Of a stretch of DNA of 64,000 nt, positions 1 to 64,000 are shown in pieces. A program made the position numbers and the translations under genes. The notes beneath the pieces are model-generated. The model saw nothing but the letters and a program-made list of their open reading frames with translations. It did no database searches and was not told where the DNA came from. Positions within the stretch are counted from its first letter, which is position 1. Each line of letters opens with the position of its first letter. Source of the DNA: Chitinophagaceae bacterium (GTDB lineage: Bacteria > Bacteroidota > Bacteroidia > Chitinophagales > Chitinophagaceae); NCBI GenBank assembly GCA_019638595.1, contig JAHBTJ010000025.1:1-64000 (forward strand). The letters are read 5' to 3'.

Positions 1-619
1 CATCGGATACCAGTACTGCGTAGCCCCGCTTTGCAATGTCATTAGCCCATGCGGCGCCTTCATAGTAATGTTCCTGATGCACCACCATGAGCGGATGCTG
101 CGTTCCGGATGTTTTTGTAATTTTCCTGGCGCCGAAGTATTTATTGCCGCCATGATCGTGAAAAGCAAGTATGCCCGGTAATTTACCCTTTGCATTTGCA
201 GGCTTTAACAGCAAAGCATACGTGGCTCTTCCATAAGGCAATTGCCATTGCAGTTCCTCTATTTTCAACCCGTCATATTCATAAGTGTTGAGGGTTGTAC
301 AAACAGGCGCTTTAATAGTGGGAACAGATAAACGCTCTATCACTTTTTGCCTTGCCGTTTTTTTCCACTTAGCTAAATCATTCCACTCATTGCGCCGGTA
401 AGAAAGCAGGGGCAATTCCTTTTCTGTCAGCCCCGCAGCCCATGGGCCATATAAACCGATCACACTAAGTGAGTCATCATCCGGCAGCATAGCAGGTTTG
501 TTTTCGGGAAGTAAAGCATTCGCAGCAGGGCGCGGAGAAAAAGGAAATGCATTTACCAGGCTGCCGGAGCCCAATCCTGTTAAAGCAGCTAATTTCAAAA
601 ACTGTCTTCTTTTGTTCAT
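1..619 (-). CDS. Secreted alpha/beta hydrolase (dienelactone-hydrolase type), 3' end outside window
   Basis: The gene runs off the left edge; 206 codons are visible from an ATG at 617-619. The product starts with a twin-arginine-like leader (MNKRRQFLKLAALTG), so export to the periplasm is expected. The visible part matches the N-terminal half of large secreted alpha/beta hydrolases (acetylxylan-esterase or dienelactone-hydrolase type), with a LPGILAFHDHGG stretch where the oxyanion region lies and a later RGYAVLVSD strand. The nucleophile elbow is beyond the edge, so activity cannot be judged. It lies 52 bp after the aldolase on the same strand and is probably the last visible gene of the agaS operon, perhaps removing acyl groups from imported glycans. 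The family call is fairly safe; the substrate is unknown. Confidence 0.75.
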   Translation of the reverse strand, partial: MNKRRQFLKLAALTGLGSGSLVNAFPFSPRPAANALLPENKPAMLPDDDSLSVIGLYGPWAAGLTEKELPLLSYRRNEWNDLAKWKKTARQKVIERLSVPTIKAPVCTTLNTYEYDGLKIEELQWQLPYGRATYALLLKPANAKGKLPGILAFHDHGGNKYFGARKITKTSGTQHPLMVVHQEHYYEGAAWANDIAKRGYAVLVSD

Positions 620-671
620 ATGTCGGTGATTTAAAAACCGTTACTGATCCGGGCACTTTAATACTGAACTA

Positions 672-1505
672 TCAGTTTTTCATAATAGCTAATTTATCTT
701 TTACCAGGTTTGACACTGCTGTAATTGCGGGGGGAAAAACCTTCCGCAAATCAATTTCGTCACTTGTAAGCAGGCAATCTTTTAACGTAGTCATAAATAT
801 ATTTTTAATTTCAGTAGCAAGATTGATTTTGCAGATACCTCTTTCAATGGCCTGCCTGAGACTGGCTGCCGGTATACCGGAGCCGCCATGTAGTACGAGT
901 GCCGCATCTGTTACTTTATTAATTTCCTGCAATCTTTCCAGGTCAAGTTTAGGTTCCTGTGTATAAAAGCCATGAGCCGAGCCTATCGCTACCGCTAAAG
1001 CATGAACGCCGGTTTGCTCCACAAAATATTTAGCTTCCCGGGGTTCTGTAAACCCGGTTTTTCCTGTTGACTGACCGAGCTTGGCCACATATCCAAGCTC
1101 CGCTTCCACATTGGCGTGGTAGCGTGCAGCTAATGTTACCACTTCTTTGGTAATGGCAATATTTTCTTCTATAGGCTTTTCGCTGGCATCTATCATTACA
1201 GAGTCGAAGCCAGCCTCCAAACAATCTTTTACCAGTTCATAAGTGTCTCCGTGATCCAGGTGTATCCATCCATCTACCTTATATTGTTTTAAAGCAGTCC
1301 GGGCCATGCTCACCGCCATCTCCAGCCCCATATATTCAATGGAACTACGGGTAAGCTGCAATATTACAGGCTGTTTTGCCTGCGAAGCTGCCAGCATAAT
1401 GCCCTTTAATGTTTCATAGTTATAAAAGTTAGTAGCTAATAAAGATGCTTTGCATTGCTGCATTGCTTTCAGCTTTTCTGTCATACTATTTGCCGGCATA
1501 TCCAA
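672..1505 (-). CDS. Class II fructose/tagatose-bisphosphate aldolase (GatY/KbaY type)
   Basis: This 277-residue protein is of normal length for metal-dependent class II aldolases, which split ketose-1,6-bisphosphates into dihydroxyacetone phosphate and glyceraldehyde-3-phosphate in the cytosol. The zinc and catalytic sites are visible: LDHGD (D84, H85), E136 in VEAELG, H178 in GSAHG and H206 in LHGGSG. The annotated start overlaps the upstream kinase by 20 bp; a downstream ATG (M8) would remove the overlap, so the exact start is open. Its position directly after a PfkB kinase and an AgaS-type isomerase points to tagatose-1,6-bisphosphate as substrate rather than housekeeping fructose-1,6-bisphosphate. 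That substrate choice is inference from context. Confidence 0.88.
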   Translation of the reverse strand: MDMPANSMTEKLKAMQQCKASLLATNFYNYETLKGIMLAASQAKQPVILQLTRSSIEYMGLEMAVSMARTALKQYKVDGWIHLDHGDTYELVKDCLEAGFDSVMIDASEKPIEENIAITKEVVTLAARYHANVEAELGYVAKLGQSTGKTGFTEPREAKYFVEQTGVHALAVAIGSAHGFYTQEPKLDLERLQEINKVTDAALVLHGGSGIPAASLRQAIERGICKINLATEIKNIFMTTLKDCLLTSDEIDLRKVFPPAITAVSNLVKDKLAIMKN

Positions 1506-2439
1506 ATTTTTCTTTTGCAGTCTTTAAAATATTCTCTTTATCCTTAAATGCGGTGGTGCCGCCGGCGGCAGTGGTAGAAATTGCCCCGACAACATTCCCA
1601 AACTCCTGGCATACTTCAATGGGCTGATGTTGTATAAATTTGTAAATAAACCCCGCGTTAAAGCTGTCGCCTGCCCCTATTGCATCCACCACATTATTAT
1701 TTAAAAAAGCAGGTTGAAAAAAAGTTTTTCCTTTCCAAAAGGATGTAGAACCTTTATTGCCTTGTTTCACTACTACTACGTTAGCAAAACCGGCAATTTG
1801 CGCTATAGCTTTTTCCACAGAGGAGCAGTTGGTGATCTGCAACAGCTCTGTTTCATTTGGAAGGAAAATGTTAACATGAGGTAAGATAGCTGCCAGGTCA
1901 ATATTCCATTTTTCCGCAGGATCCCATTGCATGTCAAACGAAGTGGTGAGCCCGTGTTTTTTAGCTTCTTTAAAAATGGCAGCGATATCTTTTTGAATTC
2001 CTTTTTGTATAAAAAAAGAAGAGAAATGCAAATGGGAAGAACGTTTAATGATGTCCCAGTTAATATCTTCAATAGTTAAGTGCTCCATTGCGCCGGGATG
2101 TGTTACCATCGCCCTGTCTTCCCCAAAATTCAATACAATGGTTGCGCCTGTACATAATTCATCCTGCTGTTTAATGGCACTCGTGTCAACTTTACTGCCA
2201 TTCAGTGTTTGCATCACCATATCGCCAAAAATGTCGCTGCCCAGTTTTCCGATGAAAGCCACGCTTGCCCCGAGGCTGCTGAGGTTACTGGCAAAAATAG
2301 CAGAGGAGCTCCCCATGGTCACGTTCATTTGTTTCGCCAGGATCTCCTTCCCCATTTCAGGAAAGGAATCATTATGATTCAGGATAATATCTATATTGAG
2401 CTCCCCGATCACGGAAACATCAAACTGTTTATTTTTCAT
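1486..2439 (-). CDS. PfkB-family sugar kinase, probable tagatose-6-phosphate kinase
   Basis: This 317-residue ribokinase-like (PfkB) protein has the N-terminal substrate-binding segment (GSSSAIFASNLSSLG, about 43-57) and the C-terminal anion-hole signature DAIGAGDSFNAGF (252-264), with D258 as the expected catalytic base. It phosphorylates a sugar or sugar phosphate with ATP in the cytosol. It overlaps agaS by 11 bp and the aldolase by 20 bp, so the three are translationally coupled. Between an AgaS homologue and a class II aldolase the simplest role is tagatose-6-P to tagatose-1,6-bisP. PfkB proteins are hard to assign by sequence alone; fructokinase or another ketose kinase activity is possible. 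Confidence 0.85.
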   Translation of the reverse strand: MKNKQFDVSVIGELNIDIILNHNDSFPEMGKEILAKQMNVTMGSSSAIFASNLSSLGASVAFIGKLGSDIFGDMVMQTLNGSKVDTSAIKQQDELCTGATIVLNFGEDRAMVTHPGAMEHLTIEDINWDIIKRSSHLHFSSFFIQKGIQKDIAAIFKEAKKHGLTTSFDMQWDPAEKWNIDLAAILPHVNIFLPNETELLQITNCSSVEKAIAQIAGFANVVVVKQGNKGSTSFWKGKTFFQPAFLNNNVVDAIGAGDSFNAGFIYKFIQHQPIEVCQEFGNVVGAISTTAAGGTTAFKDKENILKTAKEKFGYAGK

Positions 2440-3652
2440 GTTTAAAAGGATAGATAGTTACGCCTTTTACGACACGGGTTATTGTTTCATTTTCTGAAGG
2501 ATTGTCCGGAGTAAGCCCCAATTCCAGCGATTTGTACCATCCCAGTATCTGGGCAGGCAGAACACTGCACACCGATAAAAACTCTTCCTCAATAGTCTGG
2601 TCATTGGGAGATAATACTATCTGCAGATCCAGCTCCATATCCTTTCTGGCAGTTTCAGCAATGCCAATGCTGAATAATCCTTTTTCGCCTGACGTAATTG
2701 ATTTTACAAGATCCTGTTCGTACTGATGCACATATCCGTTATTTGAAAACAGGTATACTAACAGGGTAGAAGCATCAATAACGGCTTTAGGCCCGTGCCT
2801 GAAGCCAAGAAAAGAATCGAATTTACAGATCACCTTGCCGCCGGTAAGTTCCTGTAGCTTTAAATCAGATTCATTGGCCACAGAGCGAAGCGGGCCGGAA
2901 CCGAGGAACACGGCTCTTTGAAAATGAAGCCTCGCAACCGCTCTTAATTTCTCACTGTAATTATTCAGGATATTGGTTGCATATACCGATAGTTGCTGAA
3001 CCGTTCCTTCAAGATCTTCAATTTCTTTTATCCTTGAAATCAATAATCCTGCGAGGAGCATCGAAGTAAAGCTCCCGGTCATCACCAGGCTCTGATCATC
3101 ACTTTCGGGTGGCAGTAGAAATATACATGCAGGGTGAACGCTTTTGGCCAGTGCAAGCTTGCCCGAAGGATTACAGGTAATGATCAAATGAAAAATTTTT
3201 TTACATAATCCGTTGGCAAGGTTTACCGCAGCCACACTCTCCGGACTGTCGCCAGATCGGGCAAAAGATATTAATAATACAACCTGGTCGGTAAAATAAT
3301 GTGCAGGGTGGGAAATAAGATCAGTTGTGGCAATGGCTACCGTATTTTTCCGGGTATTTTTTTGAAATGGCCCCTGCAGCGCACTTCCTATGAACGCAGA
3401 TGTACCGGCGCCGGTTAAAATTACTGTGAGCGCTTCCTGTTGATAAGCTTCGTTTAAAAACGACTCAAGCGCTTCCTTTCGTTTTTTTACCAGTTGCCAG
3501 GTGCTTGTCCAGAGTAAGGGCTGTTGAGTAATTTCTTTGGCGGTAAAATAGCCGCCGTTATTTTTTAATGTTTCTAATTCAAATCCTAAAAGCTTTTTAA
3601 CCGAATCAGAGGTATCCGGGGAAGCAGGTATTTTGGATGAATTTATTTTCAT
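2429..3652 (-). CDS. agaS: AgaS-type SIS-domain sugar isomerase/deaminase
   Basis: This 407-residue protein has two SIS (sugar isomerase) domains. The first has LTGAGTSAFIG (79-89) and the Ser-rich phosphosugar loop SFARSGDSPE (129-138); the second has GSGPLRSVANES (251-262) and FRHGPK (284-289). This arrangement is typical of AgaS, which converts galactosamine-6-phosphate to tagatose-6-phosphate plus ammonia in N-acetylgalactosamine catabolism; glucosamine synthase relatives carry an extra glutaminase domain that is absent here. It is the first gene of the leftward operon agaS-kinase-aldolase-hydrolase and is divergent from the DeoR regulator. No NagA/AgaA-type deacetylase is present in the window, so the acetyl group must be removed elsewhere. 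Confidence 0.85.
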   Translation of the reverse strand: MKINSSKIPASPDTSDSVKKLLGFELETLKNNGGYFTAKEITQQPLLWTSTWQLVKKRKEALESFLNEAYQQEALTVILTGAGTSAFIGSALQGPFQKNTRKNTVAIATTDLISHPAHYFTDQVVLLISFARSGDSPESVAAVNLANGLCKKIFHLIITCNPSGKLALAKSVHPACIFLLPPESDDQSLVMTGSFTSMLLAGLLISRIKEIEDLEGTVQQLSVYATNILNNYSEKLRAVARLHFQRAVFLGSGPLRSVANESDLKLQELTGGKVICKFDSFLGFRHGPKAVIDASTLLVYLFSNNGYVHQYEQDLVKSITSGEKGLFSIGIAETARKDMELDLQIVLSPNDQTIEEEFLSVCSVLPAQILGWYKSLELGLTPDNPSENETITRVVKGVTIYPFKHEK

Positions 3653-3670
3653 TTCATTTCGTTATTGTGT

Positions 3671-3678
3671 CAAAAATA
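3671..3678 (-). promoter_or_regulatory. Probable promoter -7 box for the agaS operon
   Basis: On the minus strand this reads TATTTTTG, an exact match to the Bacteroidota -7 consensus TAnnTTTG, 18 nt before the agaS ATG. No clear TTTG -33 box is visible 19-21 nt upstream. A perfect palindrome TTTCGAAA lies further upstream at 3716-3723 and could bind a regulator. Confidence 0.4.
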
Positions 3679-3775
3679 AATATTTCCTTTCATTACATCT
3701 ATTTTTGTTTTTTAGTTTCGAAAGCTATCTTTATTTTGTAGCCGTATCGCGAACAGCAGGAGTGCTTATTTTTAT

Positions 3776-3980
3776 ATGAAAAGAAATAACAACCGTCGTC
3801 AATGTGTAAAAACAGTAGCTTCAGGGCTTGGGCTGTTATCCTTATCTTCCCTGGTTCATGCCGGGGAGCAGCATACGGAAAAAAAGAAGATCGTTTGTGT
3901 AGGCGGGCATAGAGGGAAAATCTCATGCTGAAGCTTTTGTGAAGCTAAATGGAAGAACGCAGGGTGGCTCAATTGATTGA
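3776..3980 (+). pseudogene. Remnant of a secreted PIG-L-type deacetylase, middle deleted
   Basis: An ATG at 3776 opens a 51-codon frame with a Tat-like leader (MKRNNNRRQCVKTVASGLG) followed by KKKIVCVGGH. This is how PIG-L family N-acetyl-glucosaminyl deacetylases begin, but the metal-binding HPDDPE motif that should follow is missing: the text breaks after GGH and stops at 3929-3931. In the +1 frame a short piece (3921-3980, SHAEAFVKLNGRT and so on, to a TGA) looks like the AEAF end of the same family. The simplest reading is an internal deletion fusing N- and C-terminal ends. It sits between agaS and the DeoR gene, so a deacetylase may once have belonged to this locus. The C-terminal assignment is the weaker part. 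Confidence 0.6.
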
Positions 3981-4075
3981 GTTGTTTAGCGCTTAGTGTT
4001 TTTATTTCCAGGTTACATCGGATATTTACAATTGTATAGGCTGTAACAACAATAGTTCCTAATAAATATCATCTC

Positions 4076-4855
4076 ATGAGAAAAGCAGGAGAAATATCTA
4101 CCGTTCAGCGCAGGGTACTCATTCTTAATAAACTGGAAGCGAACGGGCAGGTTGATGTGCTTTCCCTAAGTAAAGCGCTAAATGTGAGTGAGGTAACTAT
4201 AAGGAATGATCTGAAACGGCTGGAAGAAAAGAACGCCCTCATACGTGCAAGGGGAGGCGCATTTAAAATTGAAAGGGTTGGAATGGACTTCACGCTTTCG
4301 GATAAGAATAAGCAGCACAACGAACAAAAAAGACGCATTGGAAAAGCTGCAGCAGGCCTGATAGAAGAAGGTGATACTATTATACTTGATTCCGGAACTA
4401 CCACGCTGGAAATTGCCAGGAATTTAGCAGGTATAGGAGAGCTCACGGTAATTACCAATGCGTTGAATATTGCTAACCAGTTAGCCGAGCATCCTAAAGT
4501 AAATATCATTATTCCCGGTGGATTTCTCCGGAAAAATTCACTATCTCTGATTGGCACTACGGCTGAAGAAAGTTTTAAGAATTATTTCTGTGATAAATTG
4601 TTTCTTGCAGTAGACGGCTTTAGTGTCAATTACGGGCTTTCTACTCCCAATGTGGAAGAAGCTCATTTGAACAGGATGATGATGTCCATCTCAAAGCAGG
4701 TTATAGTGGTGGCTGATTCCAGTAAATTTCACAAAAGGAGCTTTGCATTTATCGCACCCATCGCAGATATTGATGCGCTCATAACAGATAACGGGATCCC
4801 CGTAGAAGATCAAAAGAAGCTGGAGGGAGCAGGCATTAAAGTCATTATTGCCTAG
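4076..4855 (+). CDS. DeoR/AgaR-family transcriptional regulator
   Basis: This 259-residue regulator has an N-terminal DeoR helix-turn-helix (about 8-60, with LSKALNVSEVTIRNDLKRLEE) followed by the conserved RGGA hinge and a DeoR sensor domain with the phosphosugar-binding loop DSGTTTLEIARNL (about 102-114). DeoR proteins are cytosolic, usually repressors released by a phosphorylated sugar intermediate. It is divergent from agaS and upstream of susC, so it probably controls the amino-sugar catabolic operon and perhaps the SusC cluster. GTTTCGAA-containing sites occur in both flanking intergenic regions (3715-3724 and 5024-5031). The family is certain; the effector is inferred. Confidence 0.9.
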   Translation: MRKAGEISTVQRRVLILNKLEANGQVDVLSLSKALNVSEVTIRNDLKRLEEKNALIRARGGAFKIERVGMDFTLSDKNKQHNEQKRRIGKAAAGLIEEGDTIILDSGTTTLEIARNLAGIGELTVITNALNIANQLAEHPKVNIIIPGGFLRKNSLSLIGTTAEESFKNYFCDKLFLAVDGFSVNYGLSTPNVEEAHLNRMMMSISKQVIVVADSSKFHKRSFAFIAPIADIDALITDNGIPVEDQKKLEGAGIKVIIA

Positions 4856-5131
4856 CTGTTATTATGTGAATAGTGAAACGTCAAACATGAGAGGCGGTAC
4901 CTTGACACTGTAACCTGAAACCTGTAACCTGATCCCTTCCCCCTTACCATAAGCAAATGATCCTGTAATGCCGGAAGGTATTATTTTTTTTATAATACTC
5001 CCCTTCGTAAATAGAAAAGAAAGGTTTCGAAGTTATTTATTTTTCATTTCATATTTTTTTCTATATTCGTTCTATGCTTTACGTTTTGATACTGATTAAA
5101 AAACAAAAGCTAACAAACTAAAACAACTTTT
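4856..5131 (+). promoter_or_regulatory. Intergenic region with short direct repeat and probable susC promoter
   Basis: This 276-bp gap precedes susC. It holds two copies of CTGTAACCTG (4908-4917 and 4922-4931), a 14-nt-period direct repeat of unknown role. Near susC there is TATATTCG (5062-5069), one base off the Bacteroidota -7 consensus TAnnTTTG, about 60 nt before the ATG and preceded by a T/C-rich tract. A half-palindrome GTTTCGAA (5024-5031) resembles the palindrome in front of agaS. The promoter call is tentative. Confidence 0.3.
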
Positions 5132-8100
5132 ATGAAGCGTATTGGGTTAATCATTTTATATGCATTAGCATGCCTGCCATTCGGTTATACTCAAAGCCGG
5201 GTGGTTACCGGCCGGGTAACAGATGAGGAAAAAGGCACGCCGCTGCCCGGTGTATCCATCTCGGTAAAAGGCGACAAAACAGGTACCGCCACCGGTGCGG
5301 ATGGCAAATTTTCAATCAGCGCTCCTGCCAGGGGAACGCTTGTATTTTCGTCTGTAGGATATACCACTAAAGAAGAGGCAATAAATGGCCGCACAGAGAT
5401 GGATATAGTGCTGACCGCCGAAAATGCCGCACTAAATGAGGTAGTAGTGGTGGGATATGGAAAAGAGAAAAAGATAAATGTAATTGGATCGGTAGCTACC
5501 GTTTCAGGCAAAGACATCGTTTCAGCGCCTGTTTCAAGCGTTTCCAACTCCCTGGCAGGGCGGCTGCCGGGCGCTATTGTTCAACAAAGATCAGGGGAGC
5601 CCGGTGCGGATGCAGCTTCAATACTTATAAGAGGCGCCAGCACGCTCGGCAATGCTTCTCCATTGGTCATTATTGATGGTATCCCGGGGCGTGATGCCAA
5701 TACCAATCAAACCACCAACGATTACGGCACCCAGATAGTAGATGGAAGCGCGGGGCGGGATCTGAACTCAATTAATCCGGAAGATATTGAAAGTATCAGC
5801 GTTTTAAAAGATGCATCCGCAGCCATTTACGGGGCAAGGGCTGCCAACGGTGTTATACTGATCACTACAAAACGCGGAAAAACCGACAGTCCTCCCAACT
5901 TCAGTTATTCTTTTTATACCGGGTTCCTGTCGCCGATCTCTTTACCTAAAATGGCCGATGCCGCAACCTATGCACAGATGCTGCGCGAAATGGAAACTTA
6001 TAAAGGCGTTGATCCCTCAAATTTGACTTATACAGCAGAAGATGTGGAAAAGTTCAAATCCGGTAAATACCCCTGGACGCATCCCAATACGGATTGGTTC
6101 GGCATTACGCTGAAAGACCATAGTAAAACCCAGAATCATAATTTTTCGGTGAACGGCGGCACTAAAACAGTTAATTATTTTGTGTCTTTCGGCACCCAGT
6201 ATGCAGATGGCATATACAGAGATGATAATGCTAAGAAGTTCAACAGGTATAACCTAAGGGCTAATATTGATATTAAAATCAATAAATACCTCAACGTTGG
6301 GCTTGATATGGATGGCTCGCAGGAAAACAGGATGGGGCCATCGCTTGATGCACAAACCATATTTAATGTTATTAACCAGAATAAACCTACCAGAACGTCC
6401 ACCTTCCCAAATGGAATGCCTGGTACCGGCGCTTTCGGGGCTTCTTATCAGCCTTTGCTGCGTTCTACGCTTGAGGGCGGTTTTGATGATGATAAACGTT
6501 ACAGGAGTAATAATAAAATTAATGCGCTTTTAAAGATCCCCGGTGTGGAAGGATTGACCGTATCCAGCTACTTCGCGTATGATATTTTCTTTGGTAAAAG
6601 AAAATATTTTGATCACCCCGTTACAGGATATACTTTGGATAAAGCGGGCTATCTGGCCGCAGGCAACGATGGAAGTGAGGATGGATCTGCATTTCTTATT
6701 GCAAGTTCCGATAATTACGATCCCCAGCTAACAAACTCGTATAATAATACCGCCGCTAAAACTTTTAATGCACGGCTGAATTATGATAAAACCATTAATG
6801 ATGCCCACAATATCAGCGCGTTTATTGCTTACGAAAGCTCTGAATCCAATGGTATAGGCATTACGGCTTTTCGCAGGTATTTTAACAGCACCCAGCTTCC
6901 TTACCTGTTTGCGGGTGGCGACGAGCTGAAGGATAATTCAGAATATGTTACGCTGGATGCCCGCGTTAATTATTTTGGAAGAATAAGCTACAACTACAAG
7001 CAAACCTACCTGCTGCAGTTTGCTTTCCGAAGGGATGGATCTTTGAGATTCTCAAAAGAAAGCGGGCGTTGGGGCAACTTCCCGAGTGTTCTTGCCGGAT
7101 GGGTGCTGTCCAACGAAAAGTTCTGGAGCGATAATGTTAAGTTCATGGATTACCTGAAATTAAAGGCCTCCTGGGGCAGGTTAGGGAATGATCTTGTGCC
7201 GCCTTTTCAATACCTGGCTTCCTATGCCTATGGAACAGGGGGCGTGTTTGGAACCAACGGGAGCTATCTTCCCGGTCTGTATCAATCCAATGCCCCGAAC
7301 CCATATATAACATGGGAAGTTGCCAATGTGTACAATGTTGGATTTGAATCGCAGATGTTTGATCACCGTTTGACCTTCAATGCAGATTTCTTTTACCAAA
7401 GAAGGAATAACATTCTTATTAAAAGAAATGCTTCTGTGCCTGCCTTTACCGGTATAGTGTTGCCCGACCAGAATTTTGGCATCGTGGAAAACAGGGGATT
7501 TGAAGTGGAGCTGGGGTATAACGGCAAGGTAAATAAAGATTTTGCTTATTCCATTAATGGCAATGTAGCTTTTGCGCGTAACAAAATTGTGGAGTTTGAT
7601 GAGCCGCCGGTAACTGTGCCCTGGCAAAAGCTTACCGGGCATCCCATGGAAGCAACCCTGTTATATGAATCCGCCGGGATTTTCAGGGATGTTGACCAGG
7701 TAAATAAAACACCCCATGTTTCCGGAGCGATCCCGGGAGATGTTATTATCAAAGATCAGAATGGCGATAATGTTATTGACGAAAGCGACCGGATCATCTA
7801 TGACAAGACCACCAATCCTGAGGTTACCTATGGAATATCTTTAAATCTGAGGTACAAAGGCTTTGGATTAAGCGCACTGGTAAACGGGGCCGGAACTGCC
7901 TGGGTAAGGATGCTGGGCTCACAGCAGGGCTCTGCCGGCGATTATTACCAGTTTCATGCCGATGGCAGATGGACACCTGATAATATTGATGCAACCAAAC
8001 CAAGAGCATATGATGGATTCTCAACGTACTGGAGGGGAAAGTATCCTACCGATCTGGAATACCAGAACCAAAACTATGCAAGGCTAAAAAATGTGCAGAT

Positions 8101-8293
8101 CAGCTATACATTCCCGCGTTCTGTTTTTAAACTCGATCTCATCAGGGAAATACAGTTGTATGTTTCCGGGCAGAACCTGTGTTTGATCTACTCCTCTAAA
8201 AACAGGATATGGGATCCGGAGTTTAGCGGTGTAAGAGACAATTATCCTTTAATGAGGGTAATGTCTTTAGGAGCAAGAGTGTCTTTCCAGTAA
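5132..8293 (+). CDS. SusC/RagA-family TonB-dependent outer-membrane transporter
   Basis: This 1053-residue protein has the usual SusC layout: a signal peptide (MKRIGLIILYALACLPFGYTQ), a carboxypeptidase-regulatory-like domain (about 23-105, GRVTDEEKGTPLPGVSISV), a TonB box-like stretch before GYGKEKKINVIGSV, a plug domain (ILIRGASTLGNASPLVIIDG) and a long beta-barrel ending in a C-terminal aromatic residue (VSFQ). SusC proteins import oligosaccharides across the outer membrane, powered by TonB and capped by a SusD lipoprotein. The susD partner begins 42 bp downstream. Nearby GH20, AgaS and aldolase genes suggest an amino-sugar-containing oligosaccharide as cargo. It carries no N-terminal anti-sigma-interacting (STN) extension, so sigma-factor signalling is not indicated. 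Confidence 0.95.
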   Translation: MKRIGLIILYALACLPFGYTQSRVVTGRVTDEEKGTPLPGVSISVKGDKTGTATGADGKFSISAPARGTLVFSSVGYTTKEEAINGRTEMDIVLTAENAALNEVVVVGYGKEKKINVIGSVATVSGKDIVSAPVSSVSNSLAGRLPGAIVQQRSGEPGADAASILIRGASTLGNASPLVIIDGIPGRDANTNQTTNDYGTQIVDGSAGRDLNSINPEDIESISVLKDASAAIYGARAANGVILITTKRGKTDSPPNFSYSFYTGFLSPISLPKMADAATYAQMLREMETYKGVDPSNLTYTAEDVEKFKSGKYPWTHPNTDWFGITLKDHSKTQNHNFSVNGGTKTVNYFVSFGTQYADGIYRDDNAKKFNRYNLRANIDIKINKYLNVGLDMDGSQENRMGPSLDAQTIFNVINQNKPTRTSTFPNGMPGTGAFGASYQPLLRSTLEGGFDDDKRYRSNNKINALLKIPGVEGLTVSSYFAYDIFFGKRKYFDHPVTGYTLDKAGYLAAGNDGSEDGSAFLIASSDNYDPQLTNSYNNTAAKTFNARLNYDKTINDAHNISAFIAYESSESNGIGITAFRRYFNSTQLPYLFAGGDELKDNSEYVTLDARVNYFGRISYNYKQTYLLQFAFRRDGSLRFSKESGRWGNFPSVLAGWVLSNEKFWSDNVKFMDYLKLKASWGRLGNDLVPPFQYLASYAYGTGGVFGTNGSYLPGLYQSNAPNPYITWEVANVYNVGFESQMFDHRLTFNADFFYQRRNNILIKRNASVPAFTGIVLPDQNFGIVENRGFEVELGYNGKVNKDFAYSINGNVAFARNKIVEFDEPPVTVPWQKLTGHPMEATLLYESAGIFRDVDQVNKTPHVSGAIPGDVIIKDQNGDNVIDESDRIIYDKTTNPEVTYGISLNLRYKGFGLSALVNGAGTAWVRMLGSQQGSAGDYYQFHADGRWTPDNIDATKPRAYDGFSTYWRGKYPTDLEYQNQNYARLKNVQISYTFPRSVFKLDLIREIQLYVSGQNLCLIYSSKNRIWDPEFSGVRDNYPLMRVMSLGARVSFQ

Positions 8294-8334
8294 GCAGCAG
8301 AGATGAGCATGTTTTAAAATTATAAAAAACAGGT

Positions 8335-10158
8335 ATGAAAAAATATATAACAGGATTACATTTTTTTGCATTGCTGATGCTTTTTTCAGCTTGCAAAAAG
8401 AATTCGATATTAGATAAAACTCCCCAGGATCAGTATTCAGAATCTGTATTGTGGTCTGATATAGGGCTGGTGGATTCTTATGTTGTAGACGCCTATCACA
8501 GTACTGCCATAGGGTTTTCACAGCATATGCTTTCCTCCGTTTCGGATGAGGCGCATTCCACTTTTGATCATGGCGTTGAAGTATATGTTCAGGGCAATAT
8601 TTCCAAGGATAATACCGCTCCATGGGATCCGACAGAATATTCTTTTCCATCATGGAATACTTATTTTTCCAATATTCAAAAGCTGAATGTACTGATTGAG
8701 AAAATTGACCAGGTGGCAGAGGCATATCCTGAAGCTGAGCGTGCTGCAATAAAGCTGCGCTCAGACGTTATGAAAGGAGAAGGTTACTTTCTCCGGGCAT
8801 TTTGTTATACACAGCTGATGAGAATGTATGGTGGTGTGCCGGTTTTAAAAGAAGCGCTTACACTGAATGACGACTTTAGCAGCATAACGAGGGGATCATT
8901 TGAAGAAACCGTATCTCTCATTTCCGCCGATTGCGATATGGCTGCGGGTTTATTGCCGCCGGCTGCAGATGCGCCGGCCGGCAGGGCTACAAAAGGAGCG
9001 GCACTGGCGCTTAAATCAAGAGCCTTATTGTTTGCAGCAAGCGATCTTACTGCCGATGGTAGCGCTGCAAATAAATATGTAGGCTATGAACATGCAGACA
9101 GAACTGCATTATGGACTGCGGCAAGAGATGCGGCTAAAGCGGTTATTGATCTGGGCACTTATCACCTGGAAAATTTCGGAGCGCCGGACAAAGCAGCCGT
9201 GGCTAAAAACTATTTTAATTTTTTCAAGGCAAAGACTTTGTCCAGCAGTGAAGTGATCTGGGGTAAACAATACTCTCTGTCCAACGGCGACAAAAATATG
9301 GTGAACCAGTGGAATGGTGGTAATGGCTGGGCATTATGGGCAAGCAATGCACCTACACAAAACCTCGTAGATGCCTATGAAATGGAGGATGGAACTGACT
9401 TTTTTGATCACTTCAAAATTGACGGGAATGGATATTACAAAAACATTTCTTCACATTTTCATAATGAAAATCCTTATTACAACAGGGATCCGAGATTTTA
9501 TGGGTCTATTTTATACGACAGTGCTTTATGGATGCCACGCTCTCCCGGCTTGCAGGCCATAGATCCTGTAGGCGTTTATGACAGGCGTACCAGGATCGTA
9601 ATGTCCGGCAGTACGGTTGTTTCCAAAAGTTTTGGATTGGATACAAGACAAGGACCTACTTCGGGTTTTAACGGAAGTTTTACCGGGTATGTAATGAAGA
9701 AAATGCTGGATAACGAAATAGATGCAAGTGTTCAGCCTAATGAAAACGTATGGATTGAAATGCGGTATCCGGAAGTATTGTTAAATTATGCGGAAGCATC
9801 ACTGGCATTGGGAGAAACGGGAGTTGCCGCAGATTATATTAATATGGTCAGGAACCGTGCGGGCTTACCCGGTTTTACAGGCGACATTACGGCTGCCTTA
9901 CGATACGAAAGGAGAATTGAGCTGGTGTTCGAAAACCAGCGCTGGTATGATATAAGAAGATGGAAAATACTGGATAAAGGGTTGGAAAATGCGAAAGGGA
10001 TGGATATTACAGAAACCATTACCAACGGAAATAGCGTAACAGTATGGAAACAGATACCCGTGGAAACACGGCAGGCCTTACAAAAAATGTACTGGTTGCC
10101 CATTGCATCGGATGAAATGCGGAAAGCGCCGCAATTAGAGCAGAACCCCCAATATTGA
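8335..10158 (+). CDS. SusD/RagB-family nutrient-binding outer-membrane lipoprotein
   Basis: This 607-residue protein starts with a lipoprotein signal ending in the lipobox LFSAC (Cys about 20), so it should be anchored in the outer membrane and exposed outside. The body has the SusD N-terminal TPR-like fold (DKTPQDQYSESVLWSD, LRAFCYTQLMRMYGGVPV) and the typical C-terminal block (MRYPEVLLNYAEASL, IELVFENQRWYDIRRWK, WLPIASDEMRKAPQLEQNPQY). It forms the lid of the SusC transporter just upstream and captures glycans. It is longer than average, which fits an oligosaccharide rather than a simple maltodextrin binder, but the ligand cannot be told from sequence. Confidence 0.95.
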   Translation: MKKYITGLHFFALLMLFSACKKNSILDKTPQDQYSESVLWSDIGLVDSYVVDAYHSTAIGFSQHMLSSVSDEAHSTFDHGVEVYVQGNISKDNTAPWDPTEYSFPSWNTYFSNIQKLNVLIEKIDQVAEAYPEAERAAIKLRSDVMKGEGYFLRAFCYTQLMRMYGGVPVLKEALTLNDDFSSITRGSFEETVSLISADCDMAAGLLPPAADAPAGRATKGAALALKSRALLFAASDLTADGSAANKYVGYEHADRTALWTAARDAAKAVIDLGTYHLENFGAPDKAAVAKNYFNFFKAKTLSSSEVIWGKQYSLSNGDKNMVNQWNGGNGWALWASNAPTQNLVDAYEMEDGTDFFDHFKIDGNGYYKNISSHFHNENPYYNRDPRFYGSILYDSALWMPRSPGLQAIDPVGVYDRRTRIVMSGSTVVSKSFGLDTRQGPTSGFNGSFTGYVMKKMLDNEIDASVQPNENVWIEMRYPEVLLNYAEASLALGETGVAADYINMVRNRAGLPGFTGDITAALRYERRIELVFENQRWYDIRRWKILDKGLENAKGMDITETITNGNSVTVWKQIPVETRQALQKMYWLPIASDEMRKAPQLEQNPQY

Positions 10159-10179
10159 TCCGGGTATAAAATCAATGTA

Positions 10180-10742
10180 TTGCAGATGAAACTTTTCCTT
10201 TTTGTGTTCCTGGTCAGTGCGCTTACAGTAATGGCATCGGGGTATCGCCGGCAGCAGGCAACGCAACAATCTCCGGCGATAGAAGCCGGTGAAAATATGG
10301 GATGGCAATTGGGAGTACATGCGTATACATTTTACCGGTTTACGCTTTTTGAGGCGCTCGAAAAAGCGGACAGGTGCGGGTTAAAGTATATAGAAATATT
10401 CCCGGGCCAGGTAATAGGCGGAGGTATAGACGGAACAACGGATTATCACATGGACAGCGCTACCCGGAGCAATATACTTAAAATGCTTTCGGATAAGTGA
10501 TTAACGTTGATCGCGTATGGAGTGGTTACACCCCGGGGCAGTGAAGAATGGCGTAAGTTGTTTGAGTACATTGGGGAACTGGCGTAGTAAACATAAACGG
10601 CGTGATCAACGAGCTGGAAAGGCAAAAATTTAAAGGAATGATCTCCGCGGAATATGAACGCAACTGGGAGAATAATGTACCGGATGTTATGGCAAGTGTG
10701 CAATATTTTCGGAAATTCATTACTGAAAAGCAGTCGCCATGA
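10180..10742 (+). pseudogene. Broken sugar-phosphate isomerase/epimerase (AP-endonuclease-2-like TIM barrel)
   Basis: The first frame (10180-10500) encodes a signal-like segment and the start of a xylose-isomerase-like barrel (WQLGVHAYTFYRFTLFEALEKADRCGLKYIEIFPG), then stops. The frame stays open after the TGA (about 30 codons, LTLIAYGVVTPRGSEEWRKLF) to a TAG, and the C-terminal end of the same family then appears in another frame (VINELERQKFKGMISAEYE, NWENN, VMASVQYF) up to a TGA at 10740-10742. A functional member is about 290 residues; here roughly the central third is gone and a stop and a frame change interrupt the rest. The end overlaps the next ATG by 3 bp, so the original gene was coupled to the dehydrogenase pair. 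Such exported epimerases often accompany GMC oxidoreductases that make 3-keto sugars. Confidence 0.8.
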
Positions 10743-11269
10743 AAAGAAGGGATGTCATACAGCGTCTTGTAATTGTAGCCGGAGGCTTTGTTCTTGTGCC
10801 TTCCTGCCTGCAGCAGCCAGGTAAAGCATCTATTGCCCTGAAGCTTGTTGAGGTTACGGATATACAGGAGCATTTGCTTGCCGCTGTCGCCTCAGCTATT
10901 ATCCCCGCAACAGATACGCCGGGCGCCGGGGACCTGGGTTGCCATTTATTTGTATTAAAAATGCTGGACGACTGTTATGAGAAAGAGGCGCAGCAAAAAT
11001 TTATGCGGGGTTTGAATGATCTTGAAAGCTATGCCAAACAAAAATTCAGCTATTCATTTGCAAAATGTACCGGGCAGCAGCAGCAGGATATACTGAAGGA
11101 TATAGAAGAAAAAAAGATAAACAATGCTGATATTACCGGCTTTTTTGATATTATGAAAGAAAAGACCCTGGAGGGCTACCTTACTTCAAAATATGTTTTA
11201 ACCAATATTAATAAATACGAGTTCATTCCGTCGGAGAAGTACAACGGATATGCGCCCGTTAAGCAATAA
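10739..11269 (+). CDS. Gluconate 2-dehydrogenase subunit 3-like protein (small subunit of GMC dehydrogenase)
   Basis: This 176-residue protein begins with an RR-containing leader and a lipobox-like VPSC (MKRRDVIQRLVIVAGGFVLVPSC), so export with lipid attachment is likely. The rest matches the gluconate 2-dehydrogenase subunit 3 (gamma) family (ASAIIPATDTPGAGDLGCHLF, LEGYLTSKYV). In characterised relatives this small subunit pairs with a flavin GMC subunit and carries it through the Tat system; together they oxidise sugars, sometimes at C3. It precedes its presumed partner by 12 bp. No cytochrome subunit is encoded nearby, so the electron acceptor is unknown. Confidence 0.85.
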   Translation: MKRRDVIQRLVIVAGGFVLVPSCLQQPGKASIALKLVEVTDIQEHLLAAVASAIIPATDTPGAGDLGCHLFVLKMLDDCYEKEAQQKFMRGLNDLESYAKQKFSYSFAKCTGQQQQDILKDIEEKKINNADITGFFDIMKEKTLEGYLTSKYVLTNINKYEFIPSEKYNGYAPVKQ

Positions 11270-11281
11270 ATCAATTGAATA

Positions 11282-12997
11282 ATGGGTGATATTGATAACG
11301 GTTCTGTAAAAGACCGCACCTTCGATACCATTGTAATTGGATCCGGAATGAGTGGTGGATGGGCCGCCAAGGAGTTCACGGAAAACGGGTTTAAAACACT
11401 TGTTCTGGAAAGAGGCAGGGATGTGCAGCATATCAAAGATTATCCCACTGCCAATATGTTCCCATATGAGTTTGAGCACCGGGGCGAAATGCCGCTGGAA
11501 GTCCGGAAAGCAAATCCTGTCATCAACCGCTGCTATGCTTTCAGGGAAGATGCGGCGCATTTTTTTGTGAAAGATGCAGAGCACCCCTATATACAGGAAA
11601 AGCCCTTTGACTGGATACGCGGATACCAGGTAGGAGGCAAATCACTGATGTGGGCAAAAGCCACCCAGCGCTGGAGTAATTTTGATTATGAAGGTCCTGC
11701 CAGGGATGGTTTCGCTGTAGACTGGCCGATCAGGTATGAAGACATGGCGCCCTGGTACAGCCACGTGGAGAAATTTGTGGGCATAGCAGGTAATAAGGAC
11801 GGGCTGGCGCAACTGCCCGACGGTGAGTTTTTACCGGCATTTCCACTGAATGTAGTGGAAGATTATTTTAAAAAGCAATTGAGCCAAAAATACCGGCACC
11901 GGCATGTGATCAGTGAAAGGGTTGCTCACCTGACCCAACCCAATCCCATTCATTTTGAACAGGGAAGAGGGCAATGTATGTCCCGCGATCTGTGCCAGCG
12001 CGGATGTCCCTTAGGCGGTTACTTCAGCAGCAACTCCTCTACTATTCCATGGGCAAAAAAAACAGGGAATCTTACATTACGCCCGTTTTCGGTTGTACAT
12101 TCTGTTATATATGATGACAAGAAGAACAGGGCAACAGGAGTACGGGTAATTGATACAAATACAAAAAAAGATATTGAGTTTTATGCCAAAGTCATTTTCG
12201 TAAATGCCGGCGCTCTGAACTCCAACCTGGTGCTTTTAAACTCTGTTTCAACCCGCTTTCCTCACGGGCTTGGTAATGATAACGGATTGATGGGAAAATT
12301 TGTGGCATTTCATAATTACAGTGCCCGCATTTCAGCTCAGTACAACGGGTTTAAAGAATTTACTACTGTGGGCAGAAATCCCGCCGGCGGTGGTTATATG
12401 CCCCGTTTCAGGAACTTATTCAAACAGGAAACTGATTTTCTGCGCGGGTATGCCGCAGGGTTTTCAGCCTACAGAAGTACAAACAGGGATGATTCTGGAA
12501 CAGGTGCCGGGTTGAAGCAAAGATTGTTATACCCTGAGCGTGGACCGTGGAAAATAGGTTCGCATATGATGGGGGAAACTATCCCGAAAGAAACCAATAT
12601 GGTAAGCCTTGATACCGATAAAAAAGATGCCTGGGGTATACCGCTTTTAAAAATCTCGGTGGAATATGACGATAATGACGAAAAGATGAAACAGGATTAT
12701 TTTGAGCAATTCACCGAAATGCTCACGGAAGCCGGTTTTGTAAATATTGAACGGCATAATTCCGATCAGAATCCCGGCATTGATATTCATGAAATGGGAG
12801 GGATAAGAATGGGCAGGGATCCGCGTACTTCGTTGCTCAACAAATGGAACCAGCTCTATGCCTGCAACAATGTATATGTAACAGACGGGGCGTGCATGAC
12901 ATCCACATCCACACAAAATCCCTCCCTCACCTATATGGCCCTTACTGCAAGAGCAGTGGATCATGCTATACAACAATGCAAAAAAGGTGAGTTGTAA
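11282..12997 (+). CDS. GMC-family FAD-dependent sugar dehydrogenase (large subunit)
   Basis: This 571-residue glucose-methanol-choline oxidoreductase has an N-terminal Rossmann FAD site (IVIGSGMSGGWAAKEF, about 16-31), a Cys-rich CMSRDLCQRGCP insert (about 237-248) typical of the gluconate/sugar-dehydrogenase branch, and the C-terminal FAD block (VYVTDGACMTSTSTQNPSLTYMALTARA). It has no signal peptide of its own, which fits export in complex with the upstream Tat-leader subunit. Family members oxidise hydroxyls of aldoses, polyols or, in 3-dehydrogenases, the C3 of glycosides. In this locus the substrate is probably a hexosamine-containing sugar, but that is inference from neighbours. Confidence 0.9.
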   Translation: MGDIDNGSVKDRTFDTIVIGSGMSGGWAAKEFTENGFKTLVLERGRDVQHIKDYPTANMFPYEFEHRGEMPLEVRKANPVINRCYAFREDAAHFFVKDAEHPYIQEKPFDWIRGYQVGGKSLMWAKATQRWSNFDYEGPARDGFAVDWPIRYEDMAPWYSHVEKFVGIAGNKDGLAQLPDGEFLPAFPLNVVEDYFKKQLSQKYRHRHVISERVAHLTQPNPIHFEQGRGQCMSRDLCQRGCPLGGYFSSNSSTIPWAKKTGNLTLRPFSVVHSVIYDDKKNRATGVRVIDTNTKKDIEFYAKVIFVNAGALNSNLVLLNSVSTRFPHGLGNDNGLMGKFVAFHNYSARISAQYNGFKEFTTVGRNPAGGGYMPRFRNLFKQETDFLRGYAAGFSAYRSTNRDDSGTGAGLKQRLLYPERGPWKIGSHMMGETIPKETNMVSLDTDKKDAWGIPLLKISVEYDDNDEKMKQDYFEQFTEMLTEAGFVNIERHNSDQNPGIDIHEMGGIRMGRDPRTSLLNKWNQLYACNNVYVTDGACMTSTSTQNPSLTYMALTARAVDHAIQQCKKGEL

Positions 12998-13025
12998 CAA
13001 TCAATACTTTTAAACGGACATTATT

Positions 13026-15359
13026 ATGAGAAAACCTTCTTTACTTCCGATCTTTCTCTGCTGCATGTTTGCGGCTTTCAATGCTTATGCAAAACATCAT
13101 GCTCCTCTGCCGGATTCAAATATTGTGCTTCCCGAAATGCGGTTGTTACCCGTGCCACAGCAGGTATCTTTTTCAAATCAGCGCTATTTGTTAGATGATA
13201 ACTGGTTTATAGACGCCGGTACTATACCTGGCAATGATCCTGCTGTACAAAGCCTGGTAAATGAATTAAAAGAACGATTCGGCATTACATTATCAACAAA
13301 AAAGCAAACTAAAAACGTTGCCGGCAACAGGATAATTTTAAAGATACGGGCCGGCGCTGTTGATATAGGTGCTACAACAGATACTAACCGTACTGCATTA
13401 AAAAAACAGGCATACAAATTACATCTTCAAAAACAAAATATCAGCATCACCGCAAATGCAGCGCAGGGATTATTTTATGGAGTGCAAACTTTAATACAAT
13501 CATTGCAGCCGCTGAATGGTAAAACTTATTTTACTACGGGCGACATTGTTGATTGGCCTGACATGGATCTCCGGATCATATACTGGGACGATGCGCATCA
13601 TCTCGAACGTTTGGACGCCATGAAACGTGCCATCCGCCAGGCGTCTTATTATAAAGTCAGCGGGTTTGCATTAAAGCTGGAAGGGCATTTTCAGTTTAAG
13701 TCTGCCGGGCCCATTGTAGAGCCTTATGCCTATAGTGCAAAAGAGTACCAGGAACTCACAGACTATGCCGGGGCGCATTATGTGGAGCTCATTCCTTACC
13801 TGGATGCCCCGGCACACATTGCTTTTATTTTAAAGCATCCTGAGTATAAGGATTTGAGAGCATTCCCCAATTCAAACTATGATCTCAGTGTGGTAAATCC
13901 CAAAGCTGATTCCCTGATCCTTAATATGATGGATGACCTGTTTGCTGCCAACAAAGGCGGGAAATACGTGTTGTTTTCCACGGACGAAGCCTACTATGCA
14001 GGCAAAACACCGAATGATAAAATGCGTGCAGAAGCTTTAGGTGGTAATGGCAGACTGTTGGCTGAATATATAACAAGAATAGGAAACCAATTACACCGGA
14101 AGGGAAGAAAAGCAATTATTTGGGCGGAGTATCCATTGAGAAAAGAAGATATCAATCATATTCCTTCACATATTATCAGCGGGGTATACAATGATGAATG
14201 GGCTTCCACTATAAAAGCGCATGGCATGCGGCAGCTTATTTACACCTCCACGCAAGGCGTGGAGCCACTCTTCCCAACGTACTATCCTATAGAAAAAAAG
14301 AGGTTTTTTAAAGATTCACTTAATGCAACAGACGATGAGGAACAGCAGGGTGAGTTAGCGAAAGGAAGAGTGGGTGAAGTGCTTACAGAAATTATGAAGG
14401 CTACTGCCGCCGGTAAATCGGATTTGATGGGTGTGTTTGTTGCAGGATGGGCCGATGCAGGGTTGAATCCCGAAACCTTCTGGTTGGGGTATGCCACCGG
14501 TACCGCCGCGGGATGGAATCACCAGTCAGTAACCGCCGCAGATTTGACTAACCGGTTTTATCATTCTTTTTATGGCGATAAAACGGTTGCAATGGATAGC
14601 GTTTACAGGTTGTTGAGTGCTCAGGCGCAGTTTTGGGAGAGGAGCTGGCAATGGCAACCATCCAGGCATCGTGCGCCTATATTCGGCAATTCTTTTGGGG
14701 TATTCGATCCGCCACGATTCGCCAAAGATCAAACGTTACCGTTACTGCCCGTGCCTTCCGCTACAGATCTTTCTTTACAGAAGAACTGGGGTGCTGACAA
14801 TAATATGTTACTGCAGGAGGTAGAAAAAATGTTGCAACAGAATAATGATTTAATGCGGTTGCTATACCAAAACCTTATTAATGTATCTTCCCAGCAGTAC
14901 AATCTACAGGTATTTTTAACCGTTAGCCAGCTTTGCAGGCAGAACTTGCACATGCTGCTTGATCTTAAGAAAACAAATGAATGGTTCCGGTTTTCAGCGC
15001 TGTCGGCAAGTACCAATCCCACGATGGCCGTTGCACTGATAGACCAGGGGCTGGATCAAATCGTGCGGATTCGTGATGAACGTAATGTGGTGTTTCAGAA
15101 TGTAGTCACCACCTGGTACCAGGACTGGTTTCCAAAAGTACCGGAAGCCAATGGTCGTACATTCCTTCACCAGGTAGACGATGTAAAAGATCATCACCCG
15201 GACAGGACCATAGACATGAGCTACCTGATCTACCGCCAGTTGAAATATCCTTTGGGAGAATGGGTACAAACAGTAACAACAGCAAGAAATGAATTTGCAA
15301 AAAAGAATAACCTGCCCGAAAGAACAGCAACAATTAACTGGGAAAGTATTCAGCAATAA
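13026..15359 (+). CDS. GH20-like beta-N-acetylhexosaminidase, exported
   Basis: This 777-residue protein has a signal peptide (MRKPSLLPIFLCCMFAAFNAYA), a GH20b-like N-terminal domain (LLPVPQQVSF ... GLFYGVQTLIQSL) and a TIM-barrel catalytic domain (from about 180, WDDAHHLERLDAMKRAI). STDEAYYAG (about 318-326) occupies the place of the GH20 Asp-Glu pair, where the Asp orients the substrate acetamido group and the Glu is the acid. The canonical HxGGDE text is replaced, so this is a divergent branch. About 300 C-terminal residues form a helical region with no domain I can name. It would trim terminal GlcNAc or GalNAc in the periplasm after SusCD uptake, supplying the amino sugar handled by the agaS operon. 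Confidence 0.8.
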   Translation: MRKPSLLPIFLCCMFAAFNAYAKHHAPLPDSNIVLPEMRLLPVPQQVSFSNQRYLLDDNWFIDAGTIPGNDPAVQSLVNELKERFGITLSTKKQTKNVAGNRIILKIRAGAVDIGATTDTNRTALKKQAYKLHLQKQNISITANAAQGLFYGVQTLIQSLQPLNGKTYFTTGDIVDWPDMDLRIIYWDDAHHLERLDAMKRAIRQASYYKVSGFALKLEGHFQFKSAGPIVEPYAYSAKEYQELTDYAGAHYVELIPYLDAPAHIAFILKHPEYKDLRAFPNSNYDLSVVNPKADSLILNMMDDLFAANKGGKYVLFSTDEAYYAGKTPNDKMRAEALGGNGRLLAEYITRIGNQLHRKGRKAIIWAEYPLRKEDINHIPSHIISGVYNDEWASTIKAHGMRQLIYTSTQGVEPLFPTYYPIEKKRFFKDSLNATDDEEQQGELAKGRVGEVLTEIMKATAAGKSDLMGVFVAGWADAGLNPETFWLGYATGTAAGWNHQSVTAADLTNRFYHSFYGDKTVAMDSVYRLLSAQAQFWERSWQWQPSRHRAPIFGNSFGVFDPPRFAKDQTLPLLPVPSATDLSLQKNWGADNNMLLQEVEKMLQQNNDLMRLLYQNLINVSSQQYNLQVFLTVSQLCRQNLHMLLDLKKTNEWFRFSALSASTNPTMAVALIDQGLDQIVRIRDERNVVFQNVVTTWYQDWFPKVPEANGRTFLHQVDDVKDHHPDRTIDMSYLIYRQLKYPLGEWVQTVTTARNEFAKKNNLPERTATINWESIQQ

Positions 15360-15373
15360 AACGCCTGTAAAAA

Positions 15374-17332
15374 ATGGAGGATAACGGTCAGGGTCTGCGC
15401 CTGTTTTCAGTGGATGATATCATAGCGTTGCCATCAGTAAGTGCTGTGGCCATATCTCCGGAAGGGAACAGTATTGTGTGCGTGGTTACACGATCAATTA
15501 ACAATGTATATAGAGATGATATTACATTGATTGATCTTGATACCGGTATGCAGAAAATAATAGCCGAAGGTTCGTCGCCCCAATGGTCGCCGGACGAGAA
15601 GAACATTGCTTATACAGGCGATAACAACGGAACAGCGGCATTGTATGTGTATACGCTGGAAAATGAGTCAGTCGTTCAGTTGGTCAATATATATCCTTCC
15701 GATTATTTTATTGATCATTACGCCTCTGCCGGTTTTTGCTGGTCGCCTGATGGCCAATCCATCGCATATATAAGCACAAGGCCTCTGCCGGAAGATGATG
15801 ATAGCGCAACGGTAATGGTTATTACAGATCTGTTGTACAAAACAAAAGGCGGCAGGGGGCGGTATAAATATGCAGGAAAAGAAAAGATGAATATCTGGCT
15901 TGTATCCGTCAACGACAGGAAAAGTTCCTGCCTGTTCGAAAGTGAGTATGATGAACATTCCATTTCATTTTCTCCCGACGGGAAAAAGATCTGTTTCATC
16001 AGCAACAGGACCGGCGCTCCTGACAGGAATCAATGGAGTGATGTGTATGCCCTGGATGTTCCGACCGGGATAGTTCAACAAATTTCTTCTGAAAAAGGAT
16101 CTGCGTTCCAGCCTTCCTGGTCGCCGGACGGGAGATATATTGCTTACCTGGGTATTAAAAGTGAAATAAGCACTAATGACAGCATTGCAGAAGATACGCA
16201 GCTATATATTGTGTCTTCTTCCGGTTCGGACGCAACCTGCCTTACCGCTTTGGCAGACAGGCGGGTAGAACAGCTTTCATGGAACAATGCTGCAACGCAT
16301 ATTTATTTTACGGCAGGAAATCATGGTAATACCATTGTATACCGTGTGCAGGTCAGCTCAGGGCAAATAGAAGAAGTGATTGTGGTAAAGGGGAAAGTTG
16401 CGGAGTATTCAGTCAGCAAAGACGAACAGAAAATCGCTTTTATTTGTACTGACAGCCGGCATCGCGGAGAAATATTTATATATGATACAGCGCAACAAAG
16501 TAAAATGCAGGTAACTCATTTTAGTGACGCTATATTAAAAGGATGCAGTCTTCAATCCGCAGAAACATTCTGGTATACCAGCTTTGATAACCGTGAAGTG
16601 CAGGGCTGGATTATAAAACCGGCGCAGTTTGACGAAACCAAAAAATACCCGCTGATCCTCGTGATTCATGGAGGCCCGCACAATATGTTTGGTGATGAGT
16701 TTGAAGACAGGATGCAACTGCTTTCGGCTAACGGCTATGGCGTGTTGTTTATTAATCCCCGCGGCAGCAGCGGGTATGGACAGGCATTTTCAAAGGGCGC
16801 CATGAGCGCCTGGGGAGAAGGAGATTATGAGGATTTAATGAAGGGTGTTGATGTTGCAGTAGAACAGCATTCATGGATAGACGCCTCACGGTTAGGCGTA
16901 ACCGGTCAGAGTTACGGCGGATATATGACCAACCGGATCATTACCAAAACACAAAGGTTCAAAGCAGCGGTAGCAGACGGAAGTATATGCAACCTGATCA
17001 GTTTTTCGGGCACTTCTCTTTACCATTCTTTAATGGAATCGGAATTTCAGGCTGCTGTGTATGATAGTTATGAGGCGCTCTGGAACTGCTCCCCGTTGAA
17101 AGATGTTAAGAAGGTATCTACCCCGGTTTTGTTCCTGCATGGCGAAACAGATAACGAGGTTCCTGTTTCACAGGCTGAAGAAATGTATGTTGCGCTAAAA
17201 AAGCAGGGAGTAAAAACATCGTTGATCGTTTATGCCGGAGAAGGACATGGCTGGAGACCCGATTTAAAACCGCATAACCGTATAGATGTGTTACAGCGCA
17301 TTATAGGCTGGTTTGACCTGCATATTAAATAA
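15374..17332 (+). CDS. S9-family peptidase (prolyl-oligopeptidase / acylaminoacyl-peptidase type)
   Basis: This 652-residue protein has an N-terminal beta-propeller with TolB/PD40-type repeats (SWSPDGRYIAYLG and similar, about 20-380) and a C-terminal alpha/beta-hydrolase peptidase domain. The triad is visible: S513 in GQSYGGY, D593 in GETDNEVP and H625 in GEGHGW; HGGPH (about 433) forms the oxyanion region. No signal peptide is apparent, so it is probably cytosolic and cleaves short or N-acylated peptides. It starts 14 bp after the hexosaminidase and may release amino acids or peptides from imported glycopeptides, an inference from position only. Confidence 0.9.
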   Translation: MEDNGQGLRLFSVDDIIALPSVSAVAISPEGNSIVCVVTRSINNVYRDDITLIDLDTGMQKIIAEGSSPQWSPDEKNIAYTGDNNGTAALYVYTLENESVVQLVNIYPSDYFIDHYASAGFCWSPDGQSIAYISTRPLPEDDDSATVMVITDLLYKTKGGRGRYKYAGKEKMNIWLVSVNDRKSSCLFESEYDEHSISFSPDGKKICFISNRTGAPDRNQWSDVYALDVPTGIVQQISSEKGSAFQPSWSPDGRYIAYLGIKSEISTNDSIAEDTQLYIVSSSGSDATCLTALADRRVEQLSWNNAATHIYFTAGNHGNTIVYRVQVSSGQIEEVIVVKGKVAEYSVSKDEQKIAFICTDSRHRGEIFIYDTAQQSKMQVTHFSDAILKGCSLQSAETFWYTSFDNREVQGWIIKPAQFDETKKYPLILVIHGGPHNMFGDEFEDRMQLLSANGYGVLFINPRGSSGYGQAFSKGAMSAWGEGDYEDLMKGVDVAVEQHSWIDASRLGVTGQSYGGYMTNRIITKTQRFKAAVADGSICNLISFSGTSLYHSLMESEFQAAVYDSYEALWNCSPLKDVKKVSTPVLFLHGETDNEVPVSQAEEMYVALKKQGVKTSLIVYAGEGHGWRPDLKPHNRIDVLQRIIGWFDLHIK

Positions 17333-17342
17333 ACTCACCTGT

Positions 17343-18227
17343 ATGAATGTAAAAAAAGGCTGGATAAATTTTGTAGTGATTCACGTAGTTTTTATGGGTG
17401 TGTGGGGAGCGCTTATAGAATTATCCGAAAAGAACGGCTTCCCGGCTACTTTAGGATATGTGGTATGGGCGTTAACAATGATCCCTGCGGCATTCGTTGC
17501 CCTGGCCATTAATAAATGGAAGCTGGAATATGATAAAAAGTCCATCTTCTGGGGTTGTGCTGCCGGTCTGCTGGGTGCTGTAGGTCAATTGGTGCTTTTT
17601 TTTACCCTGAGGGTAGCGCCGGCGTATCTTGTATTTCCGCTGCTTTCATTGACGCCGGTGGTTACTATCCTGATGGGAGTGTTTTTATTAAAAGAAAACA
17701 CCGGGCGTTTAGGCTGGTTGGGTATAGCAGTAGCCGTTATCGCCATTTTGCTGCTCTCTTACCAGCCGGCGGGAGGCGCGAATAAAAGCGGCTACTGGTG
17801 GATGTTACTGGCTGCCATACCATTACTCTCCTGGGGAGCGCAGGGATATGTAATGCGTTTTGCCAATGAAAGCATGAAGGCGGAAAGCATTTTTTTTTAT
17901 ATGATGCTAAGTTCAGTTGCGCTTATTCCGGTTGCACTGATGATGACCGACTTTTCCCAACCTGTAAACTTGGGGTTTAAGGGGCCTTACCTGGCGGCAC
18001 TTATACAGGTATTAAACGCTCTTGGCGCACTTTGCCTGGTGTATGCCTTCAGGTACGGAAAAGCCATCATCATTGCCCCGATGACAACAGCGCTGTCGCC
18101 TGTACTTACTGTTATTATCTCTTTGAGCATATATGCCGTCATACCACATCCCGTCGTCATTTTAGGAATGGTGCTTGCTATCGTTGCAGCATTGCTGATG
18201 GGAGCTGAAGAAACCAAAACAATCTGA
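17343..18227 (+). CDS. EamA/DMT-superfamily transporter
   Basis: This 294-residue membrane protein has about ten hydrophobic segments in two EamA repeats (first YVVWALTMIPAAFVALAI, second PYLAALIQVLNALGALCLVYAF). I place the start at 17343, 10 bp after the S9 peptidase stop; an in-frame ATG at 17313 would overlap the peptidase and adds no membrane segment. DMT transporters move small metabolites across the inner membrane. As the last gene of the SusCD cluster it is the best candidate for taking the liberated sugar, amino sugar or keto-sugar into the cytosol. It is also the last clearly chromosomal gene before acquired DNA. Confidence 0.85.
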   Translation: MNVKKGWINFVVIHVVFMGVWGALIELSEKNGFPATLGYVVWALTMIPAAFVALAINKWKLEYDKKSIFWGCAAGLLGAVGQLVLFFTLRVAPAYLVFPLLSLTPVVTILMGVFLLKENTGRLGWLGIAVAVIAILLLSYQPAGGANKSGYWWMLLAAIPLLSWGAQGYVMRFANESMKAESIFFYMMLSSVALIPVALMMTDFSQPVNLGFKGPYLAALIQVLNALGALCLVYAFRYGKAIIIAPMTTALSPVLTVIISLSIYAVIPHPVVILGMVLAIVAALLMGAEETKTI

Positions 18228-18306
18228 GAGAGAACTATAAATCCTTACATCATCAAACACTTTAGAGAAACCGCCATACACGTAAGTACATACAGTGGTG
18301 TGAGAG

Positions 18307-18333
18307 GGCGGCAGAGAAACTATCTTTGCCGCC
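18307..18333 (+). terminator. Hairpin before tail copy 1
   Basis: GGCGGCA (18307-18313) pairs with TGCCGCC (18327-18333) around a 13-nt loop, followed by TGCTTTAATTT. It may end the SusCD-EamA transcript. It precedes tail module copy 1 by 14 nt, as unrelated hairpins do at the other two copies. Confidence 0.5.
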
Positions 18334-18347
18334 TGCTTTAATTTCTG

Positions 18348-18512
18348 GTGAACTTGCTGGTACAAAACCCGAACTCTTTGTTGGAAGATTTGAGGCGGTT
18401 AAACCAGCTAAACGATATTCAAAATCCAACCAATACAACTTCTCCGAAAACTGATACATCGGCCAGTCTTCAACCGCTACAGCCTATAATAAAAAGAGTA
18501 AAAATTAGATAA
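18348..18512 (+). repeat. C-terminal tail module, copy 1 of 3
   Basis: This 54-codon open stretch ends in TAA and encodes VNLLVQNPNSLLEDLRRLNQL followed by a Thr/Ser/Pro-rich end (..TTSPKTDTS..) and a basic IIKRVKIR terminus. A stop codon lies two codons upstream, so it is a detached gene tail, not a whole gene. Copy 3 (30077) is very similar and shares about 20 nt beyond the stop; copy 2 (20165) shares only the first half. Differences between copies fall mainly at synonymous positions, so the peptide was once selected. I do not know the parent protein; a recombinase C-terminus is a guess. With copy 2 it brackets the DUF1016 segment. Confidence 0.6.
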
Positions 18513-18592
18513 TGCGGTTTGCTTCTTATAAAATTTTACAAAGGGAAACAGTCAGCCGATAATGATATTGTCACTCTGATGAACATTGAGAG

Positions 18593-18627
18593 AAACTTTG
18601 AGGTTCCAAATTGGAACCTCAAAGTTT
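18593..18627 (+). repeat. Perfect 35-bp palindrome, matching part of the ORF6N gene
   Basis: Two 17-nt arms surround a single central base. Thirty-two nt (18592-18623) are identical to 36032-36063 inside the ORF6N-domain gene, where they encode ETLRFQIGTS. Here no long frame surrounds it, so it is either a scrap of an ORF6N gene or a regulatory palindrome upstream of the DUF1016 gene. The rest of 18513-18809 shows a possible -7 box TATCTTTA at 18782-18789 and nothing else I recognise. Confidence 0.7.
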
Positions 18628-18809
18628 AAGTATATCGAAAGATGTTCCGCAAAGAAAATATTTACATTATGGTGATTCAACGAAGTTTATCGCCGTTATT
18701 TTTGCTTGTGGTAAAATGATTTGTGTAATCTTGTTTTACAGCGATAAGCGAACGCTTTAAGAAAGCCGTTCCCTGTTTTGTTATCTTTACAGCTAAGAAT
18801 AAGTGAGCA

Positions 18810-19940
18810 ATGAATTTTGAAAAATTAGCTTTCCGCATACAGCAGACCAATGAGTTTTTACAGCAAAATGCCGTAAAAGCTGTAAACATGCACATTACGC
18901 TTAGGAATTGGGTAACGGGTTTTTTTATTGTGGAGTTTGAGCAAAACGGAAGTGATAGGGCTGAATATGGAACTAAACTGCTCGAAAACCTGTCTAAGAG
19001 CATCAGCATTAAAGGGCTATCAGCCCCCGAGTTATCCCGTTGCCGCCAGTTTTACCACGCCTACCCGCAAATTTTTGGGTTGATAACCCAAAAATTCAAA
19101 AACCTGCTTCCTGCTGGCTTTTTTGAAGATTTTGCCCTTGAAAATATCCAGTTTCCAATTCTTGGGTCGGCAACCCAAAAATTTCAAAGTAGTTACAAAA
19201 ATGAAAACCTGGAACACGTTTCCAATATTTTTCAGTCTGTTTCTTACACGCACCTTACCGAACTTATAAAAATAGATGACCCTACGAAAAGACATTTTTA
19301 TGAACTGCTGATTTTGAAAACACAGCCTACCGTAAAAGAACTCAAACGGCAGATTTATACGCTTACTTACGAAAGAGTGGGATTGTCTGAAAACCACAAA
19401 GGTTCTTTTGACGAAGTGATGAGAAAAATAAAACCACAACAGACAAATGATTTGGTGAAGTCCCATTATTTTTTTGAGTTTCTTAATATCGGGCAACCTC
19501 ATTTAATTGAAGAAAGCGAATTGGAACAGGCTCTTATTGAACATTTGCAACAATTTATTATTGAACTTGGAAATGGATTTTGTTTTGAAGCGAGGCAAAA
19601 ACGCATATTGGTTGGCGATGAATATTACTTTATTGATTTGGTATTTTATCACCGCATTTTGAAGTGCCACGTTTTGGTAGAGTTGAAAACCGAAACCGCC
19701 AAACACGAACACATCGGGCAACTGAAATCCTATCTCAATTATTACAAGAAAAACATTCAGGAGGGTAATGACAACCCGCCTGTTGGGATATTGCTTGTTA
19801 CCAGTCAAAATAAAACCCTGGTAGAGTATGCCATTGCTGACAGCGATTTGGATATTTTTGTTAGTAAGTACCAACTGCAATTACCAGATAAAGCAAAACT
19901 GGAAGCATTTATAAACAACGAATTGAGGAATAAAAAATAA
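18810..19940 (+). CDS. DUF1016 (YhcG-type) PDDEXK nuclease-domain protein
   Basis: This 376-residue protein has the two-part YhcG architecture: an N-terminal DUF1016_N helical/winged-helix region (about 10-150, LRNWVTGFFIVEFEQNG, YGTKLLENLSKSI, LSRCRQFYHAYPQ) and a C-terminal PDDEXK nuclease fold. The catalytic residues fit D276 (YFIDLVFYH) and E291-x-K293 (LVELKTE), followed by GQLKSYLNYY. Family members are found beside restriction systems and on mobile elements; their biological role is not settled. It is alone between tail modules 1 and 2, with ORF6N-like scraps on both sides, so it was probably brought in as a single-gene cargo. No methylase partner is present. Confidence 0.9.
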   Translation: MNFEKLAFRIQQTNEFLQQNAVKAVNMHITLRNWVTGFFIVEFEQNGSDRAEYGTKLLENLSKSISIKGLSAPELSRCRQFYHAYPQIFGLITQKFKNLLPAGFFEDFALENIQFPILGSATQKFQSSYKNENLEHVSNIFQSVSYTHLTELIKIDDPTKRHFYELLILKTQPTVKELKRQIYTLTYERVGLSENHKGSFDEVMRKIKPQQTNDLVKSHYFFEFLNIGQPHLIEESELEQALIEHLQQFIIELGNGFCFEARQKRILVGDEYYFIDLVFYHRILKCHVLVELKTETAKHEHIGQLKSYLNYYKKNIQEGNDNPPVGILLVTSQNKTLVEYAIADSDLDIFVSKYQLQLPDKAKLEAFINNELRNKK

Positions 19941-19996
19941 ACATAAAGCGGCATTTGAAAAACTGAAAGAGGTTTTGATGTTATTAGATATTTAAT

Positions 19997-20040
19997 TTCC
20001 TGAACGAAATTTAGCGTGAGGGGTAGAAGTGGCATCCTTT
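19997..20040 (+). pseudogene. Fragment of ORF6N gene end plus 5' half of a structured RNA
   Basis: This stretch matches 36701-36744 with about five mismatches. In frame it ends FLNEI-stop, as the ORF6N gene ends FLNGI-stop, and then continues into the first half (GCGTGAGGG-TAGAAG-GGCATCCTTT) of the structured element that follows the ORF6N gene. The second half of that element is missing. It lies 56 nt after the DUF1016 stop codon. Confidence 0.6.
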
Positions 20041-20123
20041 GGGTACTCGAACTCATTAATGCTTCTGTATTAGTTGATTATCATTTTCTGGCTTTGTTGG
20101 TATCAATTGATCGAACACAAAAA

Positions 20124-20152
20124 AGCCTTCAAAATCAATGAATTTGAAGGCT
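20124..20152 (+). terminator. Terminator-like hairpin before tail copy 2
   Basis: AGCCTTCAAA (20124-20133) pairs with TTTGAAGGCT (20143-20152), with A-rich sequence before it and TCTGAATTTT after it. It may act in both directions, ending the DUF1016 transcript. Tail copy 2 starts 12 nt later. Confidence 0.6.
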
Positions 20153-20164
20153 TCTGAATTTTCT

Positions 20165-20320
20165 GTGAACCCACTGGTACAAAACTCGAACTCTTTATTG
20201 GAAGATTTAAGGCGATTGAACCAATTGAAAGACACCTCTTATAAGTATGATCTAGATAAAAATAAAGTTAGCTCCGCTAAACCGAAAATTATCTTAAACA
20301 CGGAAAAACGGAAATTGTAA
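20165..20320 (+). repeat. C-terminal tail module, copy 2 of 3
   Basis: It encodes VNPLVQNSNSLLEDLRRLNQL then KDTSYK and a diverged lysine-rich end, finishing with TAA at 20318-20320. The first 24 codons align with copies 1 and 3 mainly by synonymous changes; the remainder and the 3' flank do not. It separates the DUF1016 segment from the leftward carotenoid operon, whose last gene ends 50 bp further on. Parent protein unknown. Confidence 0.6.
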
Positions 20321-20369
20321 AAAATGTCAATAAAGAAAGCTATACTAAAGTCTTCAACCAGCTTTATTA

Positions 20370-21272
20370 CTACATAAAAAATGTCTTCTCAATCGAGCTA
20401 TACTCAAATTTAAAGCCGGTTTGTTTTATTTTGTAATTGCTGACCCTAGAACCCTTTAACAACATCACGGACATTTCCCCCAAAAATAACCTTACCAGAA
20501 ATGCTGGTACATTGGGCAAAAAACTCGTTTTTCCGAATGACCTTAGCAGGGCTTTAGAAAAATCATTCATCATAATGTGCTCGGAAGAAACAGCATTAAA
20601 AACCCCGCTGAGTTCATCTGTCTTCAAGATGAATTCATACAACCGGACTAAATCCCGGATGTCAATCCAGGGTAAGTATTGCCTGCCATTTCCTAAAGAT
20701 GTATTGATGCCCAACTTCGCCAAAGGTGCTAATTTTTGATACATACCACCATCTCTCCCAAGGACAACGCCTTTTCTTAAAATCACGGTAGCAACACCCA
20801 AACTGTCAAATTGCAGTGCTGTTTTTTCCCATTTCCGGCAAACCGAAGCCAAAAATTCGCTGCCGTTATTGGATTTCTCTGTAAATATTTCATCCGTAGT
20901 AATCGCACCATAATAACCTATGGCGGAAGATGAAATGAAGATATCTATGCTAAAATTCCTTGTTTTAACATAGGTAAAAAGTAAATCTATTGCCTTGGTC
21001 CGGCTTTCGATTATTTCAACTTTCCTTTTTTCCGTCCAACGCTTTTCGGTAATGTTTGCGCCTGTTAGATTGATGATTTTCGAAACGCCCTCAAATGCTT
21101 TTTCGTCAATAAATCCTTTCTTTATATCCCATTCAAAATACCGAATGTTCTCCATGCTGCTGATTTTGTTCCTCCGTGTTAACACATTGACCATATAACC
21201 ACAATTTACTAGGTGCTTTATCAATGCTTTTCCGACAAAACCTGTACCTCCGGCGATTAATATCTTTTTCAT
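20370..21272 (-). CDS. TIGR01777-family NAD(P)-dependent epimerase/oxidoreductase (SDR39U1/YfcH type)
   Basis: This 300-residue extended short-chain dehydrogenase has the N-terminal nucleotide-binding motif GGTGFVGKALIKHL (about 8-21), the NLTGANI stretch of the TIGR01777 group, and the tail block with LLKGSRVSNYKI. The biochemical role of this family is not established. It overlaps the isopentenyl-diphosphate isomerase gene by 4 bp and is the last gene of the carotenoid-photolyase operon. Relatives often sit beside photolyase, SRPBCC and lipocalin genes in bacteria, as here, so a link with light or oxidative stress is likely but unproven. Confidence 0.85.
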   Translation of the reverse strand: MKKILIAGGTGFVGKALIKHLVNCGYMVNVLTRRNKISSMENIRYFEWDIKKGFIDEKAFEGVSKIINLTGANITEKRWTEKRKVEIIESRTKAIDLLFTYVKTRNFSIDIFISSSAIGYYGAITTDEIFTEKSNNGSEFLASVCRKWEKTALQFDSLGVATVILRKGVVLGRDGGMYQKLAPLAKLGINTSLGNGRQYLPWIDIRDLVRLYEFILKTDELSGVFNAVSSEHIMMNDFSKALLRSFGKTSFLPNVPAFLVRLFLGEMSVMLLKGSRVSNYKIKQTGFKFEYSSIEKTFFM

Positions 21273-21787
21273 GAATTGATTTTTGAAAGCAGCTCCGGAA
21301 AGGCCTGTCTGAACCAGACCGTATAATGTGATGGATTATTTTTTATATCAGATAGAATTTCATCCGCATTCATCCACTTATAGTCCTGTACTTCATCTTT
21401 GTTTAAAACAGGACATTGTTCAGAATAACCAACAAAAACATAATCCAGCTCATGCTCTGTCAAATTGTTTTCAACCCGCTCATTGTATATAAATGAATAG
21501 ACCAATCTTAAATCACATTTCAGTCCCATTTCATAGATTAACCGCTCTTCTGCACTTAAAGCAACAGTTTCTCCCCATTGCGGATGCGAACAACAGGTGT
21601 TCGTCCATAACCCTGCTCCGTGGTACTTGTGGCTTGCCCGCTGCTGCAAAAGAAGCTCTCCCTTATCATTAAATATAAATACCGAAAATGCCCGGTGGAG
21701 ACGCCCTTGCTCGTGGGCCATCAATTTTTCCATTTCAGCAATGGCATTATCGTTTTCATCGACCAACACTACATTGTTTCTCTCCAT
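21269..21787 (-). CDS. idi: Isopentenyl-diphosphate delta-isomerase, type 1
   Basis: This 172-residue Nudix-fold enzyme interconverts isopentenyl and dimethylallyl diphosphate, feeding carotenoid synthesis. It shows the type-1 signatures: FSVFIFNDKGELLLQQRA (about 34-51), the active-site Cys region TNTCCSHPQWGE (about 62-73) and the metal-binding glutamates in EERLIYEMG (about 79-87). Length is normal. It sits between the photolyase (18-bp gap) and the TIGR01777 gene (4-bp overlap). Bacteroidota that carry crt clusters often include idi to raise precursor supply; no GGPP synthase (crtE) is present, so that step must come from elsewhere in the genome. Confidence 0.93.
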   Translation of the reverse strand: MERNNVVLVDENDNAIAEMEKLMAHEQGRLHRAFSVFIFNDKGELLLQQRASHKYHGAGLWTNTCCSHPQWGETVALSAEERLIYEMGLKCDLRLVYSFIYNERVENNLTEHELDYVFVGYSEQCPVLNKDEVQDYKWMNADEILSDIKNNPSHYTVWFRQAFPELLSKINS

Positions 21788-21805
21788 TTTACTTTAATTA
21801 AAGCG

Positions 21806-23113
21806 TTATTGATTGTTTTCCTTGACGGCTTCTCCATATACTTTCAACGCTCTGTCTCTTGCGAAACTGTGTTCTACTATTTGTTGGGGGTAAGCATCTG
21901 TTCCAAATCCGGGAATCCATTTTTTGATATATTCCAACTTCTTATCAAACTTATCGGTTTGAACAGTTGGGTTAAACACCCTGAAATACGGTGCAGCATC
22001 ACAACCCGAACCCGATGCCCATTGCCAGTTTCCATTGTTGGCCGATAAATCGTAATCGTTCAGCTTTTGTGCAAAGTAGGCTTCACCCCAACGCCAATCT
22101 ATCAGTAAATGTTTGCACAAAAAACTCGCTGCAATCATCCGTACCCGATTGTGCATAGATCCTGTTTGGTTCAATTGTCGCATTCCTGCATCGACAATCG
22201 GATAACCTGTTTTTCCCTCGCACCACTTTTCAAATTCCCATTCATTGTTTCGCCATTTGATGTTATCGTATTTCGATTTAAAAGATTGATTAACCACTTT
22301 AGGGAAATGATATAAGATCTGCATAAAAAACTCTCGCCAGATCAATTCATTCAGCCACGTTTGATTGTGGTTCCATGCAAAAGCTACACATTTACGAATA
22401 CTAATGGTGCCAAATCGAAGAGCGATGCTCAATTCTGTTGTCCGTTGCATTGCAGGATAATCCCTGAATTTGTCGTATTCGTCAATGATTTTTGCATCTA
22501 ATTTCGGCGGATCAAAAGTGATATCTGTTTTTTCAAAACCGAATTCATTCAACGAATGAATTTCGGCAAACCGCTGTCTGAAAAAATTAGTGCAATCAGG
22601 ATTATACGACTTGTAATCTTTTTCTGTCAATAGCTCTTTCCATTTTTTTGAATACGGGGTATAAACCGTATAGGGTGTGCCGTCATTTTTCAATACATCG
22701 TTTTTATCAAAAATGACCTGGTCTTTGAATGCCTTAAAAGGAATGTTCTGTTCGTTGAAAAACTGGTAAATCTCCGTATCCCGTTTAATGGCTTGCGGTT
22801 CATAATCCCGATTGCAGAAAACGCCTTGAACAGCATATTTTTCGGAAAGCATTTTAAAAACATCCAAAGGATTTCCATAAAATGTATTCAATCTTGCGTT
22901 GAATGTCTTCAATCGGCTATTTATTGCCGAGAGTACCTGATGGATATAGTCAACCCTTCGGTCTTTTTTATCTTCTAATTTATTTAGGATGGTCTCATCA
23001 AAAATAAAAACCGGCAACACGGGTAATTCGGAAGCAAGTGCCTGATACAAACCCACATTGTCTTCCAAACGCAGATCTCTGCGAAACCAAAAAACGGAGA
23101 CCCTACTTTTCAT
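21806..23113 (-). CDS. phr: Deoxyribodipyrimidine photolyase (class I cryptochrome/photolyase family)
   Basis: This 435-residue protein has an N-terminal antenna-binding alpha/beta domain (VSVFWFRRDLRLEDNVGLYQAL) and a C-terminal FAD domain with the class I signatures WCEGKTGYPIVDAGMRQLNQTG, NRVRMIAASFLCKHL and the block from DYDLSANNGNWQW onward. It repairs UV-induced pyrimidine dimers with blue light. The start overlaps the end of the lipocalin gene by 11 bp, so it is co-transcribed in the MarR-headed operon. Pairing photolyase with a carotenoid operon gives a combined light-protection unit. Confidence 0.93.
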   Translation of the reverse strand: MKSRVSVFWFRRDLRLEDNVGLYQALASELPVLPVFIFDETILNKLEDKKDRRVDYIHQVLSAINSRLKTFNARLNTFYGNPLDVFKMLSEKYAVQGVFCNRDYEPQAIKRDTEIYQFFNEQNIPFKAFKDQVIFDKNDVLKNDGTPYTVYTPYSKKWKELLTEKDYKSYNPDCTNFFRQRFAEIHSLNEFGFEKTDITFDPPKLDAKIIDEYDKFRDYPAMQRTTELSIALRFGTISIRKCVAFAWNHNQTWLNELIWREFFMQILYHFPKVVNQSFKSKYDNIKWRNNEWEFEKWCEGKTGYPIVDAGMRQLNQTGSMHNRVRMIAASFLCKHLLIDWRWGEAYFAQKLNDYDLSANNGNWQWASGSGCDAAPYFRVFNPTVQTDKFDKKLEYIKKWIPGFGTDAYPQQIVEHSFARDRALKVYGEAVKENNQ

Positions 23114-23669
23114 TCAAAAATGGATTATCGTTCCTGTCGTGCTTTACCCAGATCAGTTTAGAGGTATCATAACCAATCCCTTCTGCAATTCCCAAATAGT
23201 TTGCTTTAACCTCTTGGGGAACGTTCTTTGTTCTCGATAAAATCCATAAATACTTTAGGTTTTTTCCCGCAACCAGCGCATACTGGTAATTTTCGTCCAA
23301 TGCGACCACATTGTAACCAGAATAAAAAGGACCGAAAAAACTTACTTTCAATTTTGCAACATTTTTATCTCCTCTGAACCTTGCTAAACCGTCCGCTTTT
23401 TTCCATTCTTGCTTATTATGGTTATAGCCACTGTTCAAGACGATGACATTGCCATTTTCATTCAGGCTGTATTGAGCGGAAACATTGTCCAAGTCCCTTT
23501 CAAAACGAGAATCAAAACGGGCAATTTCGTACCAAGTGCCTAAATATTCATCGACATCAAAGTTTTCCACTGCTTTTGCCTTTTTGGGGATCGAGGCACA
23601 GGAATTTAAAAGAGCAATTAACGCTATGGAAAAGGCCACTGTTAAAATTTTATTTTTTGCTTTCATCAT
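23103..23669 (-). CDS. Lipocalin family lipoprotein (Blc-like)
   Basis: This 188-residue protein has a lipoprotein leader (ALIALLNSCASIPKK, Cys about 24) and the bacterial lipocalin signature DEYLGTWYEIARFDSRFERDL (about 41-61, with the GTWYE core), then strands ending in LWILSRTKNVPQEVKANYL. Blc-type lipocalins bind lipids or other hydrophobic molecules in the outer membrane. In a carotenoid operon it might handle carotenoid or damaged lipid; this is inference. It overlaps the lycopene cyclase gene by 20 bp and the photolyase by 11 bp. Confidence 0.9.
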   Translation of the reverse strand: MMKAKNKILTVAFSIALIALLNSCASIPKKAKAVENFDVDEYLGTWYEIARFDSRFERDLDNVSAQYSLNENGNVIVLNSGYNHNKQEWKKADGLARFRGDKNVAKLKVSFFGPFYSGYNVVALDENYQYALVAGKNLKYLWILSRTKNVPQEVKANYLGIAEGIGYDTSKLIWVKHDRNDNPFLNEK

Positions 23670-24351
23670 CTATATGTTTAAACCGTTTAAAAAAATAAAG
23701 CACCAAAAGAAACTGCGTATATCCATAAACGGCATCCTCAATTGGTATCGTTAGTATCCGTATACCCAGAAAATCTCCCGGGTTGTAATTTACGATAGGT
23801 GTTTCGATACCAGTCCCCGTCAGCACGCCATTTACAGGAAAAAAACCTAACATCAATATAGTAAACACCAAAGATGCCTTGCCAATCCAATCTACCTGTG
23901 CAATGAAATTCAGGTAAATTAAAGTTGCTATAGTGGCGATAGCCGTCATAAGTGTATAGATTTTATCATAATGCAACAAAGCCATAACCGAACAGATAAT
24001 GACGCTGACAAAAACGATCAGGTTATTTAAGGCGGATAGCCATCCTAACTTGAAAAACTTATCAAAACAGAAATAGGTAAACACGCATGAAAACGGAATG
24101 AAAATAAAGAAAAGCCATTCTTCAAGAGGCAAACCCGCTATCACTATTCCCAGTGTATAATCTGTATTGAACCACCAAACACCTTTTGCGGTAAACCATA
24201 TATCCCAAGAAATAAATGGTATAGCAACCAAAATCGCAGATTTTATAAACGATCCAAAATAACGGTTAAAGAGAATCCGGCTGTCAAAAGATGCGATAAA
24301 GCAAATGATGACCGTAAAAAATAATATCATTGAATAAGTATATGCCATCAT
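23650..24351 (-). CDS. Lycopene cyclase, CrtYcd-type integral membrane protein
   Basis: This 233-residue membrane protein with about six to seven hydrophobic segments carries two lycopene-cyclase domains in tandem; the PLEEWLFFIFIPFSCVFTYFC segment (about 74-95) and IPIEDAVYGYTQFLLVLYFF (about 202-221) hold the paired-acidic EE and ED motifs of the two halves. In Gram-positive actinobacteria these halves are separate genes (crtYc, crtYd); the fused form is common in Bacteroidota. It should turn lycopene into beta-carotene in the inner membrane. It overlaps the hydroxylase gene by 4 bp. Confidence 0.88.
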   Translation of the reverse strand: MMAYTYSMILFFTVIICFIASFDSRILFNRYFGSFIKSAILVAIPFISWDIWFTAKGVWWFNTDYTLGIVIAGLPLEEWLFFIFIPFSCVFTYFCFDKFFKLGWLSALNNLIVFVSVIICSVMALLHYDKIYTLMTAIATIATLIYLNFIAQVDWIGKASLVFTILMLGFFPVNGVLTGTGIETPIVNYNPGDFLGIRILTIPIEDAVYGYTQFLLVLYFFKRFKHIDDESKK

Positions 24352-24806
24352 TTTTTCGCGGAATTAAAATACATTTTGAAATATTTGAAAGGCACATATA
24401 AAAACCCGAAACATTCACCGTTTTCTTTTCCGATATGTTTGTGATGTTGTTTGTGTGCCCTGCGCAGTGCCAAAAAATAGGCACTTTGGGTCTGGGACAG
24501 AAATTTGATCCGTTGGTGGATAAAAATATCGTGCACAAAAAAATAAGCCATTCCGTAAAGCATAATGCCCAATCCGATATAAAACAGATAGTTGAAATTT
24601 TCAAGCGAACCGAAATACATCAAAGCAATCGTGGGTATAGCAAATATGACAAAAAAATAGTCGTTCTTTTCAAGAACGCCCTCATTGCTGTGGTCATGAT
24701 GGTCTTTGTGCAAAACCCAAAGAAAACCGTGCATAACATATTTATGGATAATCCAGGTTGCCCCTTCCATCAATGTAAACGTGAGCAATACGATTAAAAA
24801 AGCCAT
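24348..24806 (-). CDS. crtZ: Beta-carotene hydroxylase (CrtZ type)
   Basis: This 152-residue membrane protein of the fatty-acid hydroxylase family has the four histidine clusters of CrtZ: HKYVMHG (about 20-26), HKDHHDH (33-39), HDIFIHQR (89-96) and HKQHHKH (112-118), which bind two irons. It hydroxylates the beta-rings of beta-carotene, giving zeaxanthin through cryptoxanthin. It lies 1 bp from the SRPBCC gene and overlaps the cyclase. No crtW ketolase is present, so zeaxanthin is the predicted end product of the cluster. Confidence 0.9.
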   Translation of the reverse strand: MAFLIVLLTFTLMEGATWIIHKYVMHGFLWVLHKDHHDHSNEGVLEKNDYFFVIFAIPTIALMYFGSLENFNYLFYIGLGIMLYGMAYFFVHDIFIHQRIKFLSQTQSAYFLALRRAHKQHHKHIGKENGECFGFLYVPFKYFKMYFNSAKK

Positions 24807-24807
24807 A

Positions 24808-25275
24808 TCAGTTTTTTATTGGGTTAAAAAGTTTCTCTAAAACGTGGTATCGGAAATCAAAGATGTACGCCAATTTCTTTTTCACAAAAAGTAGATGTGC
24901 CATCTTCCCCAAAAAGCCGAAAGGCAATTCATAATCTACCGTATCTTTCATCAGCACTCCGTCTTTATTGGGGATAAATTCGTGAAAATGGCTCCAGTAT
25001 TTATAAGGTCCTTTCTCCTGAAAATCAGTAAAGCTTTTATTTGATTCCACATGAGTAATTCTCGTTCTCCACTTCAACGGAACTTTCAGCAACGGCGAAA
25101 CGATATAATCGATCACCATTCCTTCAGCAATCTGTTCGCTGTTATAATCCGACAGCACCGTAAAACCCATATCTTTGGGTGTGATCTTCGAAAGGTTCTT
25201 AGGAGAAGAGAAAAAATCCCACGCTGCTTCGATATCGCAATTCAATTGTTGCTCCCTGTATAACCGATGTTTCAT
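24808..25275 (-). CDS. SRPBCC-family (START-like) ligand-binding protein
   Basis: This 155-residue SRPBCC-fold protein begins HRLYREQQLNCDIEAAWDFFSSPKNLSKITP and has the KVPLKWRTRITHVE and DTVDYELPFG blocks typical of the group. The fold makes a deep hydrophobic cavity; function in this subgroup is not defined, and relatives are sometimes loosely annotated as cell-division inhibitors. In the operon it sits between a small exported protein (3-bp gap) and crtZ (1-bp gap). A role in handling carotenoid or another lipid is a reasonable guess, no more. Confidence 0.8.
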   Translation of the reverse strand: MKHRLYREQQLNCDIEAAWDFFSSPKNLSKITPKDMGFTVLSDYNSEQIAEGMVIDYIVSPLLKVPLKWRTRITHVESNKSFTDFQEKGPYKYWSHFHEFIPNKDGVLMKDTVDYELPFGFLGKMAHLLFVKKKLAYIFDFRYHVLEKLFNPIKN

Positions 25276-25278
25276 AGT

Positions 25279-25737
25279 CTAGTCCTTTAAAAGCGTTCCT
25301 ATATTTTTCTGCAAAATCTCCGACCTGATTTGGTGTCGGTTTTCCTTAATAAATTTGGCATCCCCATTTATGTTTGATTTATATCCTAAAAAAGACGGAG
25401 CATTTTTTTGAACCGAAAGTCGGATAAACCTTAATTCCACATTTTCAGGTTCTTTTTTGATTGCCTGCTCGATGTTTTTCTTCCCTTCTTTAAACGTATT
25501 GAGTTTACTTATCGGACTAAAGACGTGATTTGCCCAGATAGTTTGTAAACCAACCAAATAAGCCATATGTGTAGCTGAATTGTTCTTTGTTTCTGTCAAT
25601 TCCGCAATTATCTTTCCACACAACTCTTTTTCTGATACCAGTTTGTTGTAGTTAGCCCTTACTACATCCAAACCTGTTGCATTAAAACTCATAAGAAAGA
25701 GTATGGCCGATATTAGTAAGCCAGGAATTTTGATCAT
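25279..25737 (-). CDS. Small exported protein of the carotenoid operon, function unknown
   Basis: This 152-residue protein has a signal peptide (MIKIPGLLISAILFLMSFNATG) and a helical body with a TPR-like stretch (HVFSPISKLNTFKEGKKN, IEQAIKKEPENVELRFIRL), suggesting a periplasmic helical-repeat protein. I recognise no catalytic motif. It overlaps crtB by 4 bp and precedes the SRPBCC gene by 3 bp, so it is clearly a member of the operon. The tight coupling suggests a supporting role near the membrane where carotenoids are made or placed, but no function should be assigned. Confidence 0.75.
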   Translation of the reverse strand: MIKIPGLLISAILFLMSFNATGLDVVRANYNKLVSEKELCGKIIAELTETKNNSATHMAYLVGLQTIWANHVFSPISKLNTFKEGKKNIEQAIKKEPENVELRFIRLSVQKNAPSFLGYKSNINGDAKFIKENRHQIRSEILQKNIGTLLKD

Positions 25738-26570
25738 AAAAACGCAGTTTTATATCTTACATAACTTTTGAACGCCACAAATGCCTTTTCAGAATTAGGA
25801 ACCCGAATCCTGTTATTCAATATCTCTTTGGAGGATATTCTTTTTATTTTTTGCAACAAAAACAAATAGTACTTGTAAGCTAAATACACCCCAAACATTG
25901 CGGAATTGGGTAGCTTCTTAATCCCGATTAAAGCCTCCTTAAATTCTTCCTCTATTTCCTTTTCAATCTGACTTTTCACACTATTATCAAATATGCACAT
26001 ATCAATATTCGGGAAATAAGTCCTGCCCAAAATCTGATAATCATCTTTCAAATCCCTTAAAAAGTTTACTTTTTGAAAAGCTGACCCCAGTTTCATTGCA
26101 TATGGTTTCAATTCTCTATATTTTTCCATATTCCCATCCGTAAAAACTTGTAGACACATCAGCCCGACTACTTCGGCTGAACCAAAAATATATTCTTCGT
26201 ATCGTTCTGAATTGTAATCTATTTTCTGCAAATCCATTTCCATACTATGTAAAAACTGTTCAATGAGACTTTTGTCAATTTTATACTGATTTACTGTTTC
26301 CTGGAACGATTGTAGAATAGGGTTGAGCGAAATTCCTTCCTGCAACGCATCGTCGGTTTCTACTTTTAATCGATTCAATAGTTTCTCTTTATCGTACCCG
26401 TGAAAACTGTCCACGATTTCATCAGCCAGTCTCACATATCCATATATGGCATAGATAGCGGGACGTATAGACGGTTTCAGCGCTAAAATTCCTAGAGAAA
26501 AACTCGTACTATACTTTTGGGTTGTAATCTTGCTTACCGAGCACGATAGTTCGTCAAAGATCTTTTTCAT
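25734..26570 (-). CDS. crtB: Phytoene synthase
   Basis: This 278-residue squalene/phytoene synthase condenses two geranylgeranyl diphosphates to phytoene. The two Asp-rich motifs are present as YVRLADEIVDSFH (about 45-57) and FLRDLKDDYQILGRTYFP (about 169-186), and YSTSFSLGILAL near the N-terminus is typical. Length fits the family. It overlaps crtI by 4 bp and the small exported protein gene by 4 bp. GGPP must be supplied by a host synthase because no crtE lies in this operon. Confidence 0.93.
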   Translation of the reverse strand: MKKIFDELSCSVSKITTQKYSTSFSLGILALKPSIRPAIYAIYGYVRLADEIVDSFHGYDKEKLLNRLKVETDDALQEGISLNPILQSFQETVNQYKIDKSLIEQFLHSMEMDLQKIDYNSERYEEYIFGSAEVVGLMCLQVFTDGNMEKYRELKPYAMKLGSAFQKVNFLRDLKDDYQILGRTYFPNIDMCIFDNSVKSQIEKEIEEEFKEALIGIKKLPNSAMFGVYLAYKYYLFLLQKIKRISSKEILNNRIRVPNSEKAFVAFKSYVRYKTAFL

Positions 26571-28048
26571 AGTCCTTCTTGTTTAAGTTTGATTATTTCA
26601 TTTGCTACAATTTTACCAGATAGGATGGACGGAGGAACTCCGGGGCCGGGAACGGTCAATTGACCCGTGTAGAATAAATTTTTCAATCTTTTATTTATTA
26701 TTTTAGGTTTCAAAACTGCAGTTTGACCAAGTGTGTTTGCCAGTCCGTACGCATTGCCACCGTACGCATTGTAATCTGAAATAAAATCGCTGACACAGAA
26801 GCTTCTTTTGTACTCAATCATTGACTGTAAATCGGCTATGCCCGTATGTCTTTCAATTCTTGAAAGCATTTCCATTAAATACTTTTCCCGTGTTAATTCT
26901 TCATCGTTTATTCCGATTGCCAAAGGCATCAACAAAAACAGGTTTTCTTTGTCTTTAGGGGCAACGGCATTATCTGTTTTTGATGGGCAACAAACATAAA
27001 AAAGAGGCTTTTCCGGCCATTTCTTCTCGCCATAGATACAATCAATGTGTTCGTCTAAGTCATTTTCAAAGAAGAGTGTATGATGTTTTAGGTTGGGAAT
27101 AATTTGATTGATGCCTAAATAATAGATCAAACTTGATGGTGCAAACGTTCTGCTTTTCCAGTACACCTCAGAATAATTTCTGAGGTCTTTATTTAAAAGC
27201 GTTTCTGTATGATGATAATCGGAAGAAGCAATTACAATATCGAATTCATAGGTCTCGCCATTGATAGTTAAAGATCTTACCTTACCATTTTGTGTATTTA
27301 TGCTTTCAACGGTTTTGTTAAAATAAAAAGTTGCACCTTGGTTTTCGGCTACTTTTTTCATCGCCAATACCAATTGATAGAAGCCACCTATAGGATAATG
27401 CGTTCCTAAGGCATAACCCCCATAGTTCATCAAACTATACAATGCAGGAATATTTTTTGGCGAAGCACCCAGAAAAATCACAGGAAACTCCATCAATGTT
27501 CTTAATTTTTCACTTTTGAAGTATTTAGCAACATAGGTTCTGAAGTTCGTCAGTAAATCCAATCTCAATGCACTTTTAGTTATTTTAGGAGAAATGAATT
27601 CTGACCAATTATGGCAAGGCTTATTCACGAAATCCTGCATACCGACTTCATATTTGAATTTAGCCGATCGCATAAATTTTTCTAATTGTAATCCTGCACC
27701 CTTTTCGATTTGTTCGAACAAGATTTTTAATTCCTCTAAACTTTCAGGTACACTGATTTTCTCTTGTGAAAAAATCATTTCAAACTGTGGGTTTAATGAA
27801 ATCAACTCGAAGAAATCAGAGATTTTGTAGCCGAAATCAGCAAAAAAACTTTCAATAATATCAGGCATCCAGTACCAACTTGGTCCCATATCAAATACGT
27901 AACCTTGTTGGGTAGAAAATTGCCTTGCTCTTCCACCTGGCTGCTCGTGTTTTTCAAATACGTGAACCTCATTTCCCGCTTTTGCCAAATAAGCTGTAGC
28001 AGACAATCCCGAAAAACCGGAACCGATAACGGCTATTTTTTTCTTCAT
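26567..28048 (-). CDS. crtI: Phytoene desaturase (CrtI type)
   Basis: This 493-residue FAD enzyme performs the desaturations from phytoene to lycopene. The N-terminal dinucleotide site IAVIGSGFSGLSATAYLAKAG (about 5-25) is followed by HVFEKHEQPGGRA, and the C-terminal bacterial phytoene desaturase signature is NLFYTGQLTVPGPGVPPSILSG (about 461-482). Length is normal. Its ATG overlaps the stop of the MarR gene by 4 bp, which places the biosynthetic genes directly under the regulator's promoter. Confidence 0.95.
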   Translation of the reverse strand: MKKKIAVIGSGFSGLSATAYLAKAGNEVHVFEKHEQPGGRARQFSTQQGYVFDMGPSWYWMPDIIESFFADFGYKISDFFELISLNPQFEMIFSQEKISVPESLEELKILFEQIEKGAGLQLEKFMRSAKFKYEVGMQDFVNKPCHNWSEFISPKITKSALRLDLLTNFRTYVAKYFKSEKLRTLMEFPVIFLGASPKNIPALYSLMNYGGYALGTHYPIGGFYQLVLAMKKVAENQGATFYFNKTVESINTQNGKVRSLTINGETYEFDIVIASSDYHHTETLLNKDLRNYSEVYWKSRTFAPSSLIYYLGINQIIPNLKHHTLFFENDLDEHIDCIYGEKKWPEKPLFYVCCPSKTDNAVAPKDKENLFLLMPLAIGINDEELTREKYLMEMLSRIERHTGIADLQSMIEYKRSFCVSDFISDYNAYGGNAYGLANTLGQTAVLKPKIINKRLKNLFYTGQLTVPGPGVPPSILSGKIVANEIIKLKQEGL

Positions 28049-28707
28049 CGCCTTTTATCTTTTAAAACTTCATTCAATAAATATTCTGGTTCAATATTTT
28101 TATCGTAGATCTGTTGATGAAAATCATTGAGTTTATTGAGCAACCTGATCAATTCCATTTTTTCGTTATGGGTTAAATCTCCTGTAACGATTTCAGTTGC
28201 TTTTCTGATTTTGTCCATTTGCTTTTCTAAAACCTGAATTCCCTTATTGCTTATTTTTAAAACTTTACTTCTTTTGTCGGTCTCAGAATCGGTTTGATTT
28301 ACCCAACCTTGTGCAATCAACCGGTTGATAACTTGCATTCCGGCAGGTTTTTCATGTACATTCTTTTTTATCAAGTCCATTTTGGTCATTTCTCCAAAAG
28401 CTTTTAGGTTAATGAGGTAGATAAGATCTTCCTGTGTTGAAAAATCCGATCCGAATATGGCGGACTTGGAATAACTCTTGGCATATCTGTTCATATGGAC
28501 AATTAAAGTATTAATGACACTTTCTGCACTACGTCCCTTTTCTTTTCCATCCCAATTAGGTTCATTATTTTTTTCTTCACCTTTATAATTGGCAACTATC
28601 CATCTTTTAAAACCTTCGATATCATTAGGGTATGTTCTTCCTTGAAGAATATCTTCTTCAAATTCCTCAAGCAGATTGACAACATTTTTTAAAATATCAT
28701 ATTTCAT
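28045..28707 (-). CDS. MarR-family regulator heading the carotenoid operon
   Basis: This 220-residue protein is longer than typical MarR proteins (about 150). The winged helix is in the C-terminal half (about 95-190: FGEMTKMDLIKKNVHEKPAGMQVINRLIAQGWV, then TDKRSKVLKISNKGIQVL), preceded by about 85 residues of helical extension. It is the first gene of the leftward operon and overlaps crtI by 4 bp. An exact -7 box and an inverted repeat sit just upstream, so it probably represses itself and the whole carotenoid-photolyase operon. Its effector, perhaps a redox or light-dependent signal, cannot be read from sequence. Confidence 0.88.
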   Translation of the reverse strand: MKYDILKNVVNLLEEFEEDILQGRTYPNDIEGFKRWIVANYKGEEKNNEPNWDGKEKGRSAESVINTLIVHMNRYAKSYSKSAIFGSDFSTQEDLIYLINLKAFGEMTKMDLIKKNVHEKPAGMQVINRLIAQGWVNQTDSETDKRSKVLKISNKGIQVLEKQMDKIRKATEIVTGDLTHNEKMELIRLLNKLNDFHQQIYDKNIEPEYLLNEVLKDKRR

Positions 28708-28724
28708 ATAATTATATTAGTTCA

Positions 28725-28766
28725 CAAATATACTATATTCAACTTATTAAATGTATAAACTTATAC
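28725..28766 (-). promoter_or_regulatory. Promoter and probable MarR operator of the carotenoid operon
   Basis: On the minus strand TATATTTG (28732-28725) matches the -7 consensus TAnnTTTG exactly, 17 nt before the marR ATG. The inverted repeat GTATAA-AC-TTATAC (28753-28766) lies about 20 nt further upstream, where the -33 element should be, so a bound MarR dimer would block the promoter. Binding is inferred from position and symmetry. Confidence 0.55.
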
Positions 28767-28878
28767 TAAATTCTTTGCGGGTTTATTTTTAGCAATACAA
28801 GACTCTTGGTAAGGTCGGTAGTATATATATTATAAGGATGTATTTAGGATCATGCTGATAATTTGGGGGATTAATATT

Positions 28879-29396
28879 TTATGCATAAATATTTGCTAGC
28901 CTAAACAGGAAGAAGTTTATATCTCTGACACCTCTTGCAGTAGCTCTGAAGGCCTTTATTTTTGCGTTAAAAGATTCAGCAGAAGCATTGGTACTTCTGT
29001 TGTTAAAGAAGTTTAGTATGTCCAAGTAGTGATTCTGTATAGATTTAGCTACTGTTTTAAAAGAGTCTATTTTAGCCGCCTCTACATCATTGTACCATAA
29101 TGCGAGTTTTTTAAACGCTTGTTGTTTGCTGGTTGAAATCCGGTAAACTTCACCCAGCCTGTTTGCTAAAGAGTAAGCCTGTTGTAATTTAGGATAGCGG
29201 GTAAACAATAAATCAGCTCTTTGTTTTTGCTCCATGGACCGATGTTTTGTTCGAAAAGCATCCATTGTTCGGCATGTGCCTTTTGGTTCCATTGCCTGTA
29301 ATCGCTTATATGTTCTTTGTATTGTTGTTGAAGCAGTTTGCCATCGACTTGAAAGTAATGACCAAGCTGATGGCTGCTGATAGCGTAATTATCCAA
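28879..29396 (-). pseudogene. ISAon1-family transposase, DDE core deleted and frame changed
   Basis: The N-terminal piece (from 29396) reads MDNYAISSHQLGHYFQVDG ... LFEQNIGPW in one frame. At about 29240 the text jumps to the C-terminal part in another frame (EQKQRADLLFTRYPKL ... NFFNNRSTNASAESFNAKIKAF ... FFLFRLANIYA-stop). A complete protein is about 320 residues; only about 175 remain, and the segment with the catalytic Asp residues is gone. The DNA joint is a clean internal deletion. It cannot encode an active transposase. Confidence 0.85.
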
Positions 29397-29742
29397 ATAC
29401 TTCTTTTAAAAAAGCCGCAAATTCTGCGGTCATACGGGTTCCGGACTGAACTAAAGACCAGTCCCGGCTTATAATCTCACCAGTTAACTGATTCTCCCAG
29501 CGACGTCGCTTAATACAGAGGTATACTTTTTTACCACGAATGGGAAAATCCTGAACACGGATCTCAGGATAGAAACCCTTGGAATGATAGATGAGCGATT
29601 TAAACTCCTGAGGTATACTATTATTCTCTTCCAGGTAAATGTTCAGTCCTATATCACTATCCTCAACACGGATAATATCAAAATAATCTAAAATGCCAAC
29701 AGGCAACAATGCAGATATAAGTTCTTTTTGTACTTCAGCCAA
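29389..29742 (-). CDS. ISAon1-family transposase N-terminal region protein
   Basis: This 117-residue protein is the small upstream gene of ISAon1-type elements. It contains a compact domain (LLPVGILDYFDIIRVED, SKGFYPEIRVQDFPIRGKKVYLCIKRRRWE) and an end (SGTRMTAEFAAFLKEVFG) that normally leads into the main transposase. It overlaps the next frame by 8 bp. The gene is intact although its partner is broken, so it could still be made; whether it acts alone, for example by binding element ends, is unknown. Confidence 0.7.
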   Translation of the reverse strand: MAEVQKELISALLPVGILDYFDIIRVEDSDIGLNIYLEENNSIPQEFKSLIYHSKGFYPEIRVQDFPIRGKKVYLCIKRRRWENQLTGEIISRDWSLVQSGTRMTAEFAAFLKEVFG

Positions 29743-30024
29743 TCTATTTGTCTTTAAAGCACAAAAATCTAAACTCCAACAAAATCCCCCAAATTTTTAA
29801 CTTGATCCTGTATTTAGTGGATGAAACGGCAATAATGTATCATTCAATTTATTACCGAAAATTAGCTAATAATAAATATTGGAGGTGAATCTTATAGAAA
29901 GAAAAGAAATAAAAGCTTACCCAAAAACCATATGGACTGTTTAACAAATCAGGTAGAAATAAAACAATGGTTGGTTGTTGACAAAAGCGACTGGGTAACC
30001 ACAAGTGAAGATACTCATACCAAA

Positions 30025-30072
30025 AAAAGCCAAAAGGTACCCTTTGGATTCAAATGGCGCCTTTTGGCTTTT
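30025..30072 (+). terminator. Terminator-like hairpin before tail copy 3
   Basis: AAAAGCCAAAAGG (30025-30037) pairs with CCTTTTGGCTTTT (30060-30072), a 13-bp stem followed by T-rich sequence. Tail copy 3 begins 4 nt after the stem. The preceding 29817-30024 holds no gene I recognise. Confidence 0.65.
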
Positions 30073-30076
30073 GTTT

Positions 30077-30238
30077 GTGAACTTATTGGTACAAAACTCG
30101 AACTCGTTATTAGAAGATTTGCGGCGGTTAAACCAGCTAAAAGATACTGCAAATCAAACAGATACAACTTCTCCGAAAATTGATAAACCTACCAGTCCTC
30201 AACCTCTGCGACCTATAAAAAGAGCAAAATTAAGATAA
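30077..30238 (+). repeat. C-terminal tail module, copy 3 of 3
   Basis: It encodes VNLLVQNSNSLLEDLRRLNQL, KDTANQTDTTSPKIDKPTS and a basic IKRAKLR end before TAA at 30236-30238. It matches copy 1 (18348) along its full length and for about 20 nt past the stop (TGCGG-TTGCT). The frame is open upstream through the hairpin, but no recombinase or other domain is seen there. It marks the end of the carotenoid/IS segment and the start of the conjugative-element genes. Confidence 0.6.
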
Positions 30239-30305
30239 TGCGGGTTGCTCTTTGCAAAAATATCTGCCAACGCCCAAAGTACCTTTTTATCAAAAAAATC
30301 TTCCC

Positions 30306-30325
30306 CAACTTGGGTTCAACTTGGG
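30306..30325 (+). promoter_or_regulatory. Tandem CAACTTGGG repeat upstream of rteC
   Basis: CAACTTGGG occurs at 30306-30314 and 30317-30325, an 11-nt period (one helical turn). The first copy is part of the palindrome CCCAACTTGGG. This spacing suits two molecules of a regulator bound on one face of the DNA, about 75 nt before the rteC ATG. Confidence 0.4.
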
Positions 30326-30400
30326 AAACAAATTCATAGTTAAAGACAACCTTTGTATTTGTAATCGCAATCGTACCCTTAATGAAAACAAATCTTAACT

Positions 30401-31249
30401 ATGAAGCATCCGTTACACAAAATTGTTTCGGAAATCCAAAAACAGGAAAGAAAGTTTTCTGCCGAAACATCCAGCGTTATTGACGAGGCGTATCAGATGA
30501 CGCTTTATCTTCAGGAACTCCTGCGTACCGTCAAAGAAGATGTGATAAAGGAGGGCTTTTCCGATAAAAACGATGAAATCCATTTTTTCAGACAGGTAAA
30601 GCCTAATATCCTGGGCAAACTTATTTACTACAACAAGGTATTTCGGATTGAAACAGCCTGCCCCGCCAATAATGGGAATTTGTACCAAAGTTATTTCGCC
30701 CTGCAACTGAAAGAACTGAAACAGGAATACACGGAGTATATATGCAATTCTGATTTTTACAGGTACTACCGTTCCGGCAGAATTGACAGGGACGAACAGT
30801 ATTTTATGTTGGGAAACATTAACTACTATGATGGGCTGAACAGCTTTGTGTTTGAGATTGACCCTAAATTTTCGACTTATTTCGATTATAAGGTGGCAAA
30901 AATCATCGGCAACGAACTCATCTATAATTACCTGACGACAAAAATAAATCCCGAACAAAACCCGGATATTCTGTTACAAAATGATGAAACGAAAGATATT
31001 TTTTGGACACAATCAAAGAACGCCCTTATTGAATTGATTTACGCACTCTATGCGGCAGGAGCTATTGCACACGGGAAAATAGGCATTCGGAAAATAAGCA
31101 TGGTATTTCAGGTATTGTTTCGGGTTTCGCTCAACGACATCCATAACAGCTTCCACCGCATGAAGACCCGCTCCGGTTCCCGGACGTTATTTATAGACCA
31201 ACTGAAATCCAGTTTAGAGGAATACATGGACAAAGAAGATAGCTACTAA
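30401..31249 (+). CDS. rteC: RteC-family regulator of conjugative-element excision
   Basis: This 282-residue protein matches RteC, the CTnDOT regulator that activates excision genes. Family marks are DEIHFFRQVKPNILGKLIYYNKVFRIE (about 53-79), FYRYYRSGRIDRDEQYFMLGNI, and the C-terminal helix-turn-helix-like region KNALIELIYALYAAGAIAHG through FHRMKTRSGSRTLFID. In CTnDOT, RteC is itself induced by the RteA/RteB two-component system, which is not in this window. It is followed by a strong terminator and then the two small HTH genes that probably act in excision, fitting the known order. Confidence 0.88.
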   Translation: MKHPLHKIVSEIQKQERKFSAETSSVIDEAYQMTLYLQELLRTVKEDVIKEGFSDKNDEIHFFRQVKPNILGKLIYYNKVFRIETACPANNGNLYQSYFALQLKELKQEYTEYICNSDFYRYYRSGRIDRDEQYFMLGNINYYDGLNSFVFEIDPKFSTYFDYKVAKIIGNELIYNYLTTKINPEQNPDILLQNDETKDIFWTQSKNALIELIYALYAAGAIAHGKIGIRKISMVFQVLFRVSLNDIHNSFHRMKTRSGSRTLFIDQLKSSLEEYMDKEDSY

Positions 31250-31266
31250 TCTCCGTCTTGTCTTTC

Positions 31267-31304
31267 AAAAAAAGAACAGCATCATCGGTGCTGTTCTTTT
31301 TTTT
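31267..31304 (+). terminator. Strong intrinsic terminator after rteC
   Basis: AAGAACAGCA and TGCTGTTCTT form a 10-bp stem around TCATCGG, extended by an A-run before and eight T residues after. It ends the rteC transcript. Confidence 0.85.
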
Positions 31305-31334
31305 GCCCGTTTGCCTATATGTGTCTATCGGCAA

Positions 31335-31349
31335 ATCGCATATTGCGAT
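31335..31349 (+). promoter_or_regulatory. Palindrome in the promoter region of the excisionase-like operon
   Basis: ATCGCATATTGCGAT is an inverted repeat with 6-bp arms and a 3-nt centre, in the 260-bp gap between rteC and the first HTH gene. It may be an RteC or other regulator site. Binding is not shown by sequence alone. Confidence 0.35.
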
Positions 31350-31509
31350 ACCAGATATATACTTGAAAAAAGAGAAAACCGCTATAAAACCAACACGTTA
31401 AACCCAATCAAAAAGAAATCAAAAATCTGTCTTTTTGATAGACACGTATCGGACGACAGACCCCGCCAAACGCTCCACTTTTGTACAGCAAATATTAAGA
31501 AGCTGTGCA

Positions 31510-31860
31510 ATGAATATTATAACCATAGAAGAAGAAGCATGGAAGCTGCTCAACGAGCGTATAAAGTCCATCAATGAATATATCCTGAAACTGGAAGACA
31601 CCAGCTATGATAGCCTGTGGCTTAATAATCACGAAGTCTGCCAGTATCTCCACATCAGCGAAAAAACGCTATGGCGTATGCGCACCAACGGGCAAATCGC
31701 CTACTCCAAAATGTACGGACAATACTATTACACCATTGGAGCCATAAAGGATATGCTTAATGCTCATGCTGTACAAACCAGCGATGAATATATGCAGGCA
31801 CTTATGGCAAAAGGTAAAAGCTATATCGAAAATGGAAGAAAAATAAAGGCTGAAAAATAA
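31510..31860 (+). CDS. Helix-turn-helix protein, excisionase-like (first of pair)
   Basis: This 116-residue protein carries a MerR/excisionase-type winged helix (about 42-85: LWLNNHEVCQYLHISEKTLWRMRTNGQIAYSKMYGQYYYTIGAIKDML). I place the start at 31510 (MNIITIEEEAW); a longer frame from 31435 adds residues unlike the family. In CTnDOT-type elements small proteins of this kind (Xis2c, Xis2d) act with the integrase to excise the element. It is 15 bp before a paralogue, so the two form a pair. The exact role here is inferred from order and fold. Confidence 0.8.
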   Translation: MNIITIEEEAWKLLNERIKSINEYILKLEDTSYDSLWLNNHEVCQYLHISEKTLWRMRTNGQIAYSKMYGQYYYTIGAIKDMLNAHAVQTSDEYMQALMAKGKSYIENGRKIKAEK

Positions 31861-31875
31861 TTAAAGCGTACCCGT

Positions 31876-32184
31876 ATGAACATAGACAGAATGGAATTTA
31901 TCGCATGGATGGAGCGCATTATGGAACGCTTTGATATACTGAACGACAATATCAGCGATATACAGAAACAGCGCAACAGCATAGACGGTGAAGAATTACT
32001 GGATAATCAGGATTTGCTGCAAATGCTGAAAATCAGCCACCGCTCTTTACAGCGTTACCGCTCGTCCGGCAAGCTGCCGTACTACACCATTAGCGGCAAG
32101 CTGTATTACAAGCTATCCGATGTGCATCAGTTCATCCGGGAAAGTTTCAATGCGCCCCTGCAACGTACAAAGGACAATACATGA
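31876..32184 (+). CDS. Helix-turn-helix protein, excisionase-like (second of pair)
   Basis: This 102-residue protein has the same layout as its neighbour: a short N-terminal helix and a DNA-binding segment (about 38-82: ELLDNQDLLQMLKISHRSLQRYRSSGKLPYYTISGKLYYKLSDVHQFI). It probably works with the first HTH protein in excision or in switching on the transfer genes. The two differ enough to be old paralogues. No enzymatic domain is present. Confidence 0.8.
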   Translation: MNIDRMEFIAWMERIMERFDILNDNISDIQKQRNSIDGEELLDNQDLLQMLKISHRSLQRYRSSGKLPYYTISGKLYYKLSDVHQFIRESFNAPLQRTKDNT

Positions 32185-32271
32185 CAAACTACGCCAATGG
32201 AAGACAGATACCGCCAGTGCGTATAGGCTTCGCCTACTTTCGGAAATTAACAACATTAAAAAATCAGTATT

Positions 32272-33729
32272 ATGAGCGAACAGACCATTGAAAACCCGCA
32301 ATTACCCGAACAGCTTTCGGATATTTTGCTGGTGCTGGATAAAGACAAAAAGAAAATCCAGGCAGTTACAGGCATAGACAAAAACGGTGAACTGCAAACC
32401 GTTGATGCCGACAAAAAGAACCAAAGCCAGTTTATGCGGGTGGATAAGAGCGGGGATGTATTTTCCAACTTCTTCTCCAACTTTTGGCGGCAGCTTAAAA
32501 ACCCCTCTCACTTCAACTTTTTTAAAGTGCCTGCTTCGGAAGCGGTTGATACCGCCAAAGAAATGCAGAAACAGGTTGATGCGCCCACCAAAGAGGGCGA
32601 AGCAGTACTGGCAAAGCATGAGGTCAAAGAACCCAAAGAACAGCAAAAAGAACAGCAACAGGAAAATAAAAAAGATATGGCAACAGCACAAGCAACACCG
32701 GAAACAAGCGAATACCGCTTTAAGGTGGAACAGATTGATTGGGAAACCATGAACAATTTGGGGTTGAGCAAAGAAAGGCTTGAAAAAGCAGGCGTAATGG
32801 ACACCCTGTTAAAAGGGTATAAAACCAATATATTAATGCCGATAAGCCTTAACCTCGGTACGGCAGTTACCCGTATGGATGCAAGGCTTTCACTTCAACC
32901 TGGTGAAAACGGCAGTGCAGTTGTTGCCATTCACGGCATCCGCAAAGAGCCGAACCTTGATGCGCCTTTCTTCGGTCATGAATTTACCAAAGAGGATAAA
33001 GAGAATTTGCTCAAAACCGGGAACATGGGGCGTGTAGTGGACTTGACCAACCCCAAGACCGGGGAAAAAATACCGTCCATTATCAGTATTGACCGATTGA
33101 CAAATGAGGTTGTTGCCTTACGGCAGGAATGGATGAGAATACCCAATGAATTTAAAGGCGTAATACTCAACGCAGAACAAAAGCAAACTTTACTCGATGG
33201 TAAACCACTTCATTTAGAGGGCATGATTTCCAAAAAAGGAGAACCTTTCAATGCCCCTATTCAATACAATGCCGATAAGCGTTTTATTGAATTTCTTTTT
33301 GACCGGAGCAATACGAATAAACAAACCCAAAGCCAGCAGCCGGGACAGCAGCATGAAGCACCTCGCACATACAGGGGTAAGGAACTGACCGACCAGCAAT
33401 ATGAAAAGTATAATGCTGGCTTAACGATTTACATTGATGGCTTAATTGACAGGAAAGGCGAAAAATATCAGGGCTATATCACCTTTGATAAACAAACCGG
33501 GAAAGAGCAATTCTCATTCACCAATCCCAATAAGCTGAAAGATAAAATACAGCCTGCTGAAGCAAATAAAACGCAGGTCGCAGTTAATTCCGATGGAAAA
33601 ACCAACGAGGCTACGAAGAATGTCAAAGAGCCTTTGAAGCCGCAGCAGCAAACGCCGAAAGACAACAAGCAGCAGCAACAGCAGCGTGCGCCGAAAGCTA
33701 CGGTTAAACCCAAAGGCATCAAAAGGTAA
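32272..33729 (+). CDS. DUF4099/DUF3945-domain protein of conjugative elements
   Basis: This 485-residue, highly charged protein is common on Bacteroidota conjugative elements, always near topB. It has an N-terminal conserved segment (LSDILLVLDKDKKKIQAVTGIDKNGELQTVD), a Gln/Lys/Glu-rich linker (about 120-145), a DUF4099-like region (about 150-230, VEQIDWETMNNLGLSKERLEKAG) and DUF3945-like modules (about 255-430, MGRVVDLTNPKTGEKIPSI, YRGKELTDQQYEKYNAGLTIYIDG). The tail is Gln/Lys-rich and likely disordered. Function is unknown; it ends 24 bp before topB, so it may assist DNA processing during excision or transfer. Confidence 0.85.
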   Translation: MSEQTIENPQLPEQLSDILLVLDKDKKKIQAVTGIDKNGELQTVDADKKNQSQFMRVDKSGDVFSNFFSNFWRQLKNPSHFNFFKVPASEAVDTAKEMQKQVDAPTKEGEAVLAKHEVKEPKEQQKEQQQENKKDMATAQATPETSEYRFKVEQIDWETMNNLGLSKERLEKAGVMDTLLKGYKTNILMPISLNLGTAVTRMDARLSLQPGENGSAVVAIHGIRKEPNLDAPFFGHEFTKEDKENLLKTGNMGRVVDLTNPKTGEKIPSIISIDRLTNEVVALRQEWMRIPNEFKGVILNAEQKQTLLDGKPLHLEGMISKKGEPFNAPIQYNADKRFIEFLFDRSNTNKQTQSQQPGQQHEAPRTYRGKELTDQQYEKYNAGLTIYIDGLIDRKGEKYQGYITFDKQTGKEQFSFTNPNKLKDKIQPAEANKTQVAVNSDGKTNEATKNVKEPLKPQQQTPKDNKQQQQQRAPKATVKPKGIKR

Positions 33730-33753
33730 TCACTAAAAAAAGGAGGAAGTATT

Positions 33754-35847
33754 ATGAAAGCAGTGATTGCCGAAAAACCAAGCGTAGCCCGTGAGATAGC
33801 CGCCCTGTTGGGAGCCACTGATAAAAAGGATGGCTACCTGACAGGCAACGGCTACCAGGTTACATGGGCGTTGGGGCATCTGGTCGGGTTGGCTATGCCG
33901 GAAGACTACGGGCTAACAGGCTTCCAAAGGGAAGCCCTGCCCATATTGCCCAATCCTTTTTTACTGACGGTACGGAAGATAAAAAAGGATAAAAGTTACG
34001 TTCCCGATAGCGGAGCGGTAAAGCAGTTGAAGATTATTGAGCAGGTCATCAACCGTTGCGATAGCATTATCGTGGCTACCGATGCCGGGCGTGAGGGTGA
34101 GCTTATCTTCAGGTACATTTATGAGTACCTGAAATGCGGCAAACCCTTTCAGCGTTTATGGATAAGCTCACTGACCGAAAAAGCGATTAAGCAGGGTTTT
34201 GACAACCTGAAACCCGGAAGCGATTTTGACGGTCTGTATCGTGCCGGGCAAGGGCGAAGCCGGGCTGACTGGCTGGTAGGCATCAATGCTTCGCAGGCAT
34301 TGAGCATTGCCGCAGGGCGGGGCGTATATTCGCTCGGTCGGGTACAAACACCTACGCTTACCCTGGTCTGCAAACGGTATCTGGAAAACCAAAACTTTAC
34401 CGTTCAAAAGTATTGGCAGATACAGTTAGAACACCGTAAGGAGTTTATTGATTTTAAAAGTCTTTCCAAGACCAAATGGGACGATAGGAAACTTGCTGAC
34501 GATACGCTTAAATCCATACAGCGAAACGGAACGGCTACCGTTACGGCGGTGGAAAACAAAACGGTTTCAGAGCAACCGCCTTTACTGTTTGACCTGACAG
34601 GCTTGCAAAAGGAAGCAAACAAAAAGTTGGGGCTTTCTGCCGAAGAAACGCTGAACATAGCGCAAAGCCTGTATGAAAAGAAGTTTATTACCTATCCCCG
34701 CACCGGAAGCAAGTACATACCGGAAGATATGTGGGCTGAAATTCCTGCGCTTATCAGGGCAATGGATGCAAGACCCTCCTGCAAGGAAGCCCTTGCCAAA
34801 GTGAAATGGGGGCGTTTCAATAAACGTATCGTGAATGATGTAAAGGTAACAGACCATCATGGGTTGCTCATCACCGAAAAAATACCATCTGCATTGCCTG
34901 CAAAAGAAGATGCCATATATGATATGATTGCCCTGCGCCTGCTGGAAGCCATATCACAAGTTTGTTCCAAAGAAATAACCGACATCGCTTTGCAGGTTTT
35001 GCATTATGATTTTGCGCTGAAAGGGTGCAAAATCCTGGAACCCGGCTGGCGTGCCATCAGGGGCAATTTTACAGAGGAAGACAGTGAGCCGATATTGGAA
35101 CTACCGGAACTAAAGGCAGGTGATGAACTGAAAATCAAAAATGCCGAAGTGCTGGAAAAGAAAACCAAACCGCCGGTGCTTTATACCGAAGCGGGCTTAT
35201 TGTCAGCTATGGAAAATGCAGGCAAAGAAATACAGAACGAAGACGAACGGAAAGCCCTGCAAGGCATCGGCATTGGGACACCTGCCACAAGAGCGGCGAT
35301 AATAGAAACATTATTTAAGCGGGATTATATCAGGCGTGAAAAGAAATCCCTTATCCCTACCGAAAAGGGATTGCAGGTTTACCAATCGGTAAAGGATAAA
35401 CGGATTGCCGATGTAGCCATGACCGCCGAATGGGAAATGGCTTTGCAGAAAATCGAAACGGGCGAAGCCGATGCAACGGCTTTCCATAAAGACATGGAAA
35501 GCTATGCTACATCTATTACGCAGGAATTGTTGAGCAGGACGATTGCGGGTGAAAAGCATCCCGAACTCACCTGCCCCAAATGCAAAAGCCATAAACTGCT
35601 TATAAGGGATAAGGTTGTTAAATGCCCGGATGAGGCTTGCAACTGGCTATTGTTCCGCAATATCTGCGGGGTGCAGATAAGTGTAACCGAAGTTGAAAAC
35701 CTTGTCCGCAAAAACAAAACATCCCTAATCAAAGGCATGAAAAGCAAAGCGGGCAAAAAATTCGATGCCTTTATCGTCATGAACGATAAAGGGGAAACCG
35801 CTTTTGAATTTGGTAAACCCACACATACAAAAAGAGATGAACGATAA
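33754..35847 (+). CDS. topB: DNA topoisomerase III
   Basis: This 697-residue type IA topoisomerase matches the element-borne TopB/Exc of CTnDOT. The Toprim domain has EKPSVAREIAALLG and DAGREGELIF (about 109-118); the catalytic region has FITYPRTGSKYIPEDMW (Tyr about 313) and SLGRVQTP earlier. The C-terminus has a zinc-ribbon (CPKCKSHKLLIRDKVVKCPDEAC, about 610-632 including CPxC and CPxxxC). It cuts and passes single strands and supports excision or conjugative replication. An AGGAGG-like stretch 8-9 nt before the ATG is unusually strong for this phylum. Confidence 0.95.
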   Translation: MKAVIAEKPSVAREIAALLGATDKKDGYLTGNGYQVTWALGHLVGLAMPEDYGLTGFQREALPILPNPFLLTVRKIKKDKSYVPDSGAVKQLKIIEQVINRCDSIIVATDAGREGELIFRYIYEYLKCGKPFQRLWISSLTEKAIKQGFDNLKPGSDFDGLYRAGQGRSRADWLVGINASQALSIAAGRGVYSLGRVQTPTLTLVCKRYLENQNFTVQKYWQIQLEHRKEFIDFKSLSKTKWDDRKLADDTLKSIQRNGTATVTAVENKTVSEQPPLLFDLTGLQKEANKKLGLSAEETLNIAQSLYEKKFITYPRTGSKYIPEDMWAEIPALIRAMDARPSCKEALAKVKWGRFNKRIVNDVKVTDHHGLLITEKIPSALPAKEDAIYDMIALRLLEAISQVCSKEITDIALQVLHYDFALKGCKILEPGWRAIRGNFTEEDSEPILELPELKAGDELKIKNAEVLEKKTKPPVLYTEAGLLSAMENAGKEIQNEDERKALQGIGIGTPATRAAIIETLFKRDYIRREKKSLIPTEKGLQVYQSVKDKRIADVAMTAEWEMALQKIETGEADATAFHKDMESYATSITQELLSRTIAGEKHPELTCPKCKSHKLLIRDKVVKCPDEACNWLLFRNICGVQISVTEVENLVRKNKTSLIKGMKSKAGKKFDAFIVMNDKGETAFEFGKPTHTKRDER

Positions 35848-36718
35848 CACTATTATAATCCGCAAAGAAATAGAAAACTTTATCTATACAGTAAGGGGCA
35901 AACAGGTCATGCTCGATAATGACCTGGCTGCATTGTACCAGGTAGAAACAAAAATACTGAACAAAGCCGTAAAGCGGAATATGGAGCGGTTTCCCGATAC
36001 ATTCTGTTTCCAGTTGACCGATGAGGAAAGCGAAACTTTGAGGTTCCAAATTGGAACCTCAAACGCCGGACGGGGTGGACGGCGTTATTTAGCCTACGCA
36101 TTTACGGAACAAGGCGTGGCTATGCTATCAGCCATATTGCGCAGCGATACAGCCGTAAAAGTGAGCATTGAGATTATGAACGCATTTGTAGAGATGCGCA
36201 AGATATTAATGAGTAACGCTGTACTGTTTTCAAGGTTGGATAAAATCGAACTCAAACAGTTAGAAGCGGACGGCAAATTTGAGGAAATATTTAAGGCACT
36301 GGAAAGCGGTAAGCTGCATAGCGAAAAAGGTATTTTTTACGATGGGCAGATATTTGATGCCTATGCCTTTGTTTCCGATATTATGCGAAGCGCCGGGCGG
36401 TCAATCATCCTTATTGATAATTACGTGGACGATACGGTACTAACCCTGCTCGGCAAGCGTGGGCAGTCCGTATCTGCCACTATCTACACCAAAAGCATCA
36501 GCAGCCAGCTACAACTGGATGTGCAACGCTACAACAGCCAGTACCCGCCTATTGACGTTCACACATTTGCCTATGCCCATGACCGTTTTCTCATTATTGA
36601 CGGCACGGAGCTTTACCACATCGGGGCATCATTGAAAGATTTAGGCAAGAAATGGTTTGCCTTTTCTAAGATAAATTCAGAGGTCGGTAAAATGCTTAGT
36701 TTCCTGAATGGCATTTAG
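35837..36718 (+). CDS. ORF6N-domain DNA-binding protein
   Basis: From the ATG at 35837 this is a 293-residue protein; an in-frame ATG at 35804 would extend the overlap with topB from 11 to 44 bp, so I prefer the later start. It has an N-terminal ORF6N domain (KQVMLDNDLAALYQVETKILNKAVKRNMERFP ... RRYLAYAFTEQGVAML), a phage-type DNA-binding module, followed by a C-terminal region (from about 150, GIFYDGQIFDAYAFVSDIMRSAGRSIILIDNYVDDTVL). That C-terminal part resembles a phospholipase-D-like nuclease fold without an obvious HKD motif. Such proteins are widespread on conjugative elements; function is unknown. Scraps of a relative flank the DUF1016 gene at 18.6 and 20.0 kb. Confidence 0.85.
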   Translation: MNDNTIIIRKEIENFIYTVRGKQVMLDNDLAALYQVETKILNKAVKRNMERFPDTFCFQLTDEESETLRFQIGTSNAGRGGRRYLAYAFTEQGVAMLSAILRSDTAVKVSIEIMNAFVEMRKILMSNAVLFSRLDKIELKQLEADGKFEEIFKALESGKLHSEKGIFYDGQIFDAYAFVSDIMRSAGRSIILIDNYVDDTVLTLLGKRGQSVSATIYTKSISSQLQLDVQRYNSQYPPIDVHTFAYAHDRFLIIDGTELYHIGASLKDLGKKWFAFSKINSEVGKMLSFLNGI

Positions 36719-36787
36719 CGTGAGGGATAGAAGCGGCATCCTTTTGTTAGGAACGAACAAAAGATATAGCGGATAGCCCGACAGCGT
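36718..36787 (+). ncRNA. Structured RNA element, Flavo-1-like, after the ORF6N gene
   Basis: The stretch starts at the ORF6N stop codon. It can fold into an outer GGG/CCC pairing (GAGGGATAG with GGATAGCCC) and an inner 8-bp hairpin CTTTTGTT / AACAAAAG, with the near-symmetric internal loop strands AAGCGGCATC and ATATAGCGGAT. The AGCGG-CATCCTTTT ... AAAAGAT-AGCGGATAG pattern recurs in intergenic regions of Bacteroidota and, as I recall, corresponds to the Flavo-1 motif; that name is from memory. Function unknown. A truncated second copy lies at 20007-20040. Confidence 0.5.
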
Positions 36788-36856
36788 ATGGATTTTTTCG
36801 GTGGTGCTGGTGCATAGGTAAAATGCAGACGGTGGCACGCCCTGATAAAACTGCGT

Positions 36857-37687
36857 TTACCTTTCGTCCTGCTCATCCATTTTCCTAATAAGTTCGTCCC
36901 GCAAAGCATCGAGGAACTTCGTCCGGTTCATTTTCCTGCTCCTAAGTTCCAAATAGGTGTGATAAAAATCGCCCAAATTAATATTGAGCATATCTTCAAA
37001 TGTTTTAACGATGACTTTAATATCGCTGTTCCCGTTATCAAAAACGCCCTGATAGTGCAGTGCATAAATCAGTTCTATTAATCCGGCTTTGCTGCCCGTC
37101 CAGTTCAGCTTTTGCGGTGCTATTGATTTGTCTTCCGGGATTTTATTATAAAGCTGGTCTTCGATATAAACCTGTATCAAATCATTTGCTATTATTTTGG
37201 CTACCTTGTAATCGTGTGAGGTGGAAAAAGTATGGTCTGACTGAAAATAGTATGTGTCCAGGCATAGCTTAATATCATGCTTTCCCCGCGCAAAATATTT
37301 ATCGTCAAGATAGGTGCTATTGGTTCTATAATACCTGTAAAACTCAAAGTTGTTGTCAAAGTATCTCTTGATTTTAGAAAGCTCGTTATAGAGATACTTT
37401 TTTATTATTTTGCCACCGCCATGCGGTCTTTTTGTTTCAATTTTGTATATCGAATTATAATAAATGAGCTTAGCTATAAATAAGGGTTTAATCTGTTTAA
37501 AAAAGTGTATTTCCTCTTGCTGATTCTTAAACCCTGTTTTCAATACATAATTTTTCAGTTTGGCTGTCTTACTCAGGATAAGTTCAACAGCTTTTTCATA
37601 GGACGCTAAAGAATTACCCTGCTCATAGGTCAGTTCTTTTATTTCTTCTTCTAAGCCATCTATTGCTTTTTTATAATGTCCAGTCAT
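36857..37687 (-). CDS. Second RteC-family protein
   Basis: This 276-residue paralogue of the rteC product encoded 6 kb away shares EEIHFFKQIKPLFIAKLIYYNSIYKIE (about 57-83), FYRYYRTNSTYLDDKYFARG, STSHDYKVAKIIANDLIQVY and the C-terminal GSKAGLIELIYALHYQGVF / YLELRSRKMNRTKFLDAL block. It is on the opposite strand and ends just after the structured RNA. Having two RteC proteins suggests either control of two different promoters or a merger of two elements. It is separated from the efflux operon by a bidirectional terminator. Confidence 0.85.
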   Translation of the reverse strand: MTGHYKKAIDGLEEEIKELTYEQGNSLASYEKAVELILSKTAKLKNYVLKTGFKNQQEEIHFFKQIKPLFIAKLIYYNSIYKIETKRPHGGGKIIKKYLYNELSKIKRYFDNNFEFYRYYRTNSTYLDDKYFARGKHDIKLCLDTYYFQSDHTFSTSHDYKVAKIIANDLIQVYIEDQLYNKIPEDKSIAPQKLNWTGSKAGLIELIYALHYQGVFDNGNSDIKVIVKTFEDMLNINLGDFYHTYLELRSRKMNRTKFLDALRDELIRKMDEQDER

Positions 37688-37723
37688 TTAGCTATAGGCT
37701 TTCTTTAATGGAATCTTACTAAA

Positions 37724-37754
37724 AGTATGATAGCAGAAGCACTGCTATCATACT
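37724..37754 (-). terminator. Terminator at the end of the RND efflux operon
   Basis: AGTATGATAGCAG (37724-37736) pairs perfectly with CTGCTATCATACT (37742-37754) around a 5-nt loop. On the minus strand it follows the DUF2141 gene and leads into TTTTAG; on the plus strand it leads into CTTTTTC, so it may work both ways. Confidence 0.8.
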
Positions 37755-37775
37755 GCTTTTTCAATACGTTTCAAA

Positions 37776-38225
37776 TCACATATAAATTATCCTTACACTA
37801 ATCGTTTTGTCTGCATTTAATTTAAAACTTGCTTTGGAAAAATTAGGTCTGTTTCGTAAACCTATTGACTGACAATTAGAAAATCCAATTCCCTCTTTGG
37901 GTAAAAGCAAACCTTTATCAATCTTTCCGTTATTGTTTTCATCGTGTAAAATATTTACGGCATATTTCCCTTGGGGCAGGTTTTTAAAAGTAATTTCTGC
38001 TTTGCCATTTACAATTTTCGCTTTCTCTAATCGGTAATATTTTTTGTAATCTTCATCGGGAATTGAATTGTCTTTGTTGTAAAGGGTGAATTGAACAACA
38101 CCCTTTGAATTTCGTAAATTTTCTACCTTAACGGTCAATGTACAGATTTCTGCCTGATTTCCCGAAAACGAACAGAGAAAAAAACATAACCCGACTGACA
38201 GTATAATAAAAATTGGCGCTTTCAT
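37776..38225 (-). CDS. DUF2141-domain exported protein
   Basis: This 149-residue protein has a signal peptide (MKAPIFIILSVGLCFFLCSFSG) and a beta-sandwich DUF2141 domain (LTVKVENLRNSKGVVQFTLYN, KNLPQGKYAVNILHDENNNGKID) ending near NKDKTISVRI-type strands. DUF2141 proteins are periplasmic with no defined activity. It is the last gene of the cupin-TolC-adaptor-RND operon and touches the RND gene (0-bp gap), so it probably supports efflux or envelope integrity. Confidence 0.85.
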   Translation of the reverse strand: MKAPIFIILSVGLCFFLCSFSGNQAEICTLTVKVENLRNSKGVVQFTLYNKDNSIPDEDYKKYYRLEKAKIVNGKAEITFKNLPQGKYAVNILHDENNNGKIDKGLLLPKEGIGFSNCQSIGLRNRPNFSKASFKLNADKTISVRIIYM

Positions 38226-41200
38226 TTATTGTTGTTTTTTATTTGAGCCCAATTTTTCTTTCATTCTATCTACTCCGTAATATACCATTGGCACTAAATA
38301 AATCGTCAATGCTAATGAGGAAAGCAAACCACCAATAATTACCCACGCCAAACCGTTTTTCCATTCGGCTGCTGTTCCGCTGGCTAATGCTATGGGCAAC
38401 ATTCCTATTGCCATTGATAAAGTCGTCATTAAGATTGGTCGCATACGTTCTTTTCCTGCGGTAATCAATGCTTCTTTGTAATGTTTTCCCTCCGCTTTCA
38501 GTTGGTTGGTAAAGTCCACAATCAAGATAGAATTTTTTGTTACCAATCCCATTAGCATAATCAAGCCGAGCAAGGCAAATAAGCTCAAATTGCTTAGTGA
38601 TAAATTCAATGCTAAAAATGCTCCGATTGCTGCAACAGGTATGGCAAACAGGGCAACAAAAGGATAAATGTAACTGTCGTACAAGGCTACCATAATCAAA
38701 TAAATCAATAAGAATGAAATCAGCAATACCGAACCCAAAGCCCCGAAACTGTCGTTTTGCCTTTTAATATCGCTTCCCCAGGTCATTTGTATGCCGTTGG
38801 GTAAAGGATTGTTTTTGAGATATACCACTACATCGTCTGCTACTGTTCCCGAAGGTCTGCCGAGTGCATCGGAAGTTAATGTAACGGCAGGTTGTCGGTC
38901 TTTTCGTTCCAAAAGCGAAGGCGAATTATCTCTTTCAATAGTTGCAAACTGCGAAACTTCAATCGGAATGCCCATTGGATTTATAATGTTGAGTTGGTTT
39001 ACATCATCATAATTTTTACGGCTGAATTTATCCAACCAAATCCGTATAGGATATTCTGTTCCGTTTTCCGTTAAAGTGGCATCGTCATTTCCTGTAAAAG
39101 CGGTACGCAAATTCATTCCCACATAAGCCGTATTCAAACCCAAACGCTGCATTTTGTCTTTGTTGGGAATTACTTTTAATTCAGGGCTTCCTGCTTCTAC
39201 CGAAAGCCGTACATTGTCTGCTCCGGGTATTTTTTCAATGACTGATTTCAAATCATTACTTGTTTGCATTACTTGGTTTAGGTCGCTTCCGCTCAATGTG
39301 ATTTCTATCGGTGCAGAACGTGGAATTAAGCCCAATGCTATCATAGAAAAGTTAATGCCCGAATGTTCTTTTTGTAAATCAGTTCTCAACTTTCGCATAA
39401 AGGTTTCGGTAGAAAGATTATTTGTTTCTTTCCTGGATTTTAGCTGAATGGTAAATTCAGTTTTATTGGCAGAACCAACTCCTAAACTTCCAATGCCTGT
39501 ACTTGGTCCGCCCACATTACTGAAAACAGTTGAAACTTCGTGTTGCTTCAAAATATAGTTTTCTATTTTTTCGGAAACCAAATTGTTTTGCTGAATGGAA
39601 GTGCTTTTGTCAAATTCTAATGCCAAACGGAATTTTCCCTGGTCGCCTGTTGAGATTAGTTCTTTCCCAATAATTCCCTGCTTCATCATTACCGCTGTTC
39701 CCACAAAAAGAAGCAAAACAAATCCTGTAAAAATAAGCTTGTGATGTAAAATCCAATTTAGCGTTTTGCCATACCAACTAATAAATTTGTCTAACTGATG
39801 TTCAAACCAAAGTAAAAAACGATTGAAGAAATTAGTCGGTTGCAAATCTTCTTTTTCCCCGATGCGTGAAGCTAACCAAGGTGTTAAAGTAAAACCTACC
39901 AATAAACTTGTAAGCGTAGAAGTAATCACTACTACCGAAAATTGTTTGAGCATATCGGCAACAAAAACCTGTAAGAATAAAATCGGCAGAAACACAACCA
40001 CATCAACCAATGTAATAGACAATGCAGAAAAACCGATTTCCATTCTTCCGTCCATTGCTGCTGTTCTTTTTTCTTTGCCCATATCCAAATGGCGTTGGAT
40101 ATTTTCTAAAACTACGGTCGCATCGTCCACCAAAATACCGATGATTAAAGACATTGCAAGCAAAGTCATCAGGTTGAGCGTATAACCCAAAAGCCACATC
40201 ACGGCAAAAGCGGTAATTAAGGAAGTAGGAATAGCGACCAACACAATCAGTGAGTTTCTGAAACTTCGCAGGAACAGCAACATTACCAACGACACTAAAA
40301 TAACGGCTAAAATCAAGTCAAATACCACCGAATTAACGGCTGCAATGGTGTTATCGGTGCTGTCATCCGTAACTACAAACTTTACATCTGCATTAGCATT
40401 TTGTTTTTCAATGGACTGAAATTTTTCCCTAATCAGTTTTGAAACATCAACGGCATTGGCATCGCCTTGTTTTTTTATCATTAAACCAATACCGTTTTTA
40501 CCACTGTAACGGCTGTAAGAAGTAATTTCTTTAACACCGTCCGTTACTTCCGCAATATCTTTCACATAAACAGGACTGTTTGGAAAAGGCATTGCGACCT
40601 GAACATTCTGAATGTCATTGATAGTATTGAATTTGCCAACTAACCTTACCGAATTATTTTCTGTATCGGTCTGTAATTTTCCCGCAGGTAAATCAATCCC
40701 TGAACGATTGACGGCTTCCACTACCTGGTACAAAGAAATTTTATAGAGCTTCAATTTTTCTTTATCGACCTTGATTTGAATTTCCCGTTCTTCTCCGCCT
40801 AAAATGGTAATCTCTGCCACTCCTTTTAGCTGTTGGATTTGTGGCAGGTAATCGTCTTTCATTTTTTGATAAAACACTGTCGGCTCTAAATTGCTTGTTG
40901 CACTCACCGACATAATCGGCAAATCATTAGGCGACACTTTGCTCATTACAGGACTTAAAATGTCTTTCGGTAAATCTTTTCGGATATTGTCAATGTAGCG
41001 TTGGGCATCCTGCATTGTTTTGTCCAAATCCGTTCCGTATTTCAGGTTGGCTATGATGATTGAAGCATTGGGTAATGATTTGGTAAGCAAATAATCTACG
41101 CCCTCCAAATTGGAAAGTGCATCTTCAATTTTTCGGGAAACGGAAGTTTCTACCTCGTTGGGTTCTGCTCCGGGATAAACGGTTCTGATAACCACAACAG

Positions 41201-41327
41201 GCTGATTAAAATCGGGCATCAGTTCATAGCTCAAATTCTTGTAACCGATAATTCCCAACAGGGCAAATACGCTGAAAAGTACGATAATCAGCGAGGGACG
41301 TTTGATTGATATTTCTGTGATGTTCAT
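38226..41327 (-). CDS. RND efflux transporter permease (AcrB-like, HAE type)
   Basis: This 1033-residue inner-membrane pump has twelve predicted membrane helices. The N-terminal MNITEISIKRPSLIIVLFSVFALLG, the GILVDDATVVLENIQRHL motif of helix 4 (about 395-415, paired Asp for proton relay) and ALLGLIMLMGLVTKNSILIVDF (about 924-945) are typical of hydrophobe/amphiphile efflux RND proteins. It exports drugs or lipids with its adaptor (11 bp upstream) and TolC-like channel. Compared with the metal-type RND at 52.4-56.8 kb, it lacks the fused outer-membrane domain. Substrate unknown. Confidence 0.93.
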   Translation of the reverse strand: MNITEISIKRPSLIIVLFSVFALLGIIGYKNLSYELMPDFNQPVVVIRTVYPGAEPNEVETSVSRKIEDALSNLEGVDYLLTKSLPNASIIIANLKYGTDLDKTMQDAQRYIDNIRKDLPKDILSPVMSKVSPNDLPIMSVSATSNLEPTVFYQKMKDDYLPQIQQLKGVAEITILGGEEREIQIKVDKEKLKLYKISLYQVVEAVNRSGIDLPAGKLQTDTENNSVRLVGKFNTINDIQNVQVAMPFPNSPVYVKDIAEVTDGVKEITSYSRYSGKNGIGLMIKKQGDANAVDVSKLIREKFQSIEKQNANADVKFVVTDDSTDNTIAAVNSVVFDLILAVILVSLVMLLFLRSFRNSLIVLVAIPTSLITAFAVMWLLGYTLNLMTLLAMSLIIGILVDDATVVLENIQRHLDMGKEKRTAAMDGRMEIGFSALSITLVDVVVFLPILFLQVFVADMLKQFSVVVITSTLTSLLVGFTLTPWLASRIGEKEDLQPTNFFNRFLLWFEHQLDKFISWYGKTLNWILHHKLIFTGFVLLLFVGTAVMMKQGIIGKELISTGDQGKFRLALEFDKSTSIQQNNLVSEKIENYILKQHEVSTVFSNVGGPSTGIGSLGVGSANKTEFTIQLKSRKETNNLSTETFMRKLRTDLQKEHSGINFSMIALGLIPRSAPIEITLSGSDLNQVMQTSNDLKSVIEKIPGADNVRLSVEAGSPELKVIPNKDKMQRLGLNTAYVGMNLRTAFTGNDDATLTENGTEYPIRIWLDKFSRKNYDDVNQLNIINPMGIPIEVSQFATIERDNSPSLLERKDRQPAVTLTSDALGRPSGTVADDVVVYLKNNPLPNGIQMTWGSDIKRQNDSFGALGSVLLISFLLIYLIMVALYDSYIYPFVALFAIPVAAIGAFLALNLSLSNLSLFALLGLIMLMGLVTKNSILIVDFTNQLKAEGKHYKEALITAGKERMRPILMTTLSMAIGMLPIALASGTAAEWKNGLAWVIIGGLLSSLALTIYLVPMVYYGVDRMKEKLGSNKKQQ

Positions 41328-41338
41328 TTTCGCTGATG

Positions 41339-42388
41339 TTATTTTGTATTGATGTTTGCTCCGTCAAAAAGATTGATAAAGCCATTTGTTACAACAATAT
41401 CGCCTGTTGCCAATCCGCTTGACACAACTGTTTTATTGCCGATATTTCCTGATATGGTAATAGATTGCAATACGGCTTTCCCGTTTTTTATGAGATATAC
41501 TTTTGCAATTCCATTTTCTTCAATAATGGCAGACGTGGGAATAAGAATACATTGTTCTTGTTTGGTTTCAGAAAGATTTACTTTGCCGAACATTCCCGAT
41601 TTTATAGTTAGGTTTCTGGTGTTGGCAACCTGAAACTGTACAGGAAAACTATTTCCCATATTGGCTTTACTTCCAATCATTGTTATTTTGCCCGAAAGAG
41701 AAATATCAGGATAAACATCAGCATTGATTTTGTAAGTTTGATTGTTTTGAAATTGTGCCAAATTATTTTCAGGAACATTGACTGTAAAGCGTAAAGTACT
41801 TATATCCGTAATTTGTAGCAACGGAATACCCGGTGCTGCAAAACCGCCCTCCTCATTGAGCTTGGCAGTTACCACACCGTTGAAAGGTGCTTTTACAGTG
41901 GTTTTACTGATTTGCTCCAATAAAGTTGCTTTCTGAATTTTTGCCGATTTCAAGCCTAATTTTGCCTTTTCCAACTGTACTCCTTGAACGGCATCGGCTT
42001 CCGTTAAAATGGTATAGCGTTTTACATCATCTTGCAAGCCCTCAATTTGCACTTCAACCGTTTGTAATTGTAGTTTCAACAATGAATTATCCAACTGAAT
42101 AAGTGTTTGTCCTTTGGAAACATAGCTTCCTACATCTACCAAAACAGCATTGATTTTTCCTTGTATATCCGCACTGATTTTTGTTTCCTTATTCGGCTCA
42201 AATGTGCCTGTATAAGTATTTGCATCATCAATAATTTGCAAACGAATGGTGTCAGCACTTACAGTAATAGGTTTTTCTTTGTCGTACTGATACACCTTGT
42301 TTTCAGTAGTTTTTTTATTGCTCGCCAATTTAAAAATCATCAAACCAACAATGGCAATTCCAGCTATTATCCAAATTATCTTTTTCAT
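41339..42388 (-). CDS. RND efflux periplasmic adaptor (membrane fusion protein)
   Basis: This 349-residue HlyD/AcrA-type protein has an N-terminal membrane anchor (IIWIIAGIAIVGLMIFKLA), a lipoyl-like half (IQGKINAVLVDVGSYVSKGQTLIQLD, about 91-116), a helical hairpin (about 118-165), the second lipoyl half (TVKAPFNGVVTAKLNEEG) and beta-barrel/membrane-proximal domains. It bridges the RND pump and the TolC channel encoded on either side, with gaps of 11 and 18 bp. There is no lipobox. Confidence 0.92.
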   Translation of the reverse strand: MKKIIWIIAGIAIVGLMIFKLASNKKTTENKVYQYDKEKPITVSADTIRLQIIDDANTYTGTFEPNKETKISADIQGKINAVLVDVGSYVSKGQTLIQLDNSLLKLQLQTVEVQIEGLQDDVKRYTILTEADAVQGVQLEKAKLGLKSAKIQKATLLEQISKTTVKAPFNGVVTAKLNEEGGFAAPGIPLLQITDISTLRFTVNVPENNLAQFQNNQTYKINADVYPDISLSGKITMIGSKANMGNSFPVQFQVANTRNLTIKSGMFGKVNLSETKQEQCILIPTSAIIEENGIAKVYLIKNGKAVLQSITISGNIGNKTVVSSGLATGDIVVTNGFINLFDGANINTK

Positions 42389-42406
42389 ATTCTTAATTTT
42401 TAACTC

Positions 42407-43732
42407 TTAATTTTTAATTGACCCAGTCAGCTTTTTTAGCTCCAAATCCGCTTTCAGATAATCTATAACTGCCGACAGGTAATTTTGCTGTGCTTCACGA
42501 AGTGCATTATCAGCCAATAAAACATCAGTAAGTGTTGCCGTACCTTGCTTTTGTTGTAAAATGGTTTGCTCATAAATGGATTGAGCCAAAGTGATTTGAT
42601 TTTCGGTATTGATGACTGTTTGCTGTGCAATTGTTCTTTGCCTTAAAGCATCTTCAATTTCCATTTTGTTTTTATCGCCAATCAGTTGAGCCTGCAATTC
42701 GTTATTGCTGATTTCCAGTTTTTTTTGATTGATTTTTCGCTGTGTAACTGTTCCGTTAAAAAGCGGGTAAGTCAGTTGCAAGCCTGCAAAGCCTATGGGG
42801 TAGAATTTCAGAAAATCGTTTGGGGTTTTGTCGTAACCAAAACCTGTTGTTCCATAAGAAGCAATCAAATTCAGCGAGGGTAGAAACCTTGATTTGTTCA
42901 ACGCACTCAATTCGCTGTTCAATAGTTTGTTTTGTGTCTGAATAATTTTCAAATCCAATATATTTTCTACATTATTTTCCGTCAAGGCTTGCTGTTCGAT
43001 TTCAGAAACAACGGTAATATTTCGCTCCAATGGAATACCGATATTCAGTTTCAGTGCATTCAAAACCGTTGTGTATTTGTTGCTAATGTTTTCCCTTTGC
43101 GTACTCAACTGTTCGGCTTGCAGTTTTACTTTGCTCACATCTGTTCCTTTTGCCAAAAGCTGTTCTTTCAAGAGTTCCATATTTTTTAATAGCTTTTGGG
43201 TATTTGTCAGATTGCTTTCCAAAAAATCGAGCTGATGTTTCAAGATTTGAGCGTTGTAATACAACGTGGTAATGTCGTATAAAACCTGTTCCTCCGATTT
43301 TTGAAATTGAAGCTGTGTGAGTTCGTTGGCAATTTTTGTGTTCTCAATCGCCCCATAAACCTGCGGATTATACAACGGCATAGCCAACTGCACATTAGCA
43401 TTGATGTTGTGCGGAACACCGAATTGCAAATCTCTGAATTGCCCTTCAGGTGCTTGCGGGTTGAGTGCATTCATCGGCATTAGCTGTGTAGGCAATTCCA
43501 TAAAATACTTGTAATCGGCATTGGCAGCAACTTTCGGAATAAGATTGGCTTTTGCTTCTTTTTTTTGTTGTTCACTGATGGATATGTTATTACGATTTAT
43601 TTGCAAAGTCTTGTTATGGACTTGTGCCGTATCAATACATTGTTTCATCGTCCAGGTTTCCTGTGCCTGAACAGTATTCCACCCGATAAACATCAACGGA
43701 ATAATAAATAGTTTGTGAGCGTTCACTAACAT
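42407..43732 (-). CDS. TolC-family outer-membrane efflux channel
   Basis: This 441-residue protein has a signal peptide (LFIIPLMFIGWNTVQAQ) and two OEP (outer membrane efflux) repeats rich in coiled-coil helices (KQCIDTAQVHNKTLQINRNN ... and ... LTDVLLADNALREAQQNYLSAVIDYL). It forms the outer-membrane tunnel of the tripartite pump. It lies 18 bp before the adaptor gene and 41 bp after the cupin gene, in one transcription unit. Confidence 0.92.
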   Translation of the reverse strand: MLVNAHKLFIIPLMFIGWNTVQAQETWTMKQCIDTAQVHNKTLQINRNNISISEQQKKEAKANLIPKVAANADYKYFMELPTQLMPMNALNPQAPEGQFRDLQFGVPHNINANVQLAMPLYNPQVYGAIENTKIANELTQLQFQKSEEQVLYDITTLYYNAQILKHQLDFLESNLTNTQKLLKNMELLKEQLLAKGTDVSKVKLQAEQLSTQRENISNKYTTVLNALKLNIGIPLERNITVVSEIEQQALTENNVENILDLKIIQTQNKLLNSELSALNKSRFLPSLNLIASYGTTGFGYDKTPNDFLKFYPIGFAGLQLTYPLFNGTVTQRKINQKKLEISNNELQAQLIGDKNKMEIEDALRQRTIAQQTVINTENQITLAQSIYEQTILQQKQGTATLTDVLLADNALREAQQNYLSAVIDYLKADLELKKLTGSIKN

Positions 43733-43773
43733 AATTGAGCAAATTTTTTTGTTTAACCTTTATGGCTATCTGA

Positions 43774-44100
43774 TTATTCTTCCTTTATCATTGTCAGCAA
43801 CATTTTAAAGCGTTCAATGGCTTTCAATGCGTGTGGAATGTTTGCCGGCATAATGATACAATCACCTTTTTTCAGATGATGAAGTTTTCCGGCAATCGTT
43901 ATTTCTGCTTCGCCATCCAAAATCTGCACAATGGCATCGTAAGGCGTTTTGTGTTCTGATAGTCCCTGTTCTTTGTCAAACGAGAATAAAGTCAAATTTC
44001 CACCTTTGCTTTTAGTTACCTGTTTGCTGATAACTCCTCCGTTTGTGTATTCAATTGCATTTTCGGGATTGAAAATGCTTTCTTTATCAAATGTTGCCAT
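43774..44100 (-). CDS. Small cupin-domain protein at the head of the efflux operon
   Basis: This 108-residue single cupin barrel has the first motif degenerate (LSEHKTPYDAIVQILDGEAEITIAG) and the second motif ending GDCIIMPANIPHALKAIE. One His per motif remains, so a metal may bind but catalysis is uncertain. Small cupins like this often sense or detoxify small molecules. It is the first gene of the operon and directly follows an operator (44128-44143) like that of the tetR gene 14 kb away. Confidence 0.85.
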   Translation of the reverse strand: MATFDKESIFNPENAIEYTNGGVISKQVTKSKGGNLTLFSFDKEQGLSEHKTPYDAIVQILDGEAEITIAGKLHHLKKGDCIIMPANIPHALKAIERFKMLLTMIKEE

Positions 44101-44127
44101 ATTATTTTATCTTTTTAAATCCCGTTA

Positions 44128-44143
44128 GTTAGTATTCGCTAAC
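44128..44143 (-). promoter_or_regulatory. TetR-type operator upstream of the cupin/RND operon
   Basis: The plus strand reads GTTAGTATTCGCTAAC: arms GTTAG and CTAAC around TATTCG. Read on the minus strand it follows a TTTG -33-like box (44147-44144) and is GTTAGCGAATACTAAC. A near-identical site lies in front of tetR at 58319-58334, and the flanks (GTTAGTTAG ... CTAACAAA-GTA) are shared too. Confidence 0.6.
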
Positions 44144-44368
44144 AAATGTAAAAATAGTTTTTTAAGTGGCAATGTTTTCTTGAAAAAAGTTTTTCATTTC
44201 TTTCAAATCGTCAATCAACTCTATTGTGAATTTTGAACTTAAAGGTTAGGTGCAATCCTACAAGAAAACGCCCTAATATTAACAAGACTAAACTTTCCTC
44301 CTTCATTTGTTAAGACATTTTTCTTGAAAAAATTTAGGGAAATTCTTTTACAGTCCAAACAATAATCG

Positions 44369-44384
44369 TAATATTGCAATATTA
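44369..44384 (+). promoter_or_regulatory. Palindromic operator overlapping the arsR promoter
   Basis: TAATATTGCAATATTA is a perfect 16-bp palindrome 13 nt before the arsR ATG. Its first half, TAATATTG, is one base off the -7 consensus TAnnTTTG, so ArsR bound here would hide the promoter. The rest of the 44144-44368 gap shows no gene. Confidence 0.6.
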
Positions 44385-44397
44385 ATATATCAAGATA

Positions 44398-44724
44398 ATG
44401 GGTGCAACAAAAACAGACCACTTTACAGACCAGCAAAACCAGATTGCGATTATCGCAAAAGCGTTGGGACATCCGGCAAGAATAGCCATTATAGAATATC
44501 TTTTAAAAGTAAACGCTTGTATTTGCGGAGACATCGTAAACGAACTGCCATTGGCACAACCAACAGTTTCTCAACATTTGAAGGAACTTAAAAATGCTGG
44601 ACTGATTAAAGGCAATATTGAAGGCAATGCTATTTGCTATTGTATTGATGAAAAAACCTTTGATGTACTGAAGGAATATTTTTCAAAAATCATTACAACA
44701 GTTATTAAACAAAACTGCTGTTAA
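44398..44724 (+). CDS. arsR: ArsR/SmtB-family arsenic-responsive repressor
   Basis: This 108-residue winged-helix repressor has HPARIAIIEYLL, the thiol-rich VNACICGDIVNELP segment (about 39-52, Cys-x-Cys as in arsenite-sensing ArsR proteins), the recognition helix AQPTVSQHLKELKNAGLI, and a C-terminal Cys pair (NCC). Arsenite bound to these cysteines releases the protein from DNA. It heads the arsR-arsM-arsC unit, 38 bp before arsM, with a palindrome over its own promoter. Confidence 0.9.
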   Translation: MGATKTDHFTDQQNQIAIIAKALGHPARIAIIEYLLKVNACICGDIVNELPLAQPTVSQHLKELKNAGLIKGNIEGNAICYCIDEKTFDVLKEYFSKIITTVIKQNCC

Positions 44725-44762
44725 TCAATTTCTAACTAATAATTCTATTAAACACAAATACA

Positions 44763-45602
44763 ATGAACACAGAACAAGAAATCAAAGAAATGGTAAGGCA
44801 GAAGTACAGCGAAATAGCCTTGCAAGACAAAGATACAAACGCTTCTTCCTGTTGTGGTGCGGGCGGTTGCAGTACCGAGGTCTATAACATAATGAGTGAA
44901 GAATACAACGACCTTGAAGGCTACAATCCCGATGCCGATTTAGGTTTGGGTTGCGGACTGCCAACTCAATTTGCCAAAATCAAAAAGGGAGATACCGTTA
45001 TTGACTTAGGAAGCGGAGCAGGTAACGATTGTTTTATAGCCAGAGCCGAAACTGGCGAAGCAGGAAAAGTAATAGGTATAGATTTTACCGAAGCAATGAT
45101 AAACAAAGCACGAAATAACGCAGAAAAATTAGGTTTCAACAATGTTGAGTTTAGACAAGGCGATATTGAAAAAATGCCTGTAAAAGCTAATATCGCTGAT
45201 GTGATTGTGAGTAACTGTGTTTTAAACCTTGTGCCGAATAAACAAGCGGTTTTTGCGGAGATGTTCCGAGTGTTAAAACCTGGCGGACATTTCAGTATTT
45301 CGGATATTGTTTTAACAGGCGAATTGCCCGAAAAAATAAAATCTGCGGCAGAAATGTATGCCGGTTGCGTGGCAAGTGCTATTGACAAAGACGAATATCT
45401 GAGCTATGTAAGCAAAGTGGGTTTTGCCAATATGCAAATTCAGAAAGACAAACCTATCATTGTGCCTGACGATATTCTGAAAAACTATCTGAATAATGAA
45501 GAGATTGCTCAGTACAAGGCGAACGAAACTGTCATTAGAAGTATAACTGTTTATGCAGAAAAACCAGCGGATTGTTGTTCACCAAATTCAGGCTGTTGCT
45601 AA
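44763..45602 (+). CDS. arsM: Arsenite S-adenosylmethionine methyltransferase
   Basis: This 279-residue class I methyltransferase has SSCCGAGGCS near the N-terminus, LGLGCGLPTQFAKI (about 59-72), the SAM motif VIDLGSGAGNDCF (about 77-89), IVSNCVLNLVPNK (about 143-156; ArsM Cys), YAGCVASAIDKDEY (about 199-212; ArsM Cys) and a Cys-rich tail (DCCSPNSGCC). The conserved cysteines bind As(III) and the enzyme makes methylated arsenicals. It ends 4 bp before arsC. No arsB or acr3 efflux gene is adjacent, so detoxification would rely on methylation. Confidence 0.93.
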   Translation: MNTEQEIKEMVRQKYSEIALQDKDTNASSCCGAGGCSTEVYNIMSEEYNDLEGYNPDADLGLGCGLPTQFAKIKKGDTVIDLGSGAGNDCFIARAETGEAGKVIGIDFTEAMINKARNNAEKLGFNNVEFRQGDIEKMPVKANIADVIVSNCVLNLVPNKQAVFAEMFRVLKPGGHFSISDIVLTGELPEKIKSAAEMYAGCVASAIDKDEYLSYVSKVGFANMQIQKDKPIIVPDDILKNYLNNEEIAQYKANETVIRSITVYAEKPADCCSPNSGCC

Positions 45603-45606
45603 AACT

Positions 45607-46023
45607 ATGAAAAAGAAAATTTTGGTGCTTTGCACTGGTAACAGTTGCAGAAGTCAAATAGCCGAAGGCTACTTGCGACATTTCGCAGGCAACAAAGCGG
45701 ACGTTTACAGTGCAGGTGTTGAAACACACGGAGTAAACCCGAAAGCCATTACAACAATGCAAGAAGACGGCATTGACATTTCAAATCACACTTCAAACAA
45801 CATTGACGAATATTACGACATTGATTTTGACTTTGTAATTACCGTTTGCGACAACGCAAAAGAGCGTTGCCCATTCTTCCCGACCAAAGCAAAAAAGTTT
45901 CATCAAAATTTTCCTGACCCTGCAAGAGCAACAGGAACTGACGAAGAAATTAAAGAACAGTTTAGACAAGTTAGACAACAAATCAAAAACTATTGCAGAC
46001 AGTTTGTAATGGACAACTTGTAA
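45607..46023 (+). CDS. arsC: Arsenate reductase, low-molecular-weight phosphatase type
   Basis: This 138-residue protein starts at the ATG at 45607 (MKKKILVLC), which places the P-loop CTGNSCRS at residues 9-16 with nucleophile C9, as in thioredoxin-linked ArsC and LMW phosphatases. Other marks are DFVITVCDNAKERCPFFP (about 77-94, with two cysteines for the disulfide relay) and FPDPARATGTDEE. An upstream in-frame ATG at 45553 lies inside arsM and is unlikely. It reduces arsenate to arsenite, the substrate of ArsM. Confidence 0.92.
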   Translation: MKKKILVLCTGNSCRSQIAEGYLRHFAGNKADVYSAGVETHGVNPKAITTMQEDGIDISNHTSNNIDEYYDIDFDFVITVCDNAKERCPFFPTKAKKFHQNFPDPARATGTDEEIKEQFRQVRQQIKNYCRQFVMDNL

Positions 46024-46113
46024 CCCGAAAATAAGGGCAGCCGAACCGTTATCTGCAACTCTACCCAACCACCGTGCTGACATCAACCGACAGACAAAAT
46101 TCAGCAAGTTTCG

Positions 46114-46158
46114 GATTTTATGACTGCAATATTATTTTGACTTTTGCAGTATAAAATC
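46114..46158 (+). promoter_or_regulatory. Inverted repeat upstream of the AraC-Ogt gene
   Basis: GATTTTATGACTGCAA (46114-46129) is the inverse of TTGCAGTATAAAATC (46144-46158) with one bulged base. The right arm ends 7 nt before the AraC-Ogt ATG. The position suits an operator for that regulator or a promoter with mirror-image use. An ada-like autoregulation is possible but unproven. Confidence 0.5.
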
Positions 46159-46165
46159 TGAAAAA

Positions 46166-47012
46166 ATGACAACACAAAATCAAATTCATTATAGTCGAAT
46201 TGCCGAAGCAATCGAGTACATAAAAACCAACTTTAAACAACAACCCAATCTTGACGAAGTTGCGGAGCAAGTACATTTAAGTCCGTTTCATTTTCAACGT
46301 TTGTTTAGCGATTGGGCAGGAACAACACCCAAAAAATTTTTGCAATACATTAGTATTGAACACGCCAAAAAATTATTGAGCGACAAACAAGCTACACTTT
46401 TTGACACTGCACACGAAACAGGACTTTCAGGAACAAGCCGTTTACACGATTTATTTGTGAATATCGAGGGTATGACACCTGCCGAATATAAAAACGGTGG
46501 TAAAAATCTGCATATTAATTACAGTTTTGCTGAAAGTCCATTTGGAAATTTAATTGTAGCTTCTACATCAAAAGGCGTTTGCTATATGGCATTTGAAGGT
46601 AACGTGCAAAGCATTGAACGACCTTAAATCAAAATTTCCAAACGCAACTTTTCAACGAAAATTAGACCTGTTACAACAAAATGCTTTATTCATTTTTCAG
46701 AATGATTGGAATAAATTATCCGAAATTAAACTGCATTTAAAAGGAACAGATTTTCAATTGAAAGTTTGGGAAACACTTTTAAAAATTCCAATGGGACAAC
46801 TTTCTACTTACGGCAACATTGCCGAAAAAATTGGTAACGCCAACGCTTCCAGAGCCATTGGCACGGCTATCGGAAGCAATCCTGTTGCGTTTCTTATTCC
46901 TTGTCATCGTGTTATCCAATCATCGGGAAATTTTGGCGGTTATATGTGGGGAAATACACGAAAGACCGCTATCATCGGTTGGGAAGGAGCAAAAACACAT
47001 TCAGAAATTTAA
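46166..47012 (+). pseudogene. AraC-type regulator fused to O6-methylguanine-DNA methyltransferase, interrupted by a frameshift
   Basis: The first frame (46166-46627) encodes an AraC helix-turn-helix domain (IEYIKTNFKQQPNLDEVAEQVHLSPFHFQRLFSDWAG, about 10-50) and the start of the Ogt N-terminal domain (SFAESPFGNLIVASTSKGVCYMAF), then stops. The rest continues in another frame (about 46605-47012: KALNDLKSKFPNATF ... GQLSTYGNIAEKIGNANASRAIG ... IPCHRVIQSSGNFGGYMWG), including the methyl-acceptor Cys in PCHRV. A net one-base change near 46600-46610 joins them. Ada has this order after its metal domain, which is a separate gene here (47738). Either the gene is broken or this is a sequencing error in an A-rich run. 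Confidence 0.85.
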
Positions 47013-47021
47013 TAGTAGAAA

Positions 47022-47735
47022 ATGAACAATATTATCCATAAAATAGAAAATACAGATTGGCAAAGCGTTACTGAAACAATGCACACAAACGGTTATGCGA
47101 TTATTCCAAACTTGTTATCAGACGAACAATGCGAAAGCCTGAAATCGGAATACAATAATCCAAATGCTTATAGAAAAACCGTTGTAATGGAACGCTACCG
47201 TTTCGGTTTCGGCGAATACAAATATTTTAATTACCCTTTGCCTGAACTCATTCCGCAAATCAGAACAAACATTTATCCGCACCTTGCACCCATTGCAAAT
47301 GCGTGGTTTAGGGCGTTGAATATTGATAAGCAATTTCCATTAGAACACGCAGAATTACTACAACAATGCCACCAAAACGGACAGCAAAAAGCAACTGTTT
47401 TGATTTTGAAATACGGCAAAGGCGGTTTCAATACATTGCATCAGGATTTGTATGGCGATGTTTATTTTCCGATACAAATTGTTTTGTTCCTTAACGAACC
47501 CGACAAAGATTTTACAGGTGGCGAATTTGTATTGACACAGCAAATCCCAAGAGCACAATCCAAAGCCATTGTATTAAAACCAAAGAAAGGCGATGTATTG
47601 ATTTTTACCACCAACTTCAAACCCGAAAAGGGAACGAAAGGCTATTACAGAGTGAATATGAAACACGGTGTAAGCGAAGTAAAATCGGGCGAACGTTATA
47701 CTTTGGGTATTATTTTTCACGATGCTTTAAGTTAA
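47022..47735 (+). CDS. 2-oxoglutarate/Fe(II)-dependent oxygenase
   Basis: This 237-residue protein has a double-stranded beta-helix with the iron ligands in TLHQDLYGDVYFPIQ (HxD, about 139-153), a distal His in MKHGVSEV (about 208) and a 2-oxoglutarate-binding Arg in SGERYTLGIIFHD. The family oxidises many substrates. It sits 9 bp after the AraC-Ogt gene and 2 bp before the Ada-type metal-binding gene in an alkylation-repair unit. It is not AlkB (a separate gene downstream), so it may demethylate a different lesion or a protein. Confidence 0.85.
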   Translation: MNNIIHKIENTDWQSVTETMHTNGYAIIPNLLSDEQCESLKSEYNNPNAYRKTVVMERYRFGFGEYKYFNYPLPELIPQIRTNIYPHLAPIANAWFRALNIDKQFPLEHAELLQQCHQNGQQKATVLILKYGKGGFNTLHQDLYGDVYFPIQIVLFLNEPDKDFTGGEFVLTQQIPRAQSKAIVLKPKKGDVLIFTTNFKPEKGTKGYYRVNMKHGVSEVKSGERYTLGIIFHDALS

Positions 47736-47737
47736 TA

Positions 47738-47983
47738 ATGATAAGGCACAGCGAAATATCCGACAGCGATTTACGAAGTAAAATCAAAGAACAGAAAATC
47801 CGTTTAGGTGGCAATAGCAAGCTGAAAATTTACGGTGTATTAGGTTGTGCTTCGGGCAAAAGAATGAAAAGAGAAAACCGAGTTTTCTTTACATCAGAGC
47901 AGGAAGCACAGCAAAATAATTATCGTCCTTGTGGGCATTGTTTGAAAGTAGAATATAAAAAATGGAAGAATGGATTTATTTAA
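47738..47983 (+). CDS. Free-standing Ada-type metal-binding domain protein
   Basis: This 81-residue protein matches the N-terminal zinc/methyl-acceptor domain of Ada: GVLGCASGKRMKRENRVFF followed by TSEQEAQQNNYRPCGHCLK (Cys about 36, 69 and 72). In E. coli Ada, four cysteines hold zinc and Cys38 takes a methyl group from DNA phosphotriesters. Here the fourth ligand position (Cys42 in Ada) is Lys, so metal binding may differ. The gene overlaps alkB by 14 bp. In this cluster the Ada functions are divided: this protein, an AraC-Ogt fusion, and AlkB. Confidence 0.75.
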   Translation: MIRHSEISDSDLRSKIKEQKIRLGGNSKLKIYGVLGCASGKRMKRENRVFFTSEQEAQQNNYRPCGHCLKVEYKKWKNGFI

Positions 47984-48578
47984 CCAAACCATAGATAAGT
48001 ATAAAAATTGGTTGCCACAAGACGGAACGGTAAACTATTACGGCAAATTGCTCACTCAAAAAGAAGCTGATTTTTTTCTGAACAGATTATTGGAAACAAT
48101 CGAATGGCGAAATGATGAAGCAATCATTTTCGGAAAGAAAATCATTACCAAACGCAAAGTAGCGTGGTATGGCGAAAAACCGTTTGAATACACCTATTCT
48201 AACACTACAAAATATGCTTTGGCGTGGACAAAAGAATTATTAGAACTAAAAACTATCATTGAAAAAGAAACAGGCGAAACGTTTAATTCCTGTTTACTGA
48301 ATTTGTATCACAACGGAGACGAGGGTATGGCGTGGCACAGTGACGGGGAAACCGATTTGAAAAAAGACGGAGCAATAGGTTCATTAAGTTTTGGAGCAGA
48401 AAGAAAATTTGCTTTTAAACACAAAAAAAGCAACGAAAAAGTAGAATTGATTTTGGAACACGGTAGTTTGTTGGTAATGAAAGATACTACACAAACACAT
48501 TGGTTGCACAGACTTCCGCCGACTAAAAAAGTAACGACACCGAGAATAAACCTGACATTCAGGACAATTATACACTAA
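47970..48578 (+). CDS. alkB: AlkB-family alpha-ketoglutarate-dependent DNA/RNA demethylase
   Basis: This 202-residue protein has the AlkB signatures: NSCLLNLYHNGDEGMAWHSDGE (about 110-131) with HxD iron ligands in WHSDGE, GSLSFGAERKFAFKHK, HTDQ-like QTHWLHRLP with the distal His, and RINLTFR at the end (2-oxoglutarate-binding arginines). It removes methyl groups from N1-methyladenine and N3-methylcytosine by oxidation. It is the last gene of the alkylation-repair unit. Confidence 0.93.
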   Translation: MDLFNQTIDKYKNWLPQDGTVNYYGKLLTQKEADFFLNRLLETIEWRNDEAIIFGKKIITKRKVAWYGEKPFEYTYSNTTKYALAWTKELLELKTIIEKETGETFNSCLLNLYHNGDEGMAWHSDGETDLKKDGAIGSLSFGAERKFAFKHKKSNEKVELILEHGSLLVMKDTTQTHWLHRLPPTKKVTTPRINLTFRTIIH

Positions 48579-48660
48579 CCCGACCCAACGGAAAGACAAA
48601 GAGCAGCCGCCAACATGAAGCAGTTTGGCAAAAGAGCGGGTTTCGTGCAAGGTTGAACAT
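48576..48660 (+). other. Folded intergenic element after alkB, similar in signature to the end of arsC
   Basis: It begins at the alkB stop (TAACCCGA), contains GCAGCCGCCAAC and GTTTGGC that can pair, AACCCG that pairs with CGGGTT, and ends near GTTGAAC. The arsC stop region (46021-46050) begins the same way: TAACCCGA, then GCAGCCG 9 nt later. The layout recalls attC-type recombination sites (RYYYAAC ... GTTRRRY: here ACCCAAC and GTTGAAC) but I cannot confirm this. 48661-48777 shows nothing else. Confidence 0.35.
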
Positions 48661-48777
48661 TTGTACTTTTTAATCCGCAAAAGCTAATAAAATTAACTTT
48701 TACTACATTCCGTCAAAATCAAATCTTGTCGCAAAGCAAACGGGGTTATTTAAGATAAGTTTTTGTTGAAAAAAAAC

Positions 48778-51273
48778 TCATCTTCTCTTTATCCATTTAT
48801 ACACTTCAAACCACAAGACAGATACCGCTGCGATTAAAAATGCCGTTCCCAATTCGGGGATGTTCAATCCTGTTACTTGAAAGAAACCGGCAAACAGGGG
48901 TATGTACAAGATGGCGAAAAGCAATAACAAAGTTATTCCCGTAATCATTGGGAACAGTTTATTCCTGTTTTTGAAACTATCAAACAGGCTGTACGTAAAC
49001 GAACGGTTGGTGTGGCTTAATAACACATTAGCAACGATTAGCGTAGTAAATACCATTGCTCTTGTAGTTTCTTCATTGCTTCCTTTTTGGACGGCAAATT
49101 GATAAGCGAACAAGACACCTGTTGTAATTAGCAATCCTTGAATAATACTGATGCTTAATTCTTTCCAGTTCAGAAAGGTTTCGGTCATTTTACGGGGTTT
49201 CCTTTGCATCGCATCTTTCTCTATGGGTTCGTTTTCATAAACAATGGAACAGGTAGGTCCCATAATCAGCTCCAGAAAAATAACGTGTACCGGTGTAAAA
49301 ATGTTCGGATACATCCAACCCAAAAACAAAGGCAGGGAAACGGTCAGAATAATGGGAATATGAATGGAAATAATGTACTGAATGGCTTTTTTGATATTGG
49401 CGTAAATCCTCCGCCCTGCTGCAATTCCTGTAATGAGTTTGTCCAAATCATCGTTGGTAATAACTAATGAAGCTGCTGCTTTGGCTATTTCCGTACCCTT
49501 ATTGCCCATAGCTACGCCAATATGAGCGGCTTTCAGGGCAGGTGCATCGTTTACGCCATCACCCAGCATTGCTACGATTTCTCCGGATTGTTTTAAGGCA
49601 TTGACAACAGCAAGTTTCGCTTCGGGAAACATGCGGGTAAACAGGGTAGTGTCTTTTGCGAGTGTCCTTAATTCGATTTCGGAATGATGTGTTATTTCAG
49701 AACCATTAACAGCCGGAGTATGATTGACAATACCCGCTTGCCGGGCAATGGCGTTTGTGGTGTCGGCATTGTCGCCTGTAATCACTTTTACTTTAATTCC
49801 GGCATCGTAAATCTTTTGGAATACCTGCTGAATATCCTTTTTAGGCGGGTCGTAAAAGACGGTAAATCCTAAAAATTCAAAGTCGAAATCCTGCTGTTTT
49901 CCGGGAAAATGGTTTCCTTCAAAATAACATTTGGCAACGCCCAGCACACGATAACCTTGTTGCCCAAAATCCTGAATTTGTTGACGCAAGTTTTCTTTTT
50001 CATTTTCAGAAAGTTGAGAAACCGCAAGAATAGCTTCGGGTGCGCCTTTGGTTGCAACAATGCGTTTTCCTGAACTGTTTTCAAAAAGGTGTGTCATCAT
50101 TGGCGGCTTTCCCTCCAGCGGATATTCGTGTATCATTTGAAAATCTTTTCTTAGGTCAGAAGTTTGTGTTTTCTCATATACTTTGTGCAGTGTTTTTTCC
50201 ATTGGGTCAAACGGCACGGGTTCGCTGCTCCACATTGCATATTGAATGAGTTCGGAGAGTTCCGGTACATTAAAATGCGTTTCATCAAACACCTGGTTGG
50301 TTTTATAATCAAAAAGAGCTTTCAGCCGCATCGAATTTTCGGTAATTGTTCCGGTTTTATCCGTACAGATGACAGTAGTGCTTCCCAGCGTTTCTACCAC
50401 GCTGCTTCGCTTGATGATAATGCCTTCACGCATCAGTTTCCACGCTCCCAATGCCATAAACGTAGTAAAAGCGACAGGAATTTCTTCGGGCAGAATAGAC
50501 ATTGCCAAAGTTAATCCCACCAACAAACTTTGAACAATATCTCTTGATTGCCAAAAGCTGTATGCCCAAACCATCAGAAAAACGACAATTCCGGCAATTG
50601 CCATTCCTTTTACAAATCTGGTAATCTGTATTTGCAGTGGCGAACGCTCTTCTTTGATATGCTGAATGGATGTACCGATTTTGCCCAGTTTTGTTTCCGC
50701 ACCGATTTTTTCGACCTTAAAAACCGCCAGTCCCGAAACCGTCAAAGTGCCGCTATATACTTTTTTGTCTTCGGTATCCTGGCTTTTGAACACCGAAAAA
50801 CTTTCTCCGGTAAGCGATGCTTCATTGACTGAGAAATCATTGCTGTGCATTATTTCGCCATCGGCATTAATCATTTTTCCTTCTTCCGTAATACACAAAT
50901 CGCCCACGGCAATTTCCCGGGTAGGAATGTGTATTACTTTTGAATTTCGGATAACGGTGCTGAGTGGCTCATTCAGTTTTTCCAATGCTTCCAATGCCTT
51001 TTTACTGCGGTTGTCCTGGTAGAAAGAGATGCCCGAAACAAGAATAATTGCTCCCAACATAAACAGGGCTTCGGAATAATTGCCCACCATAACATAAATC
51101 ACCGAAACGGCAATGAGCAAAAGCAGCATTGGTTCTTTCAGAATGTCAAATAACAGCGTGTACCAGGCACTTTTTTTGGTGTTTTCTGCCTGATTGAAAC
51201 CAAATTTTTCACGGGAGGTTTTTAGTTCCGCTTCCGTAAGACCGGAAAGCTGTTTTGGGATATTGTAAAACAT
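48778..51273 (-). CDS. Cation-translocating P-type ATPase
   Basis: This 831-residue P2-like ATPase has an N-terminal cation-ATPase domain (LSGLTEAELKTSREKFG), the actuator NEASLTGES (about 150-158), membrane helix 4 with LPEEIP (about 256), the phosphorylation site CTDKTGTITE (about 303-312, D305), the nucleotide domain (KGAPEAIL) and MLGDGVNDAPALKAAHIGVAMG (about 585-606). Helix 6 has ELIMGPTCSIVYENEP instead of the NLxxDxxPA of Ca2+ pumps, so the ion is not clear; no N-terminal CxxC heavy-metal domain is present. It closes the TetR-headed metal-efflux operon, 22 bp after the adaptor gene. Confidence 0.9.
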   Translation of the reverse strand: MFYNIPKQLSGLTEAELKTSREKFGFNQAENTKKSAWYTLLFDILKEPMLLLLIAVSVIYVMVGNYSEALFMLGAIILVSGISFYQDNRSKKALEALEKLNEPLSTVIRNSKVIHIPTREIAVGDLCITEEGKMINADGEIMHSNDFSVNEASLTGESFSVFKSQDTEDKKVYSGTLTVSGLAVFKVEKIGAETKLGKIGTSIQHIKEERSPLQIQITRFVKGMAIAGIVVFLMVWAYSFWQSRDIVQSLLVGLTLAMSILPEEIPVAFTTFMALGAWKLMREGIIIKRSSVVETLGSTTVICTDKTGTITENSMRLKALFDYKTNQVFDETHFNVPELSELIQYAMWSSEPVPFDPMEKTLHKVYEKTQTSDLRKDFQMIHEYPLEGKPPMMTHLFENSSGKRIVATKGAPEAILAVSQLSENEKENLRQQIQDFGQQGYRVLGVAKCYFEGNHFPGKQQDFDFEFLGFTVFYDPPKKDIQQVFQKIYDAGIKVKVITGDNADTTNAIARQAGIVNHTPAVNGSEITHHSEIELRTLAKDTTLFTRMFPEAKLAVVNALKQSGEIVAMLGDGVNDAPALKAAHIGVAMGNKGTEIAKAAASLVITNDDLDKLITGIAAGRRIYANIKKAIQYIISIHIPIILTVSLPLFLGWMYPNIFTPVHVIFLELIMGPTCSIVYENEPIEKDAMQRKPRKMTETFLNWKELSISIIQGLLITTGVLFAYQFAVQKGSNEETTRAMVFTTLIVANVLLSHTNRSFTYSLFDSFKNRNKLFPMITGITLLLLFAILYIPLFAGFFQVTGLNIPELGTAFLIAAVSVLWFEVYKWIKRR

Positions 51274-51295
51274 AATATTGTTGATTTTAATATTT

Positions 51296-52423
51296 CTACT
51301 CTTCGCTTTTATTCTTCATTGCCATCAGCAAAGTATAAGCTCCTTTTTGCACAATTTTGCTGTTCTTCAACACATCGGCATTGAGGATTTCTGTAAAACC
51401 ATCTCCGCTGCTTCCGGGTTCTATGGCTATCATTTCAAAACTGCCGGCATCTTTTTGTTTAAATACATAATGTTTCCCTTCAAAAGAAACGATACATTCA
51501 TCGGGTAAAGCAACGTTTTTTGTTTCCGGAATTTCGATTTCGGCATTCATATACATTCCCGGAATTAACGCAGCATTATAGTTGTCAAAATGAGCGTGTA
51601 TCTCAACGGCTCTGTCGTCTGAAATATTTTTTCCGATGAGAATAATTTTCCCTGAATATTTTTTGTCGGGTTTGTTATTGGTATAACTCCGCACCTGCAT
51701 TCCCACCTGAATTTTATCCCAGTCTTTTTCAAAAACTTTCAAATTCAAATGAATATTTCTTGGGTCAACTAACTCAAATAACACATCTGACGGACTAATA
51801 TATTTGCCTGTATTGACCAAAACCTGGGTTACATATCCATCAAAAGGAGCGTAAATATTGACGGTTCTCCTAATGTTATTCACAGTTATCTGATTTGGAT
51901 TGATATGAATGAGTTGCAGTTTTTGTTCCAAAGCGGCAAGCGTAGCTTCCAAAATCCGGTAATCTGCCTGTGCCTGTTGGAAAACCTTATCACTGCTGGC
52001 TTTGCTCTGGTTGAGTTCCTTTTGGCGGTTGTATTCTTCCCTTGCATTTTGCAATTGTGCTTTTACGGTAAGATAATCCTGCTGCAATTGGATATACTGG
52101 TTGTCTTCTAATGTTACCAATACTTCACCTTTTTTGAAGTGCATACCGGGCAATAGCTTGGTAGATTGTACTCTTCCACCCAAAGCACTGCTTACAGAAA
52201 CCAGATTTTGTGGCGGTACATCTATTGTGCCGTTCAGCCGGAGCGTGTGGTGGATATTTTTTTCCTGCAATTCCGTAGTACTCAATTGAAAATTTTGGAG
52301 TTGTTCGTTGCTTAATGAAATATGATTTTCATTGGCTGAATTGGGCTGTTTTTCTTGTTCTTGTTGGCTGTTTTTACACCCGAAAAAAAACAAACTCAAT
52401 AGAACGATAATTATATTTTTCAT
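51296..52423 (-). CDS. Heavy-metal RND efflux adaptor lipoprotein (CzcB/CusB type)
   Basis: This 375-residue membrane fusion protein has a lipoprotein signal (IIIVLLSLFFFGCKNSQQ, Cys about 16), a lipoyl-like segment (LGGRVQSTKLLPGMHFKKGEVLVTLED), a helical hairpin (about 115-165), the barrel (IYAPFDGYVTQVLVNTGKYI) and a C-terminal membrane-proximal domain. It lies 7 bp after the large CzcA-type gene. It should couple that pump to its outer-membrane part, which here is fused to the pump. Confidence 0.92.
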   Translation of the reverse strand: MKNIIIVLLSLFFFGCKNSQQEQEKQPNSANENHISLSNEQLQNFQLSTTELQEKNIHHTLRLNGTIDVPPQNLVSVSSALGGRVQSTKLLPGMHFKKGEVLVTLEDNQYIQLQQDYLTVKAQLQNAREEYNRQKELNQSKASSDKVFQQAQADYRILEATLAALEQKLQLIHINPNQITVNNIRRTVNIYAPFDGYVTQVLVNTGKYISPSDVLFELVDPRNIHLNLKVFEKDWDKIQVGMQVRSYTNNKPDKKYSGKIILIGKNISDDRAVEIHAHFDNYNAALIPGMYMNAEIEIPETKNVALPDECIVSFEGKHYVFKQKDAGSFEMIAIEPGSSGDGFTEILNADVLKNSKIVQKGAYTLLMAMKNKSEE

Positions 52424-52430
52424 TGTTTTT

Positions 52431-55400
52431 TTATTTTGAAATGAGATAAAGAATAGTGATGGCTGTTTGATTTAATTGTGCCACAGCCTGATAATAGTTG
52501 GTTTGAATTTGTGTTGCCTGATTGTTCAAAAGCACCCAATCCAAATAATTGATTTCTCCATTGGCAAATTGTTCTTTTGCCGTTTTAAAAATCTGTTCTG
52601 CCTGCGGAAGTTGCTTGTTTTGGAAATTCTCAACAATCGCTTTTTGCATTTGATAAGAACCCAAAGCCGACCGGTATTCCGTTTCTAATTGAGCTTTTTT
52701 GACCAATTGCTCGTTTTCGTAAAAAGCAATTTTTTGCTCCTCTGCTTTTATATTCGCTTTTTGTCCGCTTGCAAAAATGGGAACGCCAATGCCAATGGCA
52801 ACAACATTATAACGGTGCCGGTCAATTTCTCTAAAACTTTGGTTGTAATAAGAAAGCGATAAATCGGGCAGAAGTTTTGATTTTTCCAATCGTACCTGCA
52901 ATTTGGATTGCTCAATTTCCTGTTGGGATAGCTCAATCAAAGGATGATTTTCTATTGAAGTATCATTAGATAGCAATCCTATATCAATGATAAAATTATC
53001 GGCTGTCGGTTCATATCTTATATCTGAATTGAGTAACCATTGCAATTGAATTTTTGCTAAGTCAATTTCATTTTCCAACCATTTTAATTGATTGGAAATA
53101 TTCTCGTACTGTACTTCTGCGGTTGTTTTTTCCAAAATATTTCCTGCACCTTTTTCAAAACGCAATTTGTTTTTTTCTAAAAACTCTGCATAGAGTGTAT
53201 TCGTTTTACTAAGGATTTTTTTCTGCTCATTCAGCAATAAAATCTGATAGAAAATTTGAGTAACTAACTTTCCTGTTTCTATTTTGGACAGCTTGGTTTG
53301 GGTTATTGCCTTTTGCCATTCCTGTTCCAATACTTTTTTTTGATTACTGTAAACCGCAGGAAAATTGATACTTTGCGTTATTCCAAATTTGTTATCAAAA
53401 GCAGCTGTGTTTATTTGTCCCAATTCTGTTGTCAGGTTAGCTTGCGGAATGTTGAGATAAGACGCTTTCTTCTTTGCCTGATAGCTTTCCAACAGTTCAT
53501 TGCTTTTGATGGAAAGACTATTTTTATCCGCCATTTCCAAAGCTTGTTCCAAAGTGATGTTTTGGGCAAAAAGCGGTATCTGGATTAAAAGAACGATGAT
53601 GCTTATCACTGATTTTTTGGATAATTTCATCTTTTTTAAATTTATTTTTTCAAACTGAATAAATAAAGCAGGCAAAACAAACAGCGTTAAAAAAGTAGCA
53701 ATCAATAAACCGCCAATCACCACCGTTGCCAAAGGTTTTTGCACTTCTGCACCTGCACCGTTGCTCAAAGCCATTGGCAAGAAACCTAATGAAGCCACAA
53801 AAGCCGTCATCAATACCGGTCGCAGTCTGGTTTTTGTTCCGTTTAGAACCACTTTTTCTAAATCTTGTTCTCCGGCTTTTTTCAATCGGTTAAATTCGGC
53901 TATCAATACAATACCGTTTAGCACCGCTACGCCAAACAAGGCAATAAAACCAATACCGGCACTGATGCTGAAAGGCATTCCCCGCAATGCCAACAGGAAA
54001 ATACCGCCAATGGCAGAAAGCGGAATGGCAGTGTAAATCAATAAACTTTCTTTTACTGATTTGAAAGCAAAAAATAATAACAGAAAAATCAAAGCCAGGG
54101 ATACCGGTACGGCAATCATTAAACGGTCTTTTGCCTGGTTGAGGTTTTCAAAAGCTCCGCCATAAGTGATATAATATCCCGGTGAAAAGTGCAGTTGTTG
54201 TTCTGTTTTTTTACTCAGTTCGTTTACGATGCTCTGCACATCTCTGCCTCGCACATTAAAGCCGATGACAATCCTCCGTTTAGCATCTTCTCTTTGTATC
54301 TGAGCCGGTCCGGTGATGATGTCCACATTTGCTACCTGGTACAAAGGTATCTGAGTGCCTTTGGGCGTTGGGATGAGCAGGTTGCGAATATCGTTCAGGT
54401 TTTCTCTTTGTTTTTCGTCTAATCGAACGACCAAATCAAAACACTTTTCTCCTTCGTACACTTTGCCGGCACTTTGCCCTGCAAAAGCAGTATTCACCAC
54501 TTTATTGACCTCTTTAATATTCAGTCCGAATTGCGCCATACCGGCTCGGTTGAATTGAACCACTACTTGCGACATTCCCGTTACGGGTTCGATATACAAA
54601 TCCTCTGCACCCTTTACCGTTTTAATGATAGTGCCTAACTGAGTCGCATAATGAGCCAGACTATCTAAATTTTCTCCAAAAATCTTGCACACCACATCTT
54701 GTCTTGCACCTGTCATCAATTCATTAAAACGCATTTGCACCGGATATTGAAACCCTGTACTGATACCGGGTACAGCTTCCAATGATTTTGTCATTTTCTC
54801 TGCCAATTCAGGGAAAGTTTTAGCCGAAGTCCATTCTTTTTTGTTTTTTAAAATCACCATCATATCGCTGGCTTCCATCGGCATAGGGTCGGTAGGCACT
54901 TCGCCACTTCCGATTTTTGTAACCACTTTTTCCACTTCGGGATATTGTGATTTCAAAATATGAGCAGCTTTTTGGGTGTATTCGATGGTGGTGCTCAGGT
55001 TGCTGCCGGTTAAAACACGTGTGTCCACTGCAAAATCGCCTTCTTCCAAGGAGGGAATAAACTCACCGCCTAATCTTGATAAAATAAAAATGGCTATCAC
55101 AAAAAGTACAGCTACCGATGCGATGATTGCTTTTGGAAAATACAGCACCTTTTTCAATATGTTTTGATGAGCATTTTCCAACTTTGCCATTGCTCTGTCC
55201 GACAGGTTGGGCTTGTGTTTCAGCTTCCTGCTCAATACCAATGAACTCATCATCGGGATATAAGTAAGCGAAAGAATAAATGCACCAATCAAAGCAAAAG
55301 AAACGGTTTGTGCCATCGGTTTGAACATCTTGCCTTCTATACCTTGTAAGCTAAAAATCGGCAAGTAAACAATCAGGATAATAATCTGACCAAATACAGC

Positions 55401-56753
55401 ACTGTTCACCATTTTGGAAGCTGAGCTTTTGACCTGTTTATTCATTTCCGATTGGCTGATTTTAGGCAGAATTTCATATTTTTTACCGTGATGCAGCTGA
55501 TGCAGCACCGCTTCGACAATAATAACAGCACCATCTACAATTAAACCGAAATCCAAAGCTCCCAAGCTCATCAGGTTGCCGCTCACTCCAAAAACATTCA
55601 TCATAATAATGGCAAACAACATCGCCAAAGGAATGACGGATGCCACCAGTAAGCCCGCCCGTAAATTGCCAAGGAACAACACCAACACAAAAATCACAAT
55701 CAATGCACCTTCTGCCAAATTGGTTTCAATCGTATGAATGGCATTGTTTACCATTTTGGTACGGTCTAAAAAAGGTTCGATGACCACACCTTCGGGCAAT
55801 GTTTTTTCGATGAGTGCAATTCTTTCTTTTACATTTTTGATGACATCATTACTGTTAGCACCTTTCAGCATCATCACCACCGCACCGGCTACTTCGCCTT
55901 CATCGTTATAGGTCATAGCTCCGTAGCGTGTGGCATAGCCGATATTCAATGTAGCCACGTCTTTCAGCAAAACAGGAATACCGTCTGAGGTGGATTTTAC
56001 GGCAATGTTTTCAATGTCCTCTTTATTTCCAATCAAACCTTCACTCCGGATAAATAAAACAGTCGGACCTTTTTCAATGTATGCGCCACCGGTATTTTGG
56101 TTGTTGTTTTCTAATGCCTGAAAAATATCATTGATAGTCAGGTTGAAGGATTGCAGTTTTTGGCTATTAACCGCTATTGTGTATTGTTTTAGTTTGCCGC
56201 CAAAACTGCTGACCTCTGCCACGCCTTTCACACCCAGCAACTGTCTTCTGACAATCCAATCCTGAATGGTACGTAACTCGGTAACATCGTATTTGTTTTC
56301 GTAGCCGGTTTTTGCCCGAACTACATACTGGTAGATTTCGCCCAATCCGGTGGAAATAGGTCCTAATTCAGGACTGCCAACACCTTCCGGAATTTCGTCT
56401 TTTACGGATTGTAATCTTTCGGCAACCTGTTGTCTTGCCCAATACACATCAATATCGTCATCAAAAACAAGGGTTACTAATGACAAGCCGAAGCGTGAAA
56501 AACTCCTGATTTCGTGAATACCGGCAATATTACTGCTTGCTTGTTCTATCGGGAAAGTAACCAATCGCTCAATATCGGTCGCTCCCAAAGCCGGAGCTAC
56601 GGTGATGACCTGCACTTGGTTATTGGTAATATCGGGAACGGCATCAATCGGCAGTTTGGTAGTTTCATACACACCAAAGATGACAAGGGCAGCCGTAAAC
56701 AGCCCTATGATGAGTTTATTCCTTACGGAAAACCCGATGATTTTATTCAGCAT
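52431..56753 (-). CDS. CzcA/CusA heavy-metal RND pump fused to a TolC-like outer-membrane domain
   Basis: This 1440-residue protein has about 1030 residues of heavy-metal RND permease (FSVRNKLIIGLFTAALVIFGVYETT; LDFGLIVDGAVIIVEAVLHQLHHG in helix 4; FIALFGVAVLNGIVLIAEFNRL near 950) followed by an internal signal-like segment (VISIIVLLIQIPLFAQNITLEQALEMADKN, about 1043-1072). The last about 370 residues have OEP/TolC character with coiled coils. In most bacteria these are two genes (czcA, czcC); the fused form is known in Bacteroidota. It should export divalent or monovalent metals from the periplasm or cytosol. The metal is not readable from sequence. Confidence 0.92.
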   Translation of the reverse strand: MLNKIIGFSVRNKLIIGLFTAALVIFGVYETTKLPIDAVPDITNNQVQVITVAPALGATDIERLVTFPIEQASSNIAGIHEIRSFSRFGLSLVTLVFDDDIDVYWARQQVAERLQSVKDEIPEGVGSPELGPISTGLGEIYQYVVRAKTGYENKYDVTELRTIQDWIVRRQLLGVKGVAEVSSFGGKLKQYTIAVNSQKLQSFNLTINDIFQALENNNQNTGGAYIEKGPTVLFIRSEGLIGNKEDIENIAVKSTSDGIPVLLKDVATLNIGYATRYGAMTYNDEGEVAGAVVMMLKGANSNDVIKNVKERIALIEKTLPEGVVIEPFLDRTKMVNNAIHTIETNLAEGALIVIFVLVLFLGNLRAGLLVASVIPLAMLFAIIMMNVFGVSGNLMSLGALDFGLIVDGAVIIVEAVLHQLHHGKKYEILPKISQSEMNKQVKSSASKMVNSAVFGQIIILIVYLPIFSLQGIEGKMFKPMAQTVSFALIGAFILSLTYIPMMSSLVLSRKLKHKPNLSDRAMAKLENAHQNILKKVLYFPKAIIASVAVLFVIAIFILSRLGGEFIPSLEEGDFAVDTRVLTGSNLSTTIEYTQKAAHILKSQYPEVEKVVTKIGSGEVPTDPMPMEASDMMVILKNKKEWTSAKTFPELAEKMTKSLEAVPGISTGFQYPVQMRFNELMTGARQDVVCKIFGENLDSLAHYATQLGTIIKTVKGAEDLYIEPVTGMSQVVVQFNRAGMAQFGLNIKEVNKVVNTAFAGQSAGKVYEGEKCFDLVVRLDEKQRENLNDIRNLLIPTPKGTQIPLYQVANVDIITGPAQIQREDAKRRIVIGFNVRGRDVQSIVNELSKKTEQQLHFSPGYYITYGGAFENLNQAKDRLMIAVPVSLALIFLLLFFAFKSVKESLLIYTAIPLSAIGGIFLLALRGMPFSISAGIGFIALFGVAVLNGIVLIAEFNRLKKAGEQDLEKVVLNGTKTRLRPVLMTAFVASLGFLPMALSNGAGAEVQKPLATVVIGGLLIATFLTLFVLPALFIQFEKINLKKMKLSKKSVISIIVLLIQIPLFAQNITLEQALEMADKNSLSIKSNELLESYQAKKKASYLNIPQANLTTELGQINTAAFDNKFGITQSINFPAVYSNQKKVLEQEWQKAITQTKLSKIETGKLVTQIFYQILLLNEQKKILSKTNTLYAEFLEKNKLRFEKGAGNILEKTTAEVQYENISNQLKWLENEIDLAKIQLQWLLNSDIRYEPTADNFIIDIGLLSNDTSIENHPLIELSQQEIEQSKLQVRLEKSKLLPDLSLSYYNQSFREIDRHRYNVVAIGIGVPIFASGQKANIKAEEQKIAFYENEQLVKKAQLETEYRSALGSYQMQKAIVENFQNKQLPQAEQIFKTAKEQFANGEINYLDWVLLNNQATQIQTNYYQAVAQLNQTAITILYLISK

Positions 56754-56833
56754 AATTCATTTAATTAATCGTTTTGAAAAATGTACGATAGCGATATGCA
56801 CATCAAAATGCTTATCGCTCTTTCAAAAAAAGA

Positions 56834-57217
56834 TTAACTAAAACGAGGCGGTTGCCAGATACCATTCAGATAAGCATTGGCATAATTAGATTGAAGATAA
56901 GCGGGAATGATTGTATTATCTTCGGGGAAGAATTGTTTGTGTAACGAAAATATCGGATTGGGAATAAGTGAAATTACAGACCCAGAGTGTGTATTTAATG
57001 TTTTAAAAGGCAGATTATCGTGATGGTGATTATTGTGCTGATGATTGACGGTTCCCTTATAATGTTCTGCTAAAAAATGAATAAATGAAATAGCAGTTTC
57101 TTCTTGTTTATGTTCAGTATAATGCTGAATTAACAATGGCAATTTCAATAACTCTCCAAATGCTGTATTAGCACTTAAAAAGATAAAAAGAAATGATATT
57201 ACCAAAAGCCGTTTCAT
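56834..57217 (-). CDS. Small His-rich exported protein of the metal-efflux operon
   Basis: This 127-residue protein has a signal peptide (LLVISFLFIFLSANTAFG) and a His-rich centre (NHQHNNHHHDN, about 62-72) that should bind metal in the periplasm. The remainder has no motif I know. It sits 80 bp before the czcA-type gene. Genes of this size and character are common in front of Bacteroidota czc operons; a metal buffer or donor role is likely but inferred. Confidence 0.75.
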   Translation of the reverse strand: MKRLLVISFLFIFLSANTAFGELLKLPLLIQHYTEHKQEETAISFIHFLAEHYKGTVNHQHNNHHHDNLPFKTLNTHSGSVISLIPNPIFSLHKQFFPEDNTIIPAYLQSNYANAYLNGIWQPPRFS

Positions 57218-57235
57218 AATGCAAAATTATACTTT

Positions 57236-57691
57236 TTAATTAAAATACTTATGATATTCCTGATACGAATGTTGCAGGTGCAAAACGGTTTCATTTGCTT
57301 TTGCTGCATCTGTTTCTTCTTCTAAGGCCTTCACTATTTCAAGGTGCGGATGCAGCCATTTGTGCAGTTCATCGTGGCTTTTTCCACCCATTGTACAGCT
57401 TTTTATGAGCTGGTTGTTTTGCTCTTTTACCTGTTGAGCTAATGCTTTATAATCTGTCTGATTATTCTGGATATAAGAATTTACCAATTCTTCGCCTTTC
57501 AATACAAAGGGTTTCATTTCTTCGTTCACCAACCATTTTTCACCATTGTTGAGTTCAATAGCTTCGGAACTTTCATCGTGTTGATGTTCTGTGTGATTTT
57601 CTGTTTCCTGATGTGTAGTTGATTTTTCAGTGGAATTATTACAGCTCCACAAAAGCATAAGGCTCATTCCAAATACAATTACTTTTTTCAT
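57236..57691 (-). CDS. Small lipoprotein of the metal-efflux operon
   Basis: This 151-residue lipoprotein (MSLMLLWSCNNS, Cys about 17) has a His/Glu-rich linker (HQETENHTEHQHDESS, about 26-41) followed by a helical domain with MKPFVLKGEELVNSY, SCTMGGKSHDELHKWLHPHLEIVKAL and a final HLQHSYQEYHKYF. Several Met, Cys and His residues could bind copper, silver or zinc. It is between tetR (7 bp) and the His-rich protein gene (18 bp). Function is inferred from composition and position. Confidence 0.75.
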   Translation of the reverse strand: MKKVIVFGMSLMLLWSCNNSTEKSTTHQETENHTEHQHDESSEAIELNNGEKWLVNEEMKPFVLKGEELVNSYIQNNQTDYKALAQQVKEQNNQLIKSCTMGGKSHDELHKWLHPHLEIVKALEEETDAAKANETVLHLQHSYQEYHKYFN

Positions 57692-57698
57692 ATCTCAA

Positions 57699-58289
57699 TT
57701 ATTTTTTTTCAATCATTTTTAAAATTCCCTCCAAAACTGCTTTCCCGTCTTTCATCAGGTTGGATTTATGCCCTGACAATTTCCATTTCAATACGGTCAT
57801 TCTCATTCCTCCAAGTATAATAGTGGTAAGCGTGGAAGCATTGATTAGCTTGCCGTATTGCTCTGCTTTTTGTCCTTTTTCAATGTTTGCATTGACATAT
57901 TGGTGCATTAATTCCATTATTTCGGAAACTTTATAACTCAATCCCTCATCATAATGAAAAATACTTTCCGCAAAAATGACACTAACAATCGCAGGCTTAT
58001 CTGTAAAGGTTTGCAGTTGCGATTTAAAAATATCCCTCAATTCATCTCCTGCCGTTGCGTTAGGATTTACAGGAATGTTACTTATGCGGTTTTTCATTCC
58101 TGTTATGAAATAGTTGAGCAAACCAAGTAAAATATCATTCTTGCTTTTAAAATGACGGTATAAAGCCGGTTCGGATAAACCAATATCGGCAGCCAGCGTT
58201 TTGATAGTCAGGTTTTGAATACCGTAAGCATCAATCCGAGCCGTTGCGGCTTCCATTATTTCTATTTGCCTGTCTGTGAACTTTTCCAT
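57699..58289 (-). CDS. TetR/AcrR-family repressor of the metal-efflux operon
   Basis: This 196-residue protein has an N-terminal TetR helix-turn-helix (IMEAATARIDAYGIQNLTIKTLAADIGLSEPALYRHFKSKNDILLGL, about 10-56) and an all-helical ligand domain. It is the first gene of a six-gene leftward operon ending with the P-type ATPase. A GTTAG-N6-CTAAC site sits between its -33 and -7 boxes, and the same site is in front of the cupin/RND operon, so it probably represses both. The ligand is unknown. Confidence 0.9.
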   Translation of the reverse strand: MEKFTDRQIEIMEAATARIDAYGIQNLTIKTLAADIGLSEPALYRHFKSKNDILLGLLNYFITGMKNRISNIPVNPNATAGDELRDIFKSQLQTFTDKPAIVSVIFAESIFHYDEGLSYKVSEIMELMHQYVNANIEKGQKAEQYGKLINASTLTTIILGGMRMTVLKWKLSGHKSNLMKDGKAVLEGILKMIEKK

Positions 58290-58296
58290 ATTACCC

Positions 58297-58338
58297 GTTC
58301 GCTAACAAAATTGTGTTAGTTAGCGTTTACTAACAAAG
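58297..58338 (-). promoter_or_regulatory. tetR promoter with embedded operator
   Basis: On the minus strand a TTTG -33 box (58338-58335) is followed after 20 nt by CAATTTTG (58314-58307), one base off the -7 consensus TAnnTTTG. Between them, GTTAGTAAACGCTAAC (58334-58319) is the operator-like repeat. A further half-site, GTTAGCG (58305-58299), lies downstream of the -7 box. Repressor binding would cover the whole promoter. Confidence 0.65.
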
Positions 58339-58407
58339 GTAGTGATACTTTTTTATTTAGCAATATTTCTTCAAGAAAAGGATATTGTCATCCAATACTA
58401 TCATTCT

Positions 58408-60408
58408 TTATCCCTTTTGTACCAAATGCTGTAAATCCGGGTCGTTCTTAATCCGCTCCAATTCATTTTCTATAATCCCTGTACTATCCAGCTTTACCCG
58501 CTTGTAATTGTCGTCAATTTCCTGCTTCATGTTATCCTCCCCGTTTTCATTGGTAAAGGATAATATCTGCGGTATCTTTTGATAGGCTTTGGTTTCGGCG
58601 GCAACCTTATCATTGTCCACCACAATTTCAGCGTGGAAAATCTTTTGCTCGATACGCTCATCAAAGTTGTCCGATACCGCACCCACGAACATGCCTTGTG
58701 TCAAAGTGGATATTTTGGATGCTGGTATCAGGCTATCCATTTGGGTAGAAATGGAAGTGGATTTATCATTACGGTTAATAGTTAGGCTCTGCCGTTTCTG
58801 CAATACCTTACCGAAACGTTCGCTTAGGCTCTTGGCGGTTTCGCCTACTACCTGACCGGAAAATATATTGCCAACGGTATTCTGTATAACCTTGCTTTCC
58901 TTATCGCCGTAATCCCTTGTTAATTGCGAAAAGTCCTGAAAGCCCAAACAAACTGCAACTTTGTTGCTTCTGGCAGTTGCGATAAGATTGTCCAGCCCCC
59001 TGAAATAAATCGTGGGCAGCTCATCTATTATAACGGAACTCTTTAATTTTCCTTTCTTGTTGATGAGTTTTACAATGCGGGAATTGTACAAGCCCAACGC
59101 TGCGGAATAAATATTTTGTCGGTCGGGGTTGTTGCCTACACAAAGTATTTTCGGCTCTTTAGGATTGTTGATGTCTAATGAAAAATCATCGCCCGTCATT
59201 ACCCAATACAACTGTGGGCTAATCATGCGGGACAAAGGAATTTTTGCAGATGCAATCTGCCCCTGTAACTGGTCTTGTGCGCCTCCCTGCCACGCATCCA
59301 TAAAGGGCGACAAATAATTTTCCAGTTCAGGGTATGAAGTGAGTATAGTGAATACGTCTGCGTATTTTTTATTCAGCAATTCAATAGCATGAGGAAACGT
59401 ACAGAACTTACCGTTATCATAGATTTTCAGAAACCATATTATTGCTGCAAGCAAGATAATTGGGCTTTCCACGAAAAAATCCCCTTGTTTCAAAATCCAC
59501 GACTTGTTAAGATTAAGCATAATGGTATAGGCTGCTTCATAGGCATCCGATATATCCGTCATAAAATCAGGATTGAGTGGATTGCAGCGGTGGCTCCGGC
59601 GTGGGTCGTCAAAGTTGATAACATAAAACTTCGGCTTTACCTTATACTTGTCGGTATGCTTCAGTAAATGATTGTAGGCAATGGTGGAAAGGTCATCGAA
59701 CTTGAAATCGTATATGTACATCGAAAAACCTTTTTCGATGTGTTGCCGGATATAGTTGTTTACGATAGCGTAGGATTTTCCCGACCCCGGAGTTCCCAAC
59801 ACGATTGAGGCACGAAAAGGATTGACGACATTCACCCAACCGTTGTTCCATTTGCCTTTGTAATAAAACTTCGTGGGCAGGTTAACGGAATATTCATTTT
59901 GCATCAGTTGGGTTTCCTGCTGGAAACTTTCGTTTTCATTATTGAAAACATCGTCCATCAGGTTGCTGCGGAGCAGCCTGCTCATCCATACGCCTGCTAC
60001 CATTAGAGCGATATATCCCAACGAAGTAGTGAGGATGTAAAGCAGGGTGGCAAAGCCTGCCGGTAGTTTCAGTAAGGGTGCATTCAGAAAAAACAGGATA
60101 AAGCCAATGACCAGTGCGGTATTGATTTTTGTCCATGTTATCTTTTCATTCTTTACGCCCTTTGTACCCAAACAGCTTAATGCCAGTAATACCAGCGCAA
60201 AAATTTTGGTGTAAATGGTATTGGAAAAAAGTCGTGCGGTGCGGTTAAAATTGGTCAGTATCTTTCCGATAACTTCCAGTGTCCAGCCACGCTCTGCAAA
60301 AAAGCCATAACAGAACCAATAAAAGTGCATCAATACCATGATGATGCTTACCGCTCTCATAAAAGCCATGATTTTGGCTAATCCTCTCAAATCGTCTTCT
60401 CCCTGCAT
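58408..60408 (-). CDS. mobC: Conjugative coupling protein (T4CP), MobC/TraG type
   Basis: This 666-residue type IV coupling ATPase has three to four N-terminal membrane helices (up to about 145), Walker A GTPGSGKSYAIVNNYI (about 201-216), the YDFKFDDLS segment, Walker B SVIIDELPTIYFRGLDNL (about 462-479) and a TrwB/TraG-like C-terminus. It brings the relaxosome to the transfer channel. In CTnDOT-type elements mobC follows mobB; here a CPBP gene on the opposite strand lies between them. Confidence 0.9.
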   Translation of the reverse strand: MQGEDDLRGLAKIMAFMRAVSIIMVLMHFYWFCYGFFAERGWTLEVIGKILTNFNRTARLFSNTIYTKIFALVLLALSCLGTKGVKNEKITWTKINTALVIGFILFFLNAPLLKLPAGFATLLYILTTSLGYIALMVAGVWMSRLLRSNLMDDVFNNENESFQQETQLMQNEYSVNLPTKFYYKGKWNNGWVNVVNPFRASIVLGTPGSGKSYAIVNNYIRQHIEKGFSMYIYDFKFDDLSTIAYNHLLKHTDKYKVKPKFYVINFDDPRRSHRCNPLNPDFMTDISDAYEAAYTIMLNLNKSWILKQGDFFVESPIILLAAIIWFLKIYDNGKFCTFPHAIELLNKKYADVFTILTSYPELENYLSPFMDAWQGGAQDQLQGQIASAKIPLSRMISPQLYWVMTGDDFSLDINNPKEPKILCVGNNPDRQNIYSAALGLYNSRIVKLINKKGKLKSSVIIDELPTIYFRGLDNLIATARSNKVAVCLGFQDFSQLTRDYGDKESKVIQNTVGNIFSGQVVGETAKSLSERFGKVLQKRQSLTINRNDKSTSISTQMDSLIPASKISTLTQGMFVGAVSDNFDERIEQKIFHAEIVVDNDKVAAETKAYQKIPQILSFTNENGEDNMKQEIDDNYKRVKLDSTGIIENELERIKNDPDLQHLVQKG

Positions 60409-60625
60409 AATTCTATAATTGAAGTGATGCAGGTGAATTTAAAGGCTATGAATACAGGCTTACGGCAAGCGGAAGTAGATGTCTTTTAGTGGCATTGTTT
60501 GGCAGTACATCGGAATGCCAGTAAACATTCTAAAATTGAAAATAAACACCTATTGATTCGGGAAAAATTATTTCGCTATCTTTTGCATTCAAATTGGAAA
60601 TGAAAGTGTAGATAAAACTATATAA

Positions 60626-61282
60626 ATGAAAATTAAAGTAGCACCAATATTAAAAGACGTGGGCATTATAGCTTTTCTCATACTATTCCCGCACTTTGTT
60701 CCATTGCCTTTTTATTCGTATGCTGTTGTGTGCCTTGCGCTAATTTGGGTGCTTCTGTGCAAGGAAGGCAAGACATTTTATAACATCGGTCTTGCTAAAA
60801 ATGGCATAACACCGAAAGCTGTCTTGATAGCAATTATTTCAGCCTTAACTTGGGCAGTATTTATGCAGTTTATATATATTCCTGTAATAAAACATCTATT
60901 CATTGTTCCTGATTATACAGAATATAATTTTGTTAGAAAGAGTATTGCAACGCTTCTAATGACCGGTGCTGCTGCATGGCTGATAGGTGGGTTTTATGAA
61001 GAAATCGTTTTTAGGGGCTATATCCAATTCGTCTTAGAAAAAAAAGTTTTCAAGAGTTGGGGTATATTTTTGAGTATAACTGTTACAAGCATATTATTTG
61101 GTCTTTACCATTGGCAGCAAGATATTTTTGGAGTAATAGCGGCAGTTTTAGGAGGGTTATTTTGGGGTATTCTTTATAAGAAATCTGATAATAACCTTTG
61201 GATACCTATTCTATCACACGCAATTTTTGATACCATTACTTTAGTTCTTATTTATATGGATAAGTTTGGAAGATTGTATTAA
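60626..61282 (+). CDS. CPBP-family intramembrane metalloprotease
   Basis: This 218-residue membrane protein has about six to seven helices and the CPBP (Abi) motifs FYEEIVFRGYIQ (about 129-140, EExxxR), LFGLYHWQQD (about 162-171) and LSHAIFDT (about 201-208). Family members cleave within membranes and some give immunity to bacteriocins or act against phage. It is inserted in the reverse direction between the mobC and mobB genes, so it was probably acquired separately by the element. No bacteriocin gene is adjacent. Confidence 0.88.
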   Translation: MKIKVAPILKDVGIIAFLILFPHFVPLPFYSYAVVCLALIWVLLCKEGKTFYNIGLAKNGITPKAVLIAIISALTWAVFMQFIYIPVIKHLFIVPDYTEYNFVRKSIATLLMTGAAAWLIGGFYEEIVFRGYIQFVLEKKVFKSWGIFLSITVTSILFGLYHWQQDIFGVIAAVLGGLFWGILYKKSDNNLWIPILSHAIFDTITLVLIYMDKFGRLY

Positions 61283-61303
61283 AACGTGAAAAGATGTATC
61301 ACA

Positions 61304-62620
61304 CTAAAACCTGCTTCTGTTATCAGGTCTACGTTTTCTTTTCTTCTTCATCTTATTGGCAAAAGCCTGTTCCTCGTAATCTTCGCCCTGTGCTTCCGGC
61401 AATAATCCTCCTAATCCGTCTATTAATCCCAAATCATCAGTAGCATAGCCGGGTTGCGCCGCTTTCAGAAAATCGAACAGCTCGTGGGTTTCTTCTTTTT
61501 CATCCGCAACGTTCTTACTTGTGGCTGGTATATATGTGTTGCTTGTCTGTTCTGCATTTTGGCGTTGCCCGGCTGCCTGCTCTTTCCACCAGTCGTTAAA
61601 TACATTGGCAGAAAGATTTTTATCCAACTGTGAACCGTTCCAGACGGTACGGCTTTCATGGTCTATAAACGTCATGCCGTAAATACGCCCCTCATCGGTA
61701 CGGCGTATAACGGTATTGATACCCTGCTCCAATAATTGCTTCTTAAAATCGGTTTCATTATTAGCAGTGTGCATCGCTGCTTCAATGGTATTTTTTAAAA
61801 CGGCTCTTGCGGGGTCTGTCTTCATTTTTTCCTTAGCCTCTGCAAAGTGGTTTTGCAATTCCTCCAATCCCGCATGTTTGCCAAAGCGGGAAGCCTTAAA
61901 CGGATTGCTGGCTTTTTCGCCCTGTTCGTTCAGCGCAAAATATACCATGCCCTGTTTGGGCTTCCCGTGTAGCTCCCCTTTCACTTCTTCTGCTGTGATA
62001 TTAAAAAGCGAAAGCAGGGCATTGTACGCACCAAAACTTTGATACTGGTAATACTTAGGCAGGTGTCGCACCACCGATGCAACCTGGCTCTTAATATCCC
62101 CGGCTCTGTAATCCACCGGACGGAATATTTGCTCATTCCCGGTGCGCTGCTTTTCGGTGGCGGGTATCAGGTTATACTTTTGCTCCAATGCCCTGCAAGC
62201 ATCCATTGAGCGCAGCTTCTCGAACGCATCAGGTATTTTTACGCCGTAGCGGTCAACGTTGGTAGATACAATATGTATATGGGTGCGCTCAATATCGGTG
62301 TGCTTAAAAACGACATACGGCTGCTCGCCGTAGCCCATCCGCTCCATATAGTCTTTGGCTATCTGCCTAAAGTTTTCATCCGTTACCTTATCGCCGGGGT
62401 CGGGATTGAGCGATATATGCAGTACAGGCTTTTCCGTTCTTTTATTTGCGATGAGGTAAGGCTCAAAAGAGCGGTATAACTGTGCCACCGAATAGCTGCC
62501 GTCCGGTGTTTCCATTATTCTTTGCGTGGCTAAAACCTGCCCGTTTTCCTTATCTACTTTAAGCTGGTTGTAAGAAAGTGCGCCCACCATATTTGCACCA
62601 TGACCAATTTTTGCTATCAT
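61304..62620 (-). CDS. mobB: Conjugative relaxase MobB
   Basis: This 438-residue relaxase has the N-terminal KIGHGANMVGALSYNQLKV (catalytic Tyr candidate about 17), PVLHISLNPDP (about 65-75) and the three-His metal motif KHTDIERTHIHIVSTNVD (about 104-121). It nicks oriT and leads the strand into the recipient. The C-terminal third is charged and basic at the end (KKKRKRRPDNRSRF). It overlaps mobA by 4 bp. Confidence 0.93.
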   Translation of the reverse strand: MIAKIGHGANMVGALSYNQLKVDKENGQVLATQRIMETPDGSYSVAQLYRSFEPYLIANKRTEKPVLHISLNPDPGDKVTDENFRQIAKDYMERMGYGEQPYVVFKHTDIERTHIHIVSTNVDRYGVKIPDAFEKLRSMDACRALEQKYNLIPATEKQRTGNEQIFRPVDYRAGDIKSQVASVVRHLPKYYQYQSFGAYNALLSLFNITAEEVKGELHGKPKQGMVYFALNEQGEKASNPFKASRFGKHAGLEELQNHFAEAKEKMKTDPARAVLKNTIEAAMHTANNETDFKKQLLEQGINTVIRRTDEGRIYGMTFIDHESRTVWNGSQLDKNLSANVFNDWWKEQAAGQRQNAEQTSNTYIPATSKNVADEKEETHELFDFLKAAQPGYATDDLGLIDGLGGLLPEAQGEDYEEQAFANKMKKKRKRRPDNRSRF

Positions 62621-63066
62621 TCCTCACCGCTTTTGTTCAGGTGCTTGGCTTCAAACTCCTTTGTCAATTCCATAATATCCCGGCATAATTTCGCCAGTGC
62701 TGCCGTTTGTTTTTCCAGCTTAAAGAGATAGGCGGCGGCTTTCTTCTCCGAAAAATTGCGGTATAATATCTTCACCACCTGGTTATAATTAACGCCTACT
62801 GCCCTGAACTGACCAAATAAAGTAGTTAACCGGGTATAATAATCCATTGCAGCCATATCCACTTTTACGCTTTTAACCGGCTTACTGAATAGTAAGGAGG
62901 TAACAAACTGTGCTTTGTTACCTGCGCCCGATGCTTCAAAAAGCGAAAGAAATTTGGCGTTTTCCTCGTCCGTAAGACGAAAAACATAACGGTGGATGCT
63001 TGGGTTTGCTTTAGGGTTGCGCCCACCTTTGTTATGTTTCTTTTGCTGCTGTTCACTCATCACCAA
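62617..63066 (-). CDS. mobA: Relaxosome accessory protein MobA
   Basis: This 149-residue protein has a basic N-terminus (KKHNKGGRNPKANPS), a ribbon-helix-helix-like segment (HRYVFRLTDEENAKFLSLFEASG) and the mobilisation-protein signature GVNYNQVVKILYRNF (about 93-107). It binds oriT and helps MobB nick DNA. It is the first gene of the mobA-mobB pair; the likely oriT lies directly upstream at 63.1 kb. Confidence 0.88.
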   Translation of the reverse strand: MVMSEQQQKKHNKGGRNPKANPSIHRYVFRLTDEENAKFLSLFEASGAGNKAQFVTSLLFSKPVKSVKVDMAAMDYYTRLTTLFGQFRAVGVNYNQVVKILYRNFSEKKAAAYLFKLEKQTAALAKLCRDIMELTKEFEAKHLNKSGEE

Positions 63067-63128
63067 TCCATTTTAAAATTCAACAAAACCCCGACTTCGG
63101 AGGGTGTTTTTAAAGCCCCCTGCAAGGG

Positions 63129-63180
63129 CAAGTTGTTTTGAGGCACGGAATGCGTTCCGAGTGCCTCAAAACACAACTTG
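63129..63180. other. Putative oriT hairpin
   Basis: An 18-nt arm (63129-63146, CAAGTTGTTTTGAGGCAC) is complementary to 63161-63180 with a 2-nt bulge, and inside the loop GGAA-TGCG-TTCC forms a second stem. It lies 63 bp upstream of mobA, where oriT is found in related elements. The nick position cannot be set from sequence alone. Confidence 0.6.
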
Positions 63181-63413
63181 CTCTGTTCGGGTGAACAGAA
63201 AATCCTCCCTGCGGGACGGATTGGATAAAGCAGAAAAAAACGGCTTATCGCCGTTCCACTTATTGCCTCTTATCTCCAATGATTTTTCCATTCTCCTGTT
63301 GCATTGATGCAACTACAAAATAAGCGCAGCTTTCCCGGAGCATTGCAATGTGTAACACTGCCAAACACTGCCACAGAACGCCAAAACAGGACAACATTAT
63401 TAAAGCGGGTATT

Positions 63414-63659
63414 TACCTGCATTCCTTTGTACAGGCATCCGCTATTAACTGAATAGGTATGTATTTCCGTAGCTGCATAGCTACGGAAATACACAGGTAG
63501 TTGAGCAGGTAAATAATTATGTATGCAATCAGGTAAGAGGGTATAAAATGAAGCAAGCAAGTATGTAAACAGGTAGATAAAAATGCACAGTTACATATTC
63601 CTGCATACAGACAGGATTACAGCCATGAAACAGCACGTATGCTTTTACCGGAATACCTG
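63414..63659. repeat. Cluster of CAGGTA/TACCTG hexamers between mobA and traA
   Basis: CAGGTA occurs at 63494, 63506, 63530 and 63570 on the plus strand, and TACCTG at 63414 and 63654, with several CTGCATAC words between. Spacing is irregular. It may be a binding array for a partition-like or transfer regulator upstream of traA. The remaining parts of the 63067-63766 gap show no gene. Confidence 0.45.
63461..63492. repeat. Long perfect inverted repeat upstream of traA
   Basis: GTATTTCCGTAGCT (63461-63474) and AGCTACGGAAATAC (63479-63492) are perfect 14-nt arms around GCAT. No T-run follows, so a protein site or second origin-related structure fits better than a terminator. Confidence 0.65.
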
Positions 63660-63766
63660 CATACAAAAGCCTGCAAATAAAAATATACAGATGTGCCATT
63701 GTACTTACTTGGGTAATCAGCTATAAGCGTATAGCGATACATAAACAGATGAATAATTAAAACGTT

Positions 63767-64000
63767 ATGCACATGGACACAAAAAAACAACCGTTGTTTA
63801 TCGCCTTTTCCTCCCAAAAGGGAGGCGTGGGCAAAAGTACTTTTACCACACTTGTTGCCAGCCAGCTTCATTATCGGCTGGGCTATCATGTTGCCGTCTT
63901 TGACTGCGATTTTCCACAGCACAGCCTTATGCAGATGCGGGCAAGGGATATGAGCAGTATTATGAGCAATGAGGTGTACAAAAAACTGGCTCATAAACAG
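63767..64000 (+). CDS. traA: ParA-family ATPase TraA, 3' end outside window
   Basis: At least 78 codons are visible. The deviant Walker A motif of ParA/MinD ATPases is present as SSQKGGVGKSTFTTLVASQL (about 15-34), followed by VAVFDCDFPQHSL, the Asp-containing strand. The start may be the ATG at 63767 or, two codons later, at 63773. In CTnDOT-type elements traA is the first gene of the transfer operon and the product probably places or regulates the transfer machinery. The gene runs off the right edge. Confidence 0.88.
   Translation, partial: MHMDTKKQPLFIAFSSQKGGVGKSTFTTLVASQLHYRLGYHVAVFDCDFPQHSLMQMRARDMSSIMSNEVYKKLAHKQ

Follow-up and report, generated by a model that had tools for sequence, protein, structure and literature searches.

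Repeated coding tails in a Bacteroidota accessory region as the probable severed ends of a tRNA-targeting large serine recombinase

SSV-type archaeal integrases are tyrosine recombinases with attP inside int, and their integration splits int at a tRNA gene. The locus described here resembles them in a predicted attP inside the integrase gene and a partition at a tRNA gene, but there the gene is broken in two, whereas here a short C-terminal tail would be exchanged and the body left intact. SCC elements carry Ccr recombinases of the serine type and occupy the site rlmH in staphylococci. They share with the present elements a serine recombinase, a single site at a 3′ gene end, tandem composite arrays and recombinase-less cassettes, but here the site is tRNA-Lys in Bacteroidota, and we know of no exchanged recombinase tail in SCC elements. 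Membership of the SCC group was rejected on the tRNA-Lys target and on the NCBIfam CcrB/CcrC match, which falls far below cut-off (CcrB 114.5 bits vs 900).

The large serine integrases of phages and ICEs (A118/LI, phiC31 and Bxb1 type) have the same Resolvase-Recombinase-zinc ribbon order as the enzyme found here, and likewise combine unlike attP and attB sites with a common short core; the published rule, in the account available, places the zinc-ribbon motif 5 bp farther out in attP (PMC3783163). They differ from the present case, in which the targets are tRNA 3′ ends, attP would lie inside the integrase gene, integration would replace the integrase C-terminus, and a terminator-like tRNA hairpin lies within integrase codons. 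Serine-recombinase insertion in tRNA genes is called rare in the description of the Mycobacterium AICEs, where eight related serine recombinases insert at one tRNA-Leu gene (PMC3218068); the likeness to the present elements is drawn from that description, and the AICEs are actinobacterial and use one tRNA. Mycobacteriophage serine integrases are said, in the text available, not to insert at tRNA genes. The filamentous phiRSM phages are described as inserting at the 3′ end of tRNA-Ser, in reverse orientation, by means of a serine recombinase, but this is a small resolvase-like enzyme with attP between ORF14 and ORF15, outside the recombinase gene (PMC3816273). In the integration-dependent immunity of mycobacteriophages, as outlined in its source, attP lies inside a coding gene and tRNA insertion changes the C-terminus of the protein (PMC9262239). 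The same is predicted here, but that system involves a repressor and a tyrosine integrase, and the assignment was rejected because the predicted attP lies in the gene of a serine recombinase, itself the altered protein. Among related bacteria, ICEs of Chryseobacterium and Elizabethkingia (ICECspPOL2, ICECleSHZ29) also insert at tRNA 3′ ends, but are described as flanked by perfect direct repeats of 17-18 bp.

Here we analyse a stretch of 64,000 nucleotides from a Chitinophagaceae bacterium (the window), in which a short coding tail occurs three times. Each tail is very probably two things at once: the attL site of an element mobilised by a large serine recombinase (LSR) with tRNA genes as its targets, and the C-terminal codons cut off from this LSR.

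Tail copies and the elements between them

Three elements lie in tandem in the window: a YhcG/DUF1016 cassette (18348-20164), a carotenoid/photolyase cassette with an insertion sequence (20165-30076) and a conjugative element (ICE, 30077 to C18:90024). Their features are:

18303-18337, unstranded: hairpin left of the array, on the chromosomal side of the predicted attL (-20.4 kcal/mol, z -3.0)
18348-18512, + strand: tail copy 1, predicted attL and left end of the YhcG/DUF1016 cassette, with P′ half-site and LSR C-terminal codons
18810-19940, + strand: YhcG/DUF1016 PDDEXK nuclease, cargo of cassette 1 (Pfam YhcG_C 6e-52, DUF1016_N 5e-21)
20121-20155, - strand: right-end hairpin of cassette 1, terminator-like on this strand (z -3.4)
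20165-20320, + strand: tail copy 2, left end of the carotenoid/photolyase cassette
20370-28707, - strand: cargo of cassette 2 (carotenoid-type genes, photolyase-like gene, IPP isomerase)
28848-29808, unstranded: ISL3-family insertion sequence with degraded transposase (DDE_Tnp_ISL3 7e-30)
30025-30072, - strand: right-end hairpin of cassette 2, strong and terminator-like on this strand (-25.0 kcal/mol, z -4.3)
30077-30238, + strand: tail copy 3, left end of the ICE, encoding the C-terminus predicted for the ICE's own LSR in the circular form
30077-64000, unstranded: part of the ICE in the window (the element ends at C18:90024)

The tail (VNLLVQNSNSLLEDLRRL...) stands on the + strand at 18348, 20165 and 30077, and a degenerate 41-nt pattern built from the three copies matches only these in 64 kb and has 0 matches in 100 dinucleotide shuffles, confirming the three copies of the initial annotation. 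Its other observations also stand. Differences over 24 codons are mainly synonymous (synonymous/non-synonymous 7/4 between copies 1 and 2, 6/3 between 1 and 3, 11/1 between 2 and 3), copies 1 and 3 are alike through the stop codon and about 20 nt past it, and each copy lies just after a hairpin of unrelated sequence (gaps of 10, 9 and 4 nt to the first tail codon for copies 1, 2 and 3). Profile matches confirm the DUF1016 gene and the carotenoid genes with the insertion sequence between the copies, and the conjugative element after copy 3. A further copy lies on another contig of the same genome (C5:183193), and a weaker one at C5:128562. The three tails mark three side-by-side elements because a tail would be left behind at each insertion, and all three elements are best explained, from their sequence anatomy, as sitting on one tRNA-Lys(CTT) gene at C18:90025-90098.

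The nuclease of cassette 1 belongs to the PADLOC candidate defence family PDC-S02. In cassette 2, comparison of seven ORFs with NCBIfam gave matches above cut-off to TIGR01777, IPP isomerase, a lycopene-cyclase domain and CrtID, and photolyase and phytoene-synthase-like matches below cut-off; the ORF at 24351-24806 had no NCBIfam match, and lipocalin-like and MarR-like ORFs were recognised by eye. The insertion sequence is flanked by a 9-bp target duplication (TGTATTTAG, at 28839-28847 and 29809-29817) and is missing from the carotenoid cassette in three other genomes (G297, G298, G300). Within the window the ICE encodes RteC (30401, match 2e-70), a DUF4099/DUF3945 protein (32272), topoisomerase III (33754), a T4SS coupling protein (58408, T4SS-DNA_transf 5e-15) and a relaxase (61304, 5e-29), and past it TraG/TraJ/TraM/DUF4138 (P-loop_TraG 4e-215, CtnDOT_TraJ 2e-17, Transposon_TraM 6e-45) and the LSR. 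RteC, TraG/TraJ/TraM, the coupling protein and the relaxase are those of a CTnDOT-like ICE, but the right-end gene is a serine recombinase running into tRNA-Lys and not an IntDOT-type tyrosine integrase; the transfer module is CTnDOT-like, whereas the integration module is not of the CTnDOT type.

On this sequence evidence what stays constant is the tail, as an element's left end, and the hairpin belongs to whatever precedes the tail. The shared terminator-plus-tail module suggested at first is not borne out, since the hairpin is different each time. The hairpin at 18303-18337, which matched no Rfam family, has no T run on its antisense strand, unlike the other two window hairpins, and is not a clear terminator. 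That at 20121-20155 would be the terminator for a tRNA that cassette 1 would once have abutted; a similar right-end hairpin adjoins tRNA-Lys next to mutS in another genome (G703, L200). The right-end hairpin of cassette 2 directly adjoins tRNA-Lys in G297 and G298.

The recombinase gene and its tRNA-encoded end

The parent gene of the tail is the LSR gene of the ICE, outside the window at C18:88474-90060; because this is the integrase gene itself, an origin of the tail in a gene unrelated to mobility falls away. Resolvase (PF00239, 2.1e-21), Recombinase (PF07508, 3.7e-11) and zinc-ribbon domains (PF13408, 3e-5; 24.8 bits, just below the cut-off of 25.3) place the enzyme among the large serine recombinases. 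The reading frame of its gene continues unbroken into the tRNA-Lys(CTT) gene, on the antisense strand, and closes there; this tRNA is found by Rfam too. The protein as integrated ends in ...SLSFLDLSQE-VTPQRLELWTR. Joining the ICE ends in silico yields an unbroken LSR of 570 aa, compared with 528 aa as integrated. Judged from this frame, the bases of the tail should have two roles, as the P′ half of attP and as the codons of the original LSR C-terminus.

A whole LSR continuing in frame into a tail exists in G004 (L108/L165); its surroundings, 40 kb to one side and 20 kb to the other, yielded neither a tRNA nor another tail. LLEDL is kept, with partly different codons, in L108, an LSR 44% identical to that of the window's ICE. 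It is very unlikely that the tail is instead an independent small gene (antitoxin- or Xis-like) starting from GTG in each cassette: most tails do start with GTG and many are 20-60 codons long, but they stand directly behind hairpins or unrelated flanks with no common upstream sequence, their C-terminal half is poorly conserved, and the same codons continue the LSR frame in G004.

In the mechanism we propose, the LSR gene of the circular element would read unbroken through its own attP, where the last codons of the LSR body (whose opposite strand has a terminator-like hairpin) would be followed by the crossover core (GTGA in the Lys clade) and by the P′ half-site with the tail codons (V..LVQNSNSLLEDLRRL...stop). 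The LSR is predicted to recombine this attP with an attB formed by the 3′ end of a tRNA gene that is oriented antisense to the attP. Once the element is inserted, its right end would consist of LSR body, core and intact tRNA, so the integrated LSR would read into the antisense strand and end in VTPQRLELWTR, its own C-terminus replaced by the tRNA-encoded one; the hairpin inside the LSR gene could act as the terminator of the tRNA, and the tail would remain at the left end next to the displaced chromosomal flank. Newer elements would insert beside older ones, and cassettes that lack an LSR but have both ends would presumably move in trans, so that a tail would mark each left boundary.

This LSR-into-tRNA design is, to judge by the ends surveyed, widespread in the class. 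An antisense tRNA lies at or in the 3′ end of 47 of 71 distinct LSR ends, with ten amino acids represented, and the motif V...[GRE][FLIV][EK][PLH] is present in 61 (by chance in L115) and absent from 10. L101 stops 2 nt short of its tRNA, and the LSR of G294, from another family (L019/L068, 39%), ends before its hairpin. The tRNA target changed at least 28 times on a tree of 47 LSRs. Counted from the core, TCGAA occupies nt 17-21 in 55 of the 61 motif-bearing LSR ends (60 with at most one mismatch) and nt 22-26 in none, whereas it occupies nt 22-26 in 40 of 45 tails (44 with at most one mismatch) and nt 17-21 in none. This T-loop motif lies 5 bp farther out in tails than in tRNAs, in agreement with the attP/attB rule as far as its source describes it (PMC3783163), and because of the shift TCGAA is taken as the putative zinc-ribbon motif. 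The antisense hairpin in the last LSR codons is found in 59 of 60 ends (z<-2), compared with 3 of 55 one search window upstream, and a T run accompanies it in 57 of the 60.

A cassette array with a hairpin at each boundary could also recall an integron, in which folded single-stranded hairpin sites are recombined by a tyrosine recombinase. That reading was rejected, and its probability is close to nil: the linked recombinase at the element end is of the serine type, the boundary hairpins are unrelated in sequence and the junction is a tRNA 3′ end. No linked tyrosine recombinase with attC-like sites was noticed in the contig's ORF lists, read by eye.

Boundaries and empty sites in other genomes

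Repeated insertion at one site, as an attachment-site array would leave and as the initial annotation had proposed, is supported by comparison across genomes. The left end of the carotenoid cassette, as in tail copy 2, is preceded by differing flanks in five other genomes, and in Sphingobacterium SGG-5 and Paenimyroides (G297, G298) the unit has the tail on its left and an intact antisense tRNA-Lys on its right; in G299 the right end was not located. An empty site for this cassette is present in Sphingobacterium, where one match covers hairpin and tRNA-Lys in 16 of the 19 other-genome loci returned. These comparisons show the carotenoid unit to be mobile. No empty site was found for the window's own locus: the DMT gene joined to one tail, as had been proposed, was not seen among 11 other genomes of the genus, in which a search for the DMT region gave short or weak partial matches in three and none in eight.

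The likeness of copies 1 and 3 past the stop might suggest that homologous recombination or segmental duplication, rather than site-specific insertion, spread the copies. This is scarcely credible given a left boundary that falls exactly at the crossover core even where both species and flanks are unrelated, a right boundary at tRNA-Lys in G297 and G298, and the existence of uninterrupted hairpin-tRNA sites.

Among 17 mapped tail-bearing stretches, a tRNA lies downstream of the tail in 10, the first being an antisense tRNA-Lys in all 10. In G412 the first tRNA to follow the tail is tRNA-Met, which has a different core, so the two are not partners. An LSR remnant precedes the tail in G295, where it is frame-shifted, and in G279 and G313, where, judged by eye, it is short. 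The tails of L014, L070 and L071 are decayed. Searches for the tail in plasmids and viral contigs, and for the LSR in plasmids and phages, gave no match; five LSRs on viral contigs lack a tail, their ends being tRNA-like or decayed.

Codon constraint and a possible integration-state switch

Codons 10-19 of the tail have a pN/pS of 0.33 in the LSR frame, compared with 0.51-1.56 in the other five frames, third positions account for most of the variation in codons 10-18 (0.85/0.52/1.22), and the stretch looks protein-selected. In codons 1-9 codon periodicity is missing (entropy 0.63/0.60/0.62) and the TCGAAC motif is present, so this part is constrained as DNA. These first codons favour the alternative that the tail is conserved only as DNA, as a lengthened P′ arm to which the recombinase or an accessory protein binds, with the frame incidental and the C-terminal swap inconsequential; moreover, the tails were gathered with a protein profile, so the sample favours protein-like sequences. 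The alternative is nevertheless unlikely in view of the variation in codons 10-19, the in-frame fusion in G004 and the LLEDL retained in L108.

With the tails read as severed LSR ends, a more tentative proposal, to which we give somewhat less than even credence, is an integration-state switch: the LSR would bear the LLEDLRRL tail when circular (570 aa) and the tRNA-written C-terminus when integrated (528 aa), the tail would be needed for, or bias the enzyme towards, attP x attB integration, and its loss would alter activity, stability or directionality. Such sensing of integration is testable because the two predicted forms differ only in the C-terminal tail. If the switch is real, the attachment site itself would report integration status to the integrase, because tail loss on insertion changes the enzyme; the same short gene stretch would also supply the replacement terminator of the host tRNA, in a self-modifying integrase family with at least 28 switches of tRNA target.

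A class of mobile elements and defence cassettes in Bacteroidota can be delimited by a rule read from sequence: one end has an LSR C-terminus with V...GFEP and the antisense 3′ end of a tRNA, the other an NSN.LLEDL tail. The class includes LSR-less cassettes that would escape integrase-based finders. The results point to a broad family of LSRs that specialise in tRNA genes, and LSRs whose attP/attB rule can be read at tRNAs could be useful tools.

Tandem elements that begin with the tail

Three copies of the tail are present on the forward strand of the window, as the initial annotation had claimed, and each forms the left end of one element:

18348-20164, from tail copy 1, YhcG (DUF1016) cassette
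20165-30076, from tail copy 2, carotenoid/photolyase cassette
30077 to C18:90024 (contig C18 of the same genome, G000), from tail copy 3, ICE
C18:90025-90098, antisense, tRNA-Lys(CTT) (ARAGORN; Rfam tRNA, 70 bits)

A pattern built from the three tails matches the window 3 times; 100 shuffles yield no match. The codon differences among the copies had been described as mainly synonymous and the tails as preceded by hairpins; both hold, with 7/4, 6/3 and 11/1 synonymous/non-synonymous differences and a hairpin before all three. Elsewhere in the genome the tail recurs clearly at C5:183193 and more weakly at C5:128562. At E<=0.01, 10 of 294 family genomes carry it (own genome counted), and it is present at 22 loci in the GTDB contig collection, including Sphingobacterium, Chryseobacterium, Chitinophaga and Paenimyroides. 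A search of plasmids gave no match, and one of viral contigs gave 35 pattern matches, none confirmed. Flank alignment places an abrupt left boundary at GTGAAC, to the left of which the sequence is unrelated among loci and often a hairpin. Since tails stand before unrelated cargo, their origin as a piece of a DMT- or DUF1016-linked gene is ruled out.

A tRNA lies downstream of the tail in 10 of 17 mapped stretches, and in all ten the first is an antisense tRNA-Lys. The comparison of loci bears out the attachment-site array proposed initially, in the form of tandem serine-recombinase elements at tRNA-Lys, a reading that is well supported. Tail-to-tRNA units are as short as ∼0.9 kb in G295 and as long as 43.7 kb in G296, where the unit has a large serine recombinase (LSR) of its own.

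Right ends of units, and cargo associated with tails, in genomes carrying the tail
LSR at unit right end: G000 (own genome), G296, G300
LSR remnant at unit right end: G295, one of two units in G308
Unit right end without LSR: G294, G297, G298, G301, other unit in G308
Cargo between tails, G294: AbiE, Wadjet JetABCD
Cargo between tails, G303: AbiE
Cargo between tails, window: YhcG
Cargo after tail, unit right end unmapped, G298: type I restriction methyltransferase and specificity genes

The carotenoid cassette occurs with an LSR (87%) in G300 and without one in G297 and G298, and we infer that an LSR acting in trans moves the cassettes that lack one. A 5.6-kb tail-to-tRNA stretch in genome G004 (L254, C1:3594628 to tRNA-Arg(CCT)) has no LSR match; its tail type, VAPRVENSN, is that of L108, the only G004 LSR among the matches listed, and the stretch is a candidate for movement in trans.

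The carotenoid cassette and the neighbouring ICE

The carotenoid segment has the same left end in G297 (Sphingobacterium SGG-5, 98%), G298 (Paenimyroides, 94%), G299 (S. mizutaii, 89%) and G300 (Sphingobacterium N143, 99.8%). Its right end in G297 and G298 coincides with the base at which copy 3 starts in the window (within the common GTGA), so copy 3 lies outside the carotenoid unit and begins the next element; an intact antisense tRNA-Lys (GTGATCCCGCTGGGATTCGAACCC...) adjoins this end in both. The match ends earlier in G300 and is followed by an LSR, and the right end was not located in G299. What sets the window copy apart is an ISL3-type IS (28848-29808) and its 9-bp duplication. G294 shares with the window, at 99.985% identity, a 19.8 kb block running from the carotenoid cassette on into the ICE, but in a different context.

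When the flanks in G297 are joined they give a hairpin/tRNA-Lys joint. Of the 19 Sphingobacterium loci returned from other genomes, 16 have a single match that spans it; judged by sequence, this joint is the empty site of the carotenoid cassette. An empty site at the DMT gene, proposed initially as a check, was looked for and not found.

The ICE carries further genes and RNAs. Within the window these are a Flavo-1 RNA match (36713-36787, + strand; RF01705, 57 bits, cut-off 42), an AcrB-family efflux pump (Pfam; cargo region 38226-58289), a methyltransferase at 44763 and, by eye, another RND pump (52431-56753) that has an outer-membrane factor fused to it, as well as a P-type ATPase and a phosphatase-like gene within 38226-58289. 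Beyond the window, C18:69891-73085 (L087:5891-9085, - strand) encodes a 1064-aa single-chain SIR2-pAgo protein (PADLOC pAgo, E=0; Aga_SIR2-PNTD1-PNTD2, 6e-201), near ORFs that match no family and a DUF2326 protein (PDC-M68B); this region is likely a defence island inside the ICE. A group II intron (RF01999, RF00029) lies near the LSR end at C18:85119-87005 (L088:1119-3005), with an RT-like ORF by eye at 1686-2921 of L088.

A recombinase gene ending in tRNA

The ICE ends at C18:90024, past the window, with an LSR, which rules out a tyrosine recombinase as parent gene. The LSR frame enters the antisense tRNA-Lys(CTT) and stops inside it (...DKKNGTSLSFLDLSQE/VTPQRLELWTR, slash at the boundary). 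Read in silico across the junction into the ICE left end (copy 3), it continues as an unbroken 570-aa frame (...LSQE/VNLLVQNSNSLLEDLRRLNQLKD...). One natural whole LSR with a tail was found, in G004 (...FADLSCQ/VAPRVENSNLLLEDLLDL...). By eye, short LSR-end-like stretches stand in frame ahead of the tail in three genomes, G295, G279 and G313, the remainder of the G295 remnant being frame-shifted, and G294 holds a decayed example. It follows from these sequences that the LSR C-terminus would be exchanged upon insertion. The LSR had no match in plasmids and phages, and none of five LSRs on viral contigs has a tail. Chryseobacterium flavum KCTC 12877 is a carrier with the LSR. A mutS-like gene follows the tRNA-Lys(CTT) (by eye); tRNA-Lys adjoins mutS in 2 of 18 loci examined (28 genomes with a mutS match).

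The LSR body, searched in 395 genomes of the class (E<=1e-60), matched 61, with at least 85 rows (up to 3 candidates scored per genome). Seventy-one of 85 rows were fetched and joined by two ends in hand (L092, L074), and the 73 reduce to 71 distinct ends (L162 has no row, and one of two L124 matches has the same C-terminus as L095). An antisense tRNA lies at or within the 3' end in 47 of the 71, for ten amino acids (Arg 11, Met 9, Lys 8, Glu 6, Leu 4, Val 3, Pro 2, Asn 2, Ala 1, Phe 1); one of these LSRs, L101, stops 2 nt short of its tRNA. Frame and spacing are constant in 46 of the 47, and on their tree the target amino acid changed at least 28 times. The same-frame motif V...[GRE][FLIV][EK][PLH], from the antisense T arm, is found in 61 of 71 ends, L115 being among them by chance.

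In two genera, a second paralogue (∼52%) without the tRNA-ended C-terminus lies beside the tRNA-ended LSR (L124, G000 C5:37087-38559; L125, G029 C8:121334-122800), and may act as its partner enzyme or be an older copy left stranded. In G294 (C18, L019/L068), an LSR of another family (39% identity) adjoins the Wadjet genes and stops before its hairpin, yet the same tail type comes next, which suggests that two LSR families use the tRNA-Lys site in common.

The 66 nt before the core, the short predicted crossover sequence common to tail and tRNA 3' end, hold a strong antisense-strand hairpin in 59 of 60 scorable ends (z<-2, dinucleotide shuffles, median -4.5; 60 of the 71 distinct ends scored, L115 included through its chance motif match), and the next segment upstream does so in 3 of 55. 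The median stem has 14 bp and sits 3 nt away from the core, and a T run of at least 4 is present in 57 of 60; stem sequence varies among LSRs with pairing preserved (by eye). The hairpin within the LSR codons is read as a putative replacement terminator for the tRNA, and pre-tail hairpins would accordingly either terminate chromosomal tRNAs or form the right ends of the elements next door. The copy 1 hairpin is without a T run. A 47-nt piece adjoining it recurs in genome G701 with no tRNA or tail nearby; it was suspected to be a group II intron remnant, and Rfam gave no match there.

Attachment-site geometry and the two roles of the tail

For the tails, 64 profile matches (score >=12) gave 46 distinct sequences (score 16 and length), 45 of them at least 3 nt apart; duplicates from contigs that occur under two handles (G703/G294, G284/G303, G060/G306, G206/G307, recognised by length and coinciding positions) were removed. 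With the first core base as nt 1, TCGAA stands at nt 17-21 in 55 of 61 motif-bearing LSR ends (60 with up to 1 mismatch) and at 22-26 in none, and in the 45 tails at 22-26 in 40 (44 with up to 1 mismatch) and at 17-21 in none. Other tRNAs with a tail on the same stretch have the same shift and first core bases in common (positions by eye), namely tRNA-Arg(CCT) in G004 (GTAGCCCC) and tRNA-Pro in G468 (GTCG); in G412 the tail core differs from that of the next tRNA (Met), and these are not partners. In serine integrases the zinc-ribbon motif is displaced 5 bp outward in attP, according to PMC3783163. Because the 5-bp outward shift matches this rule, the first 27 nt of the tail are taken as the predicted P' half-site.

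Insertion of serine recombinases in tRNA genes is termed rare, with eight mycobacterial cases at one tRNA-Leu (PMC3218068), and mycobacteriophage serine integrases are described as not using tRNA genes (PMC9262239). A tyrosine-integrase system of mycobacteriophages has attP within the repressor gene (PMC9262239), and attP of phiRSM lies between two ORFs (PMC3816273). No tRNA-targeting LSR whose attP lies within its own gene was found described in the partial texts searched of the open-licence literature.

Across the 45 tails, codons 1-9 have near-equal entropy by codon position (0.63/0.60/0.62), as for a DNA site, and in codons 10-18 variation is mostly at third positions (0.85/0.52/1.22). In codons 10-19, pN/pS is 0.33 in the LSR frame versus 0.51-1.56 in the other five, a test that is suggestive, not decisive, because the protein profile used to collect the tails favours protein-like sequences. 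By these patterns the tail resembles a recombination site with a protein C-terminus after it, and exchange of the LSR C-terminus may regulate the enzyme.
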